Shown one piece after another: positions 1 through 64,000 of a stretch of 64,000 nt of DNA. Made by a program: the position numbers and the translations under genes. Position 1 is the stretch's first letter, and the number at the start of each line of letters is the position of its first letter. The stretch comes from Oryzomonas sp. Its GTDB lineage: Bacteria > Desulfobacterota > Desulfuromonadia > Geobacterales > Pseudopelobacteraceae. The stretch spans positions 62,001-126,000 of the forward strand of contig JARLHN010000008.1 of the NCBI GenBank assembly GCA_031292255.1, read 5' to 3'. The notes beneath the pieces were generated by a model. The model was not told the origin of the DNA. It did not search any database and saw only the letters and a program-made list of their open reading frames with translations.

Positions 1-520
1 CCTGGGCCGCTGCCGTACTCGCTTCCACGTTGCGGCGGACCCTGCCCCAGAGGTCTATTTCCCAGGAGAAGTCAGCTGGCAGCGTATAGGTTGAGTACGT
101 TTGTGAAGGAGTGTTATCGGTGCCGGGCTGACGGTTGCGCGTCGCGGAAGCACCGACGGAAACCGTTGGGTACGCCGCAGCTCTGGCGGCTTGAATCGCG
201 GCGCTTGCCTGGCGGAAAGCCGCCTCCGCGGCCAATAGATTCTGGTTGGACACGTCAACCTGCTGCTCCAGGTCATTGAGAGCCGGATCATTGAAGACGC
301 GCCACCATTCCCCGGTGATGGCAGCTCCGCCCGGTTGCGCAATTTTCCAGCCGCTCGCTTCCTTGTAGGTTGCCGGCATCTGAGGCGTTGCCGCGGGCCG
401 TACATAATTCGGGCCAACCGTGCAACCGCCCAGGAGCATAACTGCCCCGGCAAGAGTGAGGCAGCGACGATATAGTAATTTCCTGAATCCGTGATGCCTG
501 AATGGCGGATCGAGCGACAT
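1..520 (-). CDS. RND efflux outer-membrane lipoprotein, NodT/OprM family (3' part cut by window edge)
   Basis: Outer-membrane channel (TolC/OprM type) that would complete the RND pump encoded upstream. About 173 residues are visible: an N-terminal hydrophobic stretch ending in lipobox LLGGC, then CTVGPNYVRP, WWRVFNDPALNDLEQQ, the Ala-rich helix QASAAIQAARAAAYP and FSWEIDLWGRVRR, all classic for this lipoprotein family. The gene continues beyond base 1. The only plausible in-frame start is the ATG at 518-520 and it has no clear Shine-Dalgarno. The first ~14 codons (MSLDPPFRHHGFRK) lie in an inverted-repeat arm (477-526), so the 5' end may have been re-formed by a repeat insertion. It lies 209 bp downstream of the second RND pump gene on the same strand. 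Confidence 0.85.
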   Translation of the reverse strand, partial: MSLDPPFRHHGFRKLLYRRCLTLAGAVMLLGGCTVGPNYVRPAATPQMPATYKEASGWKIAQPGGAAITGEWWRVFNDPALNDLEQQVDVSNQNLLAAEAAFRQASAAIQAARAAAYPTVSVGASATRNRQPGTDNTPSQTYSTYTLPADFSWEIDLWGRVRRNVEASTAAAQ

Positions 521-660
521 GCCGGAGTCCAACGCCGCCCATGAATGCTCAAATCGCCTCTGCCGTGTGTACTCCGCTACGGCAGAGATTCGGCCAACAA
601 CACAGGACAGGGGCATGCGGGGCGAGAGGAGCCGTGAAGGCGTCGCGGATTCAGGTAATT
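477..660. repeat. Inverted-repeat element, GGATTCAGG family
   Basis: Two ~50-bp arms face each other, 477-526 and 611-660. Read inward, the outer ends are AATTTCCTGAATCCGTGATG and AATTACCTGAATCCGCGACG. Both arms later reach a CATGCC core. A third copy of the arm lies at 8752-8804 and a shortened palindromic form at 44042-44082. The layout suggests a MITE-like non-autonomous element. The left arm overlaps the beginning of the outer-membrane lipoprotein gene. Confidence 0.6.
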
Positions 661-729
661 TGCTGTCGATCATGGTACACCCTTTCCCAATTGAGAACTT
701 CAAGACCATACTAAGGAGGCTGGCAATAA

Positions 730-3700
730 TCAGGCCTGAACCGTTTTCTTCCGTTGCCCTCGCAGTTTGGCGACCCACAGCCTGAAACGGTCCATATAGA
801 GATACACCACCGGGGTGGTATAGAGCGTCAGCATCTGGCTGAAGATCAGGCCGCCCACTATGGAGATCCCCAAGGGTCGGCGCAATTCCGATCCCACGCC
901 GGTTCCCAGCGCCAGGGGAAGCGCACCAAGGAGCGCAGCCATGGTGGTCATCATGATCGGCCTGAAGCGGAGCAGGCAGGCCTCGTAGATCGCCTCTTCG
1001 GGGCTTTTCCCCTCATTGCGCTCGGCTGCTATGGCGAAATCCACCATCATGATGCCATTCTTCTTGACGATGCCGATCAACAGGATCACGCCGATGATGG
1101 CGATCAGGCTCAAATCGGTGTGAAAGAGCATCAGGGCGGCCACGGCGCCCACCCCTGCCGACGGCAGGGTGGAAAGGATGGTGATGGGGTGGATATAACT
1201 TTCGTACAGGATTCCCAGGACAAGGTATACCGATACCAACGCCGCGAGTATCAGAAACGGCTGGTTTTTGAGCGAGGCCTGGAACGCCTGGGCCGTCCCT
1301 GCAAAATTACTATGGATGGAAGCCGGCATGCCCAGATCTCTCGCGGCCTTTTCAATTGACGCAACCCCATCCCCCAAAGCGACACCGGGCGCCAGATTGA
1401 ACGACAGGGTAATGGAAGGAAACTGCCCCTGGTGATTAACCGCAAGCGAGGTGTTTGTCCGTTCATAATGGGTGAAGGCGGACAGCGGCGCCAGGCTGCC
1501 GGTACTGGTTGGGACATAAATATCCCGCAACGTCTCGGGGCGTTGCCAGAACACAGGATCAACCTCCATAACAACATGGTACTGGTTCAGCAGAGTATAG
1601 TAGATCGATATCTGACGCTGGCCAAAGGCGTCGTACAGGGTGTTGTCGATGACCTGCGTCGAAATGCCGAGCCGGCTGGCCGTGGAACGGTCAATGACCA
1701 ATTGCGCCTGTTTGCCGTTATTCTGCAGATCGCTGCTCAGATCAACCACTTGAGGAACCGTGTATAACTTCTGTAGCAACTTCTGGGACCAGGCCGTGAG
1801 CTCTTTCGGATCGGCCCCCTGCAGGGTATACTGATACAAAGCGTTGCTGATTCTTCCGCCGACCTGAAGGTCCTGCACCGGCGCCAGAAAGGTAGGGGCG
1901 CCCGGAATACTCATAATCTTCCTGCGCAGCCTCTTTATGACGTCATTGGCGGTGCCCTTCCGCTTCCCGAACGGGGCGAGCGAAATGAACATCCGCCCGG
2001 TATTCGCCGTGGACGCCCCGCCACCACCGCCTCCGGTGAAAGCGGTCACATATTTCACATCCGGGTCGGATTTGATAATGTTGACGATCGAGGTCAGTTT
2101 CTGTTCCATGGCCTGGAAGGAAATATCCTGTGCCGCCTGGATCCTCCCCATGATACGGCCCGTATCCTGCTCGGGGAAGAACCCCTTGGGAACATTCCAA
2201 AACAGATAAAAGTTACACCCCACCGTCACCAGCAGGATCGCCAGCGTAATCAGGGAGTGGCGCAGCGCCCAGGCAAGGGTTACCTCATAGCGGCTGTGGA
2301 GCCAATTGAACATACCCTCGCTGGTCCGGTAAAAGACACCGTGTTCCCGTTTTTCTTCGGGCTTGAGCAACATGGCGCACATCATGGGTGTCGCGGTTAA
2401 AGATATCAGCAAAGACATCATGATTGCCGTCGAAAGAGTGACGGCAAATTCATGGAACAGCCGCCCTACCATTCCCCCCATCAACAGGATCGGTATGAAT
2501 ACCGCCACCAATGAGACACTCATGGAGAGAACCGTGAAGGCGATTTCTTTGGAACCTGACAATGCCGCCTGGAACGGGCTTTGCCCCTGCTCCTGGTAAC
2601 GGATGATATTCTCCAGCACCACGATGGCATCGTCCACGACAAAACCCGTGGAAATGGTCAATGCCATGAGCGACAGGTTGTCGAGGGAGTAGCCGAACAA
2701 ATACATCACGGCAAAGGTGCCGATGATCGATGCCGCCACGGCCACAGCCGGAATCAAGGTGGCGCGGACGTTGCGCAGAAAGCAGAACACCACCAAAACG
2801 ACAAGCAATCCGGAGATTAAGAGAGAAAATTCCACATCTTTCAGTGATCCGCGTATGGATGGGGATCTATCAAGCACAACCGACAGCTTGATAGCCCCCG
2901 GCAGGGATGCCTCGAGTTGCGGCATAAGATTATAAATGCTGTCCACCGTCTCGATGATATTGGCTCCCGGCTGCCTAAATACGACCAGCATTATCGCCGG
3001 CTTACCGTTTACAAGCCCCGTGGAGCGAACATCTTCGACCGAATCTCTTACGTTTGCCACGTCGGCCAGCTTGATCGCATTACCATTTTTATACGACACC
3101 ACCAGTGGAAGATAATCCCGAGCCACACGCAATTGGTCGTTGGCACGAACCTCCCAACTCCTGTCACCGGCGGACACGGTGCCTTTCGGCCGGTTTACAC
3201 TGGTGCTGGAAAGCACGCCGCGCAGATTCTCCAGACTGAGGCCATACTTGCTGACGGCCAGCGGATTAAGTTCCAGGCGCACCGCCGGAAGCGCGCTTCC
3301 ACCTACGAAAACCTGCCCTACCCCCTTAACCTGGGAAAGCTTCTGCGCCAGGATGGATGACGCGACATCATACATCTGCGGTTTTGTCATGGTGTCCGAA
3401 GTTAGGGAGATGATCAGTATCGGCGCATCGGATGGGTTTACCTTGCGGTAGGTGGGGTTACTGGGCAGGTTGGCGGGCAGTTGTCCACGGGCTGCATTGA
3501 TCGCCGCCTGGACATCCCGTGCCGCGCCGTCGATGTCGCGGTTTAAATCGAACTGCAAGGTAATGCTGGTGGAACCGAGATTGCTCGTGGAGGTCATCTC
3601 GGTAACACCGGCTATGCGGCCGAATTGCCGTTCCAGGGGGGCTGCCACGGAGGTGGACATGGTCTCCGGTTCAGCTCCAGGCAGACCGGCTGAAACCGAG

Positions 3701-3834
3701 ATGGTCGGGAAATCCACCTGGGGCAGCGGCGACACCGGCAGGAGACGGAAGGCTATCGCCCCGGCCAGCACCAGCCCGATGATAAGCAGCGTGGTGGCGA
3801 CCGGACGTTTTATGAAGGGAGCTGAGATGTTCAT
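730..3834 (-). CDS. RND multidrug efflux transporter, MdtC-like
   Basis: Inner-membrane proton-driven drug exporter of the hydrophobe/amphiphile efflux RND family, 1034 residues, the usual length. The N-terminus ([20 protein letters not shown]) is typical. The TM4 segment [16 protein letters not shown] carries the paired Asp of the proton relay, and [15 protein letters not shown] in the C-terminal half carries the relay Lys. It overlaps the 3' end of the upstream pump gene by 4 bp (ATGA), so the two are translationally coupled. Two different pump subunits plus one adaptor match the MdtABC heteromultimer (two MdtB, one MdtC). The B versus C assignment rests on order and is not certain. Confidence 0.93.
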
Positions 3835-6800
3835 GGAGCGTTCAGGTCGGGGCTATCGGCCATTTCTTCCACCGCCTTTTTCTTTCCCCATCTCTGCGCC
3901 AACCGGTCGAAGGCCAGGTAGATCACCGGCGTGGTGTAGAGGGTAAGTATCTGGCTGAAGATCAATCCACCCACGATGGAAATCCCGAGGGGGTGGCGCA
4001 ATTCCGAACCGACCCCATGCCCCATTGCCAGCGGCAGCGCACCCAGGAGTGCCGCCATGGTGGTCATCATGATCGGCCGGAAACGGAGCAGGCAGGCCTG
4101 ATAGATAGCCTCATCAGGTGATTTTCCTTCGTTACGTTCGGCGTCCAGGGCGAAATCCACCATCATGATGCCGTTTTTCTTGACGATGCCGATCAACAGG
4201 ATGATGCCGATGATGGCGATCACGCTCAGATCGGTACGGCAGATCATCAATGAAAGGACCGCCCCCACTCCGGCCGAAGGCAGTGTCGAAAGGATAGTGA
4301 CCGGATGGATAAAGCTCTCGTAAAGTATTCCCAGTACAAGGTAGACCGTTACCAGGGCTGCCAGGATCAATAGCGGTTCGTTGGTGAGAGAGGCCTTGAA
4401 GGCTTGGGCGGTCCCCTGGAAGCTGCCGCGGATGCTGGCCGGCAGGTCAAGTTTTTTGGTAGCCGCCTCTACGGCGGTCACCGCTTCTCCCAGCGCCTGT
4501 CCGGGTGCCAGATTGAAAGAGGTTGTCACCGCCGGGAACTGTCCCTGGCGGTTGATTACCAGCGGACCCGTGGATTCACTTATGTGCGATATGACGCCGA
4601 GAGGCACTTGACCTCCGCTGCTGCTGCGGAGATACACCGACTGCAGGCCATTGGGGCCTTGACGAAAATCGGGCTTGGTCGCAAGCACTATCCGGTATTG
4701 ATTCAGTTCGGTAAACGTGGTCGATACCTGACGTTGTCCAAAGGAGTCGTAAAGGGCGTCATCGATGTTCTGGGTAGTGATCCCCAAGCGGGAGGCGCTG
4801 GTGCGGTCGATGTCCAAGAGGACACGCAACCCCTGTTCCTGCTGGTCGCTGCTGACATCGCGCAGTTCGGGCCGTGCTTTCATGGCATCGACGATCCGCG
4901 GGGCAAGAGTCTTCAGCTCATCGTTATTCGGATCCTCCAGAGTGTATTGAAACTGGGTACGGCTCACCCTGGCATCCACGGTAAGATCCTGCACCGGTTG
5001 CATGAAGAGCTTGATGCCGTCAATCCCGGACAGCTCGGGCTGGAGCCGCTGAATAACCTCCGTGGCACTTGCATCCCGCTCGTCCAGCGGCTTCAGGTTG
5101 ATCAACATCCTTCCGCTGTTGAGGGTCGTATTAACCCCATCGATCCCGATGAATGACGACAGACTCTCCACCGCCGGGTCCTTAAGGATCAATTTCGCCA
5201 GTTGCTGTTGACGTTCGGCCATGGCACTGAAAGAAATGGACTGGGGCGCTTCGGAAATCCCCTGGATGGCCCCGGTGTCCTGAACCGGGAAGAAACCTTT
5301 GGGCACCATCACGTACAGGAGCACCGTCAAAACCATCGTTCCGACTGCCACCATCAGCGTGGCGGCCTGATGGCGCAGCACCCATTGCAGCGATCTGCCG
5401 TAGGCGGCGATGGTCCGGTCGAAGTAACGCTGGGAGGTATGAAAGAACCGGCCCTGGCGTTCCTCGGGCACATGTTTGAGCAGCCGGGAGCACATCATGG
5501 GGGTAAGCGTCAGGGACACCACTGCCGAGATCAGGATGGTGACCCCCAGGGTAACGGCGAATTCGCGGAACAGGCGCCCCACCACATCACCCATGAAGAG
5601 CAGCGGGATCAGAACGGCGATCAGCGAGACAGTCAGCGACAGGATGGTGAAACCGATCTGCCGGGAGCCCTTGAGAGCAGCCTGGAGCGGCGTTTCCCCC
5701 TCCTCCACGTAACGGGCGATATTCTCGATCATGACGATGGCATCGTCGACCACGAAGCCGGTGGAGATGGTCAAAGCCATCAGGGTGAGATTGTTCAGGC
5801 TGAAGTCCAGGAGATACATGACTCCGAAGGTGCCCACTAACGACAGCGGCACGGCCACGCTGGGAATGGTCGTAGCCGACAGGTTGCGCAGAAACAAGAA
5901 AATGACCAGGACCACCAGCGCAACGGACAGCATCAGTTCGTGCTGTACGTCGCGCACCGATTCACGAATGGTGGTGGTGCGGTCGGTCAGGACCGTGACC
6001 TTGACCGAGGCAGGCAAGGAACCCTGAAGTTGGGGCATCAGTTTTTTTATCCGGTCAACGACCTCGATCACGTTGGCGCCCGGCTGACGCTGGATGTTCA
6101 TGACCACGGCCGGCCGATCGTTTATCCAGGCCGCCTGGTTCACATCCTCGGCATCGTCCACCGCGTCCGCCACATCGGATAGCAGTACCGGAGAGTTATT
6201 TTTGTAGGCCACGACCAGTGGCCGGAAATCCTTGCTGGTATAAAGCTGGTCGTTGGCGCCGATGATGAAAGATTGAAGCGGCCCGTCGAATCCTCCTTTG
6301 GCCTCGTCAACGTTGGCAGCCGCAATGGTGCTACGCAAATCCTCCATGGTAACACCATAGGAAGCAAGCGCAGTCGGATTGGCCTGTACCCGCACAGCTG
6401 GACGCTGACCACCGCTGATGCTGACCAGTCCGACACCGGGAAGCTGGGATATCTTCTGAGCAAAACGGGTATCGGCAAGATCTTCGACCTGGGGCAGCGG
6501 CATGGTTTCGGAAGTCAGGGCCAAGGTCATGATCGGCGCATCTGCCGGGTTGACCTTGCTGTAGACAGGGGGGTTCGGCAGATTTGCGGGCAGATAGGAA
6601 GAGCCTGCGTTGATGGCTGCCTGCACTTCCTGCTCGGCAACGTCCAGAGAAAGCGAAAGATTGAACTGGAGCGTGATGACCGACGATCCGTTTGAACTTG
6701 TGGATGTCATCAGAGAAAGGCCGGGCATCTGGCCGAACTGGCGTTCCAACGGGGAGGTGATCGAGGTGGCGACAACGTCGGGGCTGGCACCGGGATAGAA

Positions 6801-6947
6801 TGTACGCACCTGGATGATGGGGTAATCGACCTGCGGCAGTGCCGCCACCGGAAGTTGCTTGTAGGCCACGGCACCGACCAGCAGGATGGCGATCATCAGC
6901 AAGGTCGTGGCCACGGGGCGCAGTATGAAGATGCGGGAGAGATTCAT
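3831..6947 (-). CDS. RND multidrug efflux transporter, MdtB-like
   Basis: First of two consecutive RND pump genes, 1038 residues from the ATG at 6945-6947, preceded by AAGGA five bases away. An upstream in-frame extension of 24 codons (to 7019) has no family similarity and is rejected. Visible landmarks are the N-terminal membrane helix [20 protein letters not shown], the TM4 Asp pair in [17 protein letters not shown], and [20 protein letters not shown]. It presumably forms a heterotrimer with the MdtC-like product and docks with the adaptor encoded upstream. The pump loads substrate from the periplasm or outer leaflet and is powered by proton influx. Confidence 0.93.
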
Positions 6948-7049
6948 GAGTGTCCTTGATTGAAAAAAGTCCCCCTGTGCACAAGGAGGATTGGGGGGGA
7001 TTGTACGGAGCCGCCCCACCCTCGCCCCTCTCTGTTAAAGAGGAGATAT

Positions 7050-8366
7050 CTATTGAGCCTTTTGCTGCCCCGGCCCCTTCTGTCCACCCGGCCCCTTCTG
7101 TCCACCCGGCCCCTTCGTGTCTCCAGGAGCAGCCGGGGTCTTTGGATCACCCTGGCCCCGCTTGCGGCTGGCTTCTTTTACCTCCACCCTGCTGCCGTCC
7201 TTCAGGCGTTCGGCGCCCTCCACCACCACCATATCACCGGTATTGAGGCCGGAGGTCACGGCAATATCGTCCTGCTGTGTTACACCAACGGTAACCGGCC
7301 GTACGGCAACAGTTTTATCGGGCTTGACCAGGTAGACGAACGCACCTTGCGAACCGCGCTGTATTGCGGAGACGGGAACAACGATGCTGTCATGCAGGGT
7401 TTTTACCAGCAGACGGACGTTGACGAATTGTTGCGGGAACAATGCATTATCATTGTTGGGAAAAACTGCCTTGAACTTTACCGTCCCGGTGGTTGGGTCA
7501 ACCTGGTTGTCAACACTCTGGAGTATTCCGCCGGCAAGCCTCTGTTTCTGCTCCCGGTCAAGGGCATCCACCGCCAGGCGCGTGCCTGCCTTGAGTCTGC
7601 CGAGTACCTCGGGAAGATTATCCTCGGGCACGGGAAAAATGACCGTCATCGGCTGGAGCTGAGTAACAATGACCAATCCGTTGGTATCGGCGGCATGAAC
7701 AATATTGCCGGGATCAATCTGGCGCAAACCGACCCGTCCGCTCACAGGAGAGGTGATGCGGCAGTACATCAGGTTTACCTTGGCAGTATCGACCTGCCCC
7801 TGGTCAGCCTTGACGGCACCCTCGTACTGATGAACCAGAGATTCCTGAGTGTCAAGCTGCTGTCGCGGTATGGAGTCCTGTTTCCAAAGCTGTTGATAAC
7901 GATGAAGGTCAAGGCGGGCATTACTCAAAAACTCCCTGTCGCGGATCAACTGTCCTTCGTATTGAGTAAGCTGTGCCTGGAACGGCCGCGGATCAAGCGT
8001 GGCCAACAGGTCGCCGCGTTTGACGAGCTGTCCCTCTTTGAAATACACATTCATAAGTTGTCCGTCTATCCGTGAATGAATGGTGACCGTCGCGACCGGT
8101 GTCACGTTGCCGAGTTCGGTAAGGTAAACGCCCACATCAGTCTTTCTCGCAGCCTGCATCGTCACTGGCGCAGGTGGGGCGGCAGCCTTTGTCCCTGCCG
8201 GTTTATCCGCCGGGACCGCACCTTTTTTCCCATAATGCCCATAAAGCAGATACAGGCCAACGACAAGGATCACTGCCAAAAATACTGTCAGCCACCGGCG
8301 CCTGGGTTTGGGAGTGGGTTCCGCTGCAGCACTGCGTGTCTCTTCCTGATTGGATTGTATGGTCAT
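7050..8366 (-). CDS. RND efflux periplasmic adaptor (membrane fusion protein), MdtA-like
   Basis: Adaptor of 438 residues linking the inner-membrane pumps to the outer-membrane channel. An N-terminal anchor helix (about residues 24-44, WLTVFLAVILVVGLYLLYGH) is followed by the lipoyl half-motif VTIHSRIDGQLMNVYFKEGQ, a helical hairpin, the second lipoyl half (ITSPVSGRVGLRQIDPGNIV) and the beta-barrel/membrane-proximal domains. The C-terminal ~35 residues are a low-complexity Gly-Pro-Gln-Lys tail built from repeated GPGGQK units, encoded by a near-perfect DNA repeat at about 7064-7115. It is the first gene of the efflux operon, with ~100 bp before the MdtB-like gene. Confidence 0.92.
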   Translation of the reverse strand: MTIQSNQEETRSAAAEPTPKPRRRWLTVFLAVILVVGLYLLYGHYGKKGAVPADKPAGTKAAAPPAPVTMQAARKTDVGVYLTELGNVTPVATVTIHSRIDGQLMNVYFKEGQLVKRGDLLATLDPRPFQAQLTQYEGQLIRDREFLSNARLDLHRYQQLWKQDSIPRQQLDTQESLVHQYEGAVKADQGQVDTAKVNLMYCRITSPVSGRVGLRQIDPGNIVHAADTNGLVIVTQLQPMTVIFPVPEDNLPEVLGRLKAGTRLAVDALDREQKQRLAGGILQSVDNQVDPTTGTVKFKAVFPNNDNALFPQQFVNVRLLVKTLHDSIVVPVSAIQRGSQGAFVYLVKPDKTVAVRPVTVGVTQQDDIAVTSGLNTGDMVVVEGAERLKDGSRVEVKEASRKRGQGDPKTPAAPGDTKGPGGQKGPGGQKGPGQQKAQ

Positions 8367-8751
8367 TGGTGTACCACCTGTGCGTCCGTTTTCTTCAGGC
8401 GTTCATGATTGTCAGTTGCGTGTAGCGTCACGGTTTCCTCCTGCTTATATTGTACTCTCCGGGGGCCGGATAGAGGCTGCCGCCTCACTTCCTGGCGCTC
8501 CTCCGTTACCGGACAAGGTTTTTCTCCACCCGTTGGGAACATTCGATTCAGCCTTGTATCAAAAAAAAGCGGAAGAACTCTCCCTGAGATCCTCCGCCTC
8601 CATGGTATATGGTCAGCGTCTCTTCAAAACCAACGGTGACTTGATTCATACCAATGGAAGAATCCCTTTGTCAATAGGCTACCACATTCCTCTCACATCC
8701 GGCCATGGATGGTTTTCAGCCTCGCGCGGCTTTATCTGCATCATCTGCCGC

Positions 8752-8804
8752 GACTGGGGCATGCCAAGCGAAAGGAGGCGTGAAGGCATCACGGATTCCA
8801 GGTA
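8752..8804 (+). repeat. Solo arm of GGATTCAGG-family repeat
   Basis: Matches the right arm of the 477-660 element over about 50 bp. Shared segments are GGGGCATGC, GCGA-AGGAG, CGTGAAGGC and CACGGATT-CAGGTA. No opposing arm was found nearby, so this is a single arm. Confidence 0.5.
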
Positions 8805-8986
8805 TCAAAAAACTTTCCTGATCTTTATCCGAATCTAGACGGCAATGACGTCCAAAGGTTACAGCACAACGTAAAAGAAATCGAGACAGCCGAAAACATC
8901 CACGGACTCGCGTTGCTCCGCGGAAACTTTTTAGCATATTTTTCGAGCCATTACACGATTAAAACATATTCCGGCACATGTGACGG

Positions 8987-9015
8987 TTGACATTACTCCT
9001 TTCAGGAGTGAAAAT
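8987..9015 (+). promoter_or_regulatory. Candidate sigma-70 promoter with internal small palindrome
   Basis: TTGACA at 8987-8992, a 17-bp spacer, then GAAAAT at 9010-9015. The spacer contains ACTCCTttcAGGAGT, a 6-bp inverted repeat that could be an operator. It lies 20 bp before the GTG start of the CorC-type gene. The -10 match is weak. Confidence 0.35.
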
Positions 9016-9035
9016 GTCGTGTTAATGGAGGTTAC

Positions 9036-10346
9036 GTGGATACCGTTCTCGTTGAAATAGTAGTCATTGCAATCATGATCGTGCTGAACGGCTTTTTTGC
9101 CTGCTCCGAATTTGCCATCATCTCCGTTCGCAAAAGCCGTGTCGCCCAACTTGTGGACGAAGGGGACAAACGGGCATGCCTCATCGAAACGCTCCAGCAG
9201 GACCCCCACCGCCTGCTGGCGGTGGTGCAGGTCGGCGTAACCCTGACCGGCGCCACGGCCTCGACCATGGGCGGCATTATCGCCGTCGATTACCTCCGCC
9301 CCTTGCTCCAACGTCTCGACATCGGTATCCTGGCCCATGCCGCCGAACCGGTGGCGGTCACCGGCATGGTGGTCATGATCTCCTACCTGTTGCTCATCCT
9401 GGGTGAGCTGGTACCCAAGGCGATCGGGCTGCAATACGCAGACGCCATAGCCCTGAGGGTCGCCCGGCCGATCAGTAAGCTCTCCCAGGTGGCCTCGGTC
9501 CTGGTCACCCTCCTGACCGTCTCCAGCAAGGCGGTTATGAGTCTTTTGCGCATACCGGCCAACCCGGAGCCCTTCATCTCCCGCGAAGAGGTGCAGCACA
9601 TTGTGGCTGAGGGGCATGAGAGCGGTGTTTTCAGCGAGAGCGAGAACGAATACATCCGCAATGTCTTCGAATTCACCCACACCTGCGTCCGCGAGGTGAT
9701 GGTCCCGCGCACGCGCATGGTGGCCCTCGACCTTGCTGCGCCGCGCGATCAGGTGGTCGCCACGCTGCTGGATAACATGTATTCCCGCTATCCGGTCTAC
9801 TGCGGCAGCATCGAGGAGATTGCCGGGGTGGTGCATGGCAAGGATATCCTCGGGCGGCTCGTGGCGGGCGAACAGCTCGATCTGGCGGCAATCATGCTGC
9901 CGCCGGTCTTTGTGCCGGAAGGCAAGAAGGTCAACGAGCTTCTCAAGGAGATGCAGCGCAGCCGCAACCAGATGGTGCTGGTGGTTGACGAGTACGGCGG
10001 CCTGAGCGGCCTTGTCACCACCGAGGACCTGATAGAGGAGTTGGTGGGGGAGATCGAGGACGAGCACGATGTCGGTGAGCAGCCCACCATCATGCCCATG
10101 GAGGACGGCAGCCTGATGGTGGACGGCCTGCTTTCGGTCTTCGACCTGGCCGATGCCCTTGAGATCAAGCTGGACGAGGAACTCCCCTTTGAAACCGTGG
10201 CCGGCATGATCCTTCAGGAGTTGGGCCGTTTCCCGCTGAAAGGAGAAACCGTCGAATGGCACGGCTACCGCTTCCTCTGTGAAGAGGTGACGCAGACCGC
10301 CGTCCTCAAGGTCCGCGTAACCGCCATCACCCGAGAACCGGCATGA
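9036..10346 (+). CDS. CNNM/HlyC-CorC family membrane protein with CBS pair
   Basis: 436-residue protein of the CorC/HlyC/YfjD class, implicated in divalent cation (Mg/Co) homeostasis. The order is an N-terminal CNNM (DUF21) domain with hydrophobic helices (about 1-190, starting VLVEIVVIAIMIVLNGFFA), a CBS pair (VMVPRTRMVALD around 220 and VVDEYGGLSGLVTTEDLIEE around 320), and a C-terminal CorC_HlyC domain. GTG is the start, with GGAGG four bases upstream. The stop overlaps the ATG of the AsmA-like gene by 4 bp (ATGA), so both are probably co-translated. Confidence 0.92.
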   Translation: MDTVLVEIVVIAIMIVLNGFFACSEFAIISVRKSRVAQLVDEGDKRACLIETLQQDPHRLLAVVQVGVTLTGATASTMGGIIAVDYLRPLLQRLDIGILAHAAEPVAVTGMVVMISYLLLILGELVPKAIGLQYADAIALRVARPISKLSQVASVLVTLLTVSSKAVMSLLRIPANPEPFISREEVQHIVAEGHESGVFSESENEYIRNVFEFTHTCVREVMVPRTRMVALDLAAPRDQVVATLLDNMYSRYPVYCGSIEEIAGVVHGKDILGRLVAGEQLDLAAIMLPPVFVPEGKKVNELLKEMQRSRNQMVLVVDEYGGLSGLVTTEDLIEELVGEIEDEHDVGEQPTIMPMEDGSLMVDGLLSVFDLADALEIKLDEELPFETVAGMILQELGRFPLKGETVEWHGYRFLCEEVTQTAVLKVRVTAITREPA

Positions 10347-13300
10347 TGCGGCGGTCATACATCAAAATTTCCGGCATCCTTCTCTTGATCGTCGGCACCC
10401 TCGTCATCAGCCTGGCCTTCTTTCTGCCCTACCTGCTGGACGTCAACTCTTACCGCGACGAAATCCTCGCCTCCCTGCAAAAATCCCTCAACCGCAAGGT
10501 CACGTTCTCCCGCGGCGAGTTCACGTGGCACTTCGGCCCTTCTTTTGACTTCGACGGCATCACGGTCAAGGAACCGGACAACAGCGCCGACTTTCTCAAG
10601 GCCGACCGCATCACGGTGCGCCTGGCCCTGATGCCCCTCCTGGAAAAACATGTCGTCGTGCACGACGTGTCCCTGGAGGGCGCCGACATTCACCTGGTGC
10701 GGGGCGTTGACGGTAAGTTGAACATCGACGACCTCATGGCTCCGGGCAAAGAAGGCATGCAGGTCCGGTTCCACAAGGTACAGCTCAGGCACAGCACGCT
10801 CCAGTGGCGTGACATGGCCATTCGCAAACAAGGCCTTTCGGCGGTTGCCGCCAATATCGACCTGACCCTGGACAACCTGGACCGCGGCCACAAGGGGGGC
10901 ATCAAACTCGTCTGCGACATGCCGGCCGCGTCGGGCTCTCCCGCCCACATCGCGCTGAGCGGCACGGTCAGGCTCCCCGAGAAGGGACAATCCCTGCTTG
11001 AAACGGAACTGAACGGCGATGCGGATATCAAACAGGCCGAAATAGGCCGTTTCTGGCCCTACTACGGCAGTTCGATCCCCTTCGCCAATCCGGGCGGCCG
11101 CCTGGACGTGACCACCAGCTTCAAGGGGACGCCCCGCGAGTTTGCGGCCAAGGGCAAGATCCGTGTCAACAACGCCGCCGTGACTTGGCCGGCCATTTTC
11201 CACGCCACCGTGGCGCCCCGCTTCCTGCAGGCGGAGTATAACATGAAACTCACCGCCACGTTGCTGGATGTCAAGACGATCGATCTGAGCACCGACGGTT
11301 TCAGGATCAAGGGGAGCGTGCAAGTCCACGACTATGCCGGCAAAGATCCGCGCATCGTCGCCAAGGCATCCACCCCGTCCACCTTCCGCTACGAAGATGT
11401 CAGGGGCTATGTTCCCTACGGAATCATCCCGAACGACACCAGCGACTATATCGAGCACAAGATCAAGACAGGGATCTTCAAGCTGGATACCGGCGTGCTG
11501 GACGGGCGGGTCAGCCAGATCGCCCACATGGAGCAGGGTGACAACTGCAATACCCTCATGATCCGGGGACCGGTGGAAAAGGCGGTCTTGAGCTACGGCC
11601 CCAAGGCACCGACGTTCAACAACATCAAGGGCACTGTCGAGTTGAAAGGCAAGGACTTCAACCTGATCGGCATGACCGGTTCCTTCGGCTCGTCGCCGTT
11701 CAAACTGCAGGGATCGATCACGGAGTATAATACCGACAAGCAAGGCAACTACCCGGTCCGCATGGAGCTCACCCCCCGAGCCCCCGAGGTCGCCTGGCTG
11801 GCCAGGATCGCCGGGGCCAACCAACTCGATTTCAGCGGCGCCTCCAGCCTTGTCCTGACCGGCAGCGGCCACTTTTCGGCCTACCGGCTGGACGGCGAAT
11901 GGGATTTGAAACAGGCGGCCTATACCTATCCCGGCGCCATCCGCAAACCGACGGGCATGTTAAATCATCTCGCCTTCAGTTCGACCATCTCGGCGGGCGA
12001 GGTCAGGCTGACCAGCCTTGCCTACACCCTGCCGCCGCTCGCCATCTCCGCAACCGCCCTGCTGAAATACGCCGGTCAGACGCATCTCAACTTTGATATG
12101 CAAACCAATCCGTTCCTGTTGAACGATGCGCTTCCCATCATGCCCATGTGGCAGCAGTACCGGCCACACGGGAGGGTTCAGGCGCATATTCGCGGCCGCG
12201 GCAATCCCGAAGACTTCTCTGCCATGGATTACTCCGGCAGCATCAGCCTGAACGCATTTTCCTTCCTGCCGGACCCCAAACTGAAGCCGGTCAACGGCAT
12301 CAGCAGCACGATCACCTTTCAGGGCAACAGCCTGGAAACCACCGGCATGAACGCCCGCTACGGCGATTCGCTCATCAACCTGCGCGGCCGGGTCAAGAGC
12401 CTGAAGAACGCGGAAGCCGAGATAACCCTGGCATCATCCCAGTTCTTCCTGCACGACCTCAACCTTGCCCCGGCCAAGGCGGCCAACGCGAGCATCCGTC
12501 GCCTGCATGCCGTCCTGGACATCGGGAACGGCAGGTATACCATCAACAAACTGTCAGGGCTCTACAATACGTCCAACTTCAGCATCAGCGGCGATTACAC
12601 CACGGGAACCGCCCCAACGGCCAATCTGGCGCTCAGCTCATCCAACCTCGATCTGGGCGACCTGCTCCTGCTTGCCAAATCTTCCGAGCGGGGAGGCGGA
12701 GAGGCGCCGTCGCGGGAGGCGCAAGCGCCGTCGCGGCTGAACCTGAGCCTCAAGATGAACGTAGAATCTGGAAAATACGAAAAGGTCATCTTCTCAAAGC
12801 TGAGCGCGACGCTGCACCAGGAAAACGGCATTCTCTATGTCCAGGGACTGGAAGCAGGGATGTTCGACGGCCGGGTGACAGCAAAGGGGCGGATTGCGCC
12901 GGGCAGCGGCCGGGAGCGGCGCTATGACCTTAATTTCGGACTTGAGCGGGTCAATGCGGAACGCCTGTTTCAGGCGCTGGACGTAAGCAAGGTGGTCACC
13001 GGGACCTTGAGCCTCTCCGGCGATCTGACCGCCCGGGGGGCTACCCTGGCGGATCTCAAGCGGACAACGCTCGGCAACGTGAAGCTGAAGTTGGAAAAAG
13101 GCACCCTGCGCAAGTTCAACGTGCTCTCCAAGATGTTCTCGATCCTCAACGTGTCCCAACTGCTCAAATTCCAGCTCCCCGACATGGTGTCGAACGGCAT
13201 GCCCTACAACGACATCCACGGCAGCTTCGCCTTCAGCGACGGCAGCATTGCAACCCAGAACCTCTTCATCAACAGCAATGCCATGAACATCTCGATCATC

Positions 13301-13591
13301 GGCAAGGCGGACATGGTCAAGGAGGAACTCAATTTCACCATCGGCGTCCAACCGCTTCAGACCGTGGACAAGATCGTCAACCGTATCCCGGTGGTGGGCT
13401 GGCTGTTGACCGGCAAGGGCAAATCCGTGGTAACGGCCTATTTCGAGGCCAAGGGTAAATGGTCCGATCCCCAGGTCAGCGCCATTCCGGTCAAGTCCAT
13501 GGCCAAGGGGGCCTTTGATGTCTTCAAACGGGTCTTTCAGCTGCCGGTGAAGTTGTTTACGGATACGGGAGATGTCATACTTGGAAAATAA
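10343..13591 (+). CDS. AsmA-family protein
   Basis: 1082-residue AsmA-like envelope protein. One N-terminal membrane helix (about residues 8-32, ISGILLLIVGTLVISLAFF) is followed by a very long periplasmic domain rich in beta-structure, and the C-terminal AsmA_2-type region has VVGWLLTGKGKSVVTAYFEA. Members of this superfamily (AsmA, TamB, YhdP) are linked to lipid movement or outer-membrane assembly, and I infer such an envelope role here. An internal RRREAQAPSR-like segment around residues 795-805 is encoded by a short DNA repeat (gaggcgccgtcgcgggaggc then gcaagcgccgtcgcgg). It overlaps the upstream CorC-type gene. Confidence 0.85.
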   Translation: MMRRSYIKISGILLLIVGTLVISLAFFLPYLLDVNSYRDEILASLQKSLNRKVTFSRGEFTWHFGPSFDFDGITVKEPDNSADFLKADRITVRLALMPLLEKHVVVHDVSLEGADIHLVRGVDGKLNIDDLMAPGKEGMQVRFHKVQLRHSTLQWRDMAIRKQGLSAVAANIDLTLDNLDRGHKGGIKLVCDMPAASGSPAHIALSGTVRLPEKGQSLLETELNGDADIKQAEIGRFWPYYGSSIPFANPGGRLDVTTSFKGTPREFAAKGKIRVNNAAVTWPAIFHATVAPRFLQAEYNMKLTATLLDVKTIDLSTDGFRIKGSVQVHDYAGKDPRIVAKASTPSTFRYEDVRGYVPYGIIPNDTSDYIEHKIKTGIFKLDTGVLDGRVSQIAHMEQGDNCNTLMIRGPVEKAVLSYGPKAPTFNNIKGTVELKGKDFNLIGMTGSFGSSPFKLQGSITEYNTDKQGNYPVRMELTPRAPEVAWLARIAGANQLDFSGASSLVLTGSGHFSAYRLDGEWDLKQAAYTYPGAIRKPTGMLNHLAFSSTISAGEVRLTSLAYTLPPLAISATALLKYAGQTHLNFDMQTNPFLLNDALPIMPMWQQYRPHGRVQAHIRGRGNPEDFSAMDYSGSISLNAFSFLPDPKLKPVNGISSTITFQGNSLETTGMNARYGDSLINLRGRVKSLKNAEAEITLASSQFFLHDLNLAPAKAANASIRRLHAVLDIGNGRYTINKLSGLYNTSNFSISGDYTTGTAPTANLALSSSNLDLGDLLLLAKSSERGGGEAPSREAQAPSRLNLSLKMNVESGKYEKVIFSKLSATLHQENGILYVQGLEAGMFDGRVTAKGRIAPGSGRERRYDLNFGLERVNAERLFQALDVSKVVTGTLSLSGDLTARGATLADLKRTTLGNVKLKLEKGTLRKFNVLSKMFSILNVSQLLKFQLPDMVSNGMPYNDIHGSFAFSDGSIATQNLFINSNAMNISIIGKADMVKEELNFTIGVQPLQTVDKIVNRIPVVGWLLTGKGKSVVTAYFEAKGKWSDPQVSAIPVKSMAKGAFDVFKRVFQLPVKLFTDTGDVILGK

Positions 13592-13855
13592 CCCTAAAAC
13601 GGCAGTTTGGCCACAGCGACTCAAAGACACGGAGGAAATCGCAGAGTCTTTCAAATATTTTCAAATCCGGAATGGTGACGAGAAATGAGACCGAAATGAT
13701 GCCTGAATCTCCGTGGCTCTGTGGCAAATGCTTTTCCGGGCTAATTAGTACGTTGTAACACTAACAATTCCGCCCCCCCTCCCCCGCTGAGGGAGGGGAT
13801 TATATGCGAACTTCAAGAGTTACACGGCATCAGGCTGGTGGAATGATCCGATGCT
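13592..13855. other. Intergenic region with repeats
   Basis: Convergent intergenic space between the AsmA-like gene and lpxC. A block starting AACGGCAGTTTGGCCACAG (about 13600-13650) resembles 45168-45215 (AACGGCAGTTCCGCCACGG). A GC-rich palindrome-centred repeat occupies 13747-13826. No gene is visible. Confidence 0.5.
13747..13826. repeat. TGTAAC...GTTACA repeat with C-run/G-run hairpin core
   Basis: Left end TAGTACGTTGTAACACT, right end AACTTCAAGAGTTACA. The core is CCCCCTCCCCCgctgaGGGAGGGG, able to form a strong hairpin. Related copies occur at 26276-26447 and 47834-47895. The ends are approximately inverted (TGTAAC...TTGAAGTT). Confidence 0.6.
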
Positions 13856-14683
13856 TCAGTAGATGGCGTAATTGTCGGGATCGGAGAAAAGTTCGCGGAG
13901 CAGAAGATTGTTGAGGTAATGGCCGGTCTTGTTGGCTTCGACCTTGCCGAGGATGCGGTAGCCGCTGGTGTACAGGTCGCCGATCAGGTCGAGGATCTTG
14001 TGATTGACCAGCTCCTTCTTGTAGCGCAGACCATGGGGGTTGACGATGCTGTCCTCCCCGATTGCCACGGCATTGTCCAGGGTCGCCCCTTTTGCCAACC
14101 CTGCCTGGCGGATCGCTTCGAGTTCTTCAATGAAGCCGAAGGTGCGGGAATTGATGATCGAAAAGGCGTTCTCAACGTCCGTGACCCGTTTTTTCTGTTT
14201 TCCCACCGGCGCCCGGAACTCGATGGACATGGTGATTTCCAGGGTATTGAGCGGCTTGACCCGCAGGTATGCGTCGTTGCGGCTCACCTCCACCGGGCGG
14301 AGCACCTTCAGATAGACGCCGTTTTCAGGGAATTCGTAGACGCCTGCCTTCCACATCCCCTGGTAGAACTCCCAGGCCGAGCCGTCCATGATGGGCACCT
14401 CGGGACCGTCGATGTAGACCAGGCAATTGGTGATGCCGGAGAAATAGAAGGCCGCCATCAGGTGTTCGATGGTGGAGACAGATGCGCCGTCCATGGCGAT
14501 CAGGGTCGAGAGTCGCGTGTCGGCCACCATGTCGTAGCGGGCCGGGATCATCTGGCCGTTGATGACAAAGGCGATGCCGAACTCGCGGCGTGGAAGGAAC
14601 TCCAGGTTGACCGGCTGGCCGGTATGCAGGCCGATCCCGGTGATCTTGAAAATGCGGTTGATGGTTGTTTGGCGCTTGATCAT
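13856..14683 (-). CDS. lpxC: UDP-3-O-acyl-N-acetylglucosamine deacetylase
   Basis: Zinc-dependent, committed step of lipid A synthesis: removes acetate from UDP-3-O-acyl-GlcNAc in the cytoplasm. 275 residues, a little shorter than many homologues. Family landmarks are GIGLHTG (17-22), zinc-site STIEHLMAA with E73/H74, the SRTFGF loop, LRYKKELVNHKILDLIGDLY with its His and Asp, and TGHYLNN near the C-terminus carrying the catalytic His. The Shine-Dalgarno is weak. A TCCGGA hairpin lies 20 bp upstream, between this gene and cysE on the same strand. Confidence 0.95.
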   Translation of the reverse strand: MIKRQTTINRIFKITGIGLHTGQPVNLEFLPRREFGIAFVINGQMIPARYDMVADTRLSTLIAMDGASVSTIEHLMAAFYFSGITNCLVYIDGPEVPIMDGSAWEFYQGMWKAGVYEFPENGVYLKVLRPVEVSRNDAYLRVKPLNTLEITMSIEFRAPVGKQKKRVTDVENAFSIINSRTFGFIEELEAIRQAGLAKGATLDNAVAIGEDSIVNPHGLRYKKELVNHKILDLIGDLYTSGYRILGKVEANKTGHYLNNLLLRELFSDPDNYAIY

Positions 14684-14702
14684 CTCGTAGCTTTCACAAA
14701 GT

Positions 14703-14729
14703 TTTCCATCCGGAGTTTCCGGATGGAAA
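14703..14729. repeat. TCCGGA short palindrome
   Basis: TTTCCATCCGGA gtt TCCGGATGGAAA: a perfect 12-bp stem with a 3-nt loop between cysE and lpxC. It belongs to a dispersed family also at 17270-17295, 32398-32426, 34712-34741, 44898-44927 and 58582-58620. It could act as a transcription attenuator or mRNA-stabilising hairpin. Confidence 0.7.
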
Positions 14730-14741
14730 CTAAATCGGCAT

Positions 14742-15416
14742 TCAGCCGTTGATCTTCTTTTTCAATGCCTCATGTTCCTCGGCCAGGACGGTGTACTTTC
14801 TCTCCAGTTCGCGGATCTGATCGAACAGGCATGAGATGGCCGTGGCCTCCGGGTCGGGCAGTTGTCCGTGCTGCAGATCGGGCCGGGCTTCTTCCTTCTT
14901 TTCCTGGGCCATGACCACCCGGCCGGGGATACCGACCACCGTGGCGTTATCCGGGACCTCCTTGACCACCACCGAGTTGGAGCCGATCTTGGCCCCCTTG
15001 CCGACGGTGAACGGTCCCAGCACCTTGGCTCCCGAACCGATCACCACATTGTCGCCCAGGGTCGGATGGCGCTTGACCTTGTCCCAGGTCACTCCCCCCA
15101 GGGTCACGCCGTGGTACAGGGTCACATTGTCGCCGATCTCTGCCGTTTCCCCGATCACCACCCCCATGCCGTGGTCGATGAAGAATTTGCGCCCGATCTT
15201 GGCGCCGGGATGGATCTCGATGCCGGTCAGGAAACGGCCGATGTGGGAGGTAAAGCGCCCCAGGAAAAAGAGTTCGTTAACCCAGAACCAGTGGGCGATA
15301 CGATATATCCAGAGGGCGTGCAGGCCGGGATAGCAGAAGATGATCTCCGCGATGTTGCGTGCGGCCGGGTCGCGCTCAAAGACAGAGTTGATATCTTCGC
15401 GGAGGTTCTTGAACAT
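14742..15416 (-). CDS. cysE: Serine O-acetyltransferase
   Basis: Makes O-acetylserine from serine and acetyl-CoA for cysteine synthesis. 224 residues. The left-handed beta-helix hexapeptide repeats run from about residue 65 to 165 ([20 protein letters not shown], then [20 protein letters not shown]), with the catalytic His/Asp in the DHGMG region. The extra C-terminal ~50 residues look like a coiled coil ([20 protein letters not shown]). GGGAG stands seven bases before the ATG. It is followed on the same strand by lpxC after a hairpin spacer, so a shared transcript is possible though the pathways differ. Confidence 0.94.
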
Positions 15417-15639
15417 AGTGAAACTCCCGTAAAAACAGTCGGAAATACCTATAGGATTAACATAGGCCTTGTAAATCTGTCAATTTTTATCACCGGTTGC
15501 CCCATAAACTTAGCTCTCGACAAAGGGCGCGCTTTTCACTAAGATGCGCACATTGTTTATTGTATACACCATCTATTCCAGATGTGCCCAATCATCTTAC
15601 CAAAGCCGCATTTCCCGGCAACGAAAGGAGAATCAGCGC

Positions 15640-17265
15640 ATGTCCACCAAACCGTTCGTCTATCAGGAGCCCTTCCCGCTTGCCCACGATGAAACCGCGT
15701 ACCGCAAGATCGAGGGAAGCGAAAAGTACGTCGAGCTGACGGAATTCGCCGGCAAGCAGGTCATCAGGGTCTGCCCCGAGGCGCTCGCCATCCTGGCCAA
15801 CGAGGCCATGCGGGACGTCTCGTTTTTGCTGCGCCCCGCGCACAACGAGCAGGTGGCCAAGATCCTGAGCGATCCCGAGGCATCTCAGAACGATAAAGGC
15901 GTCGCCATGGCGTTCCTGCGCAACGCCGAGATCTCAGCCCAGTTCGAGCTGCCCGTCTGCCAGGACACCGGCACCGCCACGATCGTCGCCAAGAAAGGCC
16001 AGCAGGTCTGGACCGGCGTCAAGGACGAGGAGTGGCTCTCCAAGGGGGTCTACAAGACCTATACCGAAGAGAACCTCCGCTACTCCCAGACCGTGGCCCT
16101 GGACATGTACCAGGAGGTCAACACCGGCACCAACCTCCCGGCCCAGATCGACATCATGGCTACCGACGGCGACTACTACAAGTTCCTGTTCATGGCCAAG
16201 GGGGGCGGTTCGGCCAACAAGACCATGCTGTACCAGGAGACAAAGGCCCTGCTCACCCCGGGCAAGCTGGAAAAATTCCTGGTGGAAAAGATGAAATACC
16301 TGGGCACCGCGGCTTGCCCCCCCTACCATATTGCCTTCGTCATCGGCGGCACCAGCGCAGATGCCTGCCTGAAGGCCGTCAAACTGGCAACCGCCAAGGA
16401 ACTGGACAATCTCCCCACCCAGGGCAACGAGTACGGCCAGGCCTTCCGCGACCTGGAACTGGAGGCAAAGCTCCTCGAAGCGGCCCAGAAACTGGGCATC
16501 GGCGCCCAGTTCGGCGGCAAGTACTTTGCCCACGACGTACGCGTCGTCCGTCTGCCGCGCCACGGTGCATCCTGTCCGGTCGGCATGGCGGTATCCTGCT
16601 CGGCCGACCGCAACATCAAGGCCAAGATCACGAAAGACGGCCTGTTCGTGGAGGAGATGGACAAAAACCCCGGACGCCTGATCCCCGAGCAGTATCGCGG
16701 CAAGCACGGGCACGGCGTCAAGATCGACCTGAACAAACCCATGAAGGAGATCCTGGCCGAGTTGACCAAGCACCCGGTCTCCACCCCGCTCCTCCTGACC
16801 GGCACCATCGTGGTGGGCCGCGACATCGCCCACTCCAAATTCAAGGAGATCATGGACAAAGGTCTGGCGCTGCCCGAATACCTGTTGAAGCACCCGATCT
16901 ACTACGCCGGCCCCGCCAAGACCCCGGCAGGCAAGGCCTCCGGCTCCTTCGGCCCCACCACCGCCGGCCGCATGGACTCCTACGTGGACGAACTCCAGTC
17001 CAAGGGCGGTTCGCTGATCATGATCGCCAAGGGGAACCGCAGCCAGCAGGTCACGGACGCCTGCAAGAAATACGGCGGGTTCTACCTCGGCTCCATCGGC
17101 GGCCCGGCCGCGGTCCTGGCAGAGGAGAACATCAAGAAGGTCGAATGCATCGACTTCCCGGAACTGGGGATGGAAGCGGTCTGGAAGATCGAGGTTGAGG
17201 ATTTCCCGGCATTTATCCTGGTGGACGACAAGGGGAACGACTTCTTCAAGCAGCTCGGTTTGTAG
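15640..17265 (+). CDS. Fumarate hydratase, class I (single chain)
   Basis: [4Fe-4S] fumarase interconverting fumarate and malate in the TCA cycle. 541 residues from the ATG at 15640, which has AAAGGAG upstream. A longer in-frame start at 15544 adds an unrelated 32-residue leader and is rejected. The alpha and beta parts are fused as in E. coli FumA/FumB (about 548 residues). Probable cluster ligands are the Cys in [12 protein letters not shown], in the [12 protein letters not shown] segment and in [12 protein letters not shown]. The C-terminal beta part has [13 protein letters not shown] and [13 protein letters not shown]. Confidence 0.94.
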
Positions 17266-17324
17266 GTAGTTTCCGTCCGGAGTTTACGGATGAAAGCCAG
17301 GTATCATCTGATACGACGGCAAAG

Positions 17325-17354
17325 CAGATGGCCACAGGGAACTGTGGCCATCTG
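17325..17354 (+). terminator. Strong hairpin downstream of fumarase
   Basis: 13-bp perfect stem, 4-nt loop, 60 bp after the fumarase stop. There is no U-tract, so it may stabilise the 3' end or terminate inefficiently. Confidence 0.4.
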
Positions 17355-17367
17355 TCGTTGTGGTCTC

Positions 17368-17512
17368 TAGGTTGCTAAAAACGTCATGGCTCGGCTGACC
17401 GGCAAGGTATAAGCGAGTGAGGAAGCGAGGCGTACCTCTCGGTACGCTCCCGCTTTGAACGAGCGGCAACGCCGCGGACCAGCCCCGCAATAGATTTTCA
17501 ACAACCTGCTAA
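17368..17512. repeat. Putative dispersed intergenic repeat with partly inverted ends
   Basis: Begins TAGGTTGCTAAAAACGTCAT and ends TTTTCAACAACCTGCTA, so its termini are partly inverted (TAG..GTTG.T). The interior contains GAGGCGTACCTCTCGGTACGCTC, itself palindromic. Only one copy is in the window. Calling it a dispersed element is inference from its form. Confidence 0.4.
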
Positions 17513-17670
17513 ATCTCTCCGATATTTCCGCACAGAGTCCAAATTCGGATCCACAATTTCCCACTGTAACCCCTCGACACCCGAAGGCAGCAAGCCTTAC
17601 TATGGATGTTTGAGATATCTGGATTGAATTGCCGGTCAAATGAAAAAAAAGAGAATTTTCAAGAATAAGC

Positions 17671-17699
17671 TTGAAGTATGCGGAATTATAACTTATATA
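17671..17699 (+). promoter_or_regulatory. Candidate sigma-70 promoter for MucR-type gene
   Basis: TTGAAG (17671-17676), a 17-bp spacer, TATATA (17694-17699), in AT-rich DNA 43 bp before the ATG. Confidence 0.45.
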
Positions 17700-17741
17700 A
17701 AATGAACATAGCTCATTATCTAATATGGAAGGATAACACGA

Positions 17742-18284
17742 ATGGCAACATTGATCGAAATGGCATCTGAAATTGTATCTGCACACGCGTCAGCAAATCA
17801 AATGAGTACTGAGGAATTGCTTGCCGAAATTCAGAAAGTACACACAGCCTTGAAATCACTTGAAGCTGGTCAAGGGGTAGAAGGGGTGACTACTGAGGCT
17901 AAACCGGCACTTACTATAAAGCAGGCATTCAAAAAGGATGAAGTCATTTGCATGGTGTGCGGGAAAGGCGGTTTCAAAACTCTTGCCCGCCACCTGAACC
18001 AGGCACACGGGCTGAAGCCCGGGCAATACCGCAAACAGTTCAATATCCCATCCACACAGTCGTTGGCAGCCAAGAACTACAGCGAATCAAGACGTCAGTC
18101 CGCACTCGATAACGGGCTTGCGGCCAACCTGGAGAAGGCTCGTAAGGTGAGAGCCGAAAAGATTGCCGCTGCCAAGGCACCTGCAAAAACAGCCAAGCCC
18201 GTAAAGGCCGTAAAAGTAGCGAAACCGGCTAAATCGGAGAAGGCAACTATCGTTGTACGTAAAGCTGCTGCAAAGGCAAAGTAA
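17742..18284 (+). CDS. MucR/Ros-family zinc-finger transcriptional regulator
   Basis: 180-residue DNA-binding protein. The central ROS/MucR domain (about residues 60-120) holds a C2H2-type finger in DEVICMVCGKGGFKTLARHL followed by NQAHGLKPGQYRKQFNIP. The C-terminal ~45 residues are Lys/Ala/Pro rich (KAPAKTAKPVKAVKVAK), like histone H1-type tails, and could add non-specific DNA binding. MucR proteins regulate exopolysaccharide and surface genes in alphaproteobacteria; targets here are unknown. It is monocistronic, with its own promoter and terminator. Confidence 0.88.
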   Translation: MATLIEMASEIVSAHASANQMSTEELLAEIQKVHTALKSLEAGQGVEGVTTEAKPALTIKQAFKKDEVICMVCGKGGFKTLARHLNQAHGLKPGQYRKQFNIPSTQSLAAKNYSESRRQSALDNGLAANLEKARKVRAEKIAAAKAPAKTAKPVKAVKVAKPAKSEKATIVVRKAAAKAK

Positions 18285-18315
18285 CGTAGGCTGAAAAGCA
18301 TGCTGCGTTGGTTGT

Positions 18316-18350
18316 GAGGGAGCCTGATTACCAGGTTCCCTCTTTTGTTT
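18316..18350 (+). terminator. Rho-independent terminator after MucR-type gene
   Basis: GAGGGAGCCTG attac CAGGTTCCCTC followed by TTTTGTTT, 31 bp past the stop codon. Confidence 0.8.
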
Positions 18351-18378
18351 GTGGGGTCACACAAAAAAACCTGCTTAC

Positions 18379-18912
18379 TCACCGCCTCTTATACGTCCCC
18401 ATCAACTCCCCCTTGGCCAGGATATGCCCTTCCATGGCCCGCTCCAGCACGGTCTTGGAGGTGGACGGACCGAGATGCAATGCCGTATCGAGGGCATAGA
18501 CCTTGAAAAAGTAGCGGTGCGTCCCGGACGGTGGACAGGGGCCGCCGTAGCCGGTGCGCGGCCAACTGTTCTTCCCCGTGACGGCCTGGGGGGGCAGGCC
18601 GCTCTCGGGGATCTCCCGGGTCTGGGCCGGGATGTTCCACACCACCCAATGCACCCAGGTCCCAACAGGGGCATCCGGATCATCCATGATCAACGCCAGC
18701 GTCTGGGCAGCCTGCGGCACCTTGGCGATGACCAGGGCCGGGCTGGTGTCGTTTCCGTCACAGGTGTAGCGGGCCGGTATGGCCTCCCCATGGCCAAAGG
18801 CCGGACTTGTAATGGTTAACATCTCCATTCGGCGTGCCTCCTTCCCAAGAGCGGCCACATACAGCAGCATCCCAACTGCTGTCAGCAGCATCGCCAAGAT
18901 CAAGCGCTTCAA
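18379..18912 (-). CDS. YbhB/YbcL (PEBP/Raf-kinase-inhibitor-like) protein, exported
   Basis: 177 residues of the bacterial phosphatidylethanolamine-binding-protein-like family. Family features are PARYTCDGNDTSPAL, the MDDPDAPVGTWVHWVVWNIP core and GPCPPSGTHRYFFKVYALD. I chose the TTG at 18910-18912 because GGAGG lies six bases upstream and because it yields a signal-peptide-like N-terminus (LKRLILAMLLTAVGMLLYVAA). An ATG at 18889-18891 is the alternative. The physiological ligand is unknown for most bacterial members. It is downstream of the adenosine-specific kinase gene on the same strand, 23 bp apart, so probably co-transcribed. Confidence 0.88.
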   Translation of the reverse strand: MKRLILAMLLTAVGMLLYVAALGKEARRMEMLTITSPAFGHGEAIPARYTCDGNDTSPALVIAKVPQAAQTLALIMDDPDAPVGTWVHWVVWNIPAQTREIPESGLPPQAVTGKNSWPRTGYGGPCPPSGTHRYFFKVYALDTALHLGPSTSKTVLERAMEGHILAKGELMGTYKRR

Positions 18913-18935
18913 AGCTTGCCTCCGCTCCTCTCCCC

Positions 18936-19424
18936 TCACAGCTTGTAGCCGATCCTGCGCAACAGGGTACGGCGCTCCAGACGCTCTTCCTCCGATTCCA
19001 CCCCTTTTGGGGCAAATCCGTCGATCACGCCGAGGATGCCCCAACCCTGGAGGGTGGAGGCGACGATGACCTGGAGCGGGTTGGCCGTGGCGCAATAGAC
19101 CCGGCAGACCTCCGGGCAGTTCTTCACCTGGTTGAGGATGTTGATGGGATAGGCGTCCCGTAGCAGGATACAAAAGACATGGCCGGCGCCTATGGCCTTC
19201 AGCACGGTCGTGCACCCCTTGATCAGATCGTCGTCGTTTCCCTCGGACCGGATCAGGCAAGGGCCGGACGCCTCGGTGAAGGCGACGCCGAAGCGGGCCT
19301 GGGGCACCGTGCCGGCAATGATCTCGTACAGGTCCTCGGCGGTCTTGATGAAGTGGGTCTGGCCGAGGATGATGTTGCACCCTTCGGGATAGTCGATCTT
19401 GACGTCATGCATCTCCAGTTGCAT
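18936..19424 (-). CDS. Adenosine-specific kinase family protein
   Basis: 162 residues matching the PF04008 family, named from an archaeal crystal structure with adenosine-binding capacity; its bacterial role is not established. Start at 19424 with AAGGAG seven bases upstream; the open frame extends 69 codons further upstream without similarity. Recognisable stretches are EGCNIILGQTHFIKTAEDLY, VAFTEASGPCLIRSEGND and FCILLRDAYPINILNQVKNC, then VYCATANPLQVIVA and GVIDGFAPKGVE. It is divergent from the YaiI-family gene. Confidence 0.85.
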   Translation of the reverse strand: MQLEMHDVKIDYPEGCNIILGQTHFIKTAEDLYEIIAGTVPQARFGVAFTEASGPCLIRSEGNDDDLIKGCTTVLKAIGAGHVFCILLRDAYPINILNQVKNCPEVCRVYCATANPLQVIVASTLQGWGILGVIDGFAPKGVESEEERLERRTLLRRIGYKL

Positions 19425-19581
19425 ATTTTCTCCTTTTCGCGCCCGATCCCGCCAGGGCGGTTCGATCCGCCGCCTTATCCGGGGGTGGCAGCCATCCTCG
19501 GTTACATGGTTCTCAATGAATTCTACCACGGTTTGCATGAATTTCCCGATCGGCCTCAGAAGACCTTGCAAAGGACACCGG

Positions 19582-19610
19582 CTGACATCCGTGATAGTAT
19601 CTGGTATACT
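19582..19610 (+). promoter_or_regulatory. Candidate sigma-70 promoter for YaiI-family gene
   Basis: CTGACA (19582-19587), 17-bp spacer, TATACT (19605-19610). The start codon is 24 bp further on, with AAGGAG in between. Confidence 0.6.
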
Positions 19611-19633
19611 TGATCTCAAAAAAAGGAGCAACC

Positions 19634-20098
19634 ATGCGCATATGGATCGATGCCGACGCCTGCCCGCGGGTCATCAAGGAGATAGCCTTCCGCGCCTCCG
19701 AGCGCCTGGAGATCCCGGTCTCCCTGGTGGCCAACACAAGCCTTGCCAAGCACCATTCCCGCCTGATCGATTCGGTGGTGGTGGGCGAGGGGTTTGACGT
19801 TGCCGACGACTACATTGCCGAGCATGCGACCCCGGAAGACGTGGTCATAACCGCCGACATCCCGTTGGCAGCCCGGATCGTGGCCAAGGGCGCGGTGGGG
19901 ATCGATCCGCGGGGCGAGTTCTACACCGAGGAGAACGTGGGTGAGCGCCTCTCCATGCGCGACCTGATGATGGAACTCCGCGATGGGGGCATGGTGCGGG
20001 GAGGTCCGGCCCAGTTCGGCGCAACGGACCGCCAGCGCTTCGCCTCCTCCCTGGACACCCTGCTGACCCGCATGGTAAAGGGAAGAAAACTCCTCTGA
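19634..20098 (+). CDS. YaiI/YqxD family protein (UPF0178)
   Basis: 154-residue conserved protein of unknown function with a PIN-like NYN fold predicted for the family. The N-terminus [20 protein letters not shown] and the [34 protein letters not shown] and [12 protein letters not shown] stretches are diagnostic. The start is the ATG at 19634, after AAGGAG. The acidic residues of IDADACP and ITADIPLA resemble a nuclease metal site, but no activity is established. Confidence 0.9.
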
Positions 20099-20172
20099 TA
20101 CTTTGGGAATGAGGTATCAGAATTAACGATTGCCGTTGAGGCGGCAAAAATGATATAAGTATCTATCACCTG

Positions 20173-20203
20173 AACCACAGGGATCATCCTTGTGGTTTTT
20201 TTA
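20173..20203 (+). terminator. Rho-independent terminator after YaiI-family gene
   Basis: AACCACAGGGAT c ATCCTTGTGGTT followed by TTTTTATTT, 75 bp past the stop codon and 25 bp before the ABC-F start. It could also attenuate the next gene. Confidence 0.7.
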
Positions 20204-20227
20204 TTTGTCTGAAAGGAACCGATACAG

Positions 20228-21865
20228 ATGATTACCGCATCAAACATTGCCCTTAGCTACGGCAAGCGCATCCTGTTCAAGGATGTCAACATCAAATTCA
20301 CGCCAGGCAACTGCTACGGCCTGATCGGCGCCAATGGCGCAGGCAAGTCCACCTTTCTCAAGATCCTCTCGGGCGAGATCACCCCGGACAAGGGAGAGAT
20401 CACCATCGGCCCCCGCGAACGCCTCGCGGTGCTGCGCCAGGACCAGTTCGCCTTTGACGAGGAGACGGTCTTCAACACCGTCATCAGGGGGCATGAAGAG
20501 CTGTACAAGGTCATGGTCGATAGGGAGGCGATCTACGCCAAGGCCGACTTCAACGAAGAGGACGGCGTCCGCTCGGCAGAGCTGGAGGCCGAGTTTGCCG
20601 AGATGAACGGTTACGAGGCCGAGTCCGAGGCTGCTGTGCTGCTGAACGGCCTGGGCATCCCCGAGGAGCTGCGCCATAAGAAGATGAAGGAGCTGGAAGG
20701 GGGCGACAAGGTGCGCGTGCTGCTGGCCCAGGCCCTGTTCGGCAACCCGGATGTGCTGCTCCTGGACGAACCGACCAACAACCTGGACCTGAAGTCCATC
20801 TCCTGGCTGGAGGAGTTCCTGTTCCGGTTCCCCAACACCGTGATCGTGGTTTCCCATGACCGCCACTTTCTCAACCAGGTCTGCACCCACACCGCCGATA
20901 TCGACTTCAGCCGCATCCAGGTTTACGTGGGCAACTACGACTTCTGGTACCACGCCAGCCAGTTGAACCTGAAACAGCGCCAGAACGAAAACCGCAAGGT
21001 GTCCGATAAGGCCGAGGAGTTGAAGGCATTTATTCAGCGCTTCTCATCCAACGCCTCCAAGGCCAAGCAGGCCACCTCGCGCAAGAAGCTCCTGGACAAG
21101 CTGACCCTGGAAGAGATGCCGGTGTCGTCGCGCAAGTACCCGCATATCATGTTCAAGCCTGAGCGCCCCTGCGGCGATATCATCCTTGAGATATCCGGCC
21201 TCACCAAGGAGATCGACGGTGAAAAGGTGCTGAACAACCTGGACCTGATCGTGCGCAAGAACGACAAGATCGCCTTCGTGGGCGGCAACACCCTGGCCCG
21301 CACCACCCTGTTCCAGATCCTGGCCGGTGAGCTGGAGCCGGACAGCGGTTCATTCCGCTGGGGCGTGACCATCACCAACGCTTATTTTCCCAAGGAGAAC
21401 AGCCGCTATTTCGAGAAGGACCTGAGCCTGATCGACTGGCTGGGCCAGTATTCGCCACCCACCGAGGGGGAAACCTTTGCCCGCGGGTTCCTGGGGAGAA
21501 TGCTCTTTTCCGGCGACGAGGCGACAAAGAAGACCTCGGTCCTCTCCGGCGGCGAGCGGGTGCGCTGCATGCTGTCCCGCATGATGCTCTCGGGCGCGAA
21601 CGCGCTGATCCTGGACGAGCCGACCAACCACCTGGACCTGGAATCGATCACCGCCCTGAACGACGGGCTGATCGCCTACCCCGAGGTAGTTCTATTCGCC
21701 TCCCACGATCACGAGTTCGTCTCCACCATTGCCAACCGGATCATCGAAATTACCCCCGGCGGCTTGATCGACCGGGTGATGGCATTCGACGAATACCTGG
21801 AGAGCGAGGACGTGACCAGGGAACGGGACGAGCTGTACCACGGCCATGCGGAACTGACCCTGTAG
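20228..21865 (+). CDS. ABC-F family ATPase (YbiT-like)
   Basis: 545-residue soluble protein with two ABC domains and no membrane helices, so a ribosome-associated translation factor rather than a transporter. The first domain has Walker A GANGAGKSTF, a signature in ELEGGDKVRVLLAQAL and Walker B LLLDEPTNNLDL. The second has GGNTLARTTLF in place of a standard Walker A (no GKS/T), signature LSGGERVRC and Walker B LILDEPTNHLDL. The linker QRFSSNASKAKQATSRKKLL is typical of ABC-F. The degenerate second Walker A is also reported in some YbiT-type proteins. AAAGGA precedes the ATG. Confidence 0.92.
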   Translation: MITASNIALSYGKRILFKDVNIKFTPGNCYGLIGANGAGKSTFLKILSGEITPDKGEITIGPRERLAVLRQDQFAFDEETVFNTVIRGHEELYKVMVDREAIYAKADFNEEDGVRSAELEAEFAEMNGYEAESEAAVLLNGLGIPEELRHKKMKELEGGDKVRVLLAQALFGNPDVLLLDEPTNNLDLKSISWLEEFLFRFPNTVIVVSHDRHFLNQVCTHTADIDFSRIQVYVGNYDFWYHASQLNLKQRQNENRKVSDKAEELKAFIQRFSSNASKAKQATSRKKLLDKLTLEEMPVSSRKYPHIMFKPERPCGDIILEISGLTKEIDGEKVLNNLDLIVRKNDKIAFVGGNTLARTTLFQILAGELEPDSGSFRWGVTITNAYFPKENSRYFEKDLSLIDWLGQYSPPTEGETFARGFLGRMLFSGDEATKKTSVLSGGERVRCMLSRMMLSGANALILDEPTNHLDLESITALNDGLIAYPEVVLFASHDHEFVSTIANRIIEITPGGLIDRVMAFDEYLESEDVTRERDELYHGHAELTL

Positions 21866-22102
21866 CAGATCGCCGGAAATGCGCTGCGGGGCATTTTCGC
21901 TCTTGCGCAAAATACATTTGCATCCGAAACATATCATGGCAATATACGTTCAGAAGCGTCGATCTTCTGCTGACGATCAAGTCCCCCTTTAACAAAGGGG
22001 GGAACCATGTGTTGGATGATGAGCGCTGATCAGGATATACTTTGTATGACCGCGTGGCGGCCGACAAGTCGCGACAGCAATTCACAGGAACGGGAAACCA
22101 CC

Positions 22103-23323
22103 ATGACAGACAACGACGATCTCGAACAACCGAACGAAGAAGAGACCGAAGGCGAAAGCTTTGCCGAGCTGTTCGAGCAGAGCGCGCAACAGAAGAGCAG
22201 ATGGCTGGAGCCGGGACAGAAGGTGTCGGCCCAGGTATTGAAGGTCAATAGCGATTGGATCTTCATCAATACCGGCCAGAAGGGCGAGGGCGTCGTCGAT
22301 GCCAAGGAATTCCTGGACCTGGACGGCAACGCCACGGTCAAGATTGGGGACTCTATCGCCGCCTACTTTCTCTCGTCGAGCCACGGCGAGATGCGCTTCA
22401 CGACCAGGATCGGCGGCGGCGCATCGGGCAACGCCCAACTGGAAGAGGCATTCCAGACCGGCGTGCCGGTGGAAGGGATGGTGGAGAAGGAGATCAAGGG
22501 AGGGTACGAGATCAAGCTGGCCGGCACGACCCGCGCCTTTTGCCCCTTTTCCCAGATTGCGCTGCGCCGCACCGACGACCCGGCGGCGCTTATCGGGACT
22601 CGCCTGTCGTTCCGCATCACCGCCTATGACGAAAAGGGGCGCAACATCGTGGTCTCCCGCCGGGTCCTGCTGGAAGAGGAACAGAGCCGGCTCAGGGAAG
22701 AGACCGCAGCCGGCATCAGCGAAGGCATGACCGTCACCGGCACGGTTACCTCCCTGCAAGGCTTTGGCGCCTTTGTGGATATCGGCGGCCTTGAGGGGTT
22801 GATCCCCATCTCCGAGATCGGCTGGAGCAGGGTCAAGGATGTCAGCGAGGTCCTGAGTGTTGGCCAGCAGGTCAAGGTGGTGGTCAAGACCATCGACCGG
22901 GAGAAGGAACGCGTGTCCCTGAGCCTCAAGGACACCCTGGCCAACCCCTGGGATCTGGCGGTGCAGACCTACCCCGAGGGTTCGTTCCATACCGGCACTG
23001 TTTCGCGCCTGGCCCCCTTCGGCGCTTTCGTCACCCTGGCCGACGGGATCGACGGGCTGATCCACATCTCAAAGCTGGGAGGGGGCAAACGTATCCTTCA
23101 CCCGCGCGAGGTGATCAAGGAGGGCGAAACGATCGAGGTCAAAGTGGAGAGCGTGGACCGCGCCGAGCGCCGCATCTCCCTCAGCCTGGCCGGCGTGGCG
23201 CGCGCAGCCGATGAGGAGGAGGCCACCCTGGCCGACTTCCGCCGCCAGGCGGACGAGGCCCCCAAGGGGATGGGAACCTTTGCAGACATGCTGCGGGCCA
23301 AGACCCAAAGGAACAAGAAATAA
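22103..23323 (+). CDS. S1 RNA-binding domain protein (short ribosomal-protein-S1 paralogue)
   Basis: 406 residues with four S1/OB domains: about 35-100 (LEPGQKVSAQVLKVNSDWIF), 115-185, 205-275 (GMTVTGTVTSLQGFGAFVDI) and 290-365 (GSFHTGTVSRLAPFGAFVTL). Full S1 has six, so this is a shortened paralogue probably acting in translation initiation or RNA metabolism. The ATG at 22103 begins MTDNDDLEQPNEEETEGE, an acidic N-terminus. Earlier in-frame ATGs cross an intergenic palindrome and are rejected. It is followed by a 378-bp gap with no gene. Confidence 0.87.
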   Translation: MTDNDDLEQPNEEETEGESFAELFEQSAQQKSRWLEPGQKVSAQVLKVNSDWIFINTGQKGEGVVDAKEFLDLDGNATVKIGDSIAAYFLSSSHGEMRFTTRIGGGASGNAQLEEAFQTGVPVEGMVEKEIKGGYEIKLAGTTRAFCPFSQIALRRTDDPAALIGTRLSFRITAYDEKGRNIVVSRRVLLEEEQSRLREETAAGISEGMTVTGTVTSLQGFGAFVDIGGLEGLIPISEIGWSRVKDVSEVLSVGQQVKVVVKTIDREKERVSLSLKDTLANPWDLAVQTYPEGSFHTGTVSRLAPFGAFVTLADGIDGLIHISKLGGGKRILHPREVIKEGETIEVKVESVDRAERRISLSLAGVARAADEEEATLADFRRQADEAPKGMGTFADMLRAKTQRNKK

Positions 23324-23701
23324 CTCTTCAGTTGAACCGAACGACGTATAGTGGTTGCAATACCCCGTCTTCACACCCCGCCTATGTCCGCAGGCGCACC
23401 AGGGCAAAGAAACGCGTTACATTGCCTCGGTGCGTCTGCTATGACAGCAATAAACCAGCGATAATCTATTCCGGTTACCTCCGATCCCCGCTGGACAAAG
23501 CATCTACCGTCGCCAATGACTTACCAAATTATACATTTTAACATCCTGTGATCATCGACAGCTAACCTATTCAATTGGGTCTATTCAGGACGACCGATCA
23601 CCATGGCGCATGGCCGTGCAAAAAAAGGTTGACGGATTGGCGCGGTTCATATAGTTTAATATTAAACAATATGACATTAATCGATTTACCGGAAAGATCG
23701 T
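23324..23701. other. Intergenic region upstream of MarR-type regulator
   Basis: No gene seen. The last 70 bp become AT-rich and hold a perfect 14-bp palindrome (23654-23667) just before the regulator start. Confidence 0.5.
23654..23667. promoter_or_regulatory. Palindromic operator candidate (MarR autoregulation)
   Basis: GTTTAATATTAAAC is perfectly palindromic and sits 34 bp before the MarR ATG, close to TTGACG (23629-23634). A related site, TATAGTTCAATTTCAAATT, precedes the yceI-like gene; TATAGTT-AAT is shared by both. Confidence 0.5.
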
Positions 23702-24148
23702 ATGAAACCGACCGACACCACAACCTATCGCGCCTTGAATACCTACACCAAGCTGATGCGCGCAGCGGAATCGGTAACCAGCCGCGTCAGCCGCACCATG
23801 GCGGCGGCCGACCTGACCATCAGCCAGTTCGGGGTGCTGGAAGCGCTGTTGCATAAAGGCCCCCTGTGCCAGCGGGACATCGCGGCCAAAATCCTCAAGA
23901 GCACCGGCAATATTACCTTGGTTATCGACAACCTGGAAAAGAGGTCATTGGTGCGGCGCGAACGCACCAGCGTGGACCGGCGCTACCTGACCATCCAGCT
24001 CACCGGCCATGGGCTGGAGCTGATCCGCCAGGTCTTTACCAGAGTTGAGGCGGCCATCGTGGCGGAGATGCAGGTGCTCACCAACGATGAGCAGGAGGCC
24101 TTGGGCGTCCTGTGTAAAAAACTCGGCTTACGGGAAGGGAGGGGATAG
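23702..24148 (+). CDS. MarR-family transcriptional regulator
   Basis: 148 residues with a winged helix-turn-helix: LTISQFGVLEALLHKGPLCQ, RDIAAKILKSTGNITLVIDN as recognition helix, and the wing KRSLVRRERTSVDRRYLTIQ. It begins MKPTDTTTYRALNTYTKLMR. The context, a palindrome in its own promoter and a similar site in front of the following yceI-like gene, suggests autoregulation and control of that gene. No inducer can be deduced. Confidence 0.9.
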   Translation: MKPTDTTTYRALNTYTKLMRAAESVTSRVSRTMAAADLTISQFGVLEALLHKGPLCQRDIAAKILKSTGNITLVIDNLEKRSLVRRERTSVDRRYLTIQLTGHGLELIRQVFTRVEAAIVAEMQVLTNDEQEALGVLCKKLGLREGRG

Positions 24149-24174
24149 AAGCGGGGTGGCAAAAAATTTGAGCA

Positions 24175-24193
24175 TATAGTTCAATTTCAAATT
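24175..24193 (+). promoter_or_regulatory. Second MarR-like operator candidate before yceI-like gene
   Basis: TATAGTTCAATTTCAAATT resembles TATAGTTTAATATTAAAC upstream of the marR-type gene. It lies 44 bp before the YceI start. Confidence 0.35.
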
Positions 24194-24236
24194 ACGTCAA
24201 TTTGGATTACTTACTTGGATCGAAAGGAGCATCATC

Positions 24237-24851
24237 ATGAAACGTATCATTACAACCGTCAGCACTATCATTACAACCGTCAGCACTATCATTGCCCTGT
24301 CACTGCCCGGCTTTGCGGCAGCCTCCAGTTGGACCATCGATCAGGACCATTCCAATGTGGGCTTCAAGGTCAAGCATCTCATGGTAAGCAACGTAAAAGG
24401 TGAGTTCCGCAGCTTCAACGGCACCCTTGAGATCAACGACAAAGACGTGACCAAATCAAAGGTCGTTGTCAACATCGACACCCCCTCCATCACCACCGGG
24501 GTGACCAAGCGGGACGACCATCTGAAAAGCCCTGATTTCTTCGATGTTGCCAAATTCCCGGCCATGACCTTTGTCTCAAAAAGGGTCCAAAAGGCCGGTA
24601 CCGACAAACTGAAGGTCTACGGAGATCTTACCCTGCACGGTGTGACCAGGGAGGTTGCCCTGGATGTGGAAGGACCCACCAAAGCCTACAAGGACCCCTG
24701 GGGCAACGTCAAGCGGGGCGCCAGCGCAACGACCAGGATCAATCGCAAGGACTTTGGGTTGTCCTGGAATAAGGCCATAGAATCGGGCGGCGTGATGGTC
24801 GGCGACGAAGTGACCATCTCCCTGGAAGTGGAATTGCTGCAGAAGAAATGA
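24237..24851 (+). CDS. YceI-family periplasmic lipid-binding-like protein
   Basis: 204 residues. After a signal peptide, the YceI lipocalin-like barrel starts SSWTIDQDHSNVGFKVKHLM and continues with VTKRDDHLKSPDFFDVAKFP, LTLHGVTREVALDVEG and ending FGLSWNKAIESGGVMVGDEV. Family members bind isoprenoid or polyprenyl chains in the periplasm. The signal peptide contains a perfect 21-bp tandem duplication (about 24247-24288) giving ITTVSTI twice. It is probably regulated by the MarR-type protein encoded just upstream. Confidence 0.92.
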   Translation: MKRIITTVSTIITTVSTIIALSLPGFAAASSWTIDQDHSNVGFKVKHLMVSNVKGEFRSFNGTLEINDKDVTKSKVVVNIDTPSITTGVTKRDDHLKSPDFFDVAKFPAMTFVSKRVQKAGTDKLKVYGDLTLHGVTREVALDVEGPTKAYKDPWGNVKRGASATTRINRKDFGLSWNKAIESGGVMVGDEVTISLEVELLQKK

Positions 24852-24918
24852 CGACCCAAGGGGTGCCGGATGCCGTCCCCGTCCGGCATCCCTTAGGGTC
24901 TGTAGGAGGTTAGACGCC
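24852..24918 (+). other. Intergenic hairpin
   Basis: GGGTGCCGGATGCC gtccc cgtCCGGCATCCC forms a stem of about 10 bp between the yceI-like and dioxygenase genes. There is no T-run; it may attenuate read-through. Confidence 0.4.
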
Positions 24919-25695
24919 ATGAAGCCCCTATTACCCGCACTGTTCATATCCCACGGAGCCCCCACCCTTCTGACGGAGCAGGGGCCGACACACGCATTCC
25001 TGGCCAAGCTGGGTTCTGAAATGGAACGGCCTCAGGCGATTGTCTGCATCTCGGCTCACTGGAACACCTCCGCCCCGATGGTGAACGCCGCGTCACGGCC
25101 GGACCTTATCTATGATTTCGGCGGTTTCCCCGATGAACTCTACCGCATGACCTACCCGGCACCGGGCGACCCGGCCCTTGCCGAACGCATCGCCCTGCTG
25201 TTGAAGGATCAGGGCATGGAAGCGGGCCGGGAGCCGGCACGGGGGTTCGATCACGGGGCCTGGGTGCCGCTCAAGCTGATGTATCCCGGCGCCGACATCC
25301 CGGTGGTCGAGCTGTCGGTGCAGCCACGCCAGACCCCGGCCCATCACGCGGCAATCGGGGCCGCCCTTCGTCCCTTGCGGGAGCAAGGGGTGCTGATCCT
25401 GGCCAGCGGCTCGGCAACCCACAATCTCAAGGATTTCTTCGGGCGCGCCGTTGACTCGCCTCCATTGGATTACGCCAGGGAGTTTGATGACTGGCTCTGT
25501 AACGCCGTGGGCACCGACGACCGGGAATCGCTGTTGGACTATCAGGAGAAAGGACCCCATGCCCTGGTCAACCATCCGACGCCGGAACATTTTTTACCCC
25601 TGTTCGTCGCCATGGGGGCCGGCGGCAAAGGGAAGGTAGCGCACCGGGCCTTCACCTACGGGGCCATCTCCATGGCCGCCTTTGCCTGGGAGTGA
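24919..25695 (+). CDS. DODA-type extradiol ring-cleavage dioxygenase (YgiD-like)
   Basis: 258 residues of the class III extradiol / 4,5-DOPA dioxygenase family, a metal-dependent cytoplasmic enzyme; the natural bacterial substrate is usually unknown. Expected metal ligands are the His in FISHGAP (residue 13), the His in CISAHWN (near 47) and the His in TPEHFLPLF near the C-terminus. GFDHGAWVPLKLMYP and LASGSATHNL are strongly conserved. A GGAGG precedes the ATG. It lies on the same strand as the yceI-like gene, separated by a GC-rich hairpin. Confidence 0.9.
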   Translation: MKPLLPALFISHGAPTLLTEQGPTHAFLAKLGSEMERPQAIVCISAHWNTSAPMVNAASRPDLIYDFGGFPDELYRMTYPAPGDPALAERIALLLKDQGMEAGREPARGFDHGAWVPLKLMYPGADIPVVELSVQPRQTPAHHAAIGAALRPLREQGVLILASGSATHNLKDFFGRAVDSPPLDYAREFDDWLCNAVGTDDRESLLDYQEKGPHALVNHPTPEHFLPLFVAMGAGGKGKVAHRAFTYGAISMAAFAWE

Positions 25696-25709
25696 GTGCG
25701 AACAATCAA

Positions 25710-25757
25710 AAAAGCTGTTCCTCCCCCCAGCGGGGGGAGGATAGGAGGGGGGATCAG
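25710..25757. repeat. C/G-run hairpin (truncated relative of the TGTAAC family)
   Basis: CCTCCCCCCAGCGGGGGGAGG sits between convergent genes and could terminate both. A similar short form AAGTCCCCCTTTaacAAAGGGGGGAAC is at about 21979-22006. Confidence 0.5.
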
Positions 25758-25769
25758 TGGAATTTCCCC

Positions 25770-26090
25770 TTATTTCGTTGCGACGGGGGTGAGCGTCTTC
25801 ACGTAGGCGACAAGCGAGGACAGGTCGGGAGAGCCGGGAGCAAAGGCTCTCCCGTTGAGCGCCTTTACGATGCACTGGTTTACAATCACCTCGAACTGCT
25901 TCTGGTCATAGCCCGCAGCCTCTTCCAGTTTATTCCCCCCTGCATGACAACTGGCGCAGCTTTTGCCGTTTGTCCCCAAGGCCGTGCTGTAAAACAGCTC
26001 CTTGCCCCGCTCAAGGGAAGGCTGGCCGGCCGCCATTGCCAGACTTAGCGAAACAGTCCACATGGTGAGAGTTGCCGTCAACATCTTCAT
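25770..26090 (-). CDS. Monoheme c-type cytochrome, periplasmic
   Basis: 106 residues: Sec signal peptide (MKMLTATLTMWTVSLSLAMAA), then one CXXCH site (SCASCHAGGNK). Overall it resembles small class I cytochromes (LVAYVKTL at the C-terminus). No Met follows the heme motif, so the usual His/Met axial pair is not possible. The NQCIVKALNGR segment offers a Cys or another ligand instead. Probably a periplasmic electron carrier or redox sensor. AAGGAGG precedes the ATG. Confidence 0.85.
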   Translation of the reverse strand: MKMLTATLTMWTVSLSLAMAAGQPSLERGKELFYSTALGTNGKSCASCHAGGNKLEEAAGYDQKQFEVIVNQCIVKALNGRAFAPGSPDLSSLVAYVKTLTPVATK

Positions 26091-26275
26091 GGTGTTCCTC
26101 CTTGCATGAAATGGGTACGTTTTCTAGAAATGCTACCTGGGAAGTCATGTTTGTCAAATGTGTTCCAACAGGCGGGCAGACCGTAGGAGGTAGTGGAATT
26201 GATTTTCAAGGGTTGAAGGTTGTGTTGATGAGAAATGATGACGACCAGCCGGAACGACGACCGTAGGGAGAGTGT

Positions 26276-26447
26276 CTAGTACCTTATAACATTAAATATA
26301 TCGGAAAATCCCCCCTCCCTTGACGGGAGGGGGTTAGGGAGTGGGTGAAGCCGCAACCGAGCTCATTCCATTGCAACCTCCACCCTAACCCTCCCCCGCA
26401 AGGGGGGAGGGGATTTTATCCGTTAATTCAAGAGTTACAAGATACTA
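26276..26447. repeat. TGTAAC-family repeat, long form with two hairpins
   Basis: Starts TAGTACCTTATAACATT and ends TTCAAGAGTTACAAGATACTA, with roughly inverted ends. The interior has two G/C-run palindromes: CCCCCTCCCttgacGGGAGGGGG and CCCTCCCCCgcaaGGGGGGAGGGG. The latter half matches the 13747-13826 copy. Confidence 0.65.
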
Positions 26448-26453
26448 ATGTAC

Positions 26454-26540
26454 TGTCCTGTTAGTTCGTACACCTACGTCGCCGAGCCTTGGCGGCAACC
26501 CAAATATCTCGGAATTACTTCCCACGACTAACCGCACAGC
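26454..26540. repeat. CGGTTAGT inverted-repeat element, internally deleted (87 bp)
   Basis: Ends are TGTCCTGTTAGTTCGTA and GACTAACCGCACAGC. Read on the minus strand it runs GGTTAGTCGTGGGAAGTAAT ... GGCTCGGCGACGTAGGTGTA, collinear with the 29531-29690 copy but missing about 70 bp of interior. Confidence 0.6.
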
Positions 26541-26584
26541 CCACTAGGCGGGCCAGGAGATGCTGAATCACCTGTGAATAGCCG

Positions 26585-26950
26585 CTACCCATCCCCTGAT
26601 TGACCCCTGCGCCTGCTCTTTGGCGCTGCCTGTCCGCCCGCCGGCGCCGGCGAAAAGGGCGCCCTGACGACCGGTGGCGGGGCCGGGGCTGAAGGCGGTG
26701 GCAATGGTGCGGCCTGGGGGATGGGCGGGGTTCCCTGTGGCTGGGAGGGCGTGCCCTGCTGGGACGCGGGTGCGCTTCCGGGCTCGACCGCCTCCAAATG
26801 CAGGGGCTTTGCCTTGGGCCTGTAGCGCACGGGGATCTCATACTCCTTGTTGGTATAATGGGCTGTTCCCCGCACATCGGTCCAGGTGTAAACATCGGCC
26901 CGAACGCCGGATGCCTGCATCAGCAACATGACCACCAGCAATCGTTTCAT
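26585..26950 (-). CDS. DUF4124-domain periplasmic protein with Pro-rich tail
   Basis: 121 residues. Signal peptide (MKRLLVVMLLMQASGVRA) followed directly by a DUF4124-type segment, DVYTWTDVRGTAHYTNKEYE. The last ~70 residues are Pro/Ala/Gln-rich low complexity ending in a basic KSRRRGQSGDG. Function unknown. It lies 28 bp downstream of the rhomboid gene on the same strand, so probably the same transcript. Confidence 0.75.
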   Translation of the reverse strand: MKRLLVVMLLMQASGVRADVYTWTDVRGTAHYTNKEYEIPVRYRPKAKPLHLEAVEPGSAPASQQGTPSQPQGTPPIPQAAPLPPPSAPAPPPVVRAPFSPAPAGGQAAPKSRRRGQSGDG

Positions 26951-26978
26951 GGCCTGCTCTCCCTCTCTCGATGCCCGA

Positions 26979-27812
26979 TCAATAGCCCATCCTGAGGTTG
27001 ATCACCACGACGTAAGCCGTCCATGCAAACATGCCGACCGTCACGGCGGCGCACGCCAGGGCCACAAGCCTATGGAAGGCGTTCTCCTTGTTCCGCTCCT
27101 CATATCCCAGGATCTTTCCAAGGATAACCCCGCCCACAATGCCGCCGCCATGAGCCCAGTTGTTGATGCCGGGCATGATGAAACCGAACAGCGCCAGGCT
27201 GAATACCCAGCCGCTTACCTCGCGGAAGACCATGGTGCCGTAGACGCCGCCGCGGCTGCGGCCATAGTAGAGCAGAGCACCGATCAGGCTGCAAATGGCC
27301 CCCGAGGCGCCTATGGTGAAGCCGATCCCCGCCAGGTACGATATCAGGTAGCTGAAGACGCCTCCCAGAGTATAGATGGTGAACATGCGGCTCGGCCCGT
27401 ACTCCTGGTTGACCCAGGGAGCTATCTGGCGCAAAGCCATGAGGTTGAAGATCAGGTGCAGGATGCCGCCATGCAGGTAGTTGGCGGTGAGCAACGTCCA
27501 GTACCAGCCACGGTCGATGGGCACCGCTCCTGTCGCCCCCAACAGTCTCAGGATCGTCTGGTCCGGGCTGAGAATGGCCAGTGGACCGGCGGCGTTCCCC
27601 CGCCCCATGCTGAGGAGGATGGAAAACGCGTAGACGACGATGTTGACGGTGATGATGGCCTTGACCAGCCAGGCCCCATCAACCCCGCCCCGGGTCCAGG
27701 CCGTTGGGCGCCACCAGGCGCTGGAGCGTTTCGCCCCGCACCAGGAACAGGTGGCTTCCTCGCTGCCGATCAGTTGCCGGCAGCGGGGACACAGCATTGC
27801 TTTTTGCGTCAT
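26979..27812 (-). CDS. Rhomboid-family intramembrane serine protease with N-terminal zinc ribbon
   Basis: 277 residues. The N-terminus carries a two-CxxC ribbon (CPRCRQLI, CSWCGAKR, residues 8-29). The rhomboid fold has about six membrane helices: HGGILHLIFNLMALRQI, catalytic Ser in IGASGAICSLIGALLYY, and catalytic His in GINNWAHGGGIVGGVILG. Rhomboids cleave transmembrane helices within the bilayer; the substrate is unknown here. It lies between the pyrophosphatase gene and the DUF4124 gene, all on the minus strand. Confidence 0.92.
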   Translation of the reverse strand: MTQKAMLCPRCRQLIGSEEATCSWCGAKRSSAWWRPTAWTRGGVDGAWLVKAIITVNIVVYAFSILLSMGRGNAAGPLAILSPDQTILRLLGATGAVPIDRGWYWTLLTANYLHGGILHLIFNLMALRQIAPWVNQEYGPSRMFTIYTLGGVFSYLISYLAGIGFTIGASGAICSLIGALLYYGRSRGGVYGTMVFREVSGWVFSLALFGFIMPGINNWAHGGGIVGGVILGKILGYEERNKENAFHRLVALACAAVTVGMFAWTAYVVVINLRMGY

Positions 27813-27854
27813 TACGATAGCTCCATCGACGATGTCATTTCCCTGTCGCGCCGG

Positions 27855-29501
27855 TCACAGCGCCCCCAGCACCTTCAAGAGATGGGGCACCATCTGTTTT
27901 TTACGCGACATGACCCCCTTCAGCTCGTACAGGCGGGGTTCCAACTGGGGATACCCCATGGTATGGGCCAGTTCGTTCTTCCCCTCCACCAGGAAGAGCG
28001 TGCTTTCGGTGTAGATGTCCGTCACCATCAACCCCGCCATGTGCAGCCCTTCCTCGTCCTTGACCTGTTTAAGCACTTGGCGCAGCTCTTCCTTGAGCCC
28101 GTAGAACTCGTCGAAACCGACCACCTCCACCTGGCCGACACCGAAGAGGGTTTCATGGGCCGAGAAGTGCTTGAAATCGGAACGAACAGCCGTCGCCAGC
28201 GATGCATAGGCCTTGAATCCGCTGCACGACGAGAATATGTCCCTGCCGAAAACAACATGATCCAGGCCGGCCCGCTCTTCCAGCCAGACGACCATCTCCC
28301 GGTCCCGGTCGGTGGTGGTGGGTGACTTGAGGATGACCGTATCGGACATGATGCCGGCCAGCAATAGGGCGGCAATGCACGTTTCAGGCTCCACTCCCCG
28401 TTCACGGTAGAGGGTCGCGACCACCGTGCAGGTGCTCCCCACGGGGGCCGTCATGAACGTGATCGGCTGGTTGCTGGGAGGATTGCCCAGCTTATGGTGG
28501 TCGATCACCTCCAGGATCTCGACCGTTTCGGCCCCCGGAACGGCCTGCCCCAGTTCGTTGTGATCCACCAGGATCAGGGCATGGGGAAATGAGGCCAAAA
28601 GCGACGACTTGGTGGCAACCCCGGCAATGGAGCCGTCCTCTTCCACGGCCACCACCGCCGGTTCGCCCGAGTGGAGCAGCTTGAGGCGCAGATGCTCCAA
28701 CGGCTCGCCTACGCCGATCTTTTCAAAGCCCGGTTCGATGAAACAGGAGAGCGGCGTGGAAAGCCGGGCCAGCCATGCCGCCGTAGCGGTATCGTGGGGC
28801 GTTGAAAGGATGGTAATGCCGGCCGCCCTGCCCCTGGCGACCAGTTCCTCCTTGACCGGCAGACCGCCGGTAACCACCAGCATCCGCACCCCCCTGTCGA
28901 TGGCAGCCTGCTGAATGGAGGGCCGGTCGCCGGTCATGACCAGCATGGTCGCCGGATCATAGCCGGCAATCCTGGAGAGAAAGGAATCCGCCTCCATGGC
29001 GCCGATGAAGAGATGAAGGTGTTCCAGCACGTCCGACGGGGCGCCGCACAGAAAGGTCGCATCCAGGCAGCCGGCCAGGGTGCTGGGCGTGCTGTCCACC
29101 CCCCGTTTGCGGTCCGAACCGGCCACCAGGTATTTTTCCGACAGCTTGAGCAGTGAGACGATGCCGATGGGCACATCCCTTTCATCCACCACCGGCAGCA
29201 CCCGGATGCTGTGGCGGTGGAACAGTTCCAGGGCCTCCTTGAGCGACACTCCCGCCCGGACGGTGACCGGCTGGCGCGTGATGACATCATGCACCTTGGG
29301 GTGGATATCGGCCAGATAGACCGGCAATGGAATGCCGAGGCGACCGAGGATATAGAGGGTCTGTGGGTTGGGCGAACCTGCCATGGCAGCCACGACATTG
29401 TCGTGGCCTGTGCGCTTCTTCAGTTCGGCATAGCCGATGGCCGCCGCTATGGAGTCGGTATCCGGATTTCTGTGTCCTATGACATAAATCTGCTTGTTCA
29501 T
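27855..29501 (-). CDS. Manganese-dependent (family II) inorganic pyrophosphatase with CBS/DRTGG insert
   Basis: 548 residues, versus about 310 for the simple enzyme. The N-terminal DHH part has IGHRNPDTDSIAAAIGYAEL. CBS motifs follow at about 70-125 (PVTVRAGVSLKEALELFHRH) and about 255-300, flanking a DRTGG-type domain (about 135-250). The DHH core resumes with LVDHNELGQ and LEVIDHHKLGNPP, then a C-terminal DHHA2 domain (SPTTTDRDREMVVWLEERAG). CBS-containing family II enzymes are regulated by adenine nucleotides, and DRTGG-containing ones are reported to respond to diadenosine polyphosphates. It hydrolyses pyrophosphate to drive biosynthesis. Confidence 0.9.
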   Translation of the reverse strand: MNKQIYVIGHRNPDTDSIAAAIGYAELKKRTGHDNVVAAMAGSPNPQTLYILGRLGIPLPVYLADIHPKVHDVITRQPVTVRAGVSLKEALELFHRHSIRVLPVVDERDVPIGIVSLLKLSEKYLVAGSDRKRGVDSTPSTLAGCLDATFLCGAPSDVLEHLHLFIGAMEADSFLSRIAGYDPATMLVMTGDRPSIQQAAIDRGVRMLVVTGGLPVKEELVARGRAAGITILSTPHDTATAAWLARLSTPLSCFIEPGFEKIGVGEPLEHLRLKLLHSGEPAVVAVEEDGSIAGVATKSSLLASFPHALILVDHNELGQAVPGAETVEILEVIDHHKLGNPPSNQPITFMTAPVGSTCTVVATLYRERGVEPETCIAALLLAGIMSDTVILKSPTTTDRDREMVVWLEERAGLDHVVFGRDIFSSCSGFKAYASLATAVRSDFKHFSAHETLFGVGQVEVVGFDEFYGLKEELRQVLKQVKDEEGLHMAGLMVTDIYTESTLFLVEGKNELAHTMGYPQLEPRLYELKGVMSRKKQMVPHLLKVLGAL

Positions 29502-29833
29502 GGCTGCTCCGCTCGTTGTTGTGAAGCCAGTGTCCCGTACGGCTGGTCGCGGGAAGCAATTCCTTTGCTATTTCGGCTGATGCCGAGGCGCGGCGACGCA
29601 GGTATGGCAGAGCCTGCAGCAAGGAGCCGCAACGACGGCAGCGGTCAAAAGAGCCGGAATTACGAGTACGAATCGACCGCACGGGAGACTAGTATAGGGA
29701 TGGCATGCACCATTGTCAAACAGGCCCCGCAACCCCCGTGTCGACAGGCCGCCGCATGCCGGATTTACATCCAAGTAAAATTGTGTTAGATGAATATGTT
29801 ACGACAATCAATAAGCCGGAATGGGGGCCGATC
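29502..29833. other. Divergent intergenic region with repeat
   Basis: Mostly occupied by the CGGTTAGT inverted-repeat element at 29531-29690. The remaining 140 bp before the MauE-like gene show no clear promoter. Confidence 0.5.
29531..29690. repeat. CGGTTAGT inverted-repeat element, full-length copy (160 bp)
   Basis: Termini TGTCCCGTACGGCTGGTC and GAATCGACCGCACGGGAGAC are imperfect inverted repeats. The interior segment GCCGCAACGACGGCAGCGGT and then CAAAAGAGCCGGAATTACGA recurs, inverted, at 54229-54275. Shortened copies are at 26454-26540 and 32564-32607. Size, TIRs and lack of coding capacity fit a MITE. Confidence 0.65.
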
Positions 29834-30253
29834 ATGAAAACCGTGGTGCGGATGTTGCTCGGGCTGATCCTGCTGGCAACCTCGATCGCAAAATTGAGTA
29901 ATCTGCCGGGCTTTGTAGCGGTGCTGCACTCCTACAGGTTCCTCCCTCAGGGGTTGCACTGGCCGGCTGCCGTCATCATCGCGGTTTCCGAACTCGTGAT
30001 CGGATCGTGGCTTTGCTGGGGCCGCCATCTGCGGCAGGCGGCCTGGACAACGATGGCGCTGCACGTCACCTATGCCGGCTTTGCCGCCTTCATGCTCCTG
30101 CGCAAGGTGCCGATCCTCAACTGCGGCTGTTTCGGTTCGTTCCTCGCCCGTCCCCTGTCCTGGATGACTATGGGTCAGAACCTGCTCCTGGCCGCCCTGT
30201 CGCTGCTGCTGGTCCGGCTCGCCCGCCCTGCTCCGAAGTTAGTATCCCGCTGA
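29834..30253 (+). CDS. MauE/DoxX-like integral membrane protein
   Basis: 139 residues with four predicted membrane helices. It begins MKTVVRMLLGLILLATSIAK, a DoxX/MauE hallmark including the conserved K, and contains the paired Cys ILNCGCFGSFLARPLSW typical of the MauE branch. MauE proteins assist disulphide or thiol-redox maturation in the membrane. The start at 29834 follows GGGGG seven bases upstream; the open frame extends 43 codons further upstream without similarity. It is followed 90 bp later by the TPR gene. Confidence 0.78.
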   Translation: MKTVVRMLLGLILLATSIAKLSNLPGFVAVLHSYRFLPQGLHWPAAVIIAVSELVIGSWLCWGRHLRQAAWTTMALHVTYAGFAAFMLLRKVPILNCGCFGSFLARPLSWMTMGQNLLLAALSLLLVRLARPAPKLVSR

Positions 30254-30343
30254 GCGCCGGCATTGCGCGGAGAAACTTTTTGATGAACAAGCCCCCGGAA
30301 GCAAGGCCGGACCGCATCCCCACCAATCCACCGGGAGTTCTTT

Positions 30344-30787
30344 ATGGCCGATATTGATGCGCGCAAGGAATTCGACAACGGCTTGGCCTTGTTCAAGGCA
30401 GGCAATATTTTGAGGGCGTTGGGGCACTTTGAAAAGGCTATGGCCGAGCACCCGACCAGCCTCTGTGCCTCCTATTACGCCTACTGCATGGCAAAGGAAC
30501 GGGGCCATGTCAAGATGGGGATTGCCCTGTGCCTCGATGCGCTGGAAAAGGAACCCGGCACCACGGTTCACTATCTGAACCTGGCCCGCATCCACCTGCT
30601 GGGGCATAACATGCATGACGCCATCACGGTTCTCAGGGAGGGGATGTGTCACGCCCCCGATCAAGAGATTAAAGATCTGCTGGATCATACCAGCGTGCGG
30701 AAACCGCCGGTCATATCGGCATTGCCGCGCGACAGTTTCGTCAACAAGTATCTGGGACTTCTGCTGTCAAAGCTGGGCCGGCGTTAG
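30344..30787 (+). CDS. TPR-repeat protein
   Basis: 147-residue cytoplasmic protein with about three tetratricopeptide-like helix pairs: EFDNGLALFKAGNILRALGH, then FEKAMAEHPTSLCASYYAYC, and TVHYLNLARIHLLGHNMHDA. TPRs mediate protein-protein contacts; the partner is unknown. Conserved-looking C-terminal segment NKYLGLLLSKLGRR. The stop overlaps by 4 bp the stop of the convergent ferredoxin gene. Confidence 0.8.
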   Translation: MADIDARKEFDNGLALFKAGNILRALGHFEKAMAEHPTSLCASYYAYCMAKERGHVKMGIALCLDALEKEPGTTVHYLNLARIHLLGHNMHDAITVLREGMCHAPDQEIKDLLDHTSVRKPPVISALPRDSFVNKYLGLLLSKLGRR

Positions 30788-31014
30788 TGCCCCGAGAGAG
30801 CGCCAATGGGACAGCTTCCGACACAGGCGCCACAACGGGTGCAGCGCTCCGCGGACATGATGCGGGCCACCTTGCGGTATCCCTGCCGGTCCAGGGTCAC
30901 CAGGCGCGAAAGGCAGGCTGCCACGCAACGGCCGCAACCGGAGCAGCGATTGACGTCAACATGGGGTACGGACGAGGGGAAATCTAGAAGAGGCCCAGAT
31001 CGAGCTGTTTCCAT
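30784..31014 (-). CDS. Two-cluster 4Fe-4S ferredoxin-like protein
   Basis: 76 residues. It has two [4Fe-4S] motifs: NRCSGCGRCVAACLSRLV (last Cys followed by Leu rather than Pro) and ERCTRCGACVGSCPIGALSG. Likely an electron carrier. The ATG at 31012-31014 has only a weak GGAA upstream and lies inside the 3' end of the Cys-rich small gene (30-bp overlap in another frame), suggesting coupled translation. The longer open frame up to 31119 has no similarity. The 3' end overlaps the convergent TPR gene by 4 bp. Confidence 0.82.
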   Translation of the reverse strand: METARSGPLLDFPSSVPHVDVNRCSGCGRCVAACLSRLVTLDRQGYRKVARIMSAERCTRCGACVGSCPIGALSGH

Positions 31015-31166
31015 GTAAATTCCGGCTTCCGGGTGGTACGGCTGAAAGGGTAGTAGCGGGGGCACTTGGCAACGACTGCGTTTGCCGCCTGCTTGCACGT
31101 GCGGCGGCATGAACCGCACAGCCGGTTGGGGGAGGTATGTTGTTTTTTCTTGTTCACGGGGGACAT
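30984..31166 (-). CDS. Small Cys-rich conserved-looking protein
   Basis: 60 residues, start at 31166 preceded by AGAGGG. Sequence features: LCGSCRRTCKQ and VAKCPRYYPF, four Cys in a CxxC...C...C arrangement that could bind a metal or Fe-S centre. It is basic at the N-terminus and ends WKQLDLGLF. Its end overlaps the start of the ferredoxin gene, which argues that it is a real gene translated together with it. I do not recognise a named family. Confidence 0.6.
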   Translation of the reverse strand: MSPVNKKKQHTSPNRLCGSCRRTCKQAANAVVAKCPRYYPFSRTTRKPEFTWKQLDLGLF

Positions 31167-31237
31167 GGTTACCCTCTTAGTCCGAGCCTTCAGAGAACGT
31201 AGGGGCGCAGCGAGCTGCGCCCCCACAAAAACCAAAA

Positions 31238-32308
31238 TCAGGCCACAAAATGCACCCAGCCGAACTCGTCGGCGATCTTGCCTGTCTGGATGCCGGTCAG
31301 GGTGTCATACAGCTTCTGCGTCAGGCGGCCCACTCCCTGCCCCATCGAGACGCACTCCTCCCGGTAGCAGAGCTTGCCGACAGGGGTAATCACCGCTGCC
31401 GTGCCGCTGCCGAATGCCTCGGTGATCTTGCCGCTCCTGATATCGGCCATCAGCTCGTTGACATCGATCAGGCGCTCTTCCACCGTGCACCCCAGGGTCG
31501 TGGCCAGCTTGAGCACCGAGTCGCGGGTGACGCCGGCGAGGATCGAACCGCCCAGGGGAGCCGTGACGATGTGATCACCGTAGGCAAAGAACATATTCAT
31601 GGCCCCGACCTCTTCGATGTAGCGCCGTTCGCGGCCGTCCAGCCAGAGCACCTGATCGAACCCTTTTTTCTTGGCTTCCAGACCGGCCTTGAGCGAACTG
31701 GCATAATTACCGCCGGTCTTGGCCTCGCCGGTGCCGCCCGGGGTGGCGCGGACATACGAGTCTTCCACCAGGATGCTGACCGGGTTGAAGCCGGCCGCAT
31801 AATAGGCGCCCACCGGAGAAAGGAGAACGTAAAAATAGTAGTGGGCGGACGCTTTCACTCCCAACACCGGCTCCACGGCGATCATGGTGGGCCGGATATA
31901 GAGCGAGGTTCCCGGCATGCCGGGAATCCAGTCGCGCTCCAGGGACACCAGCTTCTCGATGCCGTTCAAAAAGAGCTCCTCGGGAACCTCCGGCATGCAC
32001 AGGCGGTCCGCCGAGCGCTGAAAACGCCGGGCGTTCATCTCGGGACGGAACAGTGCGATTCTGCCGTCCTCCCATTTATACGCCTTGAGTCCTTCGAAAA
32101 TCTCCTGGGCATAGTGAAACACAATACAGGCCGGGTCGAGCACGAACGGCTCATACGGTTTGACGCGTGCGTCGTGCCATCCCTTGTCGGTGCTCCACTC
32201 GGCCAGAAACATCCGATCGGTAAATATTTTGCCAAAGCCTAAGTGTGATTCGTCCTCGAACTTTGCCTTCATCTTGTCAACAGGTAACGGTACAACCGAG
32301 ATCTCCAC
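31238..32308 (-). CDS. ilvE: Branched-chain amino acid aminotransferase (class IV, eukaryotic-like length)
   Basis: 356 residues of the PLP fold type IV family, which transaminates Leu, Ile and Val. GTG start at 32306-32308 with GGGAGG six bases upstream; the longer open frame to 32392 lacks similarity. Landmarks: FGKIFTDRMFLAEWSTDKGW, HYAQEIFEGLKAYKWEDG, SLYIRPTMIAVEPVLGVKAS, the PLP-Lys region GTGEAKTGGNYASSL, and ITEAFGSGTAAVITPVG. Upstream, TGACAATGTCA (32333-32343) is a small palindrome that could be an operator, but no regulator is suggested. Confidence 0.93.
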   Translation of the reverse strand: MEISVVPLPVDKMKAKFEDESHLGFGKIFTDRMFLAEWSTDKGWHDARVKPYEPFVLDPACIVFHYAQEIFEGLKAYKWEDGRIALFRPEMNARRFQRSADRLCMPEVPEELFLNGIEKLVSLERDWIPGMPGTSLYIRPTMIAVEPVLGVKASAHYYFYVLLSPVGAYYAAGFNPVSILVEDSYVRATPGGTGEAKTGGNYASSLKAGLEAKKKGFDQVLWLDGRERRYIEEVGAMNMFFAYGDHIVTAPLGGSILAGVTRDSVLKLATTLGCTVEERLIDVNELMADIRSGKITEAFGSGTAAVITPVGKLCYREECVSMGQGVGRLTQKLYDTLTGIQTGKIADEFGWVHFVA

Positions 32309-32397
32309 GAAACGCCTCCCTAAATGATGACATGACAATGTCACGGTGGTAGTGTACCGGGAAACTATAACAATTATCCATGGCGCTTTCAACCCTA

Positions 32398-32426
32398 GTT
32401 TTCATCCGGAATTTCCGTATGGAAAC
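32398..32426. repeat. TCCGGA short palindrome (imperfect)
   Basis: GTTTTCATCCGGAATTTCCGTATGGAAAC. Same family as 14703-14729, with mismatches in the right arm. Confidence 0.55.
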
Positions 32427-32563
32427 AACCCTAGTTTTGATGATGTAAAAAGGATAAAAATAAGGCATAGTGTGAAACTGACCGGCCGGGCCACGTCCCC
32501 CGTCGAGCCGGTCGTGCCGTTTTACGCCCTCGGCAGCGTCAGGCTGCGCATCATGCTATAGCG

Positions 32564-32607
32564 CCCCGTACGGCTGGTTCGTACCCATGACTAACCGCAC
32601 GGGACAC
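32564..32607. repeat. CGGTTAGT element reduced to its two ends (44 bp)
   Basis: CCCGTACGGCTGGT tcgtacccatg ACTAACCGCACGGG: the two termini of the 29531-29690 element placed almost back to back, making a hairpin 16 bp upstream of the next gene. Confidence 0.6.
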
Positions 32608-32623
32608 AAAAGGAGACTTTGTC

Positions 32624-33409
32624 ATGAAGAGACTGTCGCTTGTCACGGCCTGCATCTGGTTCTTGCCCATGCTTGCGGCCTCGCCGTCCTTCGGGGATGC
32701 CGTCAATGCCGTGAATGCCGCCAAGGATTATACGGATCCCGTCGTCGGCATCCAGTTTGCCCACGTCCCCGGCGGCTGTTACAAGATGGGCGACACCTTT
32801 GGCGATGGCGCCGACAACGAGAAACCTCCCCATGATGTGTGCGTCGCCGAATTCAGCATCTCAAAACTGAAAATCACCCAGGGCCAATGGAAAAAGGTGA
32901 TGGGCGGCAATCCGTCATTCTTCAAGACCTGCGGCGACGAATGCCCGGTGGAGAACGTGAGTTGGAATGACGTGCAGGAGTTCATCACCAAACTCAACAG
33001 GCAAACCGGCAAGGAATACCGGCTGCCCACCGAATCGGAATGGGAATACGCCTGCCGCAGCGGCGGCAAGGATGAGAAATTCTGCGGCGGCAACGATGTG
33101 ATGGCGGTGGCCTGGTATTTCAGCACCTCAGGAGACCATACCCAACCCGTAGGGATGAAGCGGCCAAACGGTCTGGGGATCTATGACATGAGCGGCAATG
33201 TTTGGGAATGGGTCGGCGATTGGTATGACGAAAAGTTCTCCACCATCAAGGATAATCCGCAGGGGCCCTCGTCAGGCTCAAGCCGGGTTATCCGGGGAGG
33301 CAGCTGGTTCATGCTCCCCAAGAATGTCCGCGCGTCCGTGCGCAGCTCTCAGCCGCCGGATGTACATTCGTACGACGTGGGATTTCGCCTGGTCGCCCCG
33401 GCCCCCTGA
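32624..33409 (+). CDS. Exported SUMF1 (formylglycine-generating-enzyme-like) domain protein
   Basis: 261 residues. Signal peptide (about 1-24, MKRLSLVTACIWFLPMLAAS), then an FGE-sulfatase domain: FAHVPGGCYKMGDTFGDGAD, FSISKLKITQGQWKKVMGGN, PVENVSWNDVQEF, YRLPTESEWEYACRSGG, MSGNVWEWVGDWYD, RVIRGGSWFM and the C-terminal VGFRLV. Genuine FGEs have a Cys pair for copper and catalysis near the C-terminus. That pair is not evident here, so it is more likely a structural or uncharacterised relative. Periplasmic or secreted. An inverted-repeat element begins right at its stop codon. Confidence 0.85.
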   Translation: MKRLSLVTACIWFLPMLAASPSFGDAVNAVNAAKDYTDPVVGIQFAHVPGGCYKMGDTFGDGADNEKPPHDVCVAEFSISKLKITQGQWKKVMGGNPSFFKTCGDECPVENVSWNDVQEFITKLNRQTGKEYRLPTESEWEYACRSGGKDEKFCGGNDVMAVAWYFSTSGDHTQPVGMKRPNGLGIYDMSGNVWEWVGDWYDEKFSTIKDNPQGPSSGSSRVIRGGSWFMLPKNVRASVRSSQPPDVHSYDVGFRLVAPAP

Positions 33410-33498
33410 TACCGATTCCAAATCAAGGCGCTATCCGTACGCCTACGTCGCCTTCGACCCTCGCCGCCTTGATTTCATCCTTGATTTGGAATCGGTAT
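33409..33498. repeat. CCGATTCCAAATCAAGG inverted-repeat element (90 bp)
   Basis: Left ATACCGATTCCAAATCAAGG (33409-33428), right CCTTGATTTGGAATCGGTAT (33479-33498): 20-bp perfect terminal inverted repeats around 50 bp. The first base is the last base of the preceding TGA stop codon. A larger relative is at 54176-54510. Confidence 0.75.
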
Positions 33499-33524
33499 AA
33501 TAAAGTTGCGCCTGAAGCGGTTTT

Positions 33525-34061
33525 TCACGCTTTCTTGTAGGCGAAGCGCTCCCGGCAGTGGACGCAATTCTTATGGCCGGCACAAGGCTTCAAAAGGGAG
33601 ATGAGGATAAGGTTGAGCAGCATGACTTCCTGAACCAACAGGCTGGCATGGTCCAGATAGTACGTGCGGTAGTAGCCGGGTATGGTAAAGACCATGAATT
33701 GATTGATCCTGCAGATGATCTCCATCTGCCTCAGCCACGGGGCAAGCCATATGAGGCCGAATGCCACGGCGATCAGGCTGCCCAACCATTTCTTGAGGAC
33801 CCATCGGCAGGCAAACAACTGCAGGTTATTGCTGAAGCAGAGAAATACCCCGCTCATAATGCTGACGGCCACCGAGGGACCGATCAGGAAGTTGTCCAGG
33901 TAATGTATCCCCAGGTTGAAGGCGTTCAACTCCTCAGAGCTGCCGGATTCATGGTTGAGATAGAGCAGCACCCCGATACTGACCACGGCCCCAAACCAGA
34001 CACAGGATGAAATTATATGCCCAAACTTGAGTACAATACTGACGGAATTGTATTCCCGCAT
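33525..34061 (-). CDS. Four-helix membrane protein of unknown function
   Basis: 178 residues with about four hydrophobic helices: FGHIISSCVWFGAVVSIGVL, IGPSVAVSIMSGVFLCFS, WLGSLIAVAFGLIWLAPWL and LVQEVMLLNLILISLLKP. His residues in the first helix and in YLDHASLL, and a C-terminal CAGHKNCVHC tail with a CxxC, hint at a redox or metal centre, reminiscent of small DUF2269-like proteins, but I cannot assign a family firmly. It is monocistronic, convergent with the SUMF1-like gene. Confidence 0.6.
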   Translation of the reverse strand: MREYNSVSIVLKFGHIISSCVWFGAVVSIGVLLYLNHESGSSEELNAFNLGIHYLDNFLIGPSVAVSIMSGVFLCFSNNLQLFACRWVLKKWLGSLIAVAFGLIWLAPWLRQMEIICRINQFMVFTIPGYYRTYYLDHASLLVQEVMLLNLILISLLKPCAGHKNCVHCRERFAYKKA

Positions 34062-34180
34062 AGTTTAGTACCTCCCCGTTCAGTACGCCTCGTGTCACCC
34101 CCTTTACTATAACCCGTTGTACATGTATTGCACATCATGTATACGGAACCTTCCCGATATGGCCGGGCAGGGAATGAAAA

Positions 34181-34654
34181 TCATTTCCGTCTCGACTGCA
34201 GCAGGACATAGGCCAGATACCCAACAACCACCAGATTCACGGCCAGTATGGTAATTTTGGGCCACGTTGCCCTGCGCGCGACTTCAAACAGCTCAAGAGG
34301 TATGTACATCCCGCCTGTCAACAGGCCGAACCACTCCGCCCACGCCATCCGTTTCCAAAGCCCGTACGCCTCCACGAAACGCACGACGGAGTAGCATAAC
34401 GCGGAAAACGCAAGCACCCAGAGCTGCAAATCCGTTACATGCGTCGCCAAATCGATAAAAATGCGCGGATAATGACGGGCCGGATTGATATGCAGGTGCC
34501 GGACGAGTTGTTCGACAGCAAGATGAACGTCTTCGTGGATGAGCGCCAGTATCCCGAAGCCGGTCAAAAGGACGATAGTCCCCTTGGCCCCCTCCAAGAG
34601 CGCTACGAGATGCAGTCCTCTAATCTGTGAGGGATTTTCCCCATTGTCGTTCAT
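34181..34654 (-). CDS. DUF2127-like membrane protein
   Basis: 157 residues from the ATG at 34652-34654 (AGGGGAC upstream). It begins MNDNGENPSQIRGLHLVALL, and the RGLHLVALLEGAKGTIVLLT stretch with a conserved RFVEAYGLWKRMAWAEWFGL is typical of DUF2127 proteins. Four membrane helices, function unknown. A GC hairpin plus T-run (34668-34692) and a TCCGGA palindrome (34712-34741) lie upstream. Confidence 0.78.
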   Translation of the reverse strand: MNDNGENPSQIRGLHLVALLEGAKGTIVLLTGFGILALIHEDVHLAVEQLVRHLHINPARHYPRIFIDLATHVTDLQLWVLAFSALCYSVVRFVEAYGLWKRMAWAEWFGLLTGGMYIPLELFEVARRATWPKITILAVNLVVVGYLAYVLLQSRRK

Positions 34655-34711
34655 GGTAGTGTCCCCTGGTTTCCGCCCGGAAAGTTTTTTTTCCCGAAGC
34701 GAAAACAGCTC

Positions 34712-34741
34712 GTTTTTCATCCGGACTTTCCGGGTGAAAAC
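34712..34741. repeat. TCCGGA short palindrome (imperfect)
   Basis: GTTTTTCATCCGGACTTTCCGGGTGAAAACT upstream of the DUF2127-like gene. Same family as 14703-14729. Confidence 0.55.
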
Positions 34742-34852
34742 TACCTTTACAACATGTGAGGCAATACGGCAACAATGTTGCGCCAATCAGGGAGAAATGA
34801 GAAAACCGGGGGAATCCCGGTTTTCAACCACGCTCGCTGCAGGGCATTTTCA

Positions 34853-35044
34853 TCACCGCCGGCGCTTGGCGCCCGGCAAGCTCTGTTTTTGCTCCTTCAG
34901 CAATTGCTGCCAGAACTTCGTCATCACGGCCTCGCAGCGCTCCTTGTCGGCAATCCGCACTCTCTGGGTGCACACAACCGTGCCGTCGATATTGACGATG
35001 CGTTCCAGAGTGTTGTCGTTAACCCATATGATAGTGTTCTGCAT
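34853..35044 (-). CDS. Small protein of unknown function
   Basis: 63 residues, ATG at 35042-35044 with GGAGG six bases upstream. It reads MQNTIIWVNDNTLERIVNID, then GTVVCTQRVRIADKERCEAV, and a basic C-terminal KQSLPGAKRRR. Codon use matches the neighbouring GC-rich genes. No family recognised; the strong ribosome-binding site is the main support. Confidence 0.5.
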   Translation of the reverse strand: MQNTIIWVNDNTLERIVNIDGTVVCTQRVRIADKERCEAVMTKFWQQLLKEQKQSLPGAKRRR

Positions 35045-35630
35045 CCCGTCCCTCCAGCGCGAGGGCCCTCACGGCAGTCCTCCTGATCGTTTTTAAAAGT
35101 AATACAAAAACCCGATTAGTCAAACTACGTATACGCCTATCGACGTTTCTCGCCCCAAAAACCGGCGTTCACCGCTTCCATAAAATTGCTCAAGATCTGG
35201 TAATTGAGATGCTGAAGCAGGATGGCGCGCAGATGATCCGAATATTTGGGGTTGCATCAAAATGGTGCAAATCGAGGCATCCGCAAGTGTTTCAAGTGCC
35301 TTTATCGTGTAATTACTTATGGCTAAACAAACGCCGTCAATGTGTCCATTTTCTGAACGCTTTTTGAATAAGGTGGCATTTTTCATGTGATATCACATGG
35401 TTTGGAGAATACCCGTATGTGTTCATTTTCTGGACACATTTTGCATAAAGCTGATTTTTTCGTGTGATATCAAAGGGCTTGGTGAATACCCCCATGTGTT
35501 CATTTTCTGGACACTTTTTGGATGGCAATAATATTATTAACATACTGAAATTGTAATTGAATTTTGTGTTTACGAGGAGTAGAAGAGCATATGGTTTTTA
35601 ATAAAATGAATTTAAAAACAGGATCATCGA
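35045..35630. other. Intergenic region at the edge of an AT-rich block
   Basis: Base composition changes here to AT-rich. The stretch contains a 77-bp tandem repeat (35341-35522) and no credible gene; short minus-strand open frames (35120-35386, 35337-35543) are products of the repeat and lack ribosome-binding sites. Confidence 0.5.
35341..35522. repeat. 77-bp tandem direct repeat (about 2.4 copies)
   Basis: The segment TGTNCATTTTCTGNAC starts at 35341, 35418 and 35495, an exact 77-bp spacing. Each full unit continues with TTTTTC.TGTGATATCA and GG.GAATACCC. Unit 1 contains the perfect 16-bp palindrome CATGTGATATCACATG (35382-35397), decayed in unit 2. It lies 110 bp upstream of the DUF2726 gene and could be protein-binding iterons or a decayed element. 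Confidence 0.7.
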
Positions 35631-36536
35631 ATGGCAAAAGATGAGAGTTTATTTGAAAGTCTGATCAAAGCGCCTTGGTGGGTGAGTGCAACTGTTCTTG
35701 TCCTTGGAAATCTGTTTATCCGGCTAATCATTCCAGCGTGGTTTTCAGGAGGCAGAACCCAAGGACCGTTAGGTCCTGCAATACACGGCGCTTTTGCTCA
35801 AGCTATGCCCCTTGTAGCTAACCTGTTTTCAATCGTTATTGTCGGAGCAATGATTTTCTCGCTGATTCGAGAAAAGTTCCTGCACGGGCAAATATCCAAA
35901 AGCGACGTTCTACCCTATAAAAGCCGTGAAATCCTTTTTACCCCCGCCGAGCTTAATTTCCTGAATACCTTGGAACAATCACTGAACAAGAATTACCGGA
36001 TTTACGGCAAGGTGCGCTTGTGCGACATCATTGAGACGAAGAATAACCTGGACAACAAGGCGTTTCAGAGGGCGTTTAACAGGATCAGCAGCAAACACGT
36101 GGATTTCGTGATCTGCAATGCCCGTAGTCTTGCCATTGAGATGGTGATTGAGCTTGACGACAGCACACATAAGCAAAGCGAGCGGAGAGCCAGGGACGAG
36201 TTTCTGGATACGGCGCTGGGTGCCGCACATGTTACGATAGCCAGGTTTCCGGTCAAACGGGCGTATACCCTGCGGGAGCTTCAAGCGAAGCTAGGGGATT
36301 TTGTCGTATCAACGCAAGAGCCGGTTGAGGGTAAGGTTGTCGAGGTGGCAGAGCCTGGGCCGGTTGATGCAAAACCGGAACCGGTGAAAGATATTGCAAG
36401 ATGTACCACTTGTGGGAGTGAGATGAAGGTGAGAGAGAAGAAGTCTGGAGATGAGGTGGGGAAGAAATTCTGGGTGTGTGTTCAGTATCCTGAATGTAGG
36501 ACTGTTGAGCCGTATTTAGAGGCAAAATGGTTTTAG
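35631..36536 (+). CDS. DUF2726 protein with N-terminal membrane helices and C-terminal zinc ribbon
   Basis: 301 residues: two N-terminal membrane helices (about 16-36 and 58-78), a DUF2726 domain (about 95-225) with CDIIETKNNLDNKAFQRAFN, VDFVICNARSLAIEMVIELD, DSTHKQ and FLDTALGAAHV, and a topoisomerase-type zinc ribbon (CTTCGSEM, FWVCVQYPECRT). The D...ELDDSTHK pattern resembles a restriction-endonuclease-like fold; catalysis is not proven. It begins the AT-rich block. AGGA stands nine bases before the ATG. Confidence 0.8.
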   Translation: MAKDESLFESLIKAPWWVSATVLVLGNLFIRLIIPAWFSGGRTQGPLGPAIHGAFAQAMPLVANLFSIVIVGAMIFSLIREKFLHGQISKSDVLPYKSREILFTPAELNFLNTLEQSLNKNYRIYGKVRLCDIIETKNNLDNKAFQRAFNRISSKHVDFVICNARSLAIEMVIELDDSTHKQSERRARDEFLDTALGAAHVTIARFPVKRAYTLRELQAKLGDFVVSTQEPVEGKVVEVAEPGPVDAKPEPVKDIARCTTCGSEMKVREKKSGDEVGKKFWVCVQYPECRTVEPYLEAKWF

Positions 36537-36679
36537 GAGCCGAGATGCCTAACCACTTATTCGTTCCTCGATATATCGTGTCTCGTGTACGGACTGCACA
36601 CAAAATATGAATAATGGAGACCTGCCCCTCTTGGTATACTCAATAATTAGTTTTATATTTAGATTCATAGGGACAAAAA

Positions 36680-37123
36680 ATGAAAATAGATCGAGCATTG
36701 CAGGACAAAATGTGGCGGTTGCTGTTGCGATGGATACCCATCATTCCTGCCCCAGAGATTTATGACCTTCTTCGAGATGTCAAGCGTTCCCAAGATGATG
36801 TTGATTCACAAGTCACCGAAGCGATTGAATCTATTCAAAGGACTTCCACACTGGTTACGCGACTTGAAGAAAGCCTTAAAGAAAGAGCTGCAAAACTCGA
36901 ACTGTTACAGCAGGAACACGAGCGTTACTCACAGCTTGCAGACATAGAATCAACAAAAGCTCATGCGTTACTCACTCAAATTGAGACGACTCTTGATAAA
37001 AATGCCTGGAAAGAACGCTGGTTCGCTTTTGGAATCAATATAGCAGCTGGTCTCATTTTTTTTATCCTTGGAGTTATATTCAGCGACTCTCTCAAAAATC
37101 TATGGTCAACTTCAACGAAATGA
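36680..37123 (+). CDS. Coiled-coil protein with C-terminal membrane helix, unknown function
   Basis: 147 residues. A short N-terminal segment (MWRLLLRWIPIIPAPEIYDL) is followed by a long heptad region about residues 40-105 (LVTRLEESLKERAAKLELLQ) and one membrane helix near the C-terminus (FGINIAAGLIFFILGVIFS). AT-rich codon use like its neighbours. No family recognised. It could be a membrane-anchored partner of the adjacent proteins. Confidence 0.6.
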   Translation: MKIDRALQDKMWRLLLRWIPIIPAPEIYDLLRDVKRSQDDVDSQVTEAIESIQRTSTLVTRLEESLKERAAKLELLQQEHERYSQLADIESTKAHALLTQIETTLDKNAWKERWFAFGINIAAGLIFFILGVIFSDSLKNLWSTSTK

Positions 37124-37209
37124 TTGTAACGGTAAAAACGCATCGTCAAAAAAGAGCATATGGTCAAGCTTTCGGTTTTTTCGTGTAATATCTATAAAAG
37201 GAGGTGCAC

Positions 37210-38094
37210 ATGGATAGTGATTTTTATGTGCAAATTGACTTTCAAAAAGGTACTGAGAACCCAGAGCGCGTGTTCCAGGCAATGTCCGATCTCATCCATA
37301 CCTTCCGACATATCGATCAAGACCTATCATCTTCAATAGCAACAACAATACAGTCAAAACTAATCCTGCAAGATATCGAAGCTGGTTCCATCCGCGCTCG
37401 CCTGAGGTCTATTCTTGAATCTATTGATGATGAGGGGTTGAAAGAACTCAACTGGAAGAAAGTTGTTGGATCGTATTTAGTGAAAGGTAAGTACACGATT
37501 CTTAAGTTCTTAGAAGAAAGAGATAAAATTGACAATCGTCAGCAAATCGAAGATCTCCGTGAATCACTGGTTAATCTGGCTGAGGAGGCGGATATAAAAA
37601 AATTTCCTTTTTACAACCCAATACCTGAGGCAAGACTGATAAAAGACTTGCAATATTTAGGAAATGCTTTGGCACCACTTCTCGACAGCGATACTGTGAA
37701 ATTCTCAGGAGACAGTGAAATTATTTTAATAAACAAGGGATTTATGGTTTCGCCGGATGCAATGGAAGATATACTGACAGAACGTGTACTGACAGGTCAA
37801 TATGAAGTTTTCCTCAAAGTAAAAAAACCAGACTATCTCGGTCAATCAATGTGGGAATTCAAGCATGAAGGAAAGCTTGTTCCTGCAAAAATATTAGATG
37901 TCATGTGGGTTCAGAAATTTCAAAACAAAGAAATTCAATTGGGTCCGGGTGACTCAATTCGCGCATTGGTTGAAGTCAAAGTGAATTACGACAAGTATGG
38001 TGACGTTATCAGCAGTCATTACACAGTATTAGAGGTAAAGGAGATAATCCCGCTCCCGAAAAGTGTTCAGCAATCACTACGTTTGGATTTTTAA
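37210..38094 (+). CDS. Hypothetical soluble protein of the AT-rich block
   Basis: 294 residues from the ATG at 37210, chosen because AAAGGAGG lies five bases before it (a GTG two codons earlier overlaps that site). It begins MDSDFYVQIDFQKGTENPER and is mostly alpha/beta with no membrane helix. The N-terminal half contains helices QAMSDLIHTFRHIDQDLSSS and an IEAGSIRARLRSILESID motif, the C-terminal half a beta-rich segment (YEVFLKVKKPDYLGQSMWEF). DIEAGSIRARL-type wording is common in phage/defence-island hypotheticals, but I do not recognise a family. Confidence 0.65.
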   Translation: MDSDFYVQIDFQKGTENPERVFQAMSDLIHTFRHIDQDLSSSIATTIQSKLILQDIEAGSIRARLRSILESIDDEGLKELNWKKVVGSYLVKGKYTILKFLEERDKIDNRQQIEDLRESLVNLAEEADIKKFPFYNPIPEARLIKDLQYLGNALAPLLDSDTVKFSGDSEIILINKGFMVSPDAMEDILTERVLTGQYEVFLKVKKPDYLGQSMWEFKHEGKLVPAKILDVMWVQKFQNKEIQLGPGDSIRALVEVKVNYDKYGDVISSHYTVLEVKEIIPLPKSVQQSLRLDF

Positions 38095-38122
38095 CTTTAA
38101 AAAGGTAGAACCCAAGGGACAA

Positions 38123-38844
38123 TAAGGGGACAGGCTACTTATTGAGGTGCCAGCATGCCGAGGATAGCAAGAGCTTTAGCTGACAACTGTTGTTACCATC
38201 TCATCAATCGCGGTAACGGCAGGCAGCAGGTTTTTCACAAGGACGGCGACTACCGTGCGTTTATGGACCTCACACTACAGGCACGGGAAACATATTCCGT
38301 AAGACTTCACGCTTGGTGTCTTATGCCAAACCATTTTCATTTACTCGTTCAACCAGAGCAGGCGGACCAACTCAACAAATGTATGCAGTGGTTGATGACG
38401 AGCCATGTCCGCCGGTATCACCAGCATTATGGGACCAGCGGACATGTCTGGCAAGGAAGATACAAGAGTTTTATCGTTCAGGACAACGATCATCTCTTGA
38501 CTGTAACCCGCTATATTGAGGCCAACCCTGTTCGGGCTGGACTCTCGGAGACAGCCGCGCAATGGCCTTGGTCATCGCATTCAGCGCGAATTGCTGCGAT
38601 CAATAATATGCGCCCCGACACACTCCCGATTTTGCTGCCCTATGATTGGACCACTTACGTGGACATGCCATTGACGGACGCAGAGATAGAGAAACTCAGA
38701 AACAGCGTGAACCGGCAGACACCATTTGGGAAGGATGATTGGAGAAATCATTTGTGCGAGCAAATGGGACTCGAATCAACTTTAAGGACACGCGGGTGGC
38801 CAAAGGGGCAAAAAAGGGGCATCAATAAGCAGCCTGTCCCCTTA
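38123..38844. mobile_element. REP-like inverted repeats flanking a RAYT transposase gene
   Basis: TAAGGGGACAGGCTACTTATTG (38123-38144) and CAATAAGCAGCCTGTCCCCTTA (38823-38844) are inverted 22-mers differing at one position. They bracket most of the transposase gene. The right copy lies inside the 3' end of the coding sequence. This is the arrangement expected for REP sequences mobilised by their cognate RAYT. Confidence 0.7.
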
Positions 38845-38886
38845 TACCCCCCTAAAAGCAATAATTCCACTATGTCCTCAGATTGA
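38155..38886 (+). CDS. REP-associated tyrosine transposase (RAYT, IS200/IS605-like Y1)
   Basis: 243 residues, HUH single-strand DNA transposase family. It begins MPRIARALADNCCYHLINRG, has the HUH pair in LMPNHFHLLVQPE (about residues 58-70), and continues RRYHQHYGTSGHVWQGRYKS and RYIEANPVRAGLSETAAQWP. A catalytic Tyr is expected in helix Y..RYIEANP or nearby. The C-terminal RGWPKGQKRG is typical of RAYTs. It is flanked by inverted REP-like sequences and appears intact. RAYTs disperse REP elements rather than mobilising themselves. Confidence 0.9.
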   Translation: MPRIARALADNCCYHLINRGNGRQQVFHKDGDYRAFMDLTLQARETYSVRLHAWCLMPNHFHLLVQPEQADQLNKCMQWLMTSHVRRYHQHYGTSGHVWQGRYKSFIVQDNDHLLTVTRYIEANPVRAGLSETAAQWPWSSHSARIAAINNMRPDTLPILLPYDWTTYVDMPLTDAEIEKLRNSVNRQTPFGKDDWRNHLCEQMGLESTLRTRGWPKGQKRGINKQPVPLYPPKSNNSTMSSD

Positions 38887-38905
38887 TTCAGATATCATGT
38901 GCGCA

Positions 38906-39250
38906 TCACAGTAACCGCCTATGGTCGCAATGCAGAACCACGGCCAGCCGTTTGGCGTTGACAACTCCAATAATCCTTTTACCGTTTTCCATCTCACTGA
39001 TATGCCGCTGCGGTATGCCGGTCGCTTCGGCAAGCTGCATCTGAGTCATTCCCTCCCGGTGGCGATAGCCGGAAAGCGTTGCCCCTGCTTCATTGCCCTG
39101 AAATTCTGGAAAAACGTCACGCCAAGGGATACTTTCATCCGATTCCTGCAAACCGATCTTTGCAGCATAGGCGCGGAGTTCCTGAAGCTTCTTTGCAGGG
39201 CCGATGAAACGGGCAACCTCAGTACGGGGCTTTTTCGTGCGTTCCAACAT
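38906..39250 (-). CDS. XRE-family antitoxin, HigA-like
   Basis: 114 residues from the ATG at 39248-39250, with GAGGTG upstream inside the toxin gene. The C-terminal helix-turn-helix is LSGYRHREGMTQMQLAEATG, then IPQRHISEMENGKRIIGVVN. The N-terminal part (VARFIGPAKKLQELRAYAAK) resembles HigA-type antitoxins paired with RelE-fold toxins. It overlaps the upstream toxin by 32 bp, in toxin-first order as in higBA. Expected to neutralise the toxin and repress the operon. Confidence 0.85.
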   Translation of the reverse strand: MLERTKKPRTEVARFIGPAKKLQELRAYAAKIGLQESDESIPWRDVFPEFQGNEAGATLSGYRHREGMTQMQLAEATGIPQRHISEMENGKRIIGVVNAKRLAVVLHCDHRRLL

Positions 39251-39497
39251 ATTGCACCTCAACCAGTTTTATTTTTTTGTCTTGAACTTCCCAAACGGCT
39301 ACATACGTCGTATTGCCTTTTTTCAGGTGGCAATGATGCCTTACGTCTGACAGCTTCCCGTAATTCGGCCAATCGCCACGCACAGGGCCTCCCGCCTCAA
39401 TGTCACCAATGAGGGCATACAATATTTGCCGTAATGGTTTTGTAAGCTTGGCTTTCTGCTTTTCGGCGTTTCGTGACAGTTTCACCGTCCATGTCAT
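39219..39497 (-). CDS. RelE/ParE-superfamily toxin, HigB-like
   Basis: 92 residues: MTWTVKLSRNAEKQKAKLTK, with YALIGDIEAGGPVRGDWPNY and a beta-rich C-terminus (HCHLKKGNTTYVAVWEVQDK). Size, basic N-terminus and pairing with an XRE gene fit a HigB/RelE-type ribosome-dependent mRNA interferase. It is the first gene of the two-gene operon. Located in the AT-rich block next to the RAYT, consistent with mobile or island DNA. Confidence 0.82.
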   Translation of the reverse strand: MTWTVKLSRNAEKQKAKLTKPLRQILYALIGDIEAGGPVRGDWPNYGKLSDVRHHCHLKKGNTTYVAVWEVQDKKIKLVEVQYVGTHEKAPY

Positions 39498-39636
39498 ACA
39501 TTATACCTTTCAGAAGTATAAATCAAGGTGATTTCCGGATAAAGAGCGTCATGAGGGATGTTCAAAAATATTCGGGGGCCATACATGCCATTTATTGTTC
39601 ATAAAAACACTATTCCGCTATCTCCCTAGCTTAATC

Positions 39637-40053
39637 CTACTTGTTACCTTTTGCCGCAACACGGGCAGAGAATTTCTCGAAATTGACGGCAAAGCGTTCG
39701 TGCTTCCCGCGACCAATGACTTCAACCTCGTCACGGGCAACAATTTCCCAAACGGTTTTTTTGCCGTCGATTTCAACAAGGCGAACAGTAGCCGATACTT
39801 CCATGCCTGCCGGGGTGGCGGCTTCATGGGTTACATTAATCATAGTGCCCACGGTGCGTTCTCCCTCTTCCATGTATGGTGCAAGCGCCTCCATGCACGC
39901 CCATTCCATAAAGCCGACCATGTAGCCGGTCGCGAAAACCTCCGGCATGACGCTAAACAGAGCGGATTCGGGATACAAAAAGGGAACTGTTCTTTCTTTC
40001 GGCACACGATACGTAAAGGTATGTTCCAAGCCGACAGTCAATGTGTCTTTCAT
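39637..40053 (-). CDS. FlK-like (fluoroacetyl-CoA thioesterase-like) hot-dog thioesterase
   Basis: 138 residues from the ATG at 40051-40053 (GAGGAG upstream). The FlK-type pattern is ESALFSVMPEVFATGYMVGF, with the catalytic Glu in MVGFMEWACMEAL and His in INVTHEAATPAGMEV. The family hydrolyses small acyl-CoAs; a fluoroacetate role is not implied. Located at the end of the AT-rich block, but its composition is closer to the host. Confidence 0.82.
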   Translation of the reverse strand: MKDTLTVGLEHTFTYRVPKERTVPFLYPESALFSVMPEVFATGYMVGFMEWACMEALAPYMEEGERTVGTMINVTHEAATPAGMEVSATVRLVEIDGKKTVWEIVARDEVEVIGRGKHERFAVNFEKFSARVAAKGNK

Positions 40054-40229
40054 CTTATATCTCCTCTTTTCTTGATGATTCCCGCCCTGATTACAAGCGG
40101 CCCGGAAAAGATAATGCGTCATTTGGCCGTTTCTATGTTAAATTCATGCGGTAATTGGCCTGCGCCGACAGATGTCGTACCGACGGGGACTCCGCCGTTT
40201 AATTCAATAGAAAGATTGGTGATACATAA

Positions 40230-40625
40230 ATGAGACTATTGAGTATTTTAATATTAAGCGTTGTTGCGTTATCCTCGTGTGCAACATTACATAAAAAAGA
40301 CAAAATTGAAGAGGCAAAAGAGAAAAGCAGAATTGCAATGGACAATTTCAATAATTGCACCGTCAAATCTGTTGATCAATTGGACGATGGGTATTCCGAT
40401 GCGAGCACAATTGCTCTCGCGCTTACAAATTATTGCATGATCGAATATGATGCAAATGCTGAAGCACATAGTTTATCTAGTAATCAAAATAATAAAGAAA
40501 AAAATATGTATACAAATAATGTATATACAAAGGAAGCTAAAATTGAAGCCTCTATTAATACTGTTTTAAAATATAGGCACGATAAGCTTTCTACCATAAC
40601 CAAAAAAACGAGTGTTCCGCAGTGA
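40230..40625 (+). CDS. Small AT-rich lipoprotein of unknown function
   Basis: 131 residues with signal peptide and lipobox LSSC at residues 14-17 (MRLLSILILSVVALSSCATL). The mature part is polar and Lys/Asn-rich (NFNNCTVKSVDQLDDGYSDA) with no known motif. The coding sequence is strongly AT-rich compared with its neighbours, suggesting recent acquisition. Outer-membrane location is inferred from the lipobox. Confidence 0.65.
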   Translation: MRLLSILILSVVALSSCATLHKKDKIEEAKEKSRIAMDNFNNCTVKSVDQLDDGYSDASTIALALTNYCMIEYDANAEAHSLSSNQNNKEKNMYTNNVYTKEAKIEASINTVLKYRHDKLSTITKKTSVPQ

Positions 40626-40884
40626 GCGCAATCACCTGGAAGTAAGGACAAAGGTCTGCAACGCGTTGTTCCTCATGGCTTTTTGTAACGTGCGGCGGCT
40701 GTGAAGAGATCTCTGCCCAGTATGCGCACATCGGCTTGATCTAACGAGTAACCATTCCGCTCCATAATCTGCCGTGTCATTCTGCCCATCATCTGTTTCC
40801 AGCAATCCCCCCTGATGCCGTTGCCGAATTTTGCATTTCTGGTAGGCTATGACGAACAAAGAACAATAGAAAGGAAGCCATTTC
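40626..40884. other. Non-coding stretch
   Basis: No gene or clear signal seen between the lipoprotein gene and the PAS-like gene, apart from GAAAGGA serving the latter. Confidence 0.4.
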
Positions 40885-41298
40885 ATGCGCCACATAGCAG
40901 TCAGTGAGGAAACAGAACGGAATTTCCATTTATTTTGGGACAATTTTCCCTTTCCCGTCATGCTTGTCCATAAGGATCGGACAATTGTCGACCGTAACAA
41001 GGCCGGGGAGGCTGTTGGTTATATAATAGGCAGCCGCTGCGCCGATATCGGTAGCAAAGAAGATCACAAGGGATGCTTGGCAAATCAGGCTCTTCGGGAA
41101 CATACCGCTAAACGGGCGGTTGGTTATGTCAAGCAGGCTGATGCCGTATTCGATGCCTACTGGGTGCCCCTCGCCGGCAGCGATGAATTGTACCTGCATT
41201 TTTTCACCGATATCACCGAGTATGCAGCAGAGCGCCTGTTTCCAACCACGTGCGAAACCGACGACAAGAGTTGCGATTCCTGCAATTGCGTGGGGTGA
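40885..41298 (+). CDS. PAS-like domain protein with Cys-rich tail
   Basis: 137 residues forming a stand-alone PAS-type sensor module: FWDNFPFPVMLVHKDRTIVD and RNKAGEAVGYIIGSRCADIG, then DAYWVPLAGSDELYLHFFTD. The tail CETDDKSCDSCNCVG clusters four Cys and may bind metal or sense redox. GAAAGGA precedes the ATG. There is no effector domain, so it must act through a partner. Related PAS-plus-Cys proteins occur in anaerobic deltaproteobacteria in my recollection; no specific match is claimed. Confidence 0.65.
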   Translation: MRHIAVSEETERNFHLFWDNFPFPVMLVHKDRTIVDRNKAGEAVGYIIGSRCADIGSKEDHKGCLANQALREHTAKRAVGYVKQADAVFDAYWVPLAGSDELYLHFFTDITEYAAERLFPTTCETDDKSCDSCNCVG

Positions 41299-41425
41299 CA
41301 TTGGGATAAAAGAAAGCCGGCACGGTACACTAGGGGATGCCTCACGGCTCCTTGCTTCACAGACCACCGGCAGGGAGACAATATTTATTGACGCAGTCGC
41401 AGAATGGGGAGCAATATGAATCATT

Positions 41426-41656
41426 GTGACTATCGAGCGGGCATACTGCGAACAGTGCGGAAGAGAGATACAGGATCGGGATAATCCTGATCTGTATTCC
41501 GTCAAAGTAGACCGGAATGGTTTTTTGCTGGAGATTGTCAACGGGGAGTTGGTTGCAGGCTCGCACCATTATTGTTCCGGCGAGTGCATGTTCCGTCGTA
41601 AGCAGGGCGTTTTCACGGAAGAGGACATTATTACCTATCATTTCAACCTGGAATAA
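41426..41656 (+). CDS. Small zinc-ribbon-like protein
   Basis: 76 residues, GTG start at 41426. Four Cys in two pairs, AYCEQCGREIQD and HHYCSGECMFRR, form a probable treble-clef or ribbon. The remainder is acidic (FTEEDIITYHFNLE). The Shine-Dalgarno is weak or distant (GGGGAG at 41406). Function unknown. Confidence 0.55.
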   Translation: MTIERAYCEQCGREIQDRDNPDLYSVKVDRNGFLLEIVNGELVAGSHHYCSGECMFRRKQGVFTEEDIITYHFNLE

Positions 41657-41758
41657 TTGAAGGGCACCACACCTGTTAATTCATGCAGTCGGAAAAACAG
41701 GTTTGATCCCCGTAATTCCACCAGTACCCTACAGTGAAACAGCTAAAGGGCCGCAGCC

Positions 41759-43027
41759 TTATTCCACATCTACATTCCTGATCCCCTTCGGCCTCCAGGC
41801 CGGAGAAATCACGAACGAGCCCCGTTTTTCCTTGTCCGGCAAGAGAGTCCCGAACGTCACCGACATATTCCCGAAACGCTCATTCACCTCATCCATGGCC
41901 TTCGTCACATCCGCCCTCTTCCGCTCCTCCTCGAAGAGCGACGGCTGCTGCGCCTGGTGGTTGAGGTTGGAGATGCTGACGCCCATCAGGCGGATCGGCT
42001 GTTCCAGTTCGACGCTGTCCAGGATCGACAGGGCGGCCTTGTAGATCTCGTTGCTCAGGTTGATGTAGTTCCTGAGGGTCGTCTGTTTGCCCCAGCTGGT
42101 AAAAAAGTCCGCATACCGCACATACAGCGAAACCGTCCTGCCGGCCACGCCATACCTGCGGGCCCGCCGGCCGACCATCTCCGACAACTGCAACAGAAAC
42201 CGGAGAATATCTTCGCGGCGGTCGATGTCCTTCTCCAGGGTCATGCTATGGCCAACCGACTTGACGTCGTCCTCCCGGCCGACCGGGATGACCGGCGAAT
42301 CGTCGAACCCCTGCCCCATCTGCTTGAGCCGCATCCCGATGATCCCGAACTTCCGGGTCAGGCGTGCTTCGTCGCAGCGGCCCAACTCCCCGCAGGTATG
42401 GATGCTCATCATGTTCAGATGGCGCTGCATCTTCTTCCCGATGCCGCAGAGTTCCTGTATCGGCAGCCGTTCCATTACCCGGCCGACGTCTTCGGGCTTG
42501 ATGACGGTGAGGCCGTCCGGTTTCTGCATCTCGCTGGCCAGTTTGGCGAGCAGTTTATTCGGGGCAATGCCGATGGAACAGGTGATGCCGAAAGATGCCC
42601 TGATGCGGGCCTTCAAAAGATGCGCGATCCTCTCCGGGGTGCCGAACATGGCCAGCGAGTGGGTGACATCCAGGAAAGCTTCATCGATGCTGAAGATTTC
42701 CACCTCGGGGGTATACTCCTGCATCATCTCCATGATGCGGCTGGAGGTGTAGGTGTATTTCCGGTTGTCACCGACGACGAGGATCAGTTGCGGACAATGG
42801 CGCTTGGCCTCCCAGATCGCCATGCCGGTCTTGACCCCGAACTTCCTGGCTTCGTAGGAGGCGGTGGTGATGATGGTGCGGTTGCCGGAGCCAGTGACGG
42901 CTATGGGTCTGCCCTGGAGCTCGGGGTTGGCGGCTTGCTCCACCGACGCAAAGAAGGCATTCATATCCAGATGCATCACGATTCGTTGCTTAGGGTCTGA
43001 CAAGTAATAAGGTGTTACATCCGGCAT
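41759..43027 (-). CDS. dinB: DNA polymerase IV (Y-family)
   Basis: 422 residues from the ATG at 43025-43027 (GGAG upstream). Translesion polymerase. Catalytic palm residues are in VMHLDMNAFFASVEQAAN and EIFSIDEAFLDVTHSLA. Then SIGIAPNKLLAKLASEMQKP, HhH region LPIQELCGIGKKMQRHLNMM, and the little-finger domain. The C-terminal ~50 residues may carry a clamp-binding motif in QQPSLFEE. It sits downstream of lexA and a small gene, in an SOS-like cassette. Confidence 0.93.
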   Translation of the reverse strand: MPDVTPYYLSDPKQRIVMHLDMNAFFASVEQAANPELQGRPIAVTGSGNRTIITTASYEARKFGVKTGMAIWEAKRHCPQLILVVGDNRKYTYTSSRIMEMMQEYTPEVEIFSIDEAFLDVTHSLAMFGTPERIAHLLKARIRASFGITCSIGIAPNKLLAKLASEMQKPDGLTVIKPEDVGRVMERLPIQELCGIGKKMQRHLNMMSIHTCGELGRCDEARLTRKFGIIGMRLKQMGQGFDDSPVIPVGREDDVKSVGHSMTLEKDIDRREDILRFLLQLSEMVGRRARRYGVAGRTVSLYVRYADFFTSWGKQTTLRNYINLSNEIYKAALSILDSVELEQPIRLMGVSISNLNHQAQQPSLFEEERKRADVTKAMDEVNERFGNMSVTFGTLLPDKEKRGSFVISPAWRPKGIRNVDVE

Positions 43028-43119
43028 TGCATCTCCAGGCCGTCTTTGACCGTACTTCAATCGTCAAATCCTCAACGTAGCCCTGCTACGCCAATTTTTT
43101 GACAGACCCTTGGGCATGG

Positions 43120-43365
43120 CTAATCCGTCGTGTGAGGATACAGCATCCAGGTCTGATCCTCCGAGTTATAGACCAGCTCATACAGGGCATTGTCTTCCGT
43201 CACAACAGCAAAATGCAAAAGCGGTGTGTCACCAATCCTGTCTTTCCAGAAGTAGGTCGTCCTGGCGATCTTGTGCTGCCGCCGGTTCAGTTCGAACCAG
43301 ACCGGCTTGGCCTTGGCTCCGGGTTGGAACACCACGGCTATGCGTACCGGCTGCCCTCCTGTCAT
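43120..43365 (-). CDS. Small conserved-looking protein between lexA and dinB
   Basis: 81 residues: MTGGQPVRIAVVFQPGAKAK, PVWFELNRRQHKIARTTYFW, and a beta-rich end (LYELVYNSEDQTWMLYP). The ATG overlaps the lexA stop by 4 bp (ATGA), so it is translated from the lexA message. Function unknown. By position it belongs to the DNA-damage response. Confidence 0.75.
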   Translation of the reverse strand: MTGGQPVRIAVVFQPGAKAKPVWFELNRRQHKIARTTYFWKDRIGDTPLLHFAVVTEDNALYELVYNSEDQTWMLYPHTTD

Positions 43366-43967
43366 GGGAAGTTTCGAATGATCTTCAGCAACCTGCCGGC
43401 AATGACCGTTTCCGCTTCACCCTCACGGATGATGATCGGCTGCATGGAACGGTTCTCCGGTTGCAGCCTGACATGCCCCTTCTCGCGGTAAAAGCGCTTC
43501 AGGGTCGCCTCGCCATCAATCAACGCCACGACGATCTGCCCGTTCTCAGCGGTCGGCTGGGGGGTAATCAGCGCCAGGTCGCCATCGAGGATATTCGCTT
43601 CGATCATGCTGTCGCCTTCGACCCGCAGAAAGAAACACCCCTTGTCATTGACCCACGACATGTCCAGATTGTAGTACCCCTCAACGTCCTCGATTGCGGG
43701 CTCGGGACTGCCCGCACGCACCCTGCCGACGATAGGGACGGCTAAGGTGCCCGGTCTGCTGGTAAGGGAGATGTTCCGGGGACTTCCTTCTCGGCGGCGG
43801 AGATACCCTTTGCGCTGCAAGGCTTCAAGATGCAGGGTGGCGGTGGCGGTCCCCCTGACGCCGATATGATCGGAGATTTCCCGCAGTGTCGGCGGGCATC
43901 CGTGTTCTTCCAGGTGGGACGTGACGAAATCGAGGACCTGTTGCTGCCGGTCGGTGATGGGCTGCAT
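43362..43967 (-). CDS. lexA: LexA repressor
   Basis: 201 residues. N-terminal winged helix (ITDRQQQVLDFVTSHLEEHG, REISDHIGVRGTATATLHLE), cleavage site AG in GRVRAGSPEP, and the peptidase Ser in VEGDSMIEANI and Lys in EATLKRFYREKGHV. Represses SOS genes until RecA-stimulated self-cleavage. I did not find the GGTT-N2-C-N4-G-N3-ACC box reported for Geobacter LexA upstream; the promoter instead has TGTCATAATGAATATATGTCA (43985-44005), with TGTCA repeated at 16-bp spacing. Confidence 0.94.
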   Translation of the reverse strand: MQPITDRQQQVLDFVTSHLEEHGCPPTLREISDHIGVRGTATATLHLEALQRKGYLRRREGSPRNISLTSRPGTLAVPIVGRVRAGSPEPAIEDVEGYYNLDMSWVNDKGCFFLRVEGDSMIEANILDGDLALITPQPTAENGQIVVALIDGEATLKRFYREKGHVRLQPENRSMQPIIIREGEAETVIAGRLLKIIRNFP

Positions 43968-44215
43968 GGAGACTCCGAATAGCTGTCATAATGAATATAT
44001 GTCACATGTTAGCCATTCGGTAGATTTATGTCAAGATTCCCATTATCCTGAATCCGCGCAGGTGTCACGGATTCAGGATAATCACCACGGTCAATGCGGG
44101 GGTTCCAGGAACGGATGCCGGCTTTTCTCCCTGTGTTGCCATAATGTAATTCTATGGTAAAAATATATGTGAGAATTGTTGAACTATAAACGCCCTTTCG
44201 AATGGGGAAATTGCC
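43968..44215. promoter_or_regulatory. Divergent lexA / PilZ intergenic region
   Basis: Contains the TGTCA direct repeats 20-40 bp from lexA and a 15-bp perfect inverted repeat at 44042-44082. No gene. Confidence 0.45.
44042..44082. repeat. Palindromic form of the GGATTCAGG repeat
   Basis: ATTATCCTGAATCCG cgcaggtgtca CGGATTCAGGATAAT: a perfect 15-bp stem. It equals the two outer ends of the 477-660 element brought close together. Confidence 0.6.
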
Positions 44216-44485
44216 ATGGCAAACCAGAGGTTTCACATACGGCTTGAATGCAAAGAGCGCTGCCATCTGCACCTGAGAGATTCGTTTTATCCAGCCAGGG
44301 CCGAGAATATCTCTTTGGGGGGTGTTCTCGTGCATTTCGACGACTCGATCCCCGGCTTTTATGTCGGTGACAATTGCAAACTGGTAATGGATGGACTCCA
44401 AAATTACGAATATCTATGTGAAATTGCAAGGGTTGAGGCTGCTGATGTTGCCCTCAGGTTCGTCGGTATGCACATCACAACGTAG
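44216..44485 (+). CDS. Single-domain PilZ c-di-GMP receptor
   Basis: 89 residues, essentially one PilZ domain. The RxxxR motif is in NQRFHIRLE (R5, R9) and the (D/N)xSxxG motif in ENISLGGVLVHF. PilZ proteins bind cyclic di-GMP and modulate a partner such as motility or secretion. It is followed 32 bp later by a STAS-like gene, probably an operon. Nearby genes encode two GGDEF proteins. Confidence 0.85.
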   Translation: MANQRFHIRLECKERCHLHLRDSFYPARAENISLGGVLVHFDDSIPGFYVGDNCKLVMDGLQNYEYLCEIARVEAADVALRFVGMHITT

Positions 44486-44517
44486 GTAGTTCCAATTTTT
44501 CCGCGGAGGAAAATGAA

Positions 44518-44892
44518 ATGGCCAACATATCAGTCGAACAGGTGCATGGCGTTACTATCGTTCAAATCTCCGGCAAACTGACGTTTGAGGAAACCATTTC
44601 CACTATTAAGAATTATTACCACATGGCAACGCGTCACATAATCTGGGATTTCACGGACGAAGACGCGACCCCGATTACCCCGGATCAATTCAGGAAAATA
44701 ATTTCGACGGCCAACGAATACCTGCCATTCAAAGAAGGCGGCAAGACAGCTTATGTCAGCACTGCCGACAGCACGTATGGAATGACGCGCATGTTTTCGG
44801 TATTGGCGGAGTTTTCCGGCATACCTTACCCGTACAGAGCCTTCCGAGACTTTGAAGAGGCTGTTGAATGGCTGCATAGCCCCCCACATTAG
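44518..44892 (+). CDS. STAS-like (SpoIIAA-like) domain protein
   Basis: 124 residues: MANISVEQVHGVTIVQISGK, LTFEETISTIKNYYHMATRH, IIWDFTDEDATPITPDQFRK. The beta-alpha fold and size resemble SpoIIAA/STAS-type proteins or DUF-type relatives. There is no obvious phosphorylatable Ser in the DFTDEDAT loop apart from T residues. GGAGG precedes the ATG. It probably shares a transcript with the PilZ gene. Confidence 0.6.
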   Translation: MANISVEQVHGVTIVQISGKLTFEETISTIKNYYHMATRHIIWDFTDEDATPITPDQFRKIISTANEYLPFKEGGKTAYVSTADSTYGMTRMFSVLAEFSGIPYPYRAFRDFEEAVEWLHSPPH

Positions 44893-45238
44893 ACCCGGTC
44901 TCCATCCGGAAACTCCGGATGAGAAACGAGCGGTTCCCGATTGGGAAAGACGGGATTGATAATCTCTTACCGTTTTTATCCCACAAACTTGTTTCACTCT
45001 TTTTGATGTTTCCCTATCGAATTCCTTGACGTGCGCGTGCCTGGCAGGATAATAAGGAAATGGGTCGCCGAGGAATCAACAAATTACGGTGGACAAACCA
45101 CAGGCCCTCTATCTGTTGCATCGACAGATGCTCATGCCGGCGCCCGGATCGCAACAACCTAAAAACGGCAGTTCCGCCACGGAGAAGCAGAGACACAGAT
45201 GAAATCACAGAGACAACAACCCATAAAGAAAGAGTTTA
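44893..45238. other. Intergenic region before the hybrid kinase
   Basis: No gene. It holds a TCCGGA palindrome at 44898-44927 and an AACGGCAGTTCCGCCACGG block at 45168-45215 resembling 13600-13650. Confidence 0.45.
44898..44927. repeat. TCCGGA short palindrome
   Basis: GTCTCCATCCGGAAACTCCGGATGAGAAAC, 5 bp after the STAS-like stop codon. It may act as a 3'-end hairpin. Same family as 14703-14729. Confidence 0.6.
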
Positions 45239-47176
45239 ATGATTAAGCTTGAAACGCTTGAAAAAACGCCAAAAACGCTTTTTTTACTGATGTCGGCCTT
45301 TGTCCTCCTGTTAGGTTATTACGATTATATAACCGGTTGGGAAATGTCCTTCACCATATTTTATCTGATCCCTATCCTGATAGCTGCCTGGTTCATAGGA
45401 GGTTTCGCGGGAGGGAGCATTGCCGTCATCGGCACACTGGTCGGTCTGGTTGCCGACATCAAGAGTAATATTCCTTATTCTTACGGGTATGTTGCATATT
45501 GGAACGCTATTACCAGATGCGTCATGTTTTTAGTCATTGTCCGGTTGATCGTCGTTATCAAAAACCACCTGAAAGGATTGAAAAAAAACGTTGAGGACAA
45601 GACTTCGTCACTCGCGCAGCAGATTGCCGAGTGTGAGCTGGCAGAGCAGAAGTTGGAATTGATAAATTTCAGTTTGGAAAACCTCACGGATGCCATTTAT
45701 TGGGTTACGGTGGATGGTCAATTCTGGGAAGTCAATGATACGGCTTGCGCAATGCTGGGATATACCCGCGAAGAGCTGCTATCAAGGGGGGTTCCGGATA
45801 TAGACCCGAATTTTTCGCCTGAAATCTGGCAAACCAACCTGGATAAACTCAGGGCCGAAAGGCACCTTTGCGTTGAAACAGTGCATCTTGGGAATAATGG
45901 CCGCAAGATTCCCGTTGAGGTGACGGTTAATTATTTTACCTACAATGGCGTGGAATATAACTGCGCCATAGTCCGGGATCTATCGGAACGAAAAGAGGCT
46001 GAGGCCGAGAAGCAGAGTCTCATGATTCAGTTGAACCAATCGCAAAAGATTGAATCCATAGGCCGTTTAGCCGGTGGCATTGCCCATGACTTCAATAACA
46101 TGCTCATGCCGATTTACGGTTACTCTGAATTGCTGAAATTGCACATGCAGCCCGGCGATCCCGATGTGGAGAAGGTGAACAAGATCATCCAGGCGGCAGA
46201 CAAAGCGAAAATATTGATCCAACAGCTGTTGGGCTTTGGCCGCAAGCAGATATTGGAGATGAAGATTATTGACCTGAACGAGGTTGTGAGCTCCATTTAC
46301 GAGATACTGCAAAGGACCATCCGCGAAAACATCGATATCCGGCTCCATCTCACACAGGAAACATCAGGAATCCGTGCAGACAGGCACCAGATCGAGCAGA
46401 TTATCATGAACCTCATCATCAATGCCCAGGACGCCATTGAGAACAAAGGGGTCATCACTATCGAGACGGCAGAGGTTGCCCTTGATGAGGAATATGCTCG
46501 TCAACATGTTGCGGTCAAGCCGGGCAGGTACATGATGCTTGTTGTCACCGACACGGGAAGCGGCATGGACCAGGAAACGATTTCCCATGTTTTCGAACCG
46601 TTTTTCACCACAAAAGCTGAAGGCAAGGGAACGGGGCTGGGGCTGGCCACCGTCTATGGCCTTGTCAAACAGCATGGGGGAAACATATGGATTTACAGCG
46701 AACCCGGCAAAGGCAGCGCTTTCAAGATTTACTTCCCGATCGTCAGCGATAAGCCTGTTGCGGAACAGACCGTTGTTTCGGAACATATCTGGTTTAATGC
46801 CGCCAATCGAACCATTTTGCTGGTTGAGGACAATGATCAGGTCAGACAGGTTGTGTATGACCTATTGGATAATCAGGGATTCAATGTGATCATGTCGGAC
46901 AGCGCGAGACAGGCCTTGGAGCTTGCCAACGGCAAACACATTGATCTGCTTATAACGGATGTCGTAATGCCGGATATGAACGGACCTGAACTTCATAAAA
47001 AATTATCCGATTCACACCCTCTGCTAAAGGTGCTATTTATGTCGGGTTACACAAATAATAGCATTGCCGATCATGGTGTTCTCGATGAGGGAATCAACTT
47101 TATCCAGAAACCGTTTACCAACGACAATCTGTTAAATAAAATACAATTTGTGATACGTGACTTGAACACACAATGA
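45239..47176 (+). CDS. Hybrid sensor histidine kinase with PAS and receiver domains
   Basis: 645 residues. N-terminal membrane sensor of about four helices (residues 13-108), coiled coil, PAS domain (about 140-255, with GQFWEVNDTACAMLGYTREE), HisKA with phospho-acceptor His283 in GRLAGGIAHDFNNML, and HATPase (NLIINAQDAIENKG, VTDTGSGMDQETISHVFEPF, GTGLGLATVYGLVKQHGG). The receiver (about 520-640) has Asp574 in LLITDVVMPDMNG. The orthodox HisKA of HDFNN type is common in Geobacter. The receiver is C-terminal, so it feeds a phosphorelay; no downstream partner is adjacent. Confidence 0.92.
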   Translation: MIKLETLEKTPKTLFLLMSAFVLLLGYYDYITGWEMSFTIFYLIPILIAAWFIGGFAGGSIAVIGTLVGLVADIKSNIPYSYGYVAYWNAITRCVMFLVIVRLIVVIKNHLKGLKKNVEDKTSSLAQQIAECELAEQKLELINFSLENLTDAIYWVTVDGQFWEVNDTACAMLGYTREELLSRGVPDIDPNFSPEIWQTNLDKLRAERHLCVETVHLGNNGRKIPVEVTVNYFTYNGVEYNCAIVRDLSERKEAEAEKQSLMIQLNQSQKIESIGRLAGGIAHDFNNMLMPIYGYSELLKLHMQPGDPDVEKVNKIIQAADKAKILIQQLLGFGRKQILEMKIIDLNEVVSSIYEILQRTIRENIDIRLHLTQETSGIRADRHQIEQIIMNLIINAQDAIENKGVITIETAEVALDEEYARQHVAVKPGRYMMLVVTDTGSGMDQETISHVFEPFFTTKAEGKGTGLGLATVYGLVKQHGGNIWIYSEPGKGSAFKIYFPIVSDKPVAEQTVVSEHIWFNAANRTILLVEDNDQVRQVVYDLLDNQGFNVIMSDSARQALELANGKHIDLLITDVVMPDMNGPELHKKLSDSHPLLKVLFMSGYTNNSIADHGVLDEGINFIQKPFTNDNLLNKIQFVIRDLNTQ

Positions 47177-47225
47177 AGGCTTTCAACATGGTGAAGCAGA
47201 GAAATTCCTAAAGGAGGAATACCGT

Positions 47226-47762
47226 ATGCCCGAACTCAAAGGAACAAAAACCGAAAAAAATCTCATGGATGCGTTTGCCGGAGAATCCCAGGCCCGCAAC
47301 AAGTACACCTACTTCGCCTCGGTTGCCAAGAAGGAGGGGTATGAGAAGATTGCCGCTTTTTTCCTGGAGACGGCCGAGAATGAGAAGGAACATGCCAAGC
47401 TTCATTTCAAGTACCTAGGCGGAATCGGCTCAACTGCCGAAAACCTGCGGTCCGCCGCTGCCGGCGAACTTGAAGAATGCACCGATATGTACCCGAAGAT
47501 GGCAAGAGAAGCACGGGAAGAAGGATTCCCCGATATCGCCTTCGTGCTGGAGTCCATAGGTAAAATCGAAAAAACGCACAAAGAGCGTTACCAGAAATTA
47601 CTTGAGGAGCTGGAATCAAACACCTTCTTTGCCAAAGATGAAACGGTCCGCTGGAGATGCCGTAATTGCGGCCATATCCATGAAGGCCCGGAAGCCCTCA
47701 AGGTGTGCCCTGTCTGCAAACATCCCCAGGCATATTTTGAGCTGGTGGAGGAACACTACTGA
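47226..47762 (+). CDS. Rubrerythrin
   Basis: 178 residues: ferritin-like di-iron domain (AFAGESQARNKYTYFASVAK, FLETAENEKEHAKLHFKYL, SIGKIEKTHKERYQKLLEEL) and a C-terminal rubredoxin-type Fe(SCys)4 site (WRCRNCGHIHEGPEALKVCP with VCKHP). An NADH-dependent peroxide reductase that protects anaerobes. AAAGGAGG precedes the ATG. It lies 50 bp after the kinase gene, possibly its own transcript. Confidence 0.95.
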   Translation: MPELKGTKTEKNLMDAFAGESQARNKYTYFASVAKKEGYEKIAAFFLETAENEKEHAKLHFKYLGGIGSTAENLRSAAAGELEECTDMYPKMAREAREEGFPDIAFVLESIGKIEKTHKERYQKLLEELESNTFFAKDETVRWRCRNCGHIHEGPEALKVCPVCKHPQAYFELVEEHY

Positions 47763-47833
47763 GTTCCTCAGGCAATTTGAGCTTTTCTCAGGGCACCGAT
47801 TTGACCACCACAGCGGTTTCACCCGAAAGGGAT

Positions 47834-47895
47834 CTAGCACCTTGTAACACTTGAAGTTACGCATATGGTCCCCTCCCCCCGTTGGGGGAGGGGAA
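47834..47895. repeat. TGTAAC-family repeat, short form
   Basis: CTAGCACCTTGTAACACTTG, then the CCCTCCCCCCgttGGGGGAGGGG hairpin. Matches the left end and core of the copies at 13747 and 26276. The hairpin could terminate rubrerythrin transcription. Confidence 0.6.
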
Positions 47896-48010
47896 TGTTC
47901 CGAAACAGTTAATGTCCCAAAACACCAGTTGAGGGTAGAATAAAGATCTATGAGAGGAAGGGTGCTGTGAAAACGCTGAAAAACTCCCGCATTGCCTTTA
48001 GGAGAAGAGG

Positions 48011-49561
48011 ATGAGTCCGGTTAATGAACTATTGTCAGGCAAAATCCGTCTGCCTACTCCGCCGGCAATTGCCATCAAGATTCTTGATACCGTGCGCGGG
48101 GATAGTTTCACCTTCGAAGACCTTGCCAGAGTGATCGAGTCGGATCCGGCCTTGGCGGCGAGAGTTCTGAAAGCCGCCAATTCCCCTTATTACCATCTGT
48201 CAAGCACGGTAACCAGCATTGAAAAGTCTGTGGCTATCCTTGGAACACATACGGTAAAGAATATTGCCCTGTCATTCGTTATCTGCTCCGAATTTCAGTG
48301 TGACCCTTACGAAACGTTCGACGCCACGATATTTTGGCGCCACGCACTATCGTCAGCCGTGGCCGCGGAATTAACCGCCACATTGGTTCACGCCCCCAGT
48401 AAGGACCTCTTCATCACTGCGCTGATGCAGGATATCGGCATATTGGTGATGCAAGGTTACCGCCCCCGTGACTATCAACTGGTATTCAATTGCAGAAAGG
48501 AAAGCCATCGGCCGTTACCGGAAATCGAAAGAATGATCTTTGCGTGCGATCATCAGGAGGTGGGGTCTGAGTTGCTCAGGAGTTGGCTGCTTCCTGAAGA
48601 AATCTACGAACCGATACGTTATCACCACCAAGATGCCGTGGTCCCCCCAAAATACCGGATTACAACCGCTCTCCTCTCTATCGCCAGGAATCTGTCTTCC
48701 TTCTACAACGGCTCCGAAGACGTCGACAAGATCAGGCAGGCTAAGCATATCCTCGACACGGAGTTCGGAATTAAAGGTAGTGACGTAGACACCTTGATTG
48801 AATCCGTTGCCACAACGACCCTCGAACTATTTTCGGTATTTGAGATAGCTCCCGGCGCCCTTCGGCCCTTTTCCAACATACTGCAAGAGGCAAATTCAGA
48901 ACTCAGCGAGTTGTATGACTCTTATGAGCTTCAGATTATTGAGCTGAAACAGGCGAAGAAGATGCTGGAAAAACAGACCAAAGAACTCAACAGGGCAAAT
49001 ACGAGACTTCGTGAAATTGCGTCCAAAGATGGCTTGACGGAGATCTTGAATTATCGTTCGTTCCAGGAGGCCATGGATCGTGAGATAATCAGATCGAAAA
49101 GGTATGGCAAAGAGTTTTCGCTGATCTCGTTCGATGTCGACAACCTCAAAGCGATCAATACCGATTATGGCCATCCGGCCGGCGACCTTGTGCTCGTCGA
49201 GATTTGCAGGGCCGTTGGCAAGATCATACGCGCCAGCGACATCTTTGCCCGGTGCGGAGGAGATGAGTTTTCCATCATAATGCCGGAAACTGACGCGGAC
49301 AGGGTTCTGATTGCCGCCGCACATCTGAAGAGTTGCGTGGAAAGCCTGGACATTCAGGCGGACGATGAGATTATCAAGGCTCAAATAAGTATAGGCGTCT
49401 CCAGTTACCACCCCGCTGTCCAGACCATGGACAAAAAGAGATTAATTCTAATGGCAGACAAGGCACTCCTGCGATCAAAAAACAGCGGCAAAAATCAAAT
49501 TTCCGTTTTTTACCCCGATGGCAATGATGGAATCACAAAGAGTGAAGAGATTCCCCCCTGA
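48011..49561 (+). CDS. HDOD-GGDEF protein (probable diguanylate cyclase)
   Basis: 516 residues. N-terminal HDOD domain (about 10-210: LPTPPAIAIKILDTVRGDSF, ESDPALAARVLKAANSPYYH, DIGILVMQGYRPRD), a coiled coil (about 300-345), then a GGDEF domain with canonical CGGDEF at residues 416-420. An I-site RASD lies five residues before it, indicating product inhibition. Expected to make cyclic di-GMP. HDOD domains relay signals and do not hydrolyse. An orthodox ribosome-binding site AGGAGAAGAGG precedes the ATG. Confidence 0.9.
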   Translation: MSPVNELLSGKIRLPTPPAIAIKILDTVRGDSFTFEDLARVIESDPALAARVLKAANSPYYHLSSTVTSIEKSVAILGTHTVKNIALSFVICSEFQCDPYETFDATIFWRHALSSAVAAELTATLVHAPSKDLFITALMQDIGILVMQGYRPRDYQLVFNCRKESHRPLPEIERMIFACDHQEVGSELLRSWLLPEEIYEPIRYHHQDAVVPPKYRITTALLSIARNLSSFYNGSEDVDKIRQAKHILDTEFGIKGSDVDTLIESVATTTLELFSVFEIAPGALRPFSNILQEANSELSELYDSYELQIIELKQAKKMLEKQTKELNRANTRLREIASKDGLTEILNYRSFQEAMDREIIRSKRYGKEFSLISFDVDNLKAINTDYGHPAGDLVLVEICRAVGKIIRASDIFARCGGDEFSIIMPETDADRVLIAAAHLKSCVESLDIQADDEIIKAQISIGVSSYHPAVQTMDKKRLILMADKALLRSKNSGKNQISVFYPDGNDGITKSEEIPP

Positions 49562-49578
49562 TATGCCTGCGCTTTCTG

Positions 49579-50658
49579 TCAGCAGGCGGCCGGAGCTAAT
49601 GAACCGAAGTTTTCCCCGGCAAGAGAGAGCGATGAATCCATCAATAAATCGGGCGGGAACATGCAAACCTTGTTTTTGCCCGTCCTCTTGGCCAGATAAA
49701 GAGCTTGGTCAGCTTGTTTTACAAGGTTGGCAGTGAAAATAGTGCCACCATCTTCGCTGGTTGCCAAACCTATGCTGACTGTTATCTGAATTCGCCGGCC
49801 GTCAAAGGTAAAGACAGTTTTCGCCAACCGGTTTCTAATCCGTTGCGCAATGACATGGGCAGCGGCGGCTTTGGTCTGAGAAAGAATGATTGCAAATTCT
49901 TCACCGCCGAAGCGGGCGACCAGATCGTGGCCACGGCAGCTTTCTTTAAGAATTCCCGCAAAAGACTTCAAAACCTGATCACCTGATTGATGCCCGAAGG
50001 TGTCGTTCAACTGTTTGAAATTGTCAAGGTCGAAGAGGAGGAGTGAAACCGGACGCATGTTCGGACTTTTTGCCTGTTGGACCAGGGTTTCATCAAAAAT
50101 TCTGCGGTTGAATAGCCCGGTGAGGCCATCACGCATCGCAAGGTCTTTCATTCTGCTGTGTTGCCGAGCGTTTTTGATCGCCTGACTGAAACAGGCCACA
50201 ATGTTGGCATGAAGCGAAGCGGAGAAGGTTTTTCCTTGACCTGCTTTATAGTAGATTGCAATGGTGCCAAGGTTGTCATGCAGGTTAAAGTGTGTGGAGT
50301 CACATGAACTCTCGGGCAATGAGGAAGGTGAATACACTTTGCCCACGATGATTTTTGGTCTGACAGCAACTATCCCCTCTTGAGCCATTGGGGAAAACAC
50401 AATGGTCCTACCTTCGAGTTCCGCTGAAAAAGCAAAGACAATCCGGCTGTAGGGGGCCTGTGCATAAAGAGCACGAGCGGCGATAGAACAGATACCGTCA
50501 AGCTCCAAGGAAGTGCTGACAGCAGTCATAAAACTGCTGATGAAACGTGCCTCTTCGAGTTGAGCCTGAAAGTTTTCCGATAGGCATCCGCCATCGTCAC
50601 ACAAGATTTGGGATTCGATCCCAACCTGTCTTTTTTTGTAATTGGTTTCCGTCCTCAT
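49579..50658 (-). CDS. GAF-like/GGDEF diguanylate cyclase
   Basis: 359 residues. The N-terminal ~160 residues resemble a GAF-type sensor (EARFISSFMTAVSTSLELDG). The GGDEF domain (about 175-340) has DGLTGLFNRRIFDE and active-site GGEEF at 251-255, with I-site RGHD five residues before. The C-terminal FGSLAPAAC tail is unexplained. GGGAGG stands before the ATG. Convergent with the HDOD-GGDEF gene; the two stops are 17 bp apart. Confidence 0.9.
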   Translation of the reverse strand: MRTETNYKKRQVGIESQILCDDGGCLSENFQAQLEEARFISSFMTAVSTSLELDGICSIAARALYAQAPYSRIVFAFSAELEGRTIVFSPMAQEGIVAVRPKIIVGKVYSPSSLPESSCDSTHFNLHDNLGTIAIYYKAGQGKTFSASLHANIVACFSQAIKNARQHSRMKDLAMRDGLTGLFNRRIFDETLVQQAKSPNMRPVSLLLFDLDNFKQLNDTFGHQSGDQVLKSFAGILKESCRGHDLVARFGGEEFAIILSQTKAAAAHVIAQRIRNRLAKTVFTFDGRRIQITVSIGLATSEDGGTIFTANLVKQADQALYLAKRTGKNKVCMFPPDLLMDSSLSLAGENFGSLAPAAC

Positions 50659-51453
50659 AGCTGCCTCCCGACTCTATTACCATCATCTGCGATGCCTGAT
50701 CACACCCCAGTCATTAAACTGACAAGCAGTATTTAAGCAACATATATGCCAGACACTACATAAAATAACATGCCGTGACATCAGCATGTTATCGTTAGAA
50801 GTGTCAAAGGCTATCTGCTTAACCGACCGAATATGGTGTGGGAGCGCGCCAACCTGTCATGTTTTTGACTTTTACTCTATCATGGTTTATTCATACGATG
50901 GAAAACGGACTGTAAGCGCAAACCATGCTAGTACTGGGAACATCATCCAATTTATTGGTGTATAATTCACTACATACTCCATCAATGGTGATATTTTCAG
51001 ATTTGCATATTCTAAAAGGTAGAACTCAGCAATGGGCTTTAAACGTAATACTCTCAATAAAAATAATTTTAACCGCAACAAACTATTAACGCCAAGCAAT
51101 ATCAGTCACTTGTCTTAAAAAAGTCTTTAGCCTGATAGGCTTGAGACATTGTTTCATAAGAATTAGAATAATTTTATACTGTTTGCGTATTTGCGGTTAC
51201 TGACTACCATTTTTAAGTTGAATGCTTCCGCGCGCATAATACCCCATTAGTGCAAGCTTGGTAGTTTGGAGCAATAGAAGACGGGTTACCATTGTAACAA
51301 TCGCCTCATTTGGTAAAGTCGAATATTGCTACACCGGGTTGCAATTGTGTGGTAGGCGCATCGTCTGCAACATATATTTCCGAAACCCGCTTGACAGATC
51401 CATAATTAGTGTAATTACTTTAATAAAGTTATTTTGCCGAGATCGGAACAGTT
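50659..51453. other. 795-bp AT-rich intergenic region before the surface-fibre locus
   Basis: No supported gene. A minus-strand open frame 50887-51099 (70 codons) is hydrophobic but has no ribosome-binding site and may be a decayed fragment. Near the end there are a TTGACA at 51391-51396, a sigma-54-like GG-N10-GC (51355-51368) and a GTTACCATTGTAAC palindrome (51284-51297). Confidence 0.45.
51354..51369 (+). promoter_or_regulatory. Possible sigma-54 promoter before the outer-membrane barrel gene
   Basis: AGGCGCATCGTCTGCA has GG at 51355-51356 and GC at 51367-51368, the required 10-bp spacing. The -24 half departs from TGGCAC at two positions. It ends 85 bp before the ATG. An alternative is a sigma-70 pattern with TTGACA at 51391 and a poor -10. 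Confidence 0.3.
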
Positions 51454-52638
51454 ATGGGAAAAAAGGCAACAATCACCCTTGCGGCGGCCCTCATCATGCT
51501 CCTGACACCCTGCGCCCTGTTGGCCGATGACACCACACCGGAACCCGCCGCTGCCAAACCCGCTAAACCCGCCGCTGCGGCATCAGCGGCATCAGCGGCA
51601 TCAGCGGCATCAGCGGCATCAGCGGCACCAGCAGCACCAGCGGCACCCGCCGCTGCCGCACCCACCCCGGCCGAAACCCGGCCGCCCGACCAGCCGGTCG
51701 GCGTCGCGCCTAAGACCGACGACACCCAGGCACTTGACAGCACTGCCATATTCGATCAGGGCGGCGCCCTGACGCCTCGGGGTAAGCTGATCATCGAGCC
51801 ATCCTTTCAGTATGCCCACTCCTCGTCGAACCAGGTCTCCGTGGTCGGCTATTCCATTATCTCGCTCCTCATCGGTCAGATCAACATCACGAATGTCGAG
51901 AGCGACACCTTGGTTGGCATCATGTCGCTTCGCTACGGATTGACCAACCGGCTTGAGGGAGAGGTCAAGGTACCTTACGTTTACCGGACCAATTCCACTG
52001 GTTGGAACTCTGCCGGCAGCAACGGCAAGAACACAAACAATGTCTTCAACGCCGACGGCGATGGCCTCGGGGACGTGGAATTCGGCCTGCGCTACCAGCT
52101 CAACAAATCCGGAGGCAACGCGTACTATCTGCTGGGGTTGCGGGTTAAGTCCAACACCGGCAAGGGTCCCTTTGATGTGCCGATCAATCAGGCGAACAAT
52201 CTGGAGAGCAAGCTCCCCACAGGATCGGGTTTTTGGGGGCTGCAGCCGGGGCTAACCGTGATCGTCCCGTCCGATCCGGCGGTCTTCTTCGGCAGCGTCA
52301 GTTATATGATAAATTTCGATCGCAACGTTTCCGATCCCAGCGCCAACGTAATCGGCCGGGTCGACCCAGGCGACATCATTGATTTGAACTTTGGCCTGGG
52401 CTTCGCCTTGAACGAAAAAACCTCCATCAGCATTGGCTACGATCACAGCATCGTCGGCCGGGTCAAGGTCAACGGCGCCTACCTGGAGGGTACCATGGTC
52501 AGCCAACTGGGCACGCTTCTGGTCGGCTACTCCTATCGGGAAAACGACCATGTCAGTTTCAGTGTCACCCTGGGCGCCGGACTGACCAATGACGCCCCCG
52601 GCGTCCAGCTCACCTTCAAAATGCCCTATAGTCTGTAA
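51454..52638 (+). CDS. Outer-membrane beta-barrel with Ala-rich N-terminal segment, FapF-like candidate
   Basis: 394 residues. Signal peptide (MGKKATITLAAALIMLLTPC ending ALLA), an Ala/Pro/Ser region (about 30-80) made of repeated SAA and APA triplets, and a C-terminal barrel of about 300 residues. Strands such as VGIMSLRYGLTNRLEGEVKV and VSFSVTLGAGLTNDAPGVQL, with a terminal aromatic-like FKMPYSL, resemble the MetA-pathway/transporter barrel family. FapF of Pseudomonas also combines an N-terminal helical segment with a barrel and exports amyloid subunits. By analogy I infer an export pore for the proteins encoded at 54.8-58.6 kb. The triplet region is coded by 9-bp DNA repeats (about 51583-51640). 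Confidence 0.7.
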   Translation: MGKKATITLAAALIMLLTPCALLADDTTPEPAAAKPAKPAAAASAASAASAASAASAAPAAPAAPAAAAPTPAETRPPDQPVGVAPKTDDTQALDSTAIFDQGGALTPRGKLIIEPSFQYAHSSSNQVSVVGYSIISLLIGQINITNVESDTLVGIMSLRYGLTNRLEGEVKVPYVYRTNSTGWNSAGSNGKNTNNVFNADGDGLGDVEFGLRYQLNKSGGNAYYLLGLRVKSNTGKGPFDVPINQANNLESKLPTGSGFWGLQPGLTVIVPSDPAVFFGSVSYMINFDRNVSDPSANVIGRVDPGDIIDLNFGLGFALNEKTSISIGYDHSIVGRVKVNGAYLEGTMVSQLGTLLVGYSYRENDHVSFSVTLGAGLTNDAPGVQLTFKMPYSL

Positions 52639-52662
52639 CGAACTATAGCCAAGGAGGGTCGC

Positions 52663-54129
52663 ATGCCACGACTCGATGTACGCAGCAAGACCGAGATCAC
52701 CGCCCTCGCGGTACGCCATGACGACGCCCGAAACCAAGAGGTGCGCATCAAGGTTAAGGAGCTGAGCCTCTCCAGCGGCGTTCTGTCCGGCCTGGATTCG
52801 GTGCCGGAGGTGCCGTTTTTGATCAAGATCGCCCTGCCCGACCGCGGCCGGGTTGAACTGGCCGCCGAGGCATTACGTGGCAATGACGGCCAGCACGTAG
52901 TGCGGTTCTTCTTCCCGCAGCGCCAGGCCATGGCAAGCCTATGGGCCTTTATCCGCACCCAGCCCCAGGAGCCGGGACTTTGCCCCTACTGCGCCCGTCC
53001 CGTGTCAAGCGCTCGGAATAACTGTATTTTTTGCGGCCGTTGTCTGGAGTTGTTGGCCACCACGTACCTCGACCAGCATCTCCAGGCCACCCTGACCGAA
53101 CGGCTGGCGCCCAGACTCGAGCACCTCGACACCAGTTTCATCCAGCGGATCATGGCCATGATGGACAGAGCCATCATCGGCGAAGTCGAGGCGCGTGCCG
53201 ATGAAGAATTCGTCGGCACAACCCCGGCCATGCTCGATGTATTCGCCATGATCCGCCGCGCAGCGGCGACCGACATGAATATACTCATCCTGGGCGAATC
53301 CGGCACCGGCAAGGAGTTGACCGCCAAGGCGATCCATGAGAAGAGTCTGCGCCGGGAGGGACCATTGGTAGTGGTAAATTGTGCCGCCATCCCCGAGGGG
53401 CTGTTGGAGGGAGAACTGTTCGGCCATGAGAAAGGGGCTTTCACCGGCGCCCATGCGGCCAAAAAAGGACGCTTTGAGTTGGCCAACGGCGGCACGATCT
53501 TTCTCGACGAGATCGGCGACCTGCCGACACCACTGCAGGCCAAGCTACTCCGTTTCCTGGAGGACCGGGTCGTGGAGCGGATAGGCGGCAAGAACGGCGT
53601 CCGGGTCGATGTGCGGATCATCGCCGCCACCAACTGCGATCTCGAAGGGATGGTCGCCGCCGCCGGTTTCCGTGGCGACCTCTTCTACCGGCTCAACAGC
53701 TTCACCATCAAGCTGCCGCCGCTGCGGGACCGCGGCGAAGACAAGGTGATCCTGGCCAAGTACCTGTTCCAGAAAATCGGCCGCATCGAACAGTCACCCC
53801 TGGCCGGCTTGTCCGATGCGGCCCTGGAGGCGATCCGGCGCCATGATTGGCCGGGCAATGTCCGAGAGTTAATCAACAAGATCCGCCGCGCAATCGTCAT
53901 GGCCCGTAGCGAATGGATCGAACCGGCGGATCTGGAGCTCGCCCCGGTCCTGCCGGCCGGCGGCATCGCTGCCGCCGTACCGGGGAGCGAACGGGAGCTG
54001 GTTTGTGCCGCCCTGGAATCGTCCGGCTATGTCGTGGCCCGGGCCGCCCGGGCACTCGGCGTGAGCCGTCCGACCCTGTACCACCTGCTGCGCCGCCATC
54101 AGATCGGCCTGCCGAAGCGAATGTGCTAG
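52663..54129 (+). CDS. Sigma-54-dependent transcriptional activator with PilZ-like N-terminus and zinc ribbon
   Basis: 488 residues. N-terminal ~95 residues look like a degenerate PilZ domain (VRIKVKELSLSSGVLSG, no clear RxxxR). A zinc ribbon follows: Cys107, Cys110, Cys121, Cys124 (CPYC...CIFC). The AAA+ domain has Walker A GESGTGKE (211-218), sigma-54 contact GAFTGA (258-263) and Walker B GTIFLDEI (277-284). A Fis-type HTH is C-terminal (VARAARALGVSRPTLYHLLR). GGAGG precedes the ATG. It lies 24 bp after the barrel gene, so co-transcribed with it. The strong sigma-54 promoter 640 bp downstream is the obvious target. Confidence 0.9.
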   Translation: MPRLDVRSKTEITALAVRHDDARNQEVRIKVKELSLSSGVLSGLDSVPEVPFLIKIALPDRGRVELAAEALRGNDGQHVVRFFFPQRQAMASLWAFIRTQPQEPGLCPYCARPVSSARNNCIFCGRCLELLATTYLDQHLQATLTERLAPRLEHLDTSFIQRIMAMMDRAIIGEVEARADEEFVGTTPAMLDVFAMIRRAAATDMNILILGESGTGKELTAKAIHEKSLRREGPLVVVNCAAIPEGLLEGELFGHEKGAFTGAHAAKKGRFELANGGTIFLDEIGDLPTPLQAKLLRFLEDRVVERIGGKNGVRVDVRIIAATNCDLEGMVAAAGFRGDLFYRLNSFTIKLPPLRDRGEDKVILAKYLFQKIGRIEQSPLAGLSDAALEAIRRHDWPGNVRELINKIRRAIVMARSEWIEPADLELAPVLPAGGIAAAVPGSERELVCAALESSGYVVARAARALGVSRPTLYHLLRRHQIGLPKRMC

Positions 54130-54175
54130 ACGCAAGACAAAACATAACAACAAAAAAACCCACCCTCTCCTCTTT

Positions 54176-54510
54176 ATGCCGATTCCAAATCCAGGACAAA
54201 AACTCGTGTCTCGCGCGGTTAGTTCGTACTCGTAATTCCGGCTCTTTTGACCGCTGCCGTCGTTGCGGCTCCCTGATGTTGACCCTGCTACATCCACGTC
54301 GCCTCGCCTTGGCATCAACCGAAACAGCTCGTTGAGGAACCAAAGACGATCCAATGACAATTTGCGAAGCAAATTGGACCGCGAAGGCGCCCCGCAGGGG
54401 GAGACCGAAGGACTCGTCACAATTTGCGAAGCAAATTGGACCGCGAAGGCGCCCCACAGGGGGAGACCGAAGGACTCGTCAAGATAGCGCCTTGATTTGA
54501 AATCGGTATT
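54176..54510. repeat. Composite element: CCGATTCCAAATC ends around a CGGTTAGT element copy
   Basis: Outer ends ATGCCGATTCCAAATCCAGG (54176-54195) and CCTTGATTTGAAATCGGTAT (54490-54509) are near-perfect inverted repeats matching those at 33409-33498. Inside (54208-54345) lies an inverted, one-end-degenerate copy of the 29531-29690 element (AATTCCGGCTCTTTTGACCG..., then CTGCCGTCGTTGCGGCTCC). A 62-bp direct repeat follows, 54357-54418 and 54419-54480, each with the hairpin CAATTTGC gaa GCAAATTG. Confidence 0.65.
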
Positions 54511-54602
54511 AGCCCGCAACTCTCCCCCCATCCAAAAGTTACTGCCCACCACCGCGCTCATGATCCGCCTGCAAGCGATCGTCATCCAGATCCAGCGGGG
54601 TC

Positions 54603-54719
54603 TTTTACACTTCAGTCTATTTTACACTTTTATGTAAATTTCCAACTAGTTGAAAACGCTGGCATTAGCCGGCAACTGTAAAGAAACATGTAAAATACGA
54701 CAGCACCCTGTTTTACAGG
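54603..54719 (+). promoter_or_regulatory. Upstream activator site array (TTTTACA/TGTAAAA)
   Basis: Matches to TTTTACA or its complement at 54603-54609, 54620-54626, 54633-54638 (TGTAAA), 54677-54683 (TGTAAAG), 54690-54696 and 54711-54717. Two are arranged as the inverted pair TTTACACTTTTATGTAAA (54621-54638), and the last forms CCTGTtttACAGG (54707-54719). They lie 50-165 bp upstream of the sigma-54 promoter, the normal place for enhancer-binding protein sites. The activator encoded at 52663 is the likely binder. Confidence 0.55.
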
Positions 54720-54767
54720 CACCGCAAACATACAGCATAACTCTTTGATATTACTTGTGTTTAAATT

Positions 54768-54782
54768 TGGCACGCGCCCTGC
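54768..54782 (+). promoter_or_regulatory. Sigma-54 (-24/-12) promoter of the fibre operon
   Basis: TGGCACGCGCCCTGC: GG at 54769-54770 and GC at 54781-54782, exactly ten bases apart, with the full TGGCAC -24 box. The first start codon follows 46 bp later, giving a leader of about 34 nt. Confidence 0.8.
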
Positions 54783-54827
54783 TTTAATGATAGCAGGTAA
54801 GTGATCTAAATTATGGTGGGGGTTTAT

Positions 54828-55178
54828 ATGGTTGCCACGCACCCGGCTGTCAGTGGTCTGCTTGTTGTCCTGGCCCTTGTTACGGCACCGGTCTGTGGTG
54901 CCGAGCAGGCTCCGGCAACCAGCGTTACATCACCAACGACTCAAGAGGCCCCGGCCGTCGACCTGCTTGCCGGTTGTTATGTGCCGCCCCTCTCCATGGA
55001 AGAACTGGGGCAGGTATCCGGCGGTGCCCTGACCCTGCTCAGCCCAGAGCAGCTACAGCAATCTGCGGCGGGTGTCAAGCTTTGGGATGAGGCTCGCATG
55101 AGGCCGGCCAGCACCGTGGACTCGGGACCGGGACAGATTCCGAGCAACGTCTCGGTGCAACAGACGCTGTTTCATTAA
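54828..55178 (+). CDS. Exported small protein with double-glycine leader motif (fibre locus A)
   Basis: 116 residues from the ATG at 54828 (GGGGG five bases upstream); a less well supported ATG at 54813 adds five residues. Sec signal (about 1-24, GLLVVLALVTAPVCG), a Thr/Pro linker, then PPLSMEELGQVSGGALTLLS. The LSxEELxxVSGG pattern (GG at 65-66) is that of bacteriocin-type leaders cut by C39 peptidases, but placed after a Sec signal. The mature part would be about 50 residues, ending IPSNVSVQQTLFH. First gene after the sigma-54 promoter. An exported C39 peptidase is encoded in the same operon. Confidence 0.7.
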   Translation: MVATHPAVSGLLVVLALVTAPVCGAEQAPATSVTSPTTQEAPAVDLLAGCYVPPLSMEELGQVSGGALTLLSPEQLQQSAAGVKLWDEARMRPASTVDSGPGQIPSNVSVQQTLFH

Positions 55179-55304
55179 TGGCAGCGGCCCAGGCGTGAAG
55201 TGGACCACAATTTGATTAGTGGTGAAACAACGTGGTTATGAAGTCAGCAGTGTAATTTGGCGAAGTTTTCCTATTGTGCAGTCAACCCAGAAAAGGAGAA
55301 CACC

Positions 55305-56870
55305 ATGAAAACACGTTTTATCGGCATCCTCGCAGTAGCGGCATTGGCATCAGGCACCGGTCTCGCATTGGCTGCCACCACAACAAACAACGGCACCGGC
55401 TCGGCCGGCACCGCGGTCGGCAGCAGCTCGGTCTCCAGCACGACGACCAGCAACACCACCAATAACACCAGCACTTCGGACCCCACAACCGTCAGCAAAC
55501 AAAATGGTGCCACCATCGCCTCCGACAACTCGGCGACCAACACCAAGACAAGCACTGACACAACTTCGGTCAACAAAAACTCCGACAACGCGATAGCCTC
55601 CGACAACACTTCCACCAAAACCAACACCAACACTTCCACCAAAACCAACACTGCCACCAACAATTCGACCAACACCAAGGATGCCGGAAACACGACAGCC
55701 TCCGACAACACGGTAGCCTCAGACAACACTTCCACCAAAACCAGCACTGACACAACTTCGGTCAACAAAAACTCCGACAACACGGTAGCCTCCGACAACA
55801 CTTCCACCAAGACCAACACCGCCACCAACAATTCGACGAACACCAAGGATGCCGGAAACACTACCGCCTCCGACAACACGGTAGCCTCAGACAACACTTC
55901 CACCAAAACCAACACCAACACTTCCACCAAAACCAGCACTGCCACCAACAATTCGACCAACACCAAGGATTCGGGGAACACGGTAGCATCCGACAATACA
56001 TCAACCAAAACCATCAATGACACAACTTCGGTGTCCAAAGACTCCGGCAACACGGTAGCCTCCGACAACACATCCAGCAAAACCAACACTGTCACCAACA
56101 CTTCCACCAAGACCAGCACTGCCACCGACAATTCGGTCAATACCAAGGACTCAAACAACACCTTGACTGTCAACAAGGACTCCGGCAACACTTCCACCAA
56201 GACCAACACCAACACTTCCACCAAGACCAGTACTGACACCAACAATTCGGTCAACACCAAGGATTCGGGGAACACGGTAGCATCCGACAACACCTCGAAC
56301 AAGACCGACACCACCAACGTGACCAAGGACTCAAACAACACCACCACCAAGACTGACACCACTACCACCAACCTGACCAAGGACTCAAACAACACCACGA
56401 CCAAGACCGACACCACCAACCTGACCAAGGATTCAAACAACACCACAACCAAGACTGACACCACTACCACCAACCTGACCAAGGACTCAGACAACACCAC
56501 CACCTTGAACAAGGACTCGGACAACACCACGACCACGACCAAGACCGACACCACCAACTTGACCAAGGACTCAAACAACACCATCACCACCAACAAGGAC
56601 ACAGGCAATACCAGCAATGACAGCCATGCCGTTACCATCGGCGACATTGCCGTGGCCGTGGCCAGCACCACACTGACAGGCGCTGTGACCGGCAACAGCA
56701 TGTCTCTCGGCGCATCTTCCTATATCTCCACCGGCTACAATAATATCGACGGCAACGCCTTCCAGGGCGCTTCCGGGATCAGCACCGTAACCCAGAACAG
56801 CGGCGTCAACTCGTTGATCCAGCCGTCGATTAACGTGCAGTCCAACCTGACCATGAGCCCCGCCCACTAA
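55305..56870 (+). CDS. Thr/Asn/Ser-rich repeat protein, candidate fibre subunit
   Basis: 521 residues from the ATG at 55305 (AAGGAG upstream). Cleavable signal MKTRFIGILAVAALASGTGL, ending ALA. Residues ~25-440 are low complexity made of units like TNTSTKTSTATNNSTNTKDS and GNTVASDNTS, almost free of aromatic and large hydrophobic residues and with no Cys. The C-terminal ~85 residues are ordered-looking, with GISTVTQNSGVNSLIQPSIN near the end. The repeats recur in DNA as near-identical ~60-150-bp blocks. The composition resembles FapC-like and curli-like secreted amyloids or adhesins. It is the largest product of the operon before the giant Ig protein. Confidence 0.75.
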   Translation: MKTRFIGILAVAALASGTGLALAATTTNNGTGSAGTAVGSSSVSSTTTSNTTNNTSTSDPTTVSKQNGATIASDNSATNTKTSTDTTSVNKNSDNAIASDNTSTKTNTNTSTKTNTATNNSTNTKDAGNTTASDNTVASDNTSTKTSTDTTSVNKNSDNTVASDNTSTKTNTATNNSTNTKDAGNTTASDNTVASDNTSTKTNTNTSTKTSTATNNSTNTKDSGNTVASDNTSTKTINDTTSVSKDSGNTVASDNTSSKTNTVTNTSTKTSTATDNSVNTKDSNNTLTVNKDSGNTSTKTNTNTSTKTSTDTNNSVNTKDSGNTVASDNTSNKTDTTNVTKDSNNTTTKTDTTTTNLTKDSNNTTTKTDTTNLTKDSNNTTTKTDTTTTNLTKDSDNTTTLNKDSDNTTTTTKTDTTNLTKDSNNTITTNKDTGNTSNDSHAVTIGDIAVAVASTTLTGAVTGNSMSLGASSYISTGYNNIDGNAFQGASGISTVTQNSGVNSLIQPSINVQSNLTMSPAH

Positions 56871-56963
56871 TCGACCGGTCGCAACACGAAACAGCGGCGC
56901 CACCCGGATTTACGGCGGGTGGCGCCTCCCTGTTGCATGAGGAAGATCCACGGAGGTTGCGAT

Positions 56964-57332
56964 ATGAAAACATTCTTACTGGCAATAGCGCTCTTGGGCA
57001 CCGGCGCGATGGCAGGCTGGGCGGCGGACAACGGCAAGCCGCTTTCGGCCAGCCTCGACGCGAGTGATCTTGGGCCCGCCCTGCCGGCGGCCAGCATGGC
57101 GCAGCAGACAGGCCGGCAGGGTGTGTCCATCGACGAGTTGAACAACACACTGAACACGTCGGACCCGACCGGCACAGTCAGCAGCAACATACTGACCTCG
57201 GCGGCAACCGGCACCAATATCGTCAGCGACAACGCCTTCGGTAATACCAGCGGCGTCGCCACGGTGATCCAGAACAGCGGCAACCAGAACGTCATTCAGA
57301 GTTCCTTTATCCTGAACCTGAGTGTCAAATGA
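56964..57332 (+). CDS. Small secreted protein related to the C-terminus of the repeat protein
   Basis: 122 residues from the ATG at 56964 (GGAGG seven bases upstream). Signal peptide (about 1-20, MKTFLLAIALLGTGAMAGWA). Residues 53-65 (GVSIDELNNTLNT) resemble the leader pattern of the double-glycine proteins, but without GG. The C-terminus has GVATVIQNSGNQNVIQSSFI, aligning with TVTQNSGVNSLIQPSIN of the upstream repeat protein. It could be a nucleator or minor subunit (compare FapB versus FapC). The stop overlaps the C39 gene start by 4 bp (ATGA). Confidence 0.7.
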   Translation: MKTFLLAIALLGTGAMAGWAADNGKPLSASLDASDLGPALPAASMAQQTGRQGVSIDELNNTLNTSDPTGTVSSNILTSAATGTNIVSDNAFGNTSGVATVIQNSGNQNVIQSSFILNLSVK

Positions 57333-58030
57333 TCACCCGGGTCTTGGTTGGCATGCTCCTGCTAACGGCCTGCTGCCTGGCAAGGGCCAGGGAGGGCGAC
57401 GCGGGTACGATCTACGCGCCCGCCGCTTTTCTTGGACCTGTGGCGGTCAAGGTCACCAGTCTGAAGGAGCTTAAGTTCCGCCGCACCGTCCAGCAACAGT
57501 ACGATTTCAGTTGCGGCTCGGCGGCCTTGGCAACGCTTCTTACTTATCATTACGAGGATCGGGTCCCGGAAGCGGAGATCTTTATGGCCATGTACAACGC
57601 TGGCGACAAGGACAAGATCCGCCGGGAGGGCTTTTCGCTCCTGGATATGAAAAATTACCTGCAGCGCCGCGGGTACCAGTCCGACGGGTTCAAGATCAGC
57701 CTGGACAAGGTTCGTCAGGTTGGCGTGCCGGCGCTGGTACTCATCAGTAATCATGGTTACAAGCATTTCGTCGTCCTCAAGGGAGTGGCCGCCCGCACGG
57801 TGCTCCTGGGCGACCCGGCGCTGGGCGCCAGGGTAATGGCCCGTAAGGAGTTTGAAGAATCCTGGAATGGCCTGGTCTTCCTGGTGCGCTCCCACAAAGA
57901 GGTGGCCGTGCGCCACTTCAACCAGGCCGCAGAGTGGCCCTCTTCGGGCCGATTGACGAATTTCGTGCCGCTGGTAAGCGACCGACTGCTCAGCCCGACA
58001 TTGTATATGTCAATTATCGGTGGCCATTAG
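57329..58030 (+). CDS. Exported C39-family cysteine peptidase, FapD-like
   Basis: 233 residues. The N-terminal LLLTAC (residues 10-15) fits a lipobox, so it may be a lipoprotein; otherwise a normal Sec signal. C39 domain: oxyanion-hole Gln and catalytic Cys62 in QQQYDFSCGSAALATLLTYH, His146 in YKHFVVLKGV and Asp162 in LLGDPALGAR. No ABC-transporter domain is attached, unlike bacteriocin exporters. It would cut double-glycine leaders after Sec export, in the periplasm. FapD of the Pseudomonas Fap operon is the nearest known type. Genes on either side encode Sec + GG proteins. Confidence 0.85.
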   Translation: MITRVLVGMLLLTACCLARAREGDAGTIYAPAAFLGPVAVKVTSLKELKFRRTVQQQYDFSCGSAALATLLTYHYEDRVPEAEIFMAMYNAGDKDKIRREGFSLLDMKNYLQRRGYQSDGFKISLDKVRQVGVPALVLISNHGYKHFVVLKGVAARTVLLGDPALGARVMARKEFEESWNGLVFLVRSHKEVAVRHFNQAAEWPSSGRLTNFVPLVSDRLLSPTLYMSIIGGH

Positions 58031-58055
58031 GCCCACTGTGCCGGGAGGCACACCT

Positions 58056-58583
58056 ATGAAACGACACTATTTACAACTAGCCTTGGCCGGCGCCCTGCTC
58101 GCGATGCTGGCTGGTGTGGCATCTGGTGGCGCCGGGGTTTTTGAGCTTGCATCCCAAGTCCCTGTAAGCGATGCCGAGTTGGCGACCCTGCGCGGCGGAT
58201 TTACCACGCCGGACGGCATTCTGGTCTCTTTTGGCATCACCCAGGCCACATACGTCAACGGCATACTCGACAGTACAAATAGTTTTACCGTGACCCAAGG
58301 CGGCAGCACCGGCGCAAATCCGGCGCTCCAGGTGGCAAGCCAGATGGGCAATAACGGCTTGCGCGTGATTCAGATCGGCCCGCAGGGCTCAAACACCTTT
58401 CTGCCGAGCACGACGCCAACCTTGGGCCTATCGAGGAGCTTAACAGTGATCCAGAACACCCTTAACCAGCAGGTGATCACCAACTCCACCGTCATCAATG
58501 CCTCGCTGGCCAACATGGGCCTGGTCCGAGATACCAACCTCTCCAACGCGCTCCGCCAACAGATGATCAGTGGCCTGCATTAA
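58056..58583 (+). CDS. Exported protein with double-glycine motif (fibre locus B)
   Basis: 175 residues from the ATG at 58056 (GGGAGG seven bases upstream). Sec signal MKRHYLQLALAGALLAMLAG, then VPVSDAELATLRGGFTTPDG with GG at 47-48 and the ELxxLxGG leader pattern. The mature part of about 127 residues is Ser/Thr/Asn/Gln-rich and has SLTVIQNTLNQQVITNSTVI, a third version of the QN...(I) motif seen in the two preceding proteins. It ends the operon: a perfect 18-bp-stem hairpin overlaps its stop codon. Confidence 0.7.
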   Translation: MKRHYLQLALAGALLAMLAGVASGGAGVFELASQVPVSDAELATLRGGFTTPDGILVSFGITQATYVNGILDSTNSFTVTQGGSTGANPALQVASQMGNNGLRVIQIGPQGSNTFLPSTTPTLGLSRSLTVIQNTLNQQVITNSTVINASLANMGLVRDTNLSNALRQQMISGLH

Positions 58584-58620
58584 TTAGTTTTTATCCGGAG
58601 TTTCCGGATAAAAACTAATT
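58582..58620 (+). terminator. Perfect 18-bp TCCGGA hairpin at the end of the fibre operon
   Basis: AATTAGTTTTTATCCGGA gtt TCCGGATAAAAACTAATT: the longest member of the TCCGGA palindrome family, beginning within the TAA stop codon. The stem itself contains TTTTT/AAAAA, so it may function as a bidirectional terminator. Confidence 0.6.
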
Positions 58621-58671
58621 AGCAGGCGCCGGCTTGACCATGACTTATGATGGGTTACACTTATAGCAACT

Positions 58672-58686
58672 TGGCGCCGGAGGTGC
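58672..58686 (+). promoter_or_regulatory. Possible sigma-54 promoter before the giant Ig-repeat gene
   Basis: TGGCGCCGGAGGTGC: GG at 58673-58674, ten bases, GC at 58685-58686. It lies 40 bp before the ATG. The -12 half is poorer than at 54768, and the sequence also forms a GGCGCC/GCGCC hairpin, so it is uncertain. Confidence 0.35.
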
Positions 58687-58725
58687 GCCGGCGAGGCTAT
58701 CTAAAGTGGTTAACGAGGTGGGTTA

Positions 58726-61700
58726 ATGCGCCGAAGCGGCCGTTTTTTTGCATTCTGGGGGGGGTGTGCGGCGCTGTTCGTGCTCTTAAGCACGGGCAGC
58801 GCCGGTGCCGTTACTATTGACCCGGTGGCTACGCCGGTCAACATTACCACCATTACGGTTACCGGCACCATGGATAGCAATGACCAGGTGACCGTGACGT
58901 GCCCGGGGGCATCGCTGGGCTCCGTCAATAATCCGACCCCCACCACATGGAGTGTGCAGGTGTCGGGTCTCCCGGAGGGAACGAGCACGATTACCGCCAC
59001 CGCGGATGGCGAAGACCCGCCTAATGCCCAGGCGACAATCCTGGTCGACACCACGCCGCCCAGCCTGTCGGTATCGGCGCTCCCCGACGGCGCCTACACC
59101 AATAATCCAATTTTGAACATCTCCGGAACGGCAAGCGACAGCGGCAGCGGCCTGGCACAGGTGACGGTCAATAGGACGCCCGTCACCGTGACGAACGGCA
59201 GTTTCAGCACGAGTGTGACCCTGGCGCTGGGCACCAACACCATCACCACGGTGGCCTCCGACCAGGCCGGCAACACCGAGACCGACACGCGGACCATCAC
59301 CCTGGACGAGACCGCGCCACAAATCACAATCGCTCAGCCTGCCGACAACAGCGCCACCAATGTGTCACCGCTCACGGTCAGCGGCACGGTCGACAAGACC
59401 GCCGTGGTCAATGTCGCGGTTAACGGCGGCTCGTCCCAGGCGGCAACCCAGGACAATGACGGCTTTACCGTCCAAGTGCCGCTGGCGGAGGGCACCAACA
59501 CCATAAGCATCACCGCCACCGACCAGGCCGGTAATATCGCTAGCGCCAAGCGGACGGTGCTCTACGACACCATCAGCCCGACGATCCAGATCACCGAGCC
59601 GCCCCAGGACCTGGTCACCAACCAGGCAAACTACCTGGTGCAAGGCACGGTCAGCGACCCGGAGACCTCGGTCACCGTCGCAGTCGCGGTCAATGGCCAA
59701 TCCACGCCCGTCACGGTATCCTCCGGCACCTTCCAGTTAAGCGTGCCCTTGACCGTCAACGAGCTCTACCAGGTGGTGGCCACCGCCACCGACACAGCCG
59801 GCAACCAAGCCAGCGCCACCCGCAATATTACGTTCGACAATATCCCACCCACCATCACCAAGGCAGCGTCAAGCACCTCTACCGGCTATTACGGCCCGGG
59901 TAGCAGCGTCGATGTCAGCCTTTCCTTCTCCGAGCCGGTCTATTCTTCGGGGTTGACGATCACGCTCAGTTCCGGGGCTGCCCTGACCACCGGCGCCCTC
60001 TCGGCCGTGACCTCCTTCGACACCTCGTACCAAGTGGCCGCCGGCCAGAATACGGCTCAGTTGAACGTTACAAACGTCACCGGCACCATCAGCGACCTGG
60101 CAGGCAACCAGAACCAGAACCCGTCAGTGCCGGTTGGGGCCAATATCGGCAATGTGGTGCAGATCGCCATCGAAACCACCCCACCGACCGCCACGTTGAC
60201 CTCCGAGCCGGCTAATCCGGCCAACACCAAAACCGGCAGTTTCACCTTTACGCTCGACGTCGCCGGGGCGACGGCCCAGTGCGCCCTGGACAACACCGTC
60301 TTCAACACCTGCAGCTCGCCGTTCGCCTTTGATCTCAGTAACCAACCGGACGGCAGCCACACCTTCAGCGTGCGCGGCGTGGACCAGGCAGGCAATATCG
60401 GAACACCGAACAGCTATTCCTGGGCCATCGACACCACGCCGCCCACGATCACCCAAGCGGCATCAACGACCGCTGCCGGCTATTACGGCCCGCAGAAAAG
60501 CATCGATGTCAGCCTTGCCTTCTCCGAACCGGTCAATTCTTCGGGGTTGACGATCACGCTGAGTTCCGGGGCCACCCTGACCACCGGCGCCCTCTCGGCC
60601 GCGACCTCCATCGACACCACCTACGTGGTGGCTGCCGGCCAGAATACGGCTCAGTTGAACGTGACGTCCGTCACCGGCACGATCAGCGACCTGGCAGGCA
60701 ATCAGAACCAGGCACCACTAGTGCCTGCGGGGTCCAATATCGGCAACAAGGTGCAGATCGTCATCGAGACCACCCCGCCGACCGTCACTTTCACCTCCAA
60801 ACCGGCTAATCCGACCAACATCAAAAGCGGCAGCTTCACCTTTACGCTCAGCGTCGCCGGGGCGACGGCCCAGTGCGCCATTGACAGCGTCTCCGCCTTC
60901 AACACCTGCAGCTCGCCGTTCGCCTTCGATTTCAGTAACCAGCCGGACGGCAACCACACCTTCAGCGTGCGCGGCATTGACCAGGTAGGCAACGTCGGCG
61001 CCGTCAACACCTATTCCTGGACCATCAATACCACGTCCCCTACCGTGTCAGCCGGACCGGACAAGACCTCCAGCAGCCAGTTCACCCAGACCGGCACGGT
61101 GAGCGATGCCTCGGCATACACCGTGCAATGGAGTCAACAATCCGGGCCGGGGACGATTACCTTCGGCACGCCGACGGCCCTCTCCACCACGGTCAGCGCC
61201 AGCCAGGACGGCCAGTACGTGCTGCTTTTGACCGCGACCGATGCTGCCGGCAACACGGCCACAAATACCATGACCCTTATCTGGGACACGGTAAAGCCGC
61301 TGGTCAACGCCGGGGCGAACAAGACCTCCGGCATCTCGTTTAGTCAGACCGGCACGGTGAGTGATTCCCTGCCCGTGACTGTGCAGTGGAGCCGGGTATC
61401 CGGACCGGGGACTGTCACCTTTGGTTCACCGACTGCCCTGACCACCACGGTCAGCGCCAGCCAGGACGGCCAGTATGTGCTGCAGCTCACGGCGACCGAT
61501 AGCGCCGGCAATGTAGCCGCCAGCACCATGACCCTGACCTGGGACACGGTCAAGCCGCTGGTCAACGCCGGGGCGAACCAGACCTACGGCATTCAGTTCA
61601 CCCAAACCGGCACGGTAAGTGATTCCCTGCCCGTGACTGAACAGTGGAGCCAGGTCTCCGGACCGGGCACAGTCGCTTTTACCGCACCGACGAGTCTGAC

Positions 61701-64000
61701 GACCCAAGTCAGCGCCACCCAGGACGGCCAGTACGTGCTGCTGTTGACCGCCACCGACAGTGCCGGCAACGTGGGATCCGCTACCATGTCCCTGACCTGG
61801 GACACGGTCAAGCCGGTGGTCTCGGCCGGGACAAACCAGGTAGCCAACAGCTCCATTACCATTACCGGCAGCGCCAGCGATACCCTGAATCAGACCTACC
61901 ATTGGAGCCAGACCTCGGGACCGGGCACGGTAAGCTTCAGCGCCCCCAACAGTCTCACGACCCAGGTCACGGCCAACCAGAATGGCCAATATGTCCTACA
62001 ATTGACTGCCACCGACAGCGCCGGCAACACGGCCGCCAGCACTATGAACCTGACCTGGGACACCGTCAGTCCGGTTGTCTCGGCAGGGCCGAACCTGGTC
62101 ACCAACGGCACCGGTACCATTACCATCACCGGCAGCGCCAGCGATGCGTTGGGCCTCACGTATCAATGGAACCAGGTCTCGGTCTCCCCCGGGCCGGGCA
62201 CTGTATCCTTCACCGCCTCCAACAGTCTCGCTACCCAGGTCACGGCCAGCCAGGACGGGCTCTATACGCTGCAACTGACCGCCACCGACGCTGCCGGCAA
62301 TACGGCTACCAGCACCATGACCTTGACCTGGGACACCACGCCGCCCAGCATGACGGTATCGGCGCTGCAGAATGGCGCCTACACCAACAACCCGATCCTG
62401 AACGTCGCCGGAACGGCCGGCGACAGCGGCAGCGGCCTGGCACAGGTGACGGTCAATGGGAAGGCCGTCACCGTAACGAACGGCAGTTTCAGCACGAGCG
62501 TTACCCTGGCGGTGGGCGCCAACATCATCACCACAGTGGCCTCCGACCAGGCCGGCAACACCACGACCGACACGCGGACCATTACCCTGGACGAGACCGC
62601 GCCACAGATCACGATCGCGCAGCCCGCCGACAACAGCGCCACCAATGTGTCACCGCTCACGGTCAGCGGAAGCGTCAATAAAACCGCCTCGGTCAACGTC
62701 GCGGTCAACGGCGGTTCGTCCCTGGCGGCGACCCCCCAGGATAATAACGGCTTCACAGTCCAAGTGCCTTTGGCGGCGGGCACCAACACCATAACCATCA
62801 CCGCCACCGACCAAGCCGGTAATTTCACTACCGCCAAGCGGACGGTGCTCTACGACACCGTCAACCCGACGATCCAGATCACCGAACCGCCCCAGGACCT
62901 GGTCACCAACCAGGCAAACTACCTGGTGCAAGGCACGGTCAGCGACCCCCAGACCTCGGTTACCGTCGTGGTCTCGGTCGATGGCCAATCCTCGCCCGTC
63001 ACGGTATCCTCGTCCGGCGCCTTCGAGTTGAGCGTGCCCTTGACCGTCAACAAGAGCTACCAGGTGGTGGCGACCGCCACCGACGCGGCCGGCAACCAGG
63101 CCAGCGCCACCCGCAATATCACGTTCGACAATATCCCGCCCACCATCACCCAGGCAGCGTCAACCACCGCTGCCGGCTACTACGACGTAGGAAACAAGGT
63201 CGATGTCAGCCTTGCCTTCTCCGAGCCGGTCTATTCTTCTTCGGGGTTGACGATCACCCTCAGCTCCGGGGCAACTCTGACCACCGGCCCTCTCTCGGCC
63301 GTGACCTCCTTCGACACCTCATACGTGGTGGCCGCCGGCCAGAATACGGCTCAGTTGAACGTGACGGCCGTCACCGGCACGATCAGCGACTTGGCAGGCA
63401 ATCAGAGCCTGAACCCGGGAGTGCCGACGGGGGCCAATATCGGCAATGTGGTGCAGATCGCCATCGAAACCACCCAGCCCACGATCACCCAAGCGGCATC
63501 AACCACCGCTGCCGGCTATTACGGCACGGGGAGCAAGGTCGATGTCAGCCTTGCCTTCTCCGTACCGGTCAATTCTTCGGGGTTGACGATCACCCTCAGC
63601 TCCGGGGCCACCCTGACCACCGGCGCCCTCTCGGCGGCAACCTCCTTCGACACCACCTACGTGGTGGCCGCCGGCCAGAATACGGCTCAGTTGAACGTGA
63701 CGGCCATCACCGGCACTATCAGCGACCTGGCCGGTAATCAGAACCCGGCCCCGGGAGCGCCTGCGGTCAATATCGGCAATAAAGTACAGATCGCCATCGA
63801 CACCATCCCACCGAACGTCTCGGCCGGTTCCAACGTGACCTCCGGCATCCAGTTCACCCAAACCGGCACGGCGAGCGACTCTCTGCAGGTGACCACCGTG
63901 CAGTGGAGCAAGCAGTCCGGGCCGGGGCAGATCACCTTCGGCACGGCGACGGCTCTTGCCACCACGGTCAACGCAAGCCAGGACGGCCAGTACGTGCTGC
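58726..64000 (+). CDS. Giant exported Ig-like repeat protein (5' 1758 codons; continues past window)
   Basis: ATG at 58726 with GAGGTG five bases upstream; the frame stays open to base 64000. Signal peptide (about 1-29, FFAFWGGCAALFVLLSTGSA). Then Ig-like modules. Type 1, bacterial Ig (TPPSLSVSALPDGAYTNNPI; SDQAGNT): residues 111-370 and 1206-1467. Type 2 (TKAASSTSTGYYGPGSSVDV; GTISDLAGNQ): starting near 370, 569, 1467, 1584. Type 3 with a Cys pair (GATAQCALDNTVFNTCSSPF): near 484 and 684. Type 4, PKD/REJ-like (VSAGPDKTS; VQWSQQSGPG): near 771, 859, 943, 1029, 1112, 1694. Probably a surface adhesin or stalk; the anchor or export signal is not visible. Confidence 0.85.
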   Translation, partial: MRRSGRFFAFWGGCAALFVLLSTGSAGAVTIDPVATPVNITTITVTGTMDSNDQVTVTCPGASLGSVNNPTPTTWSVQVSGLPEGTSTITATADGEDPPNAQATILVDTTPPSLSVSALPDGAYTNNPILNISGTASDSGSGLAQVTVNRTPVTVTNGSFSTSVTLALGTNTITTVASDQAGNTETDTRTITLDETAPQITIAQPADNSATNVSPLTVSGTVDKTAVVNVAVNGGSSQAATQDNDGFTVQVPLAEGTNTISITATDQAGNIASAKRTVLYDTISPTIQITEPPQDLVTNQANYLVQGTVSDPETSVTVAVAVNGQSTPVTVSSGTFQLSVPLTVNELYQVVATATDTAGNQASATRNITFDNIPPTITKAASSTSTGYYGPGSSVDVSLSFSEPVYSSGLTITLSSGAALTTGALSAVTSFDTSYQVAAGQNTAQLNVTNVTGTISDLAGNQNQNPSVPVGANIGNVVQIAIETTPPTATLTSEPANPANTKTGSFTFTLDVAGATAQCALDNTVFNTCSSPFAFDLSNQPDGSHTFSVRGVDQAGNIGTPNSYSWAIDTTPPTITQAASTTAAGYYGPQKSIDVSLAFSEPVNSSGLTITLSSGATLTTGALSAATSIDTTYVVAAGQNTAQLNVTSVTGTISDLAGNQNQAPLVPAGSNIGNKVQIVIETTPPTVTFTSKPANPTNIKSGSFTFTLSVAGATAQCAIDSVSAFNTCSSPFAFDFSNQPDGNHTFSVRGIDQVGNVGAVNTYSWTINTTSPTVSAGPDKTSSSQFTQTGTVSDASAYTVQWSQQSGPGTITFGTPTALSTTVSASQDGQYVLLLTATDAAGNTATNTMTLIWDTVKPLVNAGANKTSGISFSQTGTVSDSLPVTVQWSRVSGPGTVTFGSPTALTTTVSASQDGQYVLQLTATDSAGNVAASTMTLTWDTVKPLVNAGANQTYGIQFTQTGTVSDSLPVTEQWSQVSGPGTVAFTAPTSLTTQVSATQDGQYVLLLTATDSAGNVGSATMSLTWDTVKPVVSAGTNQVANSSITITGSASDTLNQTYHWSQTSGPGTVSFSAPNSLTTQVTANQNGQYVLQLTATDSAGNTAASTMNLTWDTVSPVVSAGPNLVTNGTGTITITGSASDALGLTYQWNQVSVSPGPGTVSFTASNSLATQVTASQDGLYTLQLTATDAAGNTATSTMTLTWDTTPPSMTVSALQNGAYTNNPILNVAGTAGDSGSGLAQVTVNGKAVTVTNGSFSTSVTLAVGANIITTVASDQAGNTTTDTRTITLDETAPQITIAQPADNSATNVSPLTVSGSVNKTASVNVAVNGGSSLAATPQDNNGFTVQVPLAAGTNTITITATDQAGNFTTAKRTVLYDTVNPTIQITEPPQDLVTNQANYLVQGTVSDPQTSVTVVVSVDGQSSPVTVSSSGAFELSVPLTVNKSYQVVATATDAAGNQASATRNITFDNIPPTITQAASTTAAGYYDVGNKVDVSLAFSEPVYSSSGLTITLSSGATLTTGPLSAVTSFDTSYVVAAGQNTAQLNVTAVTGTISDLAGNQSLNPGVPTGANIGNVVQIAIETTQPTITQAASTTAAGYYGTGSKVDVSLAFSVPVNSSGLTITLSSGATLTTGALSAATSFDTTYVVAAGQNTAQLNVTAITGTISDLAGNQNPAPGAPAVNIGNKVQIAIDTIPPNVSAGSNVTSGIQFTQTGTASDSLQVTTVQWSKQSGPGQITFGTATALATTVNASQDGQYVL
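59056..60170 (+). repeat. Large internal repeat, copy 1 (giant gene)
   Basis: About 1.1 kb that is nearly identical to 62341-63461 (offset 3285, growing to about 3291 from small in-frame indels). It encodes the block of type 1 modules plus one type 2 module, implying segmental duplication within the gene. Confidence 0.75.
62341..63461 (+). repeat. Large internal repeat, copy 2 (giant gene)
   Basis: Second copy of the 59056-60170 block. Shared marker strings include CGGCAGTTTCAGCACGAG and CAACCAGGCAAACTACCTGG. All differences are substitutions or multiples of three. Confidence 0.75.

Follow-up and report, generated by a model that had tools for sequence, protein, structure and literature searches.

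Does the gene cluster at the 3' end of the window, the 64,000-nucleotide stretch of DNA analysed here, encode a new extracellular-fibre system, as the initial annotation proposed, or a relative of the Fap export systems of Pseudomonas and other bacteria? The source assembly comprises 3.7 Mb and is 88% complete, and the window sits within its 200-kb contig. All eight genes named in the initial annotation were confirmed at their coordinates (Table 1). On the plus strand, the barrel gene is followed by the sigma-54 activator gene, a 0.7-kb gap that holds the -24/-12 site, and a run of six co-oriented genes. The last of these, the giant Ig-repeat gene, runs past the window end to a stop at 65658; a lipoprotein ORF starts 3 bases later. 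A recent horizontal gain of the locus was considered and set aside, the GC comparison (60% at the locus, 55% at positions 1–51000 and 59% downstream) not being decisive. No tRNA was found within 40000–64000, and an Rfam scan gave no match at the gathering score.

Table 1. Features of the locus; positions are counted from the first letter of the window
Feature	Position	Strand	Basis or remark
GGDEF genes	48011-49561 and 49579-50658		Pfam; upstream of the barrel gene
FapF-like outer-membrane barrel, predicted; Ala/Pro-rich N-terminal linker replacing the coiled coil	51454-52638	+	NCBIfam, PDB matches
Sigma-54 enhancer-binding protein: possibly PilZ-derived N-terminus, CxxC zinc-ribbon-like linker, AAA+ core, Fis-type HTH	52663-54129	+	Pfam
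Two tandem 62-bp copies, 98% identical, with a CAATTTGCGAAGCAAATTG dyad in each	54357-54480	.	sequence
Palindrome, possible activator site	54639-54656	.	sequence
Sigma-54 (-24/-12) promoter-like site TGGCACGCGCCCTGC	54768-54782	+	9/10 consensus bases, 1 mismatch
Small Sec-type protein, canonical double-glycine leader LSMEELGQVSGG before A	54828-55178	+	GG at 55020-55025
Long subunit candidate (FapC position): Thr/Asn/Ser-rich repeats and C-terminal G-x8-G..Q module	55305-56870	+	sequence
Short subunit candidate (FapB position): leader-like TGR site, same C-terminal G-x8-G..Q module as the long subunit	56964-57332	+	sequence
FapD-like periplasmic C39 peptidase, predicted; Cys62/His146/Asp162 conserved	57329-58030	+	Pfam, NCBIfam
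FapE-like protein, signal-peptide-like start, leader VSDAELATLRGG before F; predicted FapD substrate	58056-58583	+	NCBIfam FapE; GG at 58194-58199
Giant Ig-repeat protein, dockerin-like C-terminus, 2310 aa	58726-64000, on to 65658 beyond the window	+	sequence, Pfam
Lipoprotein gene after the giant gene	65662-66918, outside the window		sequence

The initial annotation derived a Fap-like logic from a shared list of parts, and homologues of FapF (1e-50), FapD (2e-44) and FapE (2e-6) bear this out. The barrel matches NCBIfam FapF (E = 1e-50) with 173 bits against a cut-off of 700, under which the FapF of Aeromonas, at 371 bits, likewise falls. Residues 88–392 match the FapF crystal chains 5o65, 5o67 and 5o68 in the PDB (E = 9e-39 to 1.3e-37), and the barrel is 44–49% identical to that of three relatives. 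It is a distant FapF homologue, and supplies the FapF-type outer-membrane barrel of a Fap system. A crude heptad search found no coiled coil in its N-terminus; the same search scored 58 of 79 FapF sequences and found a coiled coil in 1 of 13 from Geobacterales and 36 of 45 from other loci, figures that stand without a classical positive control because Aeromonas FapF could not be scored.

The peptidase matches Pfam PF03412 (E = 8.7e-22) and NCBIfam C39_FapD (E = 1.8e-44; 152 bits, cut-off 330), in agreement with the initial comparison to FapD; the FapD of Aeromonas caviae, with 249 bits, is also below this curated cut-off. Cys62, His146 and Asp162, which we take to be the catalytic residues, are invariant across four aligned FapD sequences. 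As in Fap, a C39 peptidase with these residues is present, and it is a FapD homologue, predicted by eye to be Sec-exported. The accessible literature describes the substrate of FapD as undetermined or presumed. The 58056 product matches NCBIfam FapE with E = 2.3e-6 and 27 bits (cut-off 250; Aeromonas FapE scores 47 bits), shares the leader site and a following FG[IV] segment with other FapE proteins, and is a distant FapE homologue. The Fap proteins of the window lie under every curated NCBIfam cut-off, as do the Aeromonas Fap proteins tested.

By profile search at E ≤ 1e-30, 20 of the class's 277 genomes contain FapD; they belong to 13 of 82 genera, and the other five genomes that share the window's genus are all negative. 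A contig scan with a four-sequence FapD alignment returned 67 named loci (Geomonas, Geotalea, Dyella, Phenylobacterium, Asticcacaulis, Dechloromonas and others), which make up 71 with the window and three relatives, L009 and L020 being one locus; the order of the window, Geomonas and Geotalea is presumably Geobacterales. Among the 71 FapD loci, local models detected FapF in 64, FapE in 68 and a short FapB-like subunit in 59, the FapE and FapB-like models having been seeded from four loci. Since C39, barrel and subunit genes co-occur in relatives, the initial view that they form one system stands. Dropping the duplicates L014, L015, L016, L017, L018 and L020 (identical to L107, L102, L101, L103, L100 and L009) left 86 loci, namely 61 named loci, 21 of the class (two from one genome) and 4 plasmid-collection records. 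A long subunit lies upstream of the short subunit and fapD in 58 of the 86; 54 of these match the long-subunit model only, and the window, L101, L102 and L105 also match the FapB-like model. The block kept in relatives consists of the long subunit, the short subunit, fapD and fapE, with fapF and often the activator gene nearby, and the neighbourhood is judged to be conserved on these model matches. In a FastTree phylogeny of FapD (n = 102) rooted on Acinetobacter FilB, the window belongs to a clade of 79 tips (support 0.92); Aeromonas, the FapE-model genomes and five loci of the window's class, but of other families, are in a separate clade of 21 tips (0.95). This separation makes the window lineage a sister of classical Fap.

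The claim of a sigma-54 activator agrees with the Pfam matches of the 52663 product to PF00158 (E = 1.6e-68), PF25601 and PF02954. A promoter accompanied by activator sites had also been annotated, of which the -24/-12 site stands with 9 of 10 bases; the activator sites are at most hinted at by a palindrome and a 62-bp duplication, both read in the window itself. Taken singly, the promoter-like site is unremarkable, 65 matches with up to two mismatches being observed window-wide against 76 expected. A site of 9–10/10 bases is nevertheless present between the activator and the long-subunit gene in 8 of 8 PilZ-type loci examined (the window, L009, L010, L101, L102, L104, L105 and L108; in L104 and L108 the scanned stretch also held the long-subunit gene, and the promoter-like site lies upstream of that gene), against a chance expectation of about 0.3 over the 7.1 kb scanned (background 0.04 per kb). 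The site at 54768 is therefore more than a chance match, and it is conserved among the PilZ-type loci examined. No site of this quality was found in L011, a locus with a BrfA-like activator. The pairing of an RpoN promoter with an adjacent enhancer-binding protein is a feature of Fap: according to the accessible parts of two reports, in P. fluorescens PF07 the activator gene brfA adjoins the fapA-E operon, which is driven by an RpoN -24/-12 promoter (PMC9207406), and c-di-GMP is sensed by BrfA (PMC13101488). The initial suggestion that a dedicated enhancer-binding protein is foreign to Fap is contradicted by these reports.

The activator itself is of another type. Over the stretches covered in the 86 loci, our own models assigned 13 activators to the PilZ type, 19 to a BrfA-like type and 10 to others, and found none in 44 loci; all 13 PilZ-type activators come from the window's class. 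The window, L009 and L010 served as seeds of the PilZ-type model; the BrfA-like model was seeded from six activators beside Aeromonas, Photobacterium and four Geobacterales loci, so that this second model describes a presumed type and not BrfA itself. At E ≤ 1e-4, the BrfA-like N-terminal model matched neither the window activator nor the 12 other PilZ-type activators. PilZ receptors of c-di-GMP carry the motifs RxxxR and [D/N]xSxxG. Pfam PilZ is matched by the activators of L010 and L009 (E 1.1e-9 and 2.6e-9), by two of four whole activators scanned in relatives (not by L102 and L111) and, at E ≤ 1, by five of nine aligned activator N-termini. The window is not among these five: its activator shows no Pfam PilZ match at E ≤ 1 and is not reached at that threshold by a PilZ model from L009 and L010 alone. 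R3 and R7 of RxxxR are invariant in the nine aligned N-termini, that of the window included, and the second motif is degenerate in the window (ELSLSS). The N-terminus is possibly PilZ-derived, and the c-di-GMP role of BrfA may have passed to a different sensor domain in the window lineage.

The long subunit candidate contains 30% Thr, 17% Asn and 15% Ser. The 56964 product had been called its small relative, which holds as far as the C-terminal module common to the two products. An NCBIfam scan of both returned nothing, FapB and FapC included; the Aeromonas subunits gave 7.9e-22 and 1.2e-50. The Fap repeat pattern G-X4-N-X3-G-X6-N, as given in the accessible part of PMC5135000, occurs 0 times in the long subunit of the window and has any match in 8 of 59 long subunits, the Aeromonas proteins containing 2 and 3. 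On the NCBIfam models and the repeat pattern, a FapB/FapC identity of the two proteins was rejected. The C-terminal CxxC of FapC is absent from 16 of 16 long subunits inspected, and is a weak criterion because the Aeromonas protein also lacks it. An hhalign comparison of the C-terminal module with the Fap repeats scored 15.1 (E 0.0014; 20 column-shuffled controls reached at most 12.1), a link that is left out of account, since the G-x8-G pattern had been used to cut both alignments. In uncut sequences, a Gly nine residues before Gly was present in 57 of 60 long and 60 of 60 short subunits with an N[STA]G motif (62 and 61 examined).

The giant Ig-repeat protein was confirmed as an ORF, and its Dockerin_1 match (4.2e-4, 20.9 bits) is weak against the cut-off of 22.9; that of the relative L106 reaches 1.2e-6 and 29.1 bits. 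The protein also has a weak NCBIfam match to PamR (1.3e-5), and NF058577, the NCBIfam neighbour of PamR, was discarded as an unrelated ferredoxin model. The lipoprotein has no cohesin match in Pfam or the PDB, and a cohesin reading of it, being without sequence support, was abandoned. Scored with up to six candidates per genome, the lipoprotein family occurs in 59 of 277 genomes of the class, as compared with 20 of 277 for FapD. The 15 best matches (at least 397 bits) are found in 13 FapD-positive genomes and in G004 and G220, where contigs break inside the giant gene. The model was built from 8 of those 13 genomes; of the seven remaining matches, which are independent of it, five lie in FapD-positive genomes and the other two are uninformative. 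A strong match is present in 13 of 14 FapD-positive Geobacterales genomes, and in 0 of 6 FapD-positive genomes of the class outside this order. The adjoining giant protein is a member of the locus in most FapD-positive Geobacterales, but its lipoprotein partner was not detected in the other six genomes, and the module also occurs without FapD.

The locus might instead combine a Fap-like operon with a giant adhesin–lipoprotein pair that is unrelated to it and just happens to lie downstream. We regard this as possible though rather doubtful. Within the order, the lipoprotein–dockerin module is often present in the absence of FapD, and G008 shows the reverse, FapD without the module; but in 12 of 14 FapD-positive Geobacterales no more than about 21 kb of one contig separates fapD from the best-scoring lipoprotein (in G244 it is on another contig), a ranking favoured by the eight-genome model, and in the window the giant gene starts 142 bp after fapE, a spacing that suggests one transcript. 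A dockerin-like ORF is located directly upstream of the lipoprotein in 12 of 12 loci among those listed, three of which are seeds of the dockerin model. Because gene orders and strands differ among loci, the association of fapD with the lipoprotein has survived rearrangement, and the giant and lipoprotein genes are paired in Geobacterales FapD loci.

The strongest new result is a conserved C39-type double-glycine leader in the FapE-like neighbours of fapD, in a locus that shares the FapD-FapE-FapF core with Fap. The double-glycine leader of C39 substrates has the form LxxxELxxIxGG before the cut. Both proteins annotated initially as Sec-exported with a GG motif carry a leader of this kind (LSMEELGQVSGG before A in the 54828 product and VSDAELATLRGG before F in the 58056 product); the L009 and L010 homologues of the former have GHG, not GG. 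The pattern is also matched by 68–74 of 75 FapE-like proteins, with E at -8 in 29 of 75 only. These 75 represent the loci, out of 86, in which a FapE-model match adjoins fapD on the same strand; no such match next to fapD is present in the other eleven, L098, L109, L111, L112, L114, L022, L042, L053, L076, L079 and L116, several of which end at contig ends. The motif L...RGG with a following hydrophobic residue is found in 68 of the 75 and a relaxed form in 74 (typically L...RGG before F or Y), counts that are favoured by the seeding of the FapE model with leader-carrying proteins. In control ORFs of the same loci it occurs once among 259 Sec-like ORFs other than FapE and 25 times among the 5648 remaining ORFs of at least 80 aa. 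This comparison has to be read with the fact that the crude Sec test which defined the controls is passed by no more than 44 of the 75 FapE-like proteins. The single Sec-like control lies directly behind fapD in L076 and is, from this location, probably a missed FapE. The invariant GG of the FapE alignment is no independent count, because its named loci were chosen by the motif.

Over the 75 sites, V, L, I or A occupies -12 in 75, S occupies -11 in 35, E occupies -8 in 29 and L or M occupies -7 in 75; these are followed by I, M, V or L at -4 (48), R at -3 (69), G at -2 (75), G at -1 (74) and F or Y at +1 (63). Positions -7, -3, -2, -1 and +1 were constrained by the search expression, and -12 lies outside it. 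NCBIfam FapE was found in 15 of 369 genomes of Dyella's class, and gammaproteobacterial FapE reads RG[R/K][F/Y] at the leader site in the 10 of 16 loci in which the frame was followed; the site of Aeromonas FapE is GELAHLRGRY. By a permissive search, the 61 short FapB-like subunits have GG in 39, GR in 14, GQ in 1 and none in 7, with GR instead of GG in the Geobacterales.

The GG of FapE could instead be a structural turn, with FapD acting on another protein, for example the FapF linker, or only as a chaperone, and we consider this unlikely. RG[R/K] stands at the same place in Aeromonas and in the gammaproteobacterial FapE followed, and such a sequence is unusual at a C39 cleavage site. A role of FapD on the FapF linker has also been proposed, as far as the accessible parts of PMC5557850 and PMC12822426 go. 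Against this, a leader score of 0–5 (positions -12, -11, -8, -7 and -4) reaches 4–5 in 61 of 75 FapE sites compared with 21 of 295 other GGs in Sec-like ORFs, -7 being favoured for the FapE sites by the search expression, and the active-site Cys of FapD is required for secretion in Pseudomonas (accessible part of PMC5557850). A maturation and export of bacteriocin-like peptides, in which the double-glycine proteins would be the product, the barrel would release short peptides and the repeat proteins would be accessory, is very improbable: the leaders resemble what we take to be the C39 bacteriocin-type consensus, the C39 domain of the peptidase also matches ABC-transporter peptidase models (NCBIfam), and ABC-type transporter genes adjoin the L009 and L010 loci by eye, but 0 of 9 window-locus proteins scanned is an ABC transporter, the barrel is FapF-like, the FapE-like protein of the window would keep 127 residues after the cut, FapE-like proteins have conserved segments behind the leader, and the partners conserved with them are two subunits that are repetitive or of low complexity.

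Reading the FapE site as a leader agrees with two observations in the accessible part of PMC5557850, namely that N-terminal peptides of Pseudomonas FapE are missing by MS and that the FapD Cys is required. The same part points out GG and GA motifs in FapE and FapF, yet saw no canonical C39 sequence. In the parts of the literature covered, processing of FapE has been proposed, and no site or leader of this sort was found. The comparison with relatives points to the proteins that FapD probably cuts and to the exact spot.

Taken together, the data lead us to a reading that we hold to be fairly probable as a whole: the locus would be an operon for the export of a Fap-type extracellular fibre, probably amyloid-like, of a sister lineage to classical Fap. 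The sigma-54 activator, possibly responsive to c-di-GMP via a PilZ-derived domain, would act at the 54768 promoter to turn on the operon downstream of it, and Sec would carry the operon's products across the inner membrane. On the periplasmic side, a second, double-glycine leader would be removed from the FapE-like protein by the FapD-like C39 peptidase, with a cut after the GG of VSDAELATLRGG; the short FapB-like subunit and the 54828 product would probably be trimmed as well. Once processed, these minor components would open or prime the FapF-like barrel, through which the Thr/Asn/Ser-rich long subunit may be exported to assemble on the short subunit. The giant Ig protein, bound to the lipoprotein through its dockerin-like end, would be a surface-anchored adhesin made together with the fibre.

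A wider joint reading is, in its entirety, evenly balanced in our estimation. FapD-type peptidases would be periplasmic C39 proteases for exported proteins with double-glycine-type leaders; FapE would be a substrate in all lineages, joined in the window lineage by the 54828-type protein and the short nucleator-like subunit. Gly at -2 would be fixed, and the last leader residue (G, R, K, H or Q) would differ between proteins and lineages. The window would represent a widespread second Fap-like fibre lineage with its own subunits, often with a PilZ-type sigma-54 activator in the class and, in Geobacterales, with a lipoprotein-anchored giant adhesin.

The near-canonical leader is plain and conserved in the window lineage, and bears on the question of the FapD substrate also in classical Fap, which has RG[R/K] at this site. 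The locus suggests that a constant export core can be combined with exchanged fibre subunits, and Geobacterales become candidate producers of amyloid-like matrix fibres.

The proposal of a new system was rejected because BrfA/RpoN control, a separated fapF and fapD-fapF pairs elsewhere are already published, as far as the accessible parts of the sources go. The barrel-first order had been considered undescribed, but a separated fapF is reported as a common deviation (accessible part of PMC3792158), and fapD-fapF pairs were reported in five further phyla in 2018 (accessible part of PMC6173800). Equally, the window does not have the fapABCDEF gene order, and because its subunits do not match FapB or FapC and its order differs, it is not filed as classical Fap.

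Among known systems, the cohesin–dockerin adhesins of syntrophic sulfate reducers resemble the window in having Ig-type adhesins with dockerin/cohesin partners, as described in the accessible part of PMC10553843, whereas no cohesin domain was found by sequence in the partner lipoprotein of the window. The Fil system of Acinetobacter (NCBIfam FilA, FilB and FilC) has a stand-alone C39 peptidase and a barrel of the same superfamilies, and the motif behind the start of FilA resembles a leader (DDAALSAATGQDGI, read in L120). The window matches FilB (1.5e-33) and FilC (4e-12) more weakly than Fap and below cut-off, and FilA does not match its subunits. With Fap of Pseudomonas, Aeromonas and others, the locus has in common a homologous FapF barrel, FapD C39 peptidase and FapE, an RpoN-type promoter with a neighbouring enhancer-binding protein, and two subunit genes of unequal length beside fapD. 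By contrast, the window subunits match neither FapB nor FapC models and are without the Fap repeat pattern; the order is long subunit, short subunit, D and E, with fapF before the activator; the FapE leader ends in GG rather than in the classical GR/GK; no FapF coiled coil was found; the activator is not of the BrfA-like type; and a giant Ig protein and a lipoprotein are added. The FapD–FapF pairs outside classical Fap are described in the accessible part of PMC6173800 without substrates, leaders or regulators, and the window locus is very probably of this kind.

Two genes encoding diguanylate cyclase (GGDEF) domains, one of which also carries an HDOD domain, precede the Fap-like locus, an arrangement that would be fitting for control of the locus by c-di-GMP. 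Each copy of the tandem duplication ahead of the sigma-54 promoter contains the dyad CAATTTGCGAAGCAAATTG.

Sequence features upstream of the sigma-54 promoter
Feature	Position	Strand	Context
GGDEF (diguanylate cyclase) gene	48011-49561	+	Upstream of the Fap-like locus
GGDEF (diguanylate cyclase) gene	49579-50658	-	Upstream of the Fap-like locus
62-bp sequence, two tandem copies, 98% alike	54357-54480		Gap ahead of the sigma-54 promoter

The signal peptide of the FapD-like peptidase (57329-57400) includes LTAC, a possible lipobox that was not found in the three relatives aligned with this protein. In the FapD tree, the protein of an Ignavibacteria-labelled MAG (L019) branches within the Geobacterales group, which would reflect either transfer or mis-binning.

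The window's genome holds a second, distant dockerin and lipoprotein pair (G000:C21:12249-13308); its contig lacks FapD, so the two genes seem to form a separate module. In the relative L099 (13639-19681), the lipoprotein gene has an ORF with a dockerin end on either side, which suggests duplication of the adhesins. The giant protein and lipoprotein genes of Geotalea toluenoxydans (L100, 1643-3852 and 9259-9762) are fragmented, and its FapE-like ORF ends differently from those of relatives; either decay or sequencing errors would account for both features.

In the Acinetobacter Fil system, FilA (L120, 4694-5563) displays close to its start a motif resembling the FapE-type leader, DDAALSAATGQDGINIGIAL; given this similarity, the stand-alone C39 peptidase FilB may cleave at a related leader.
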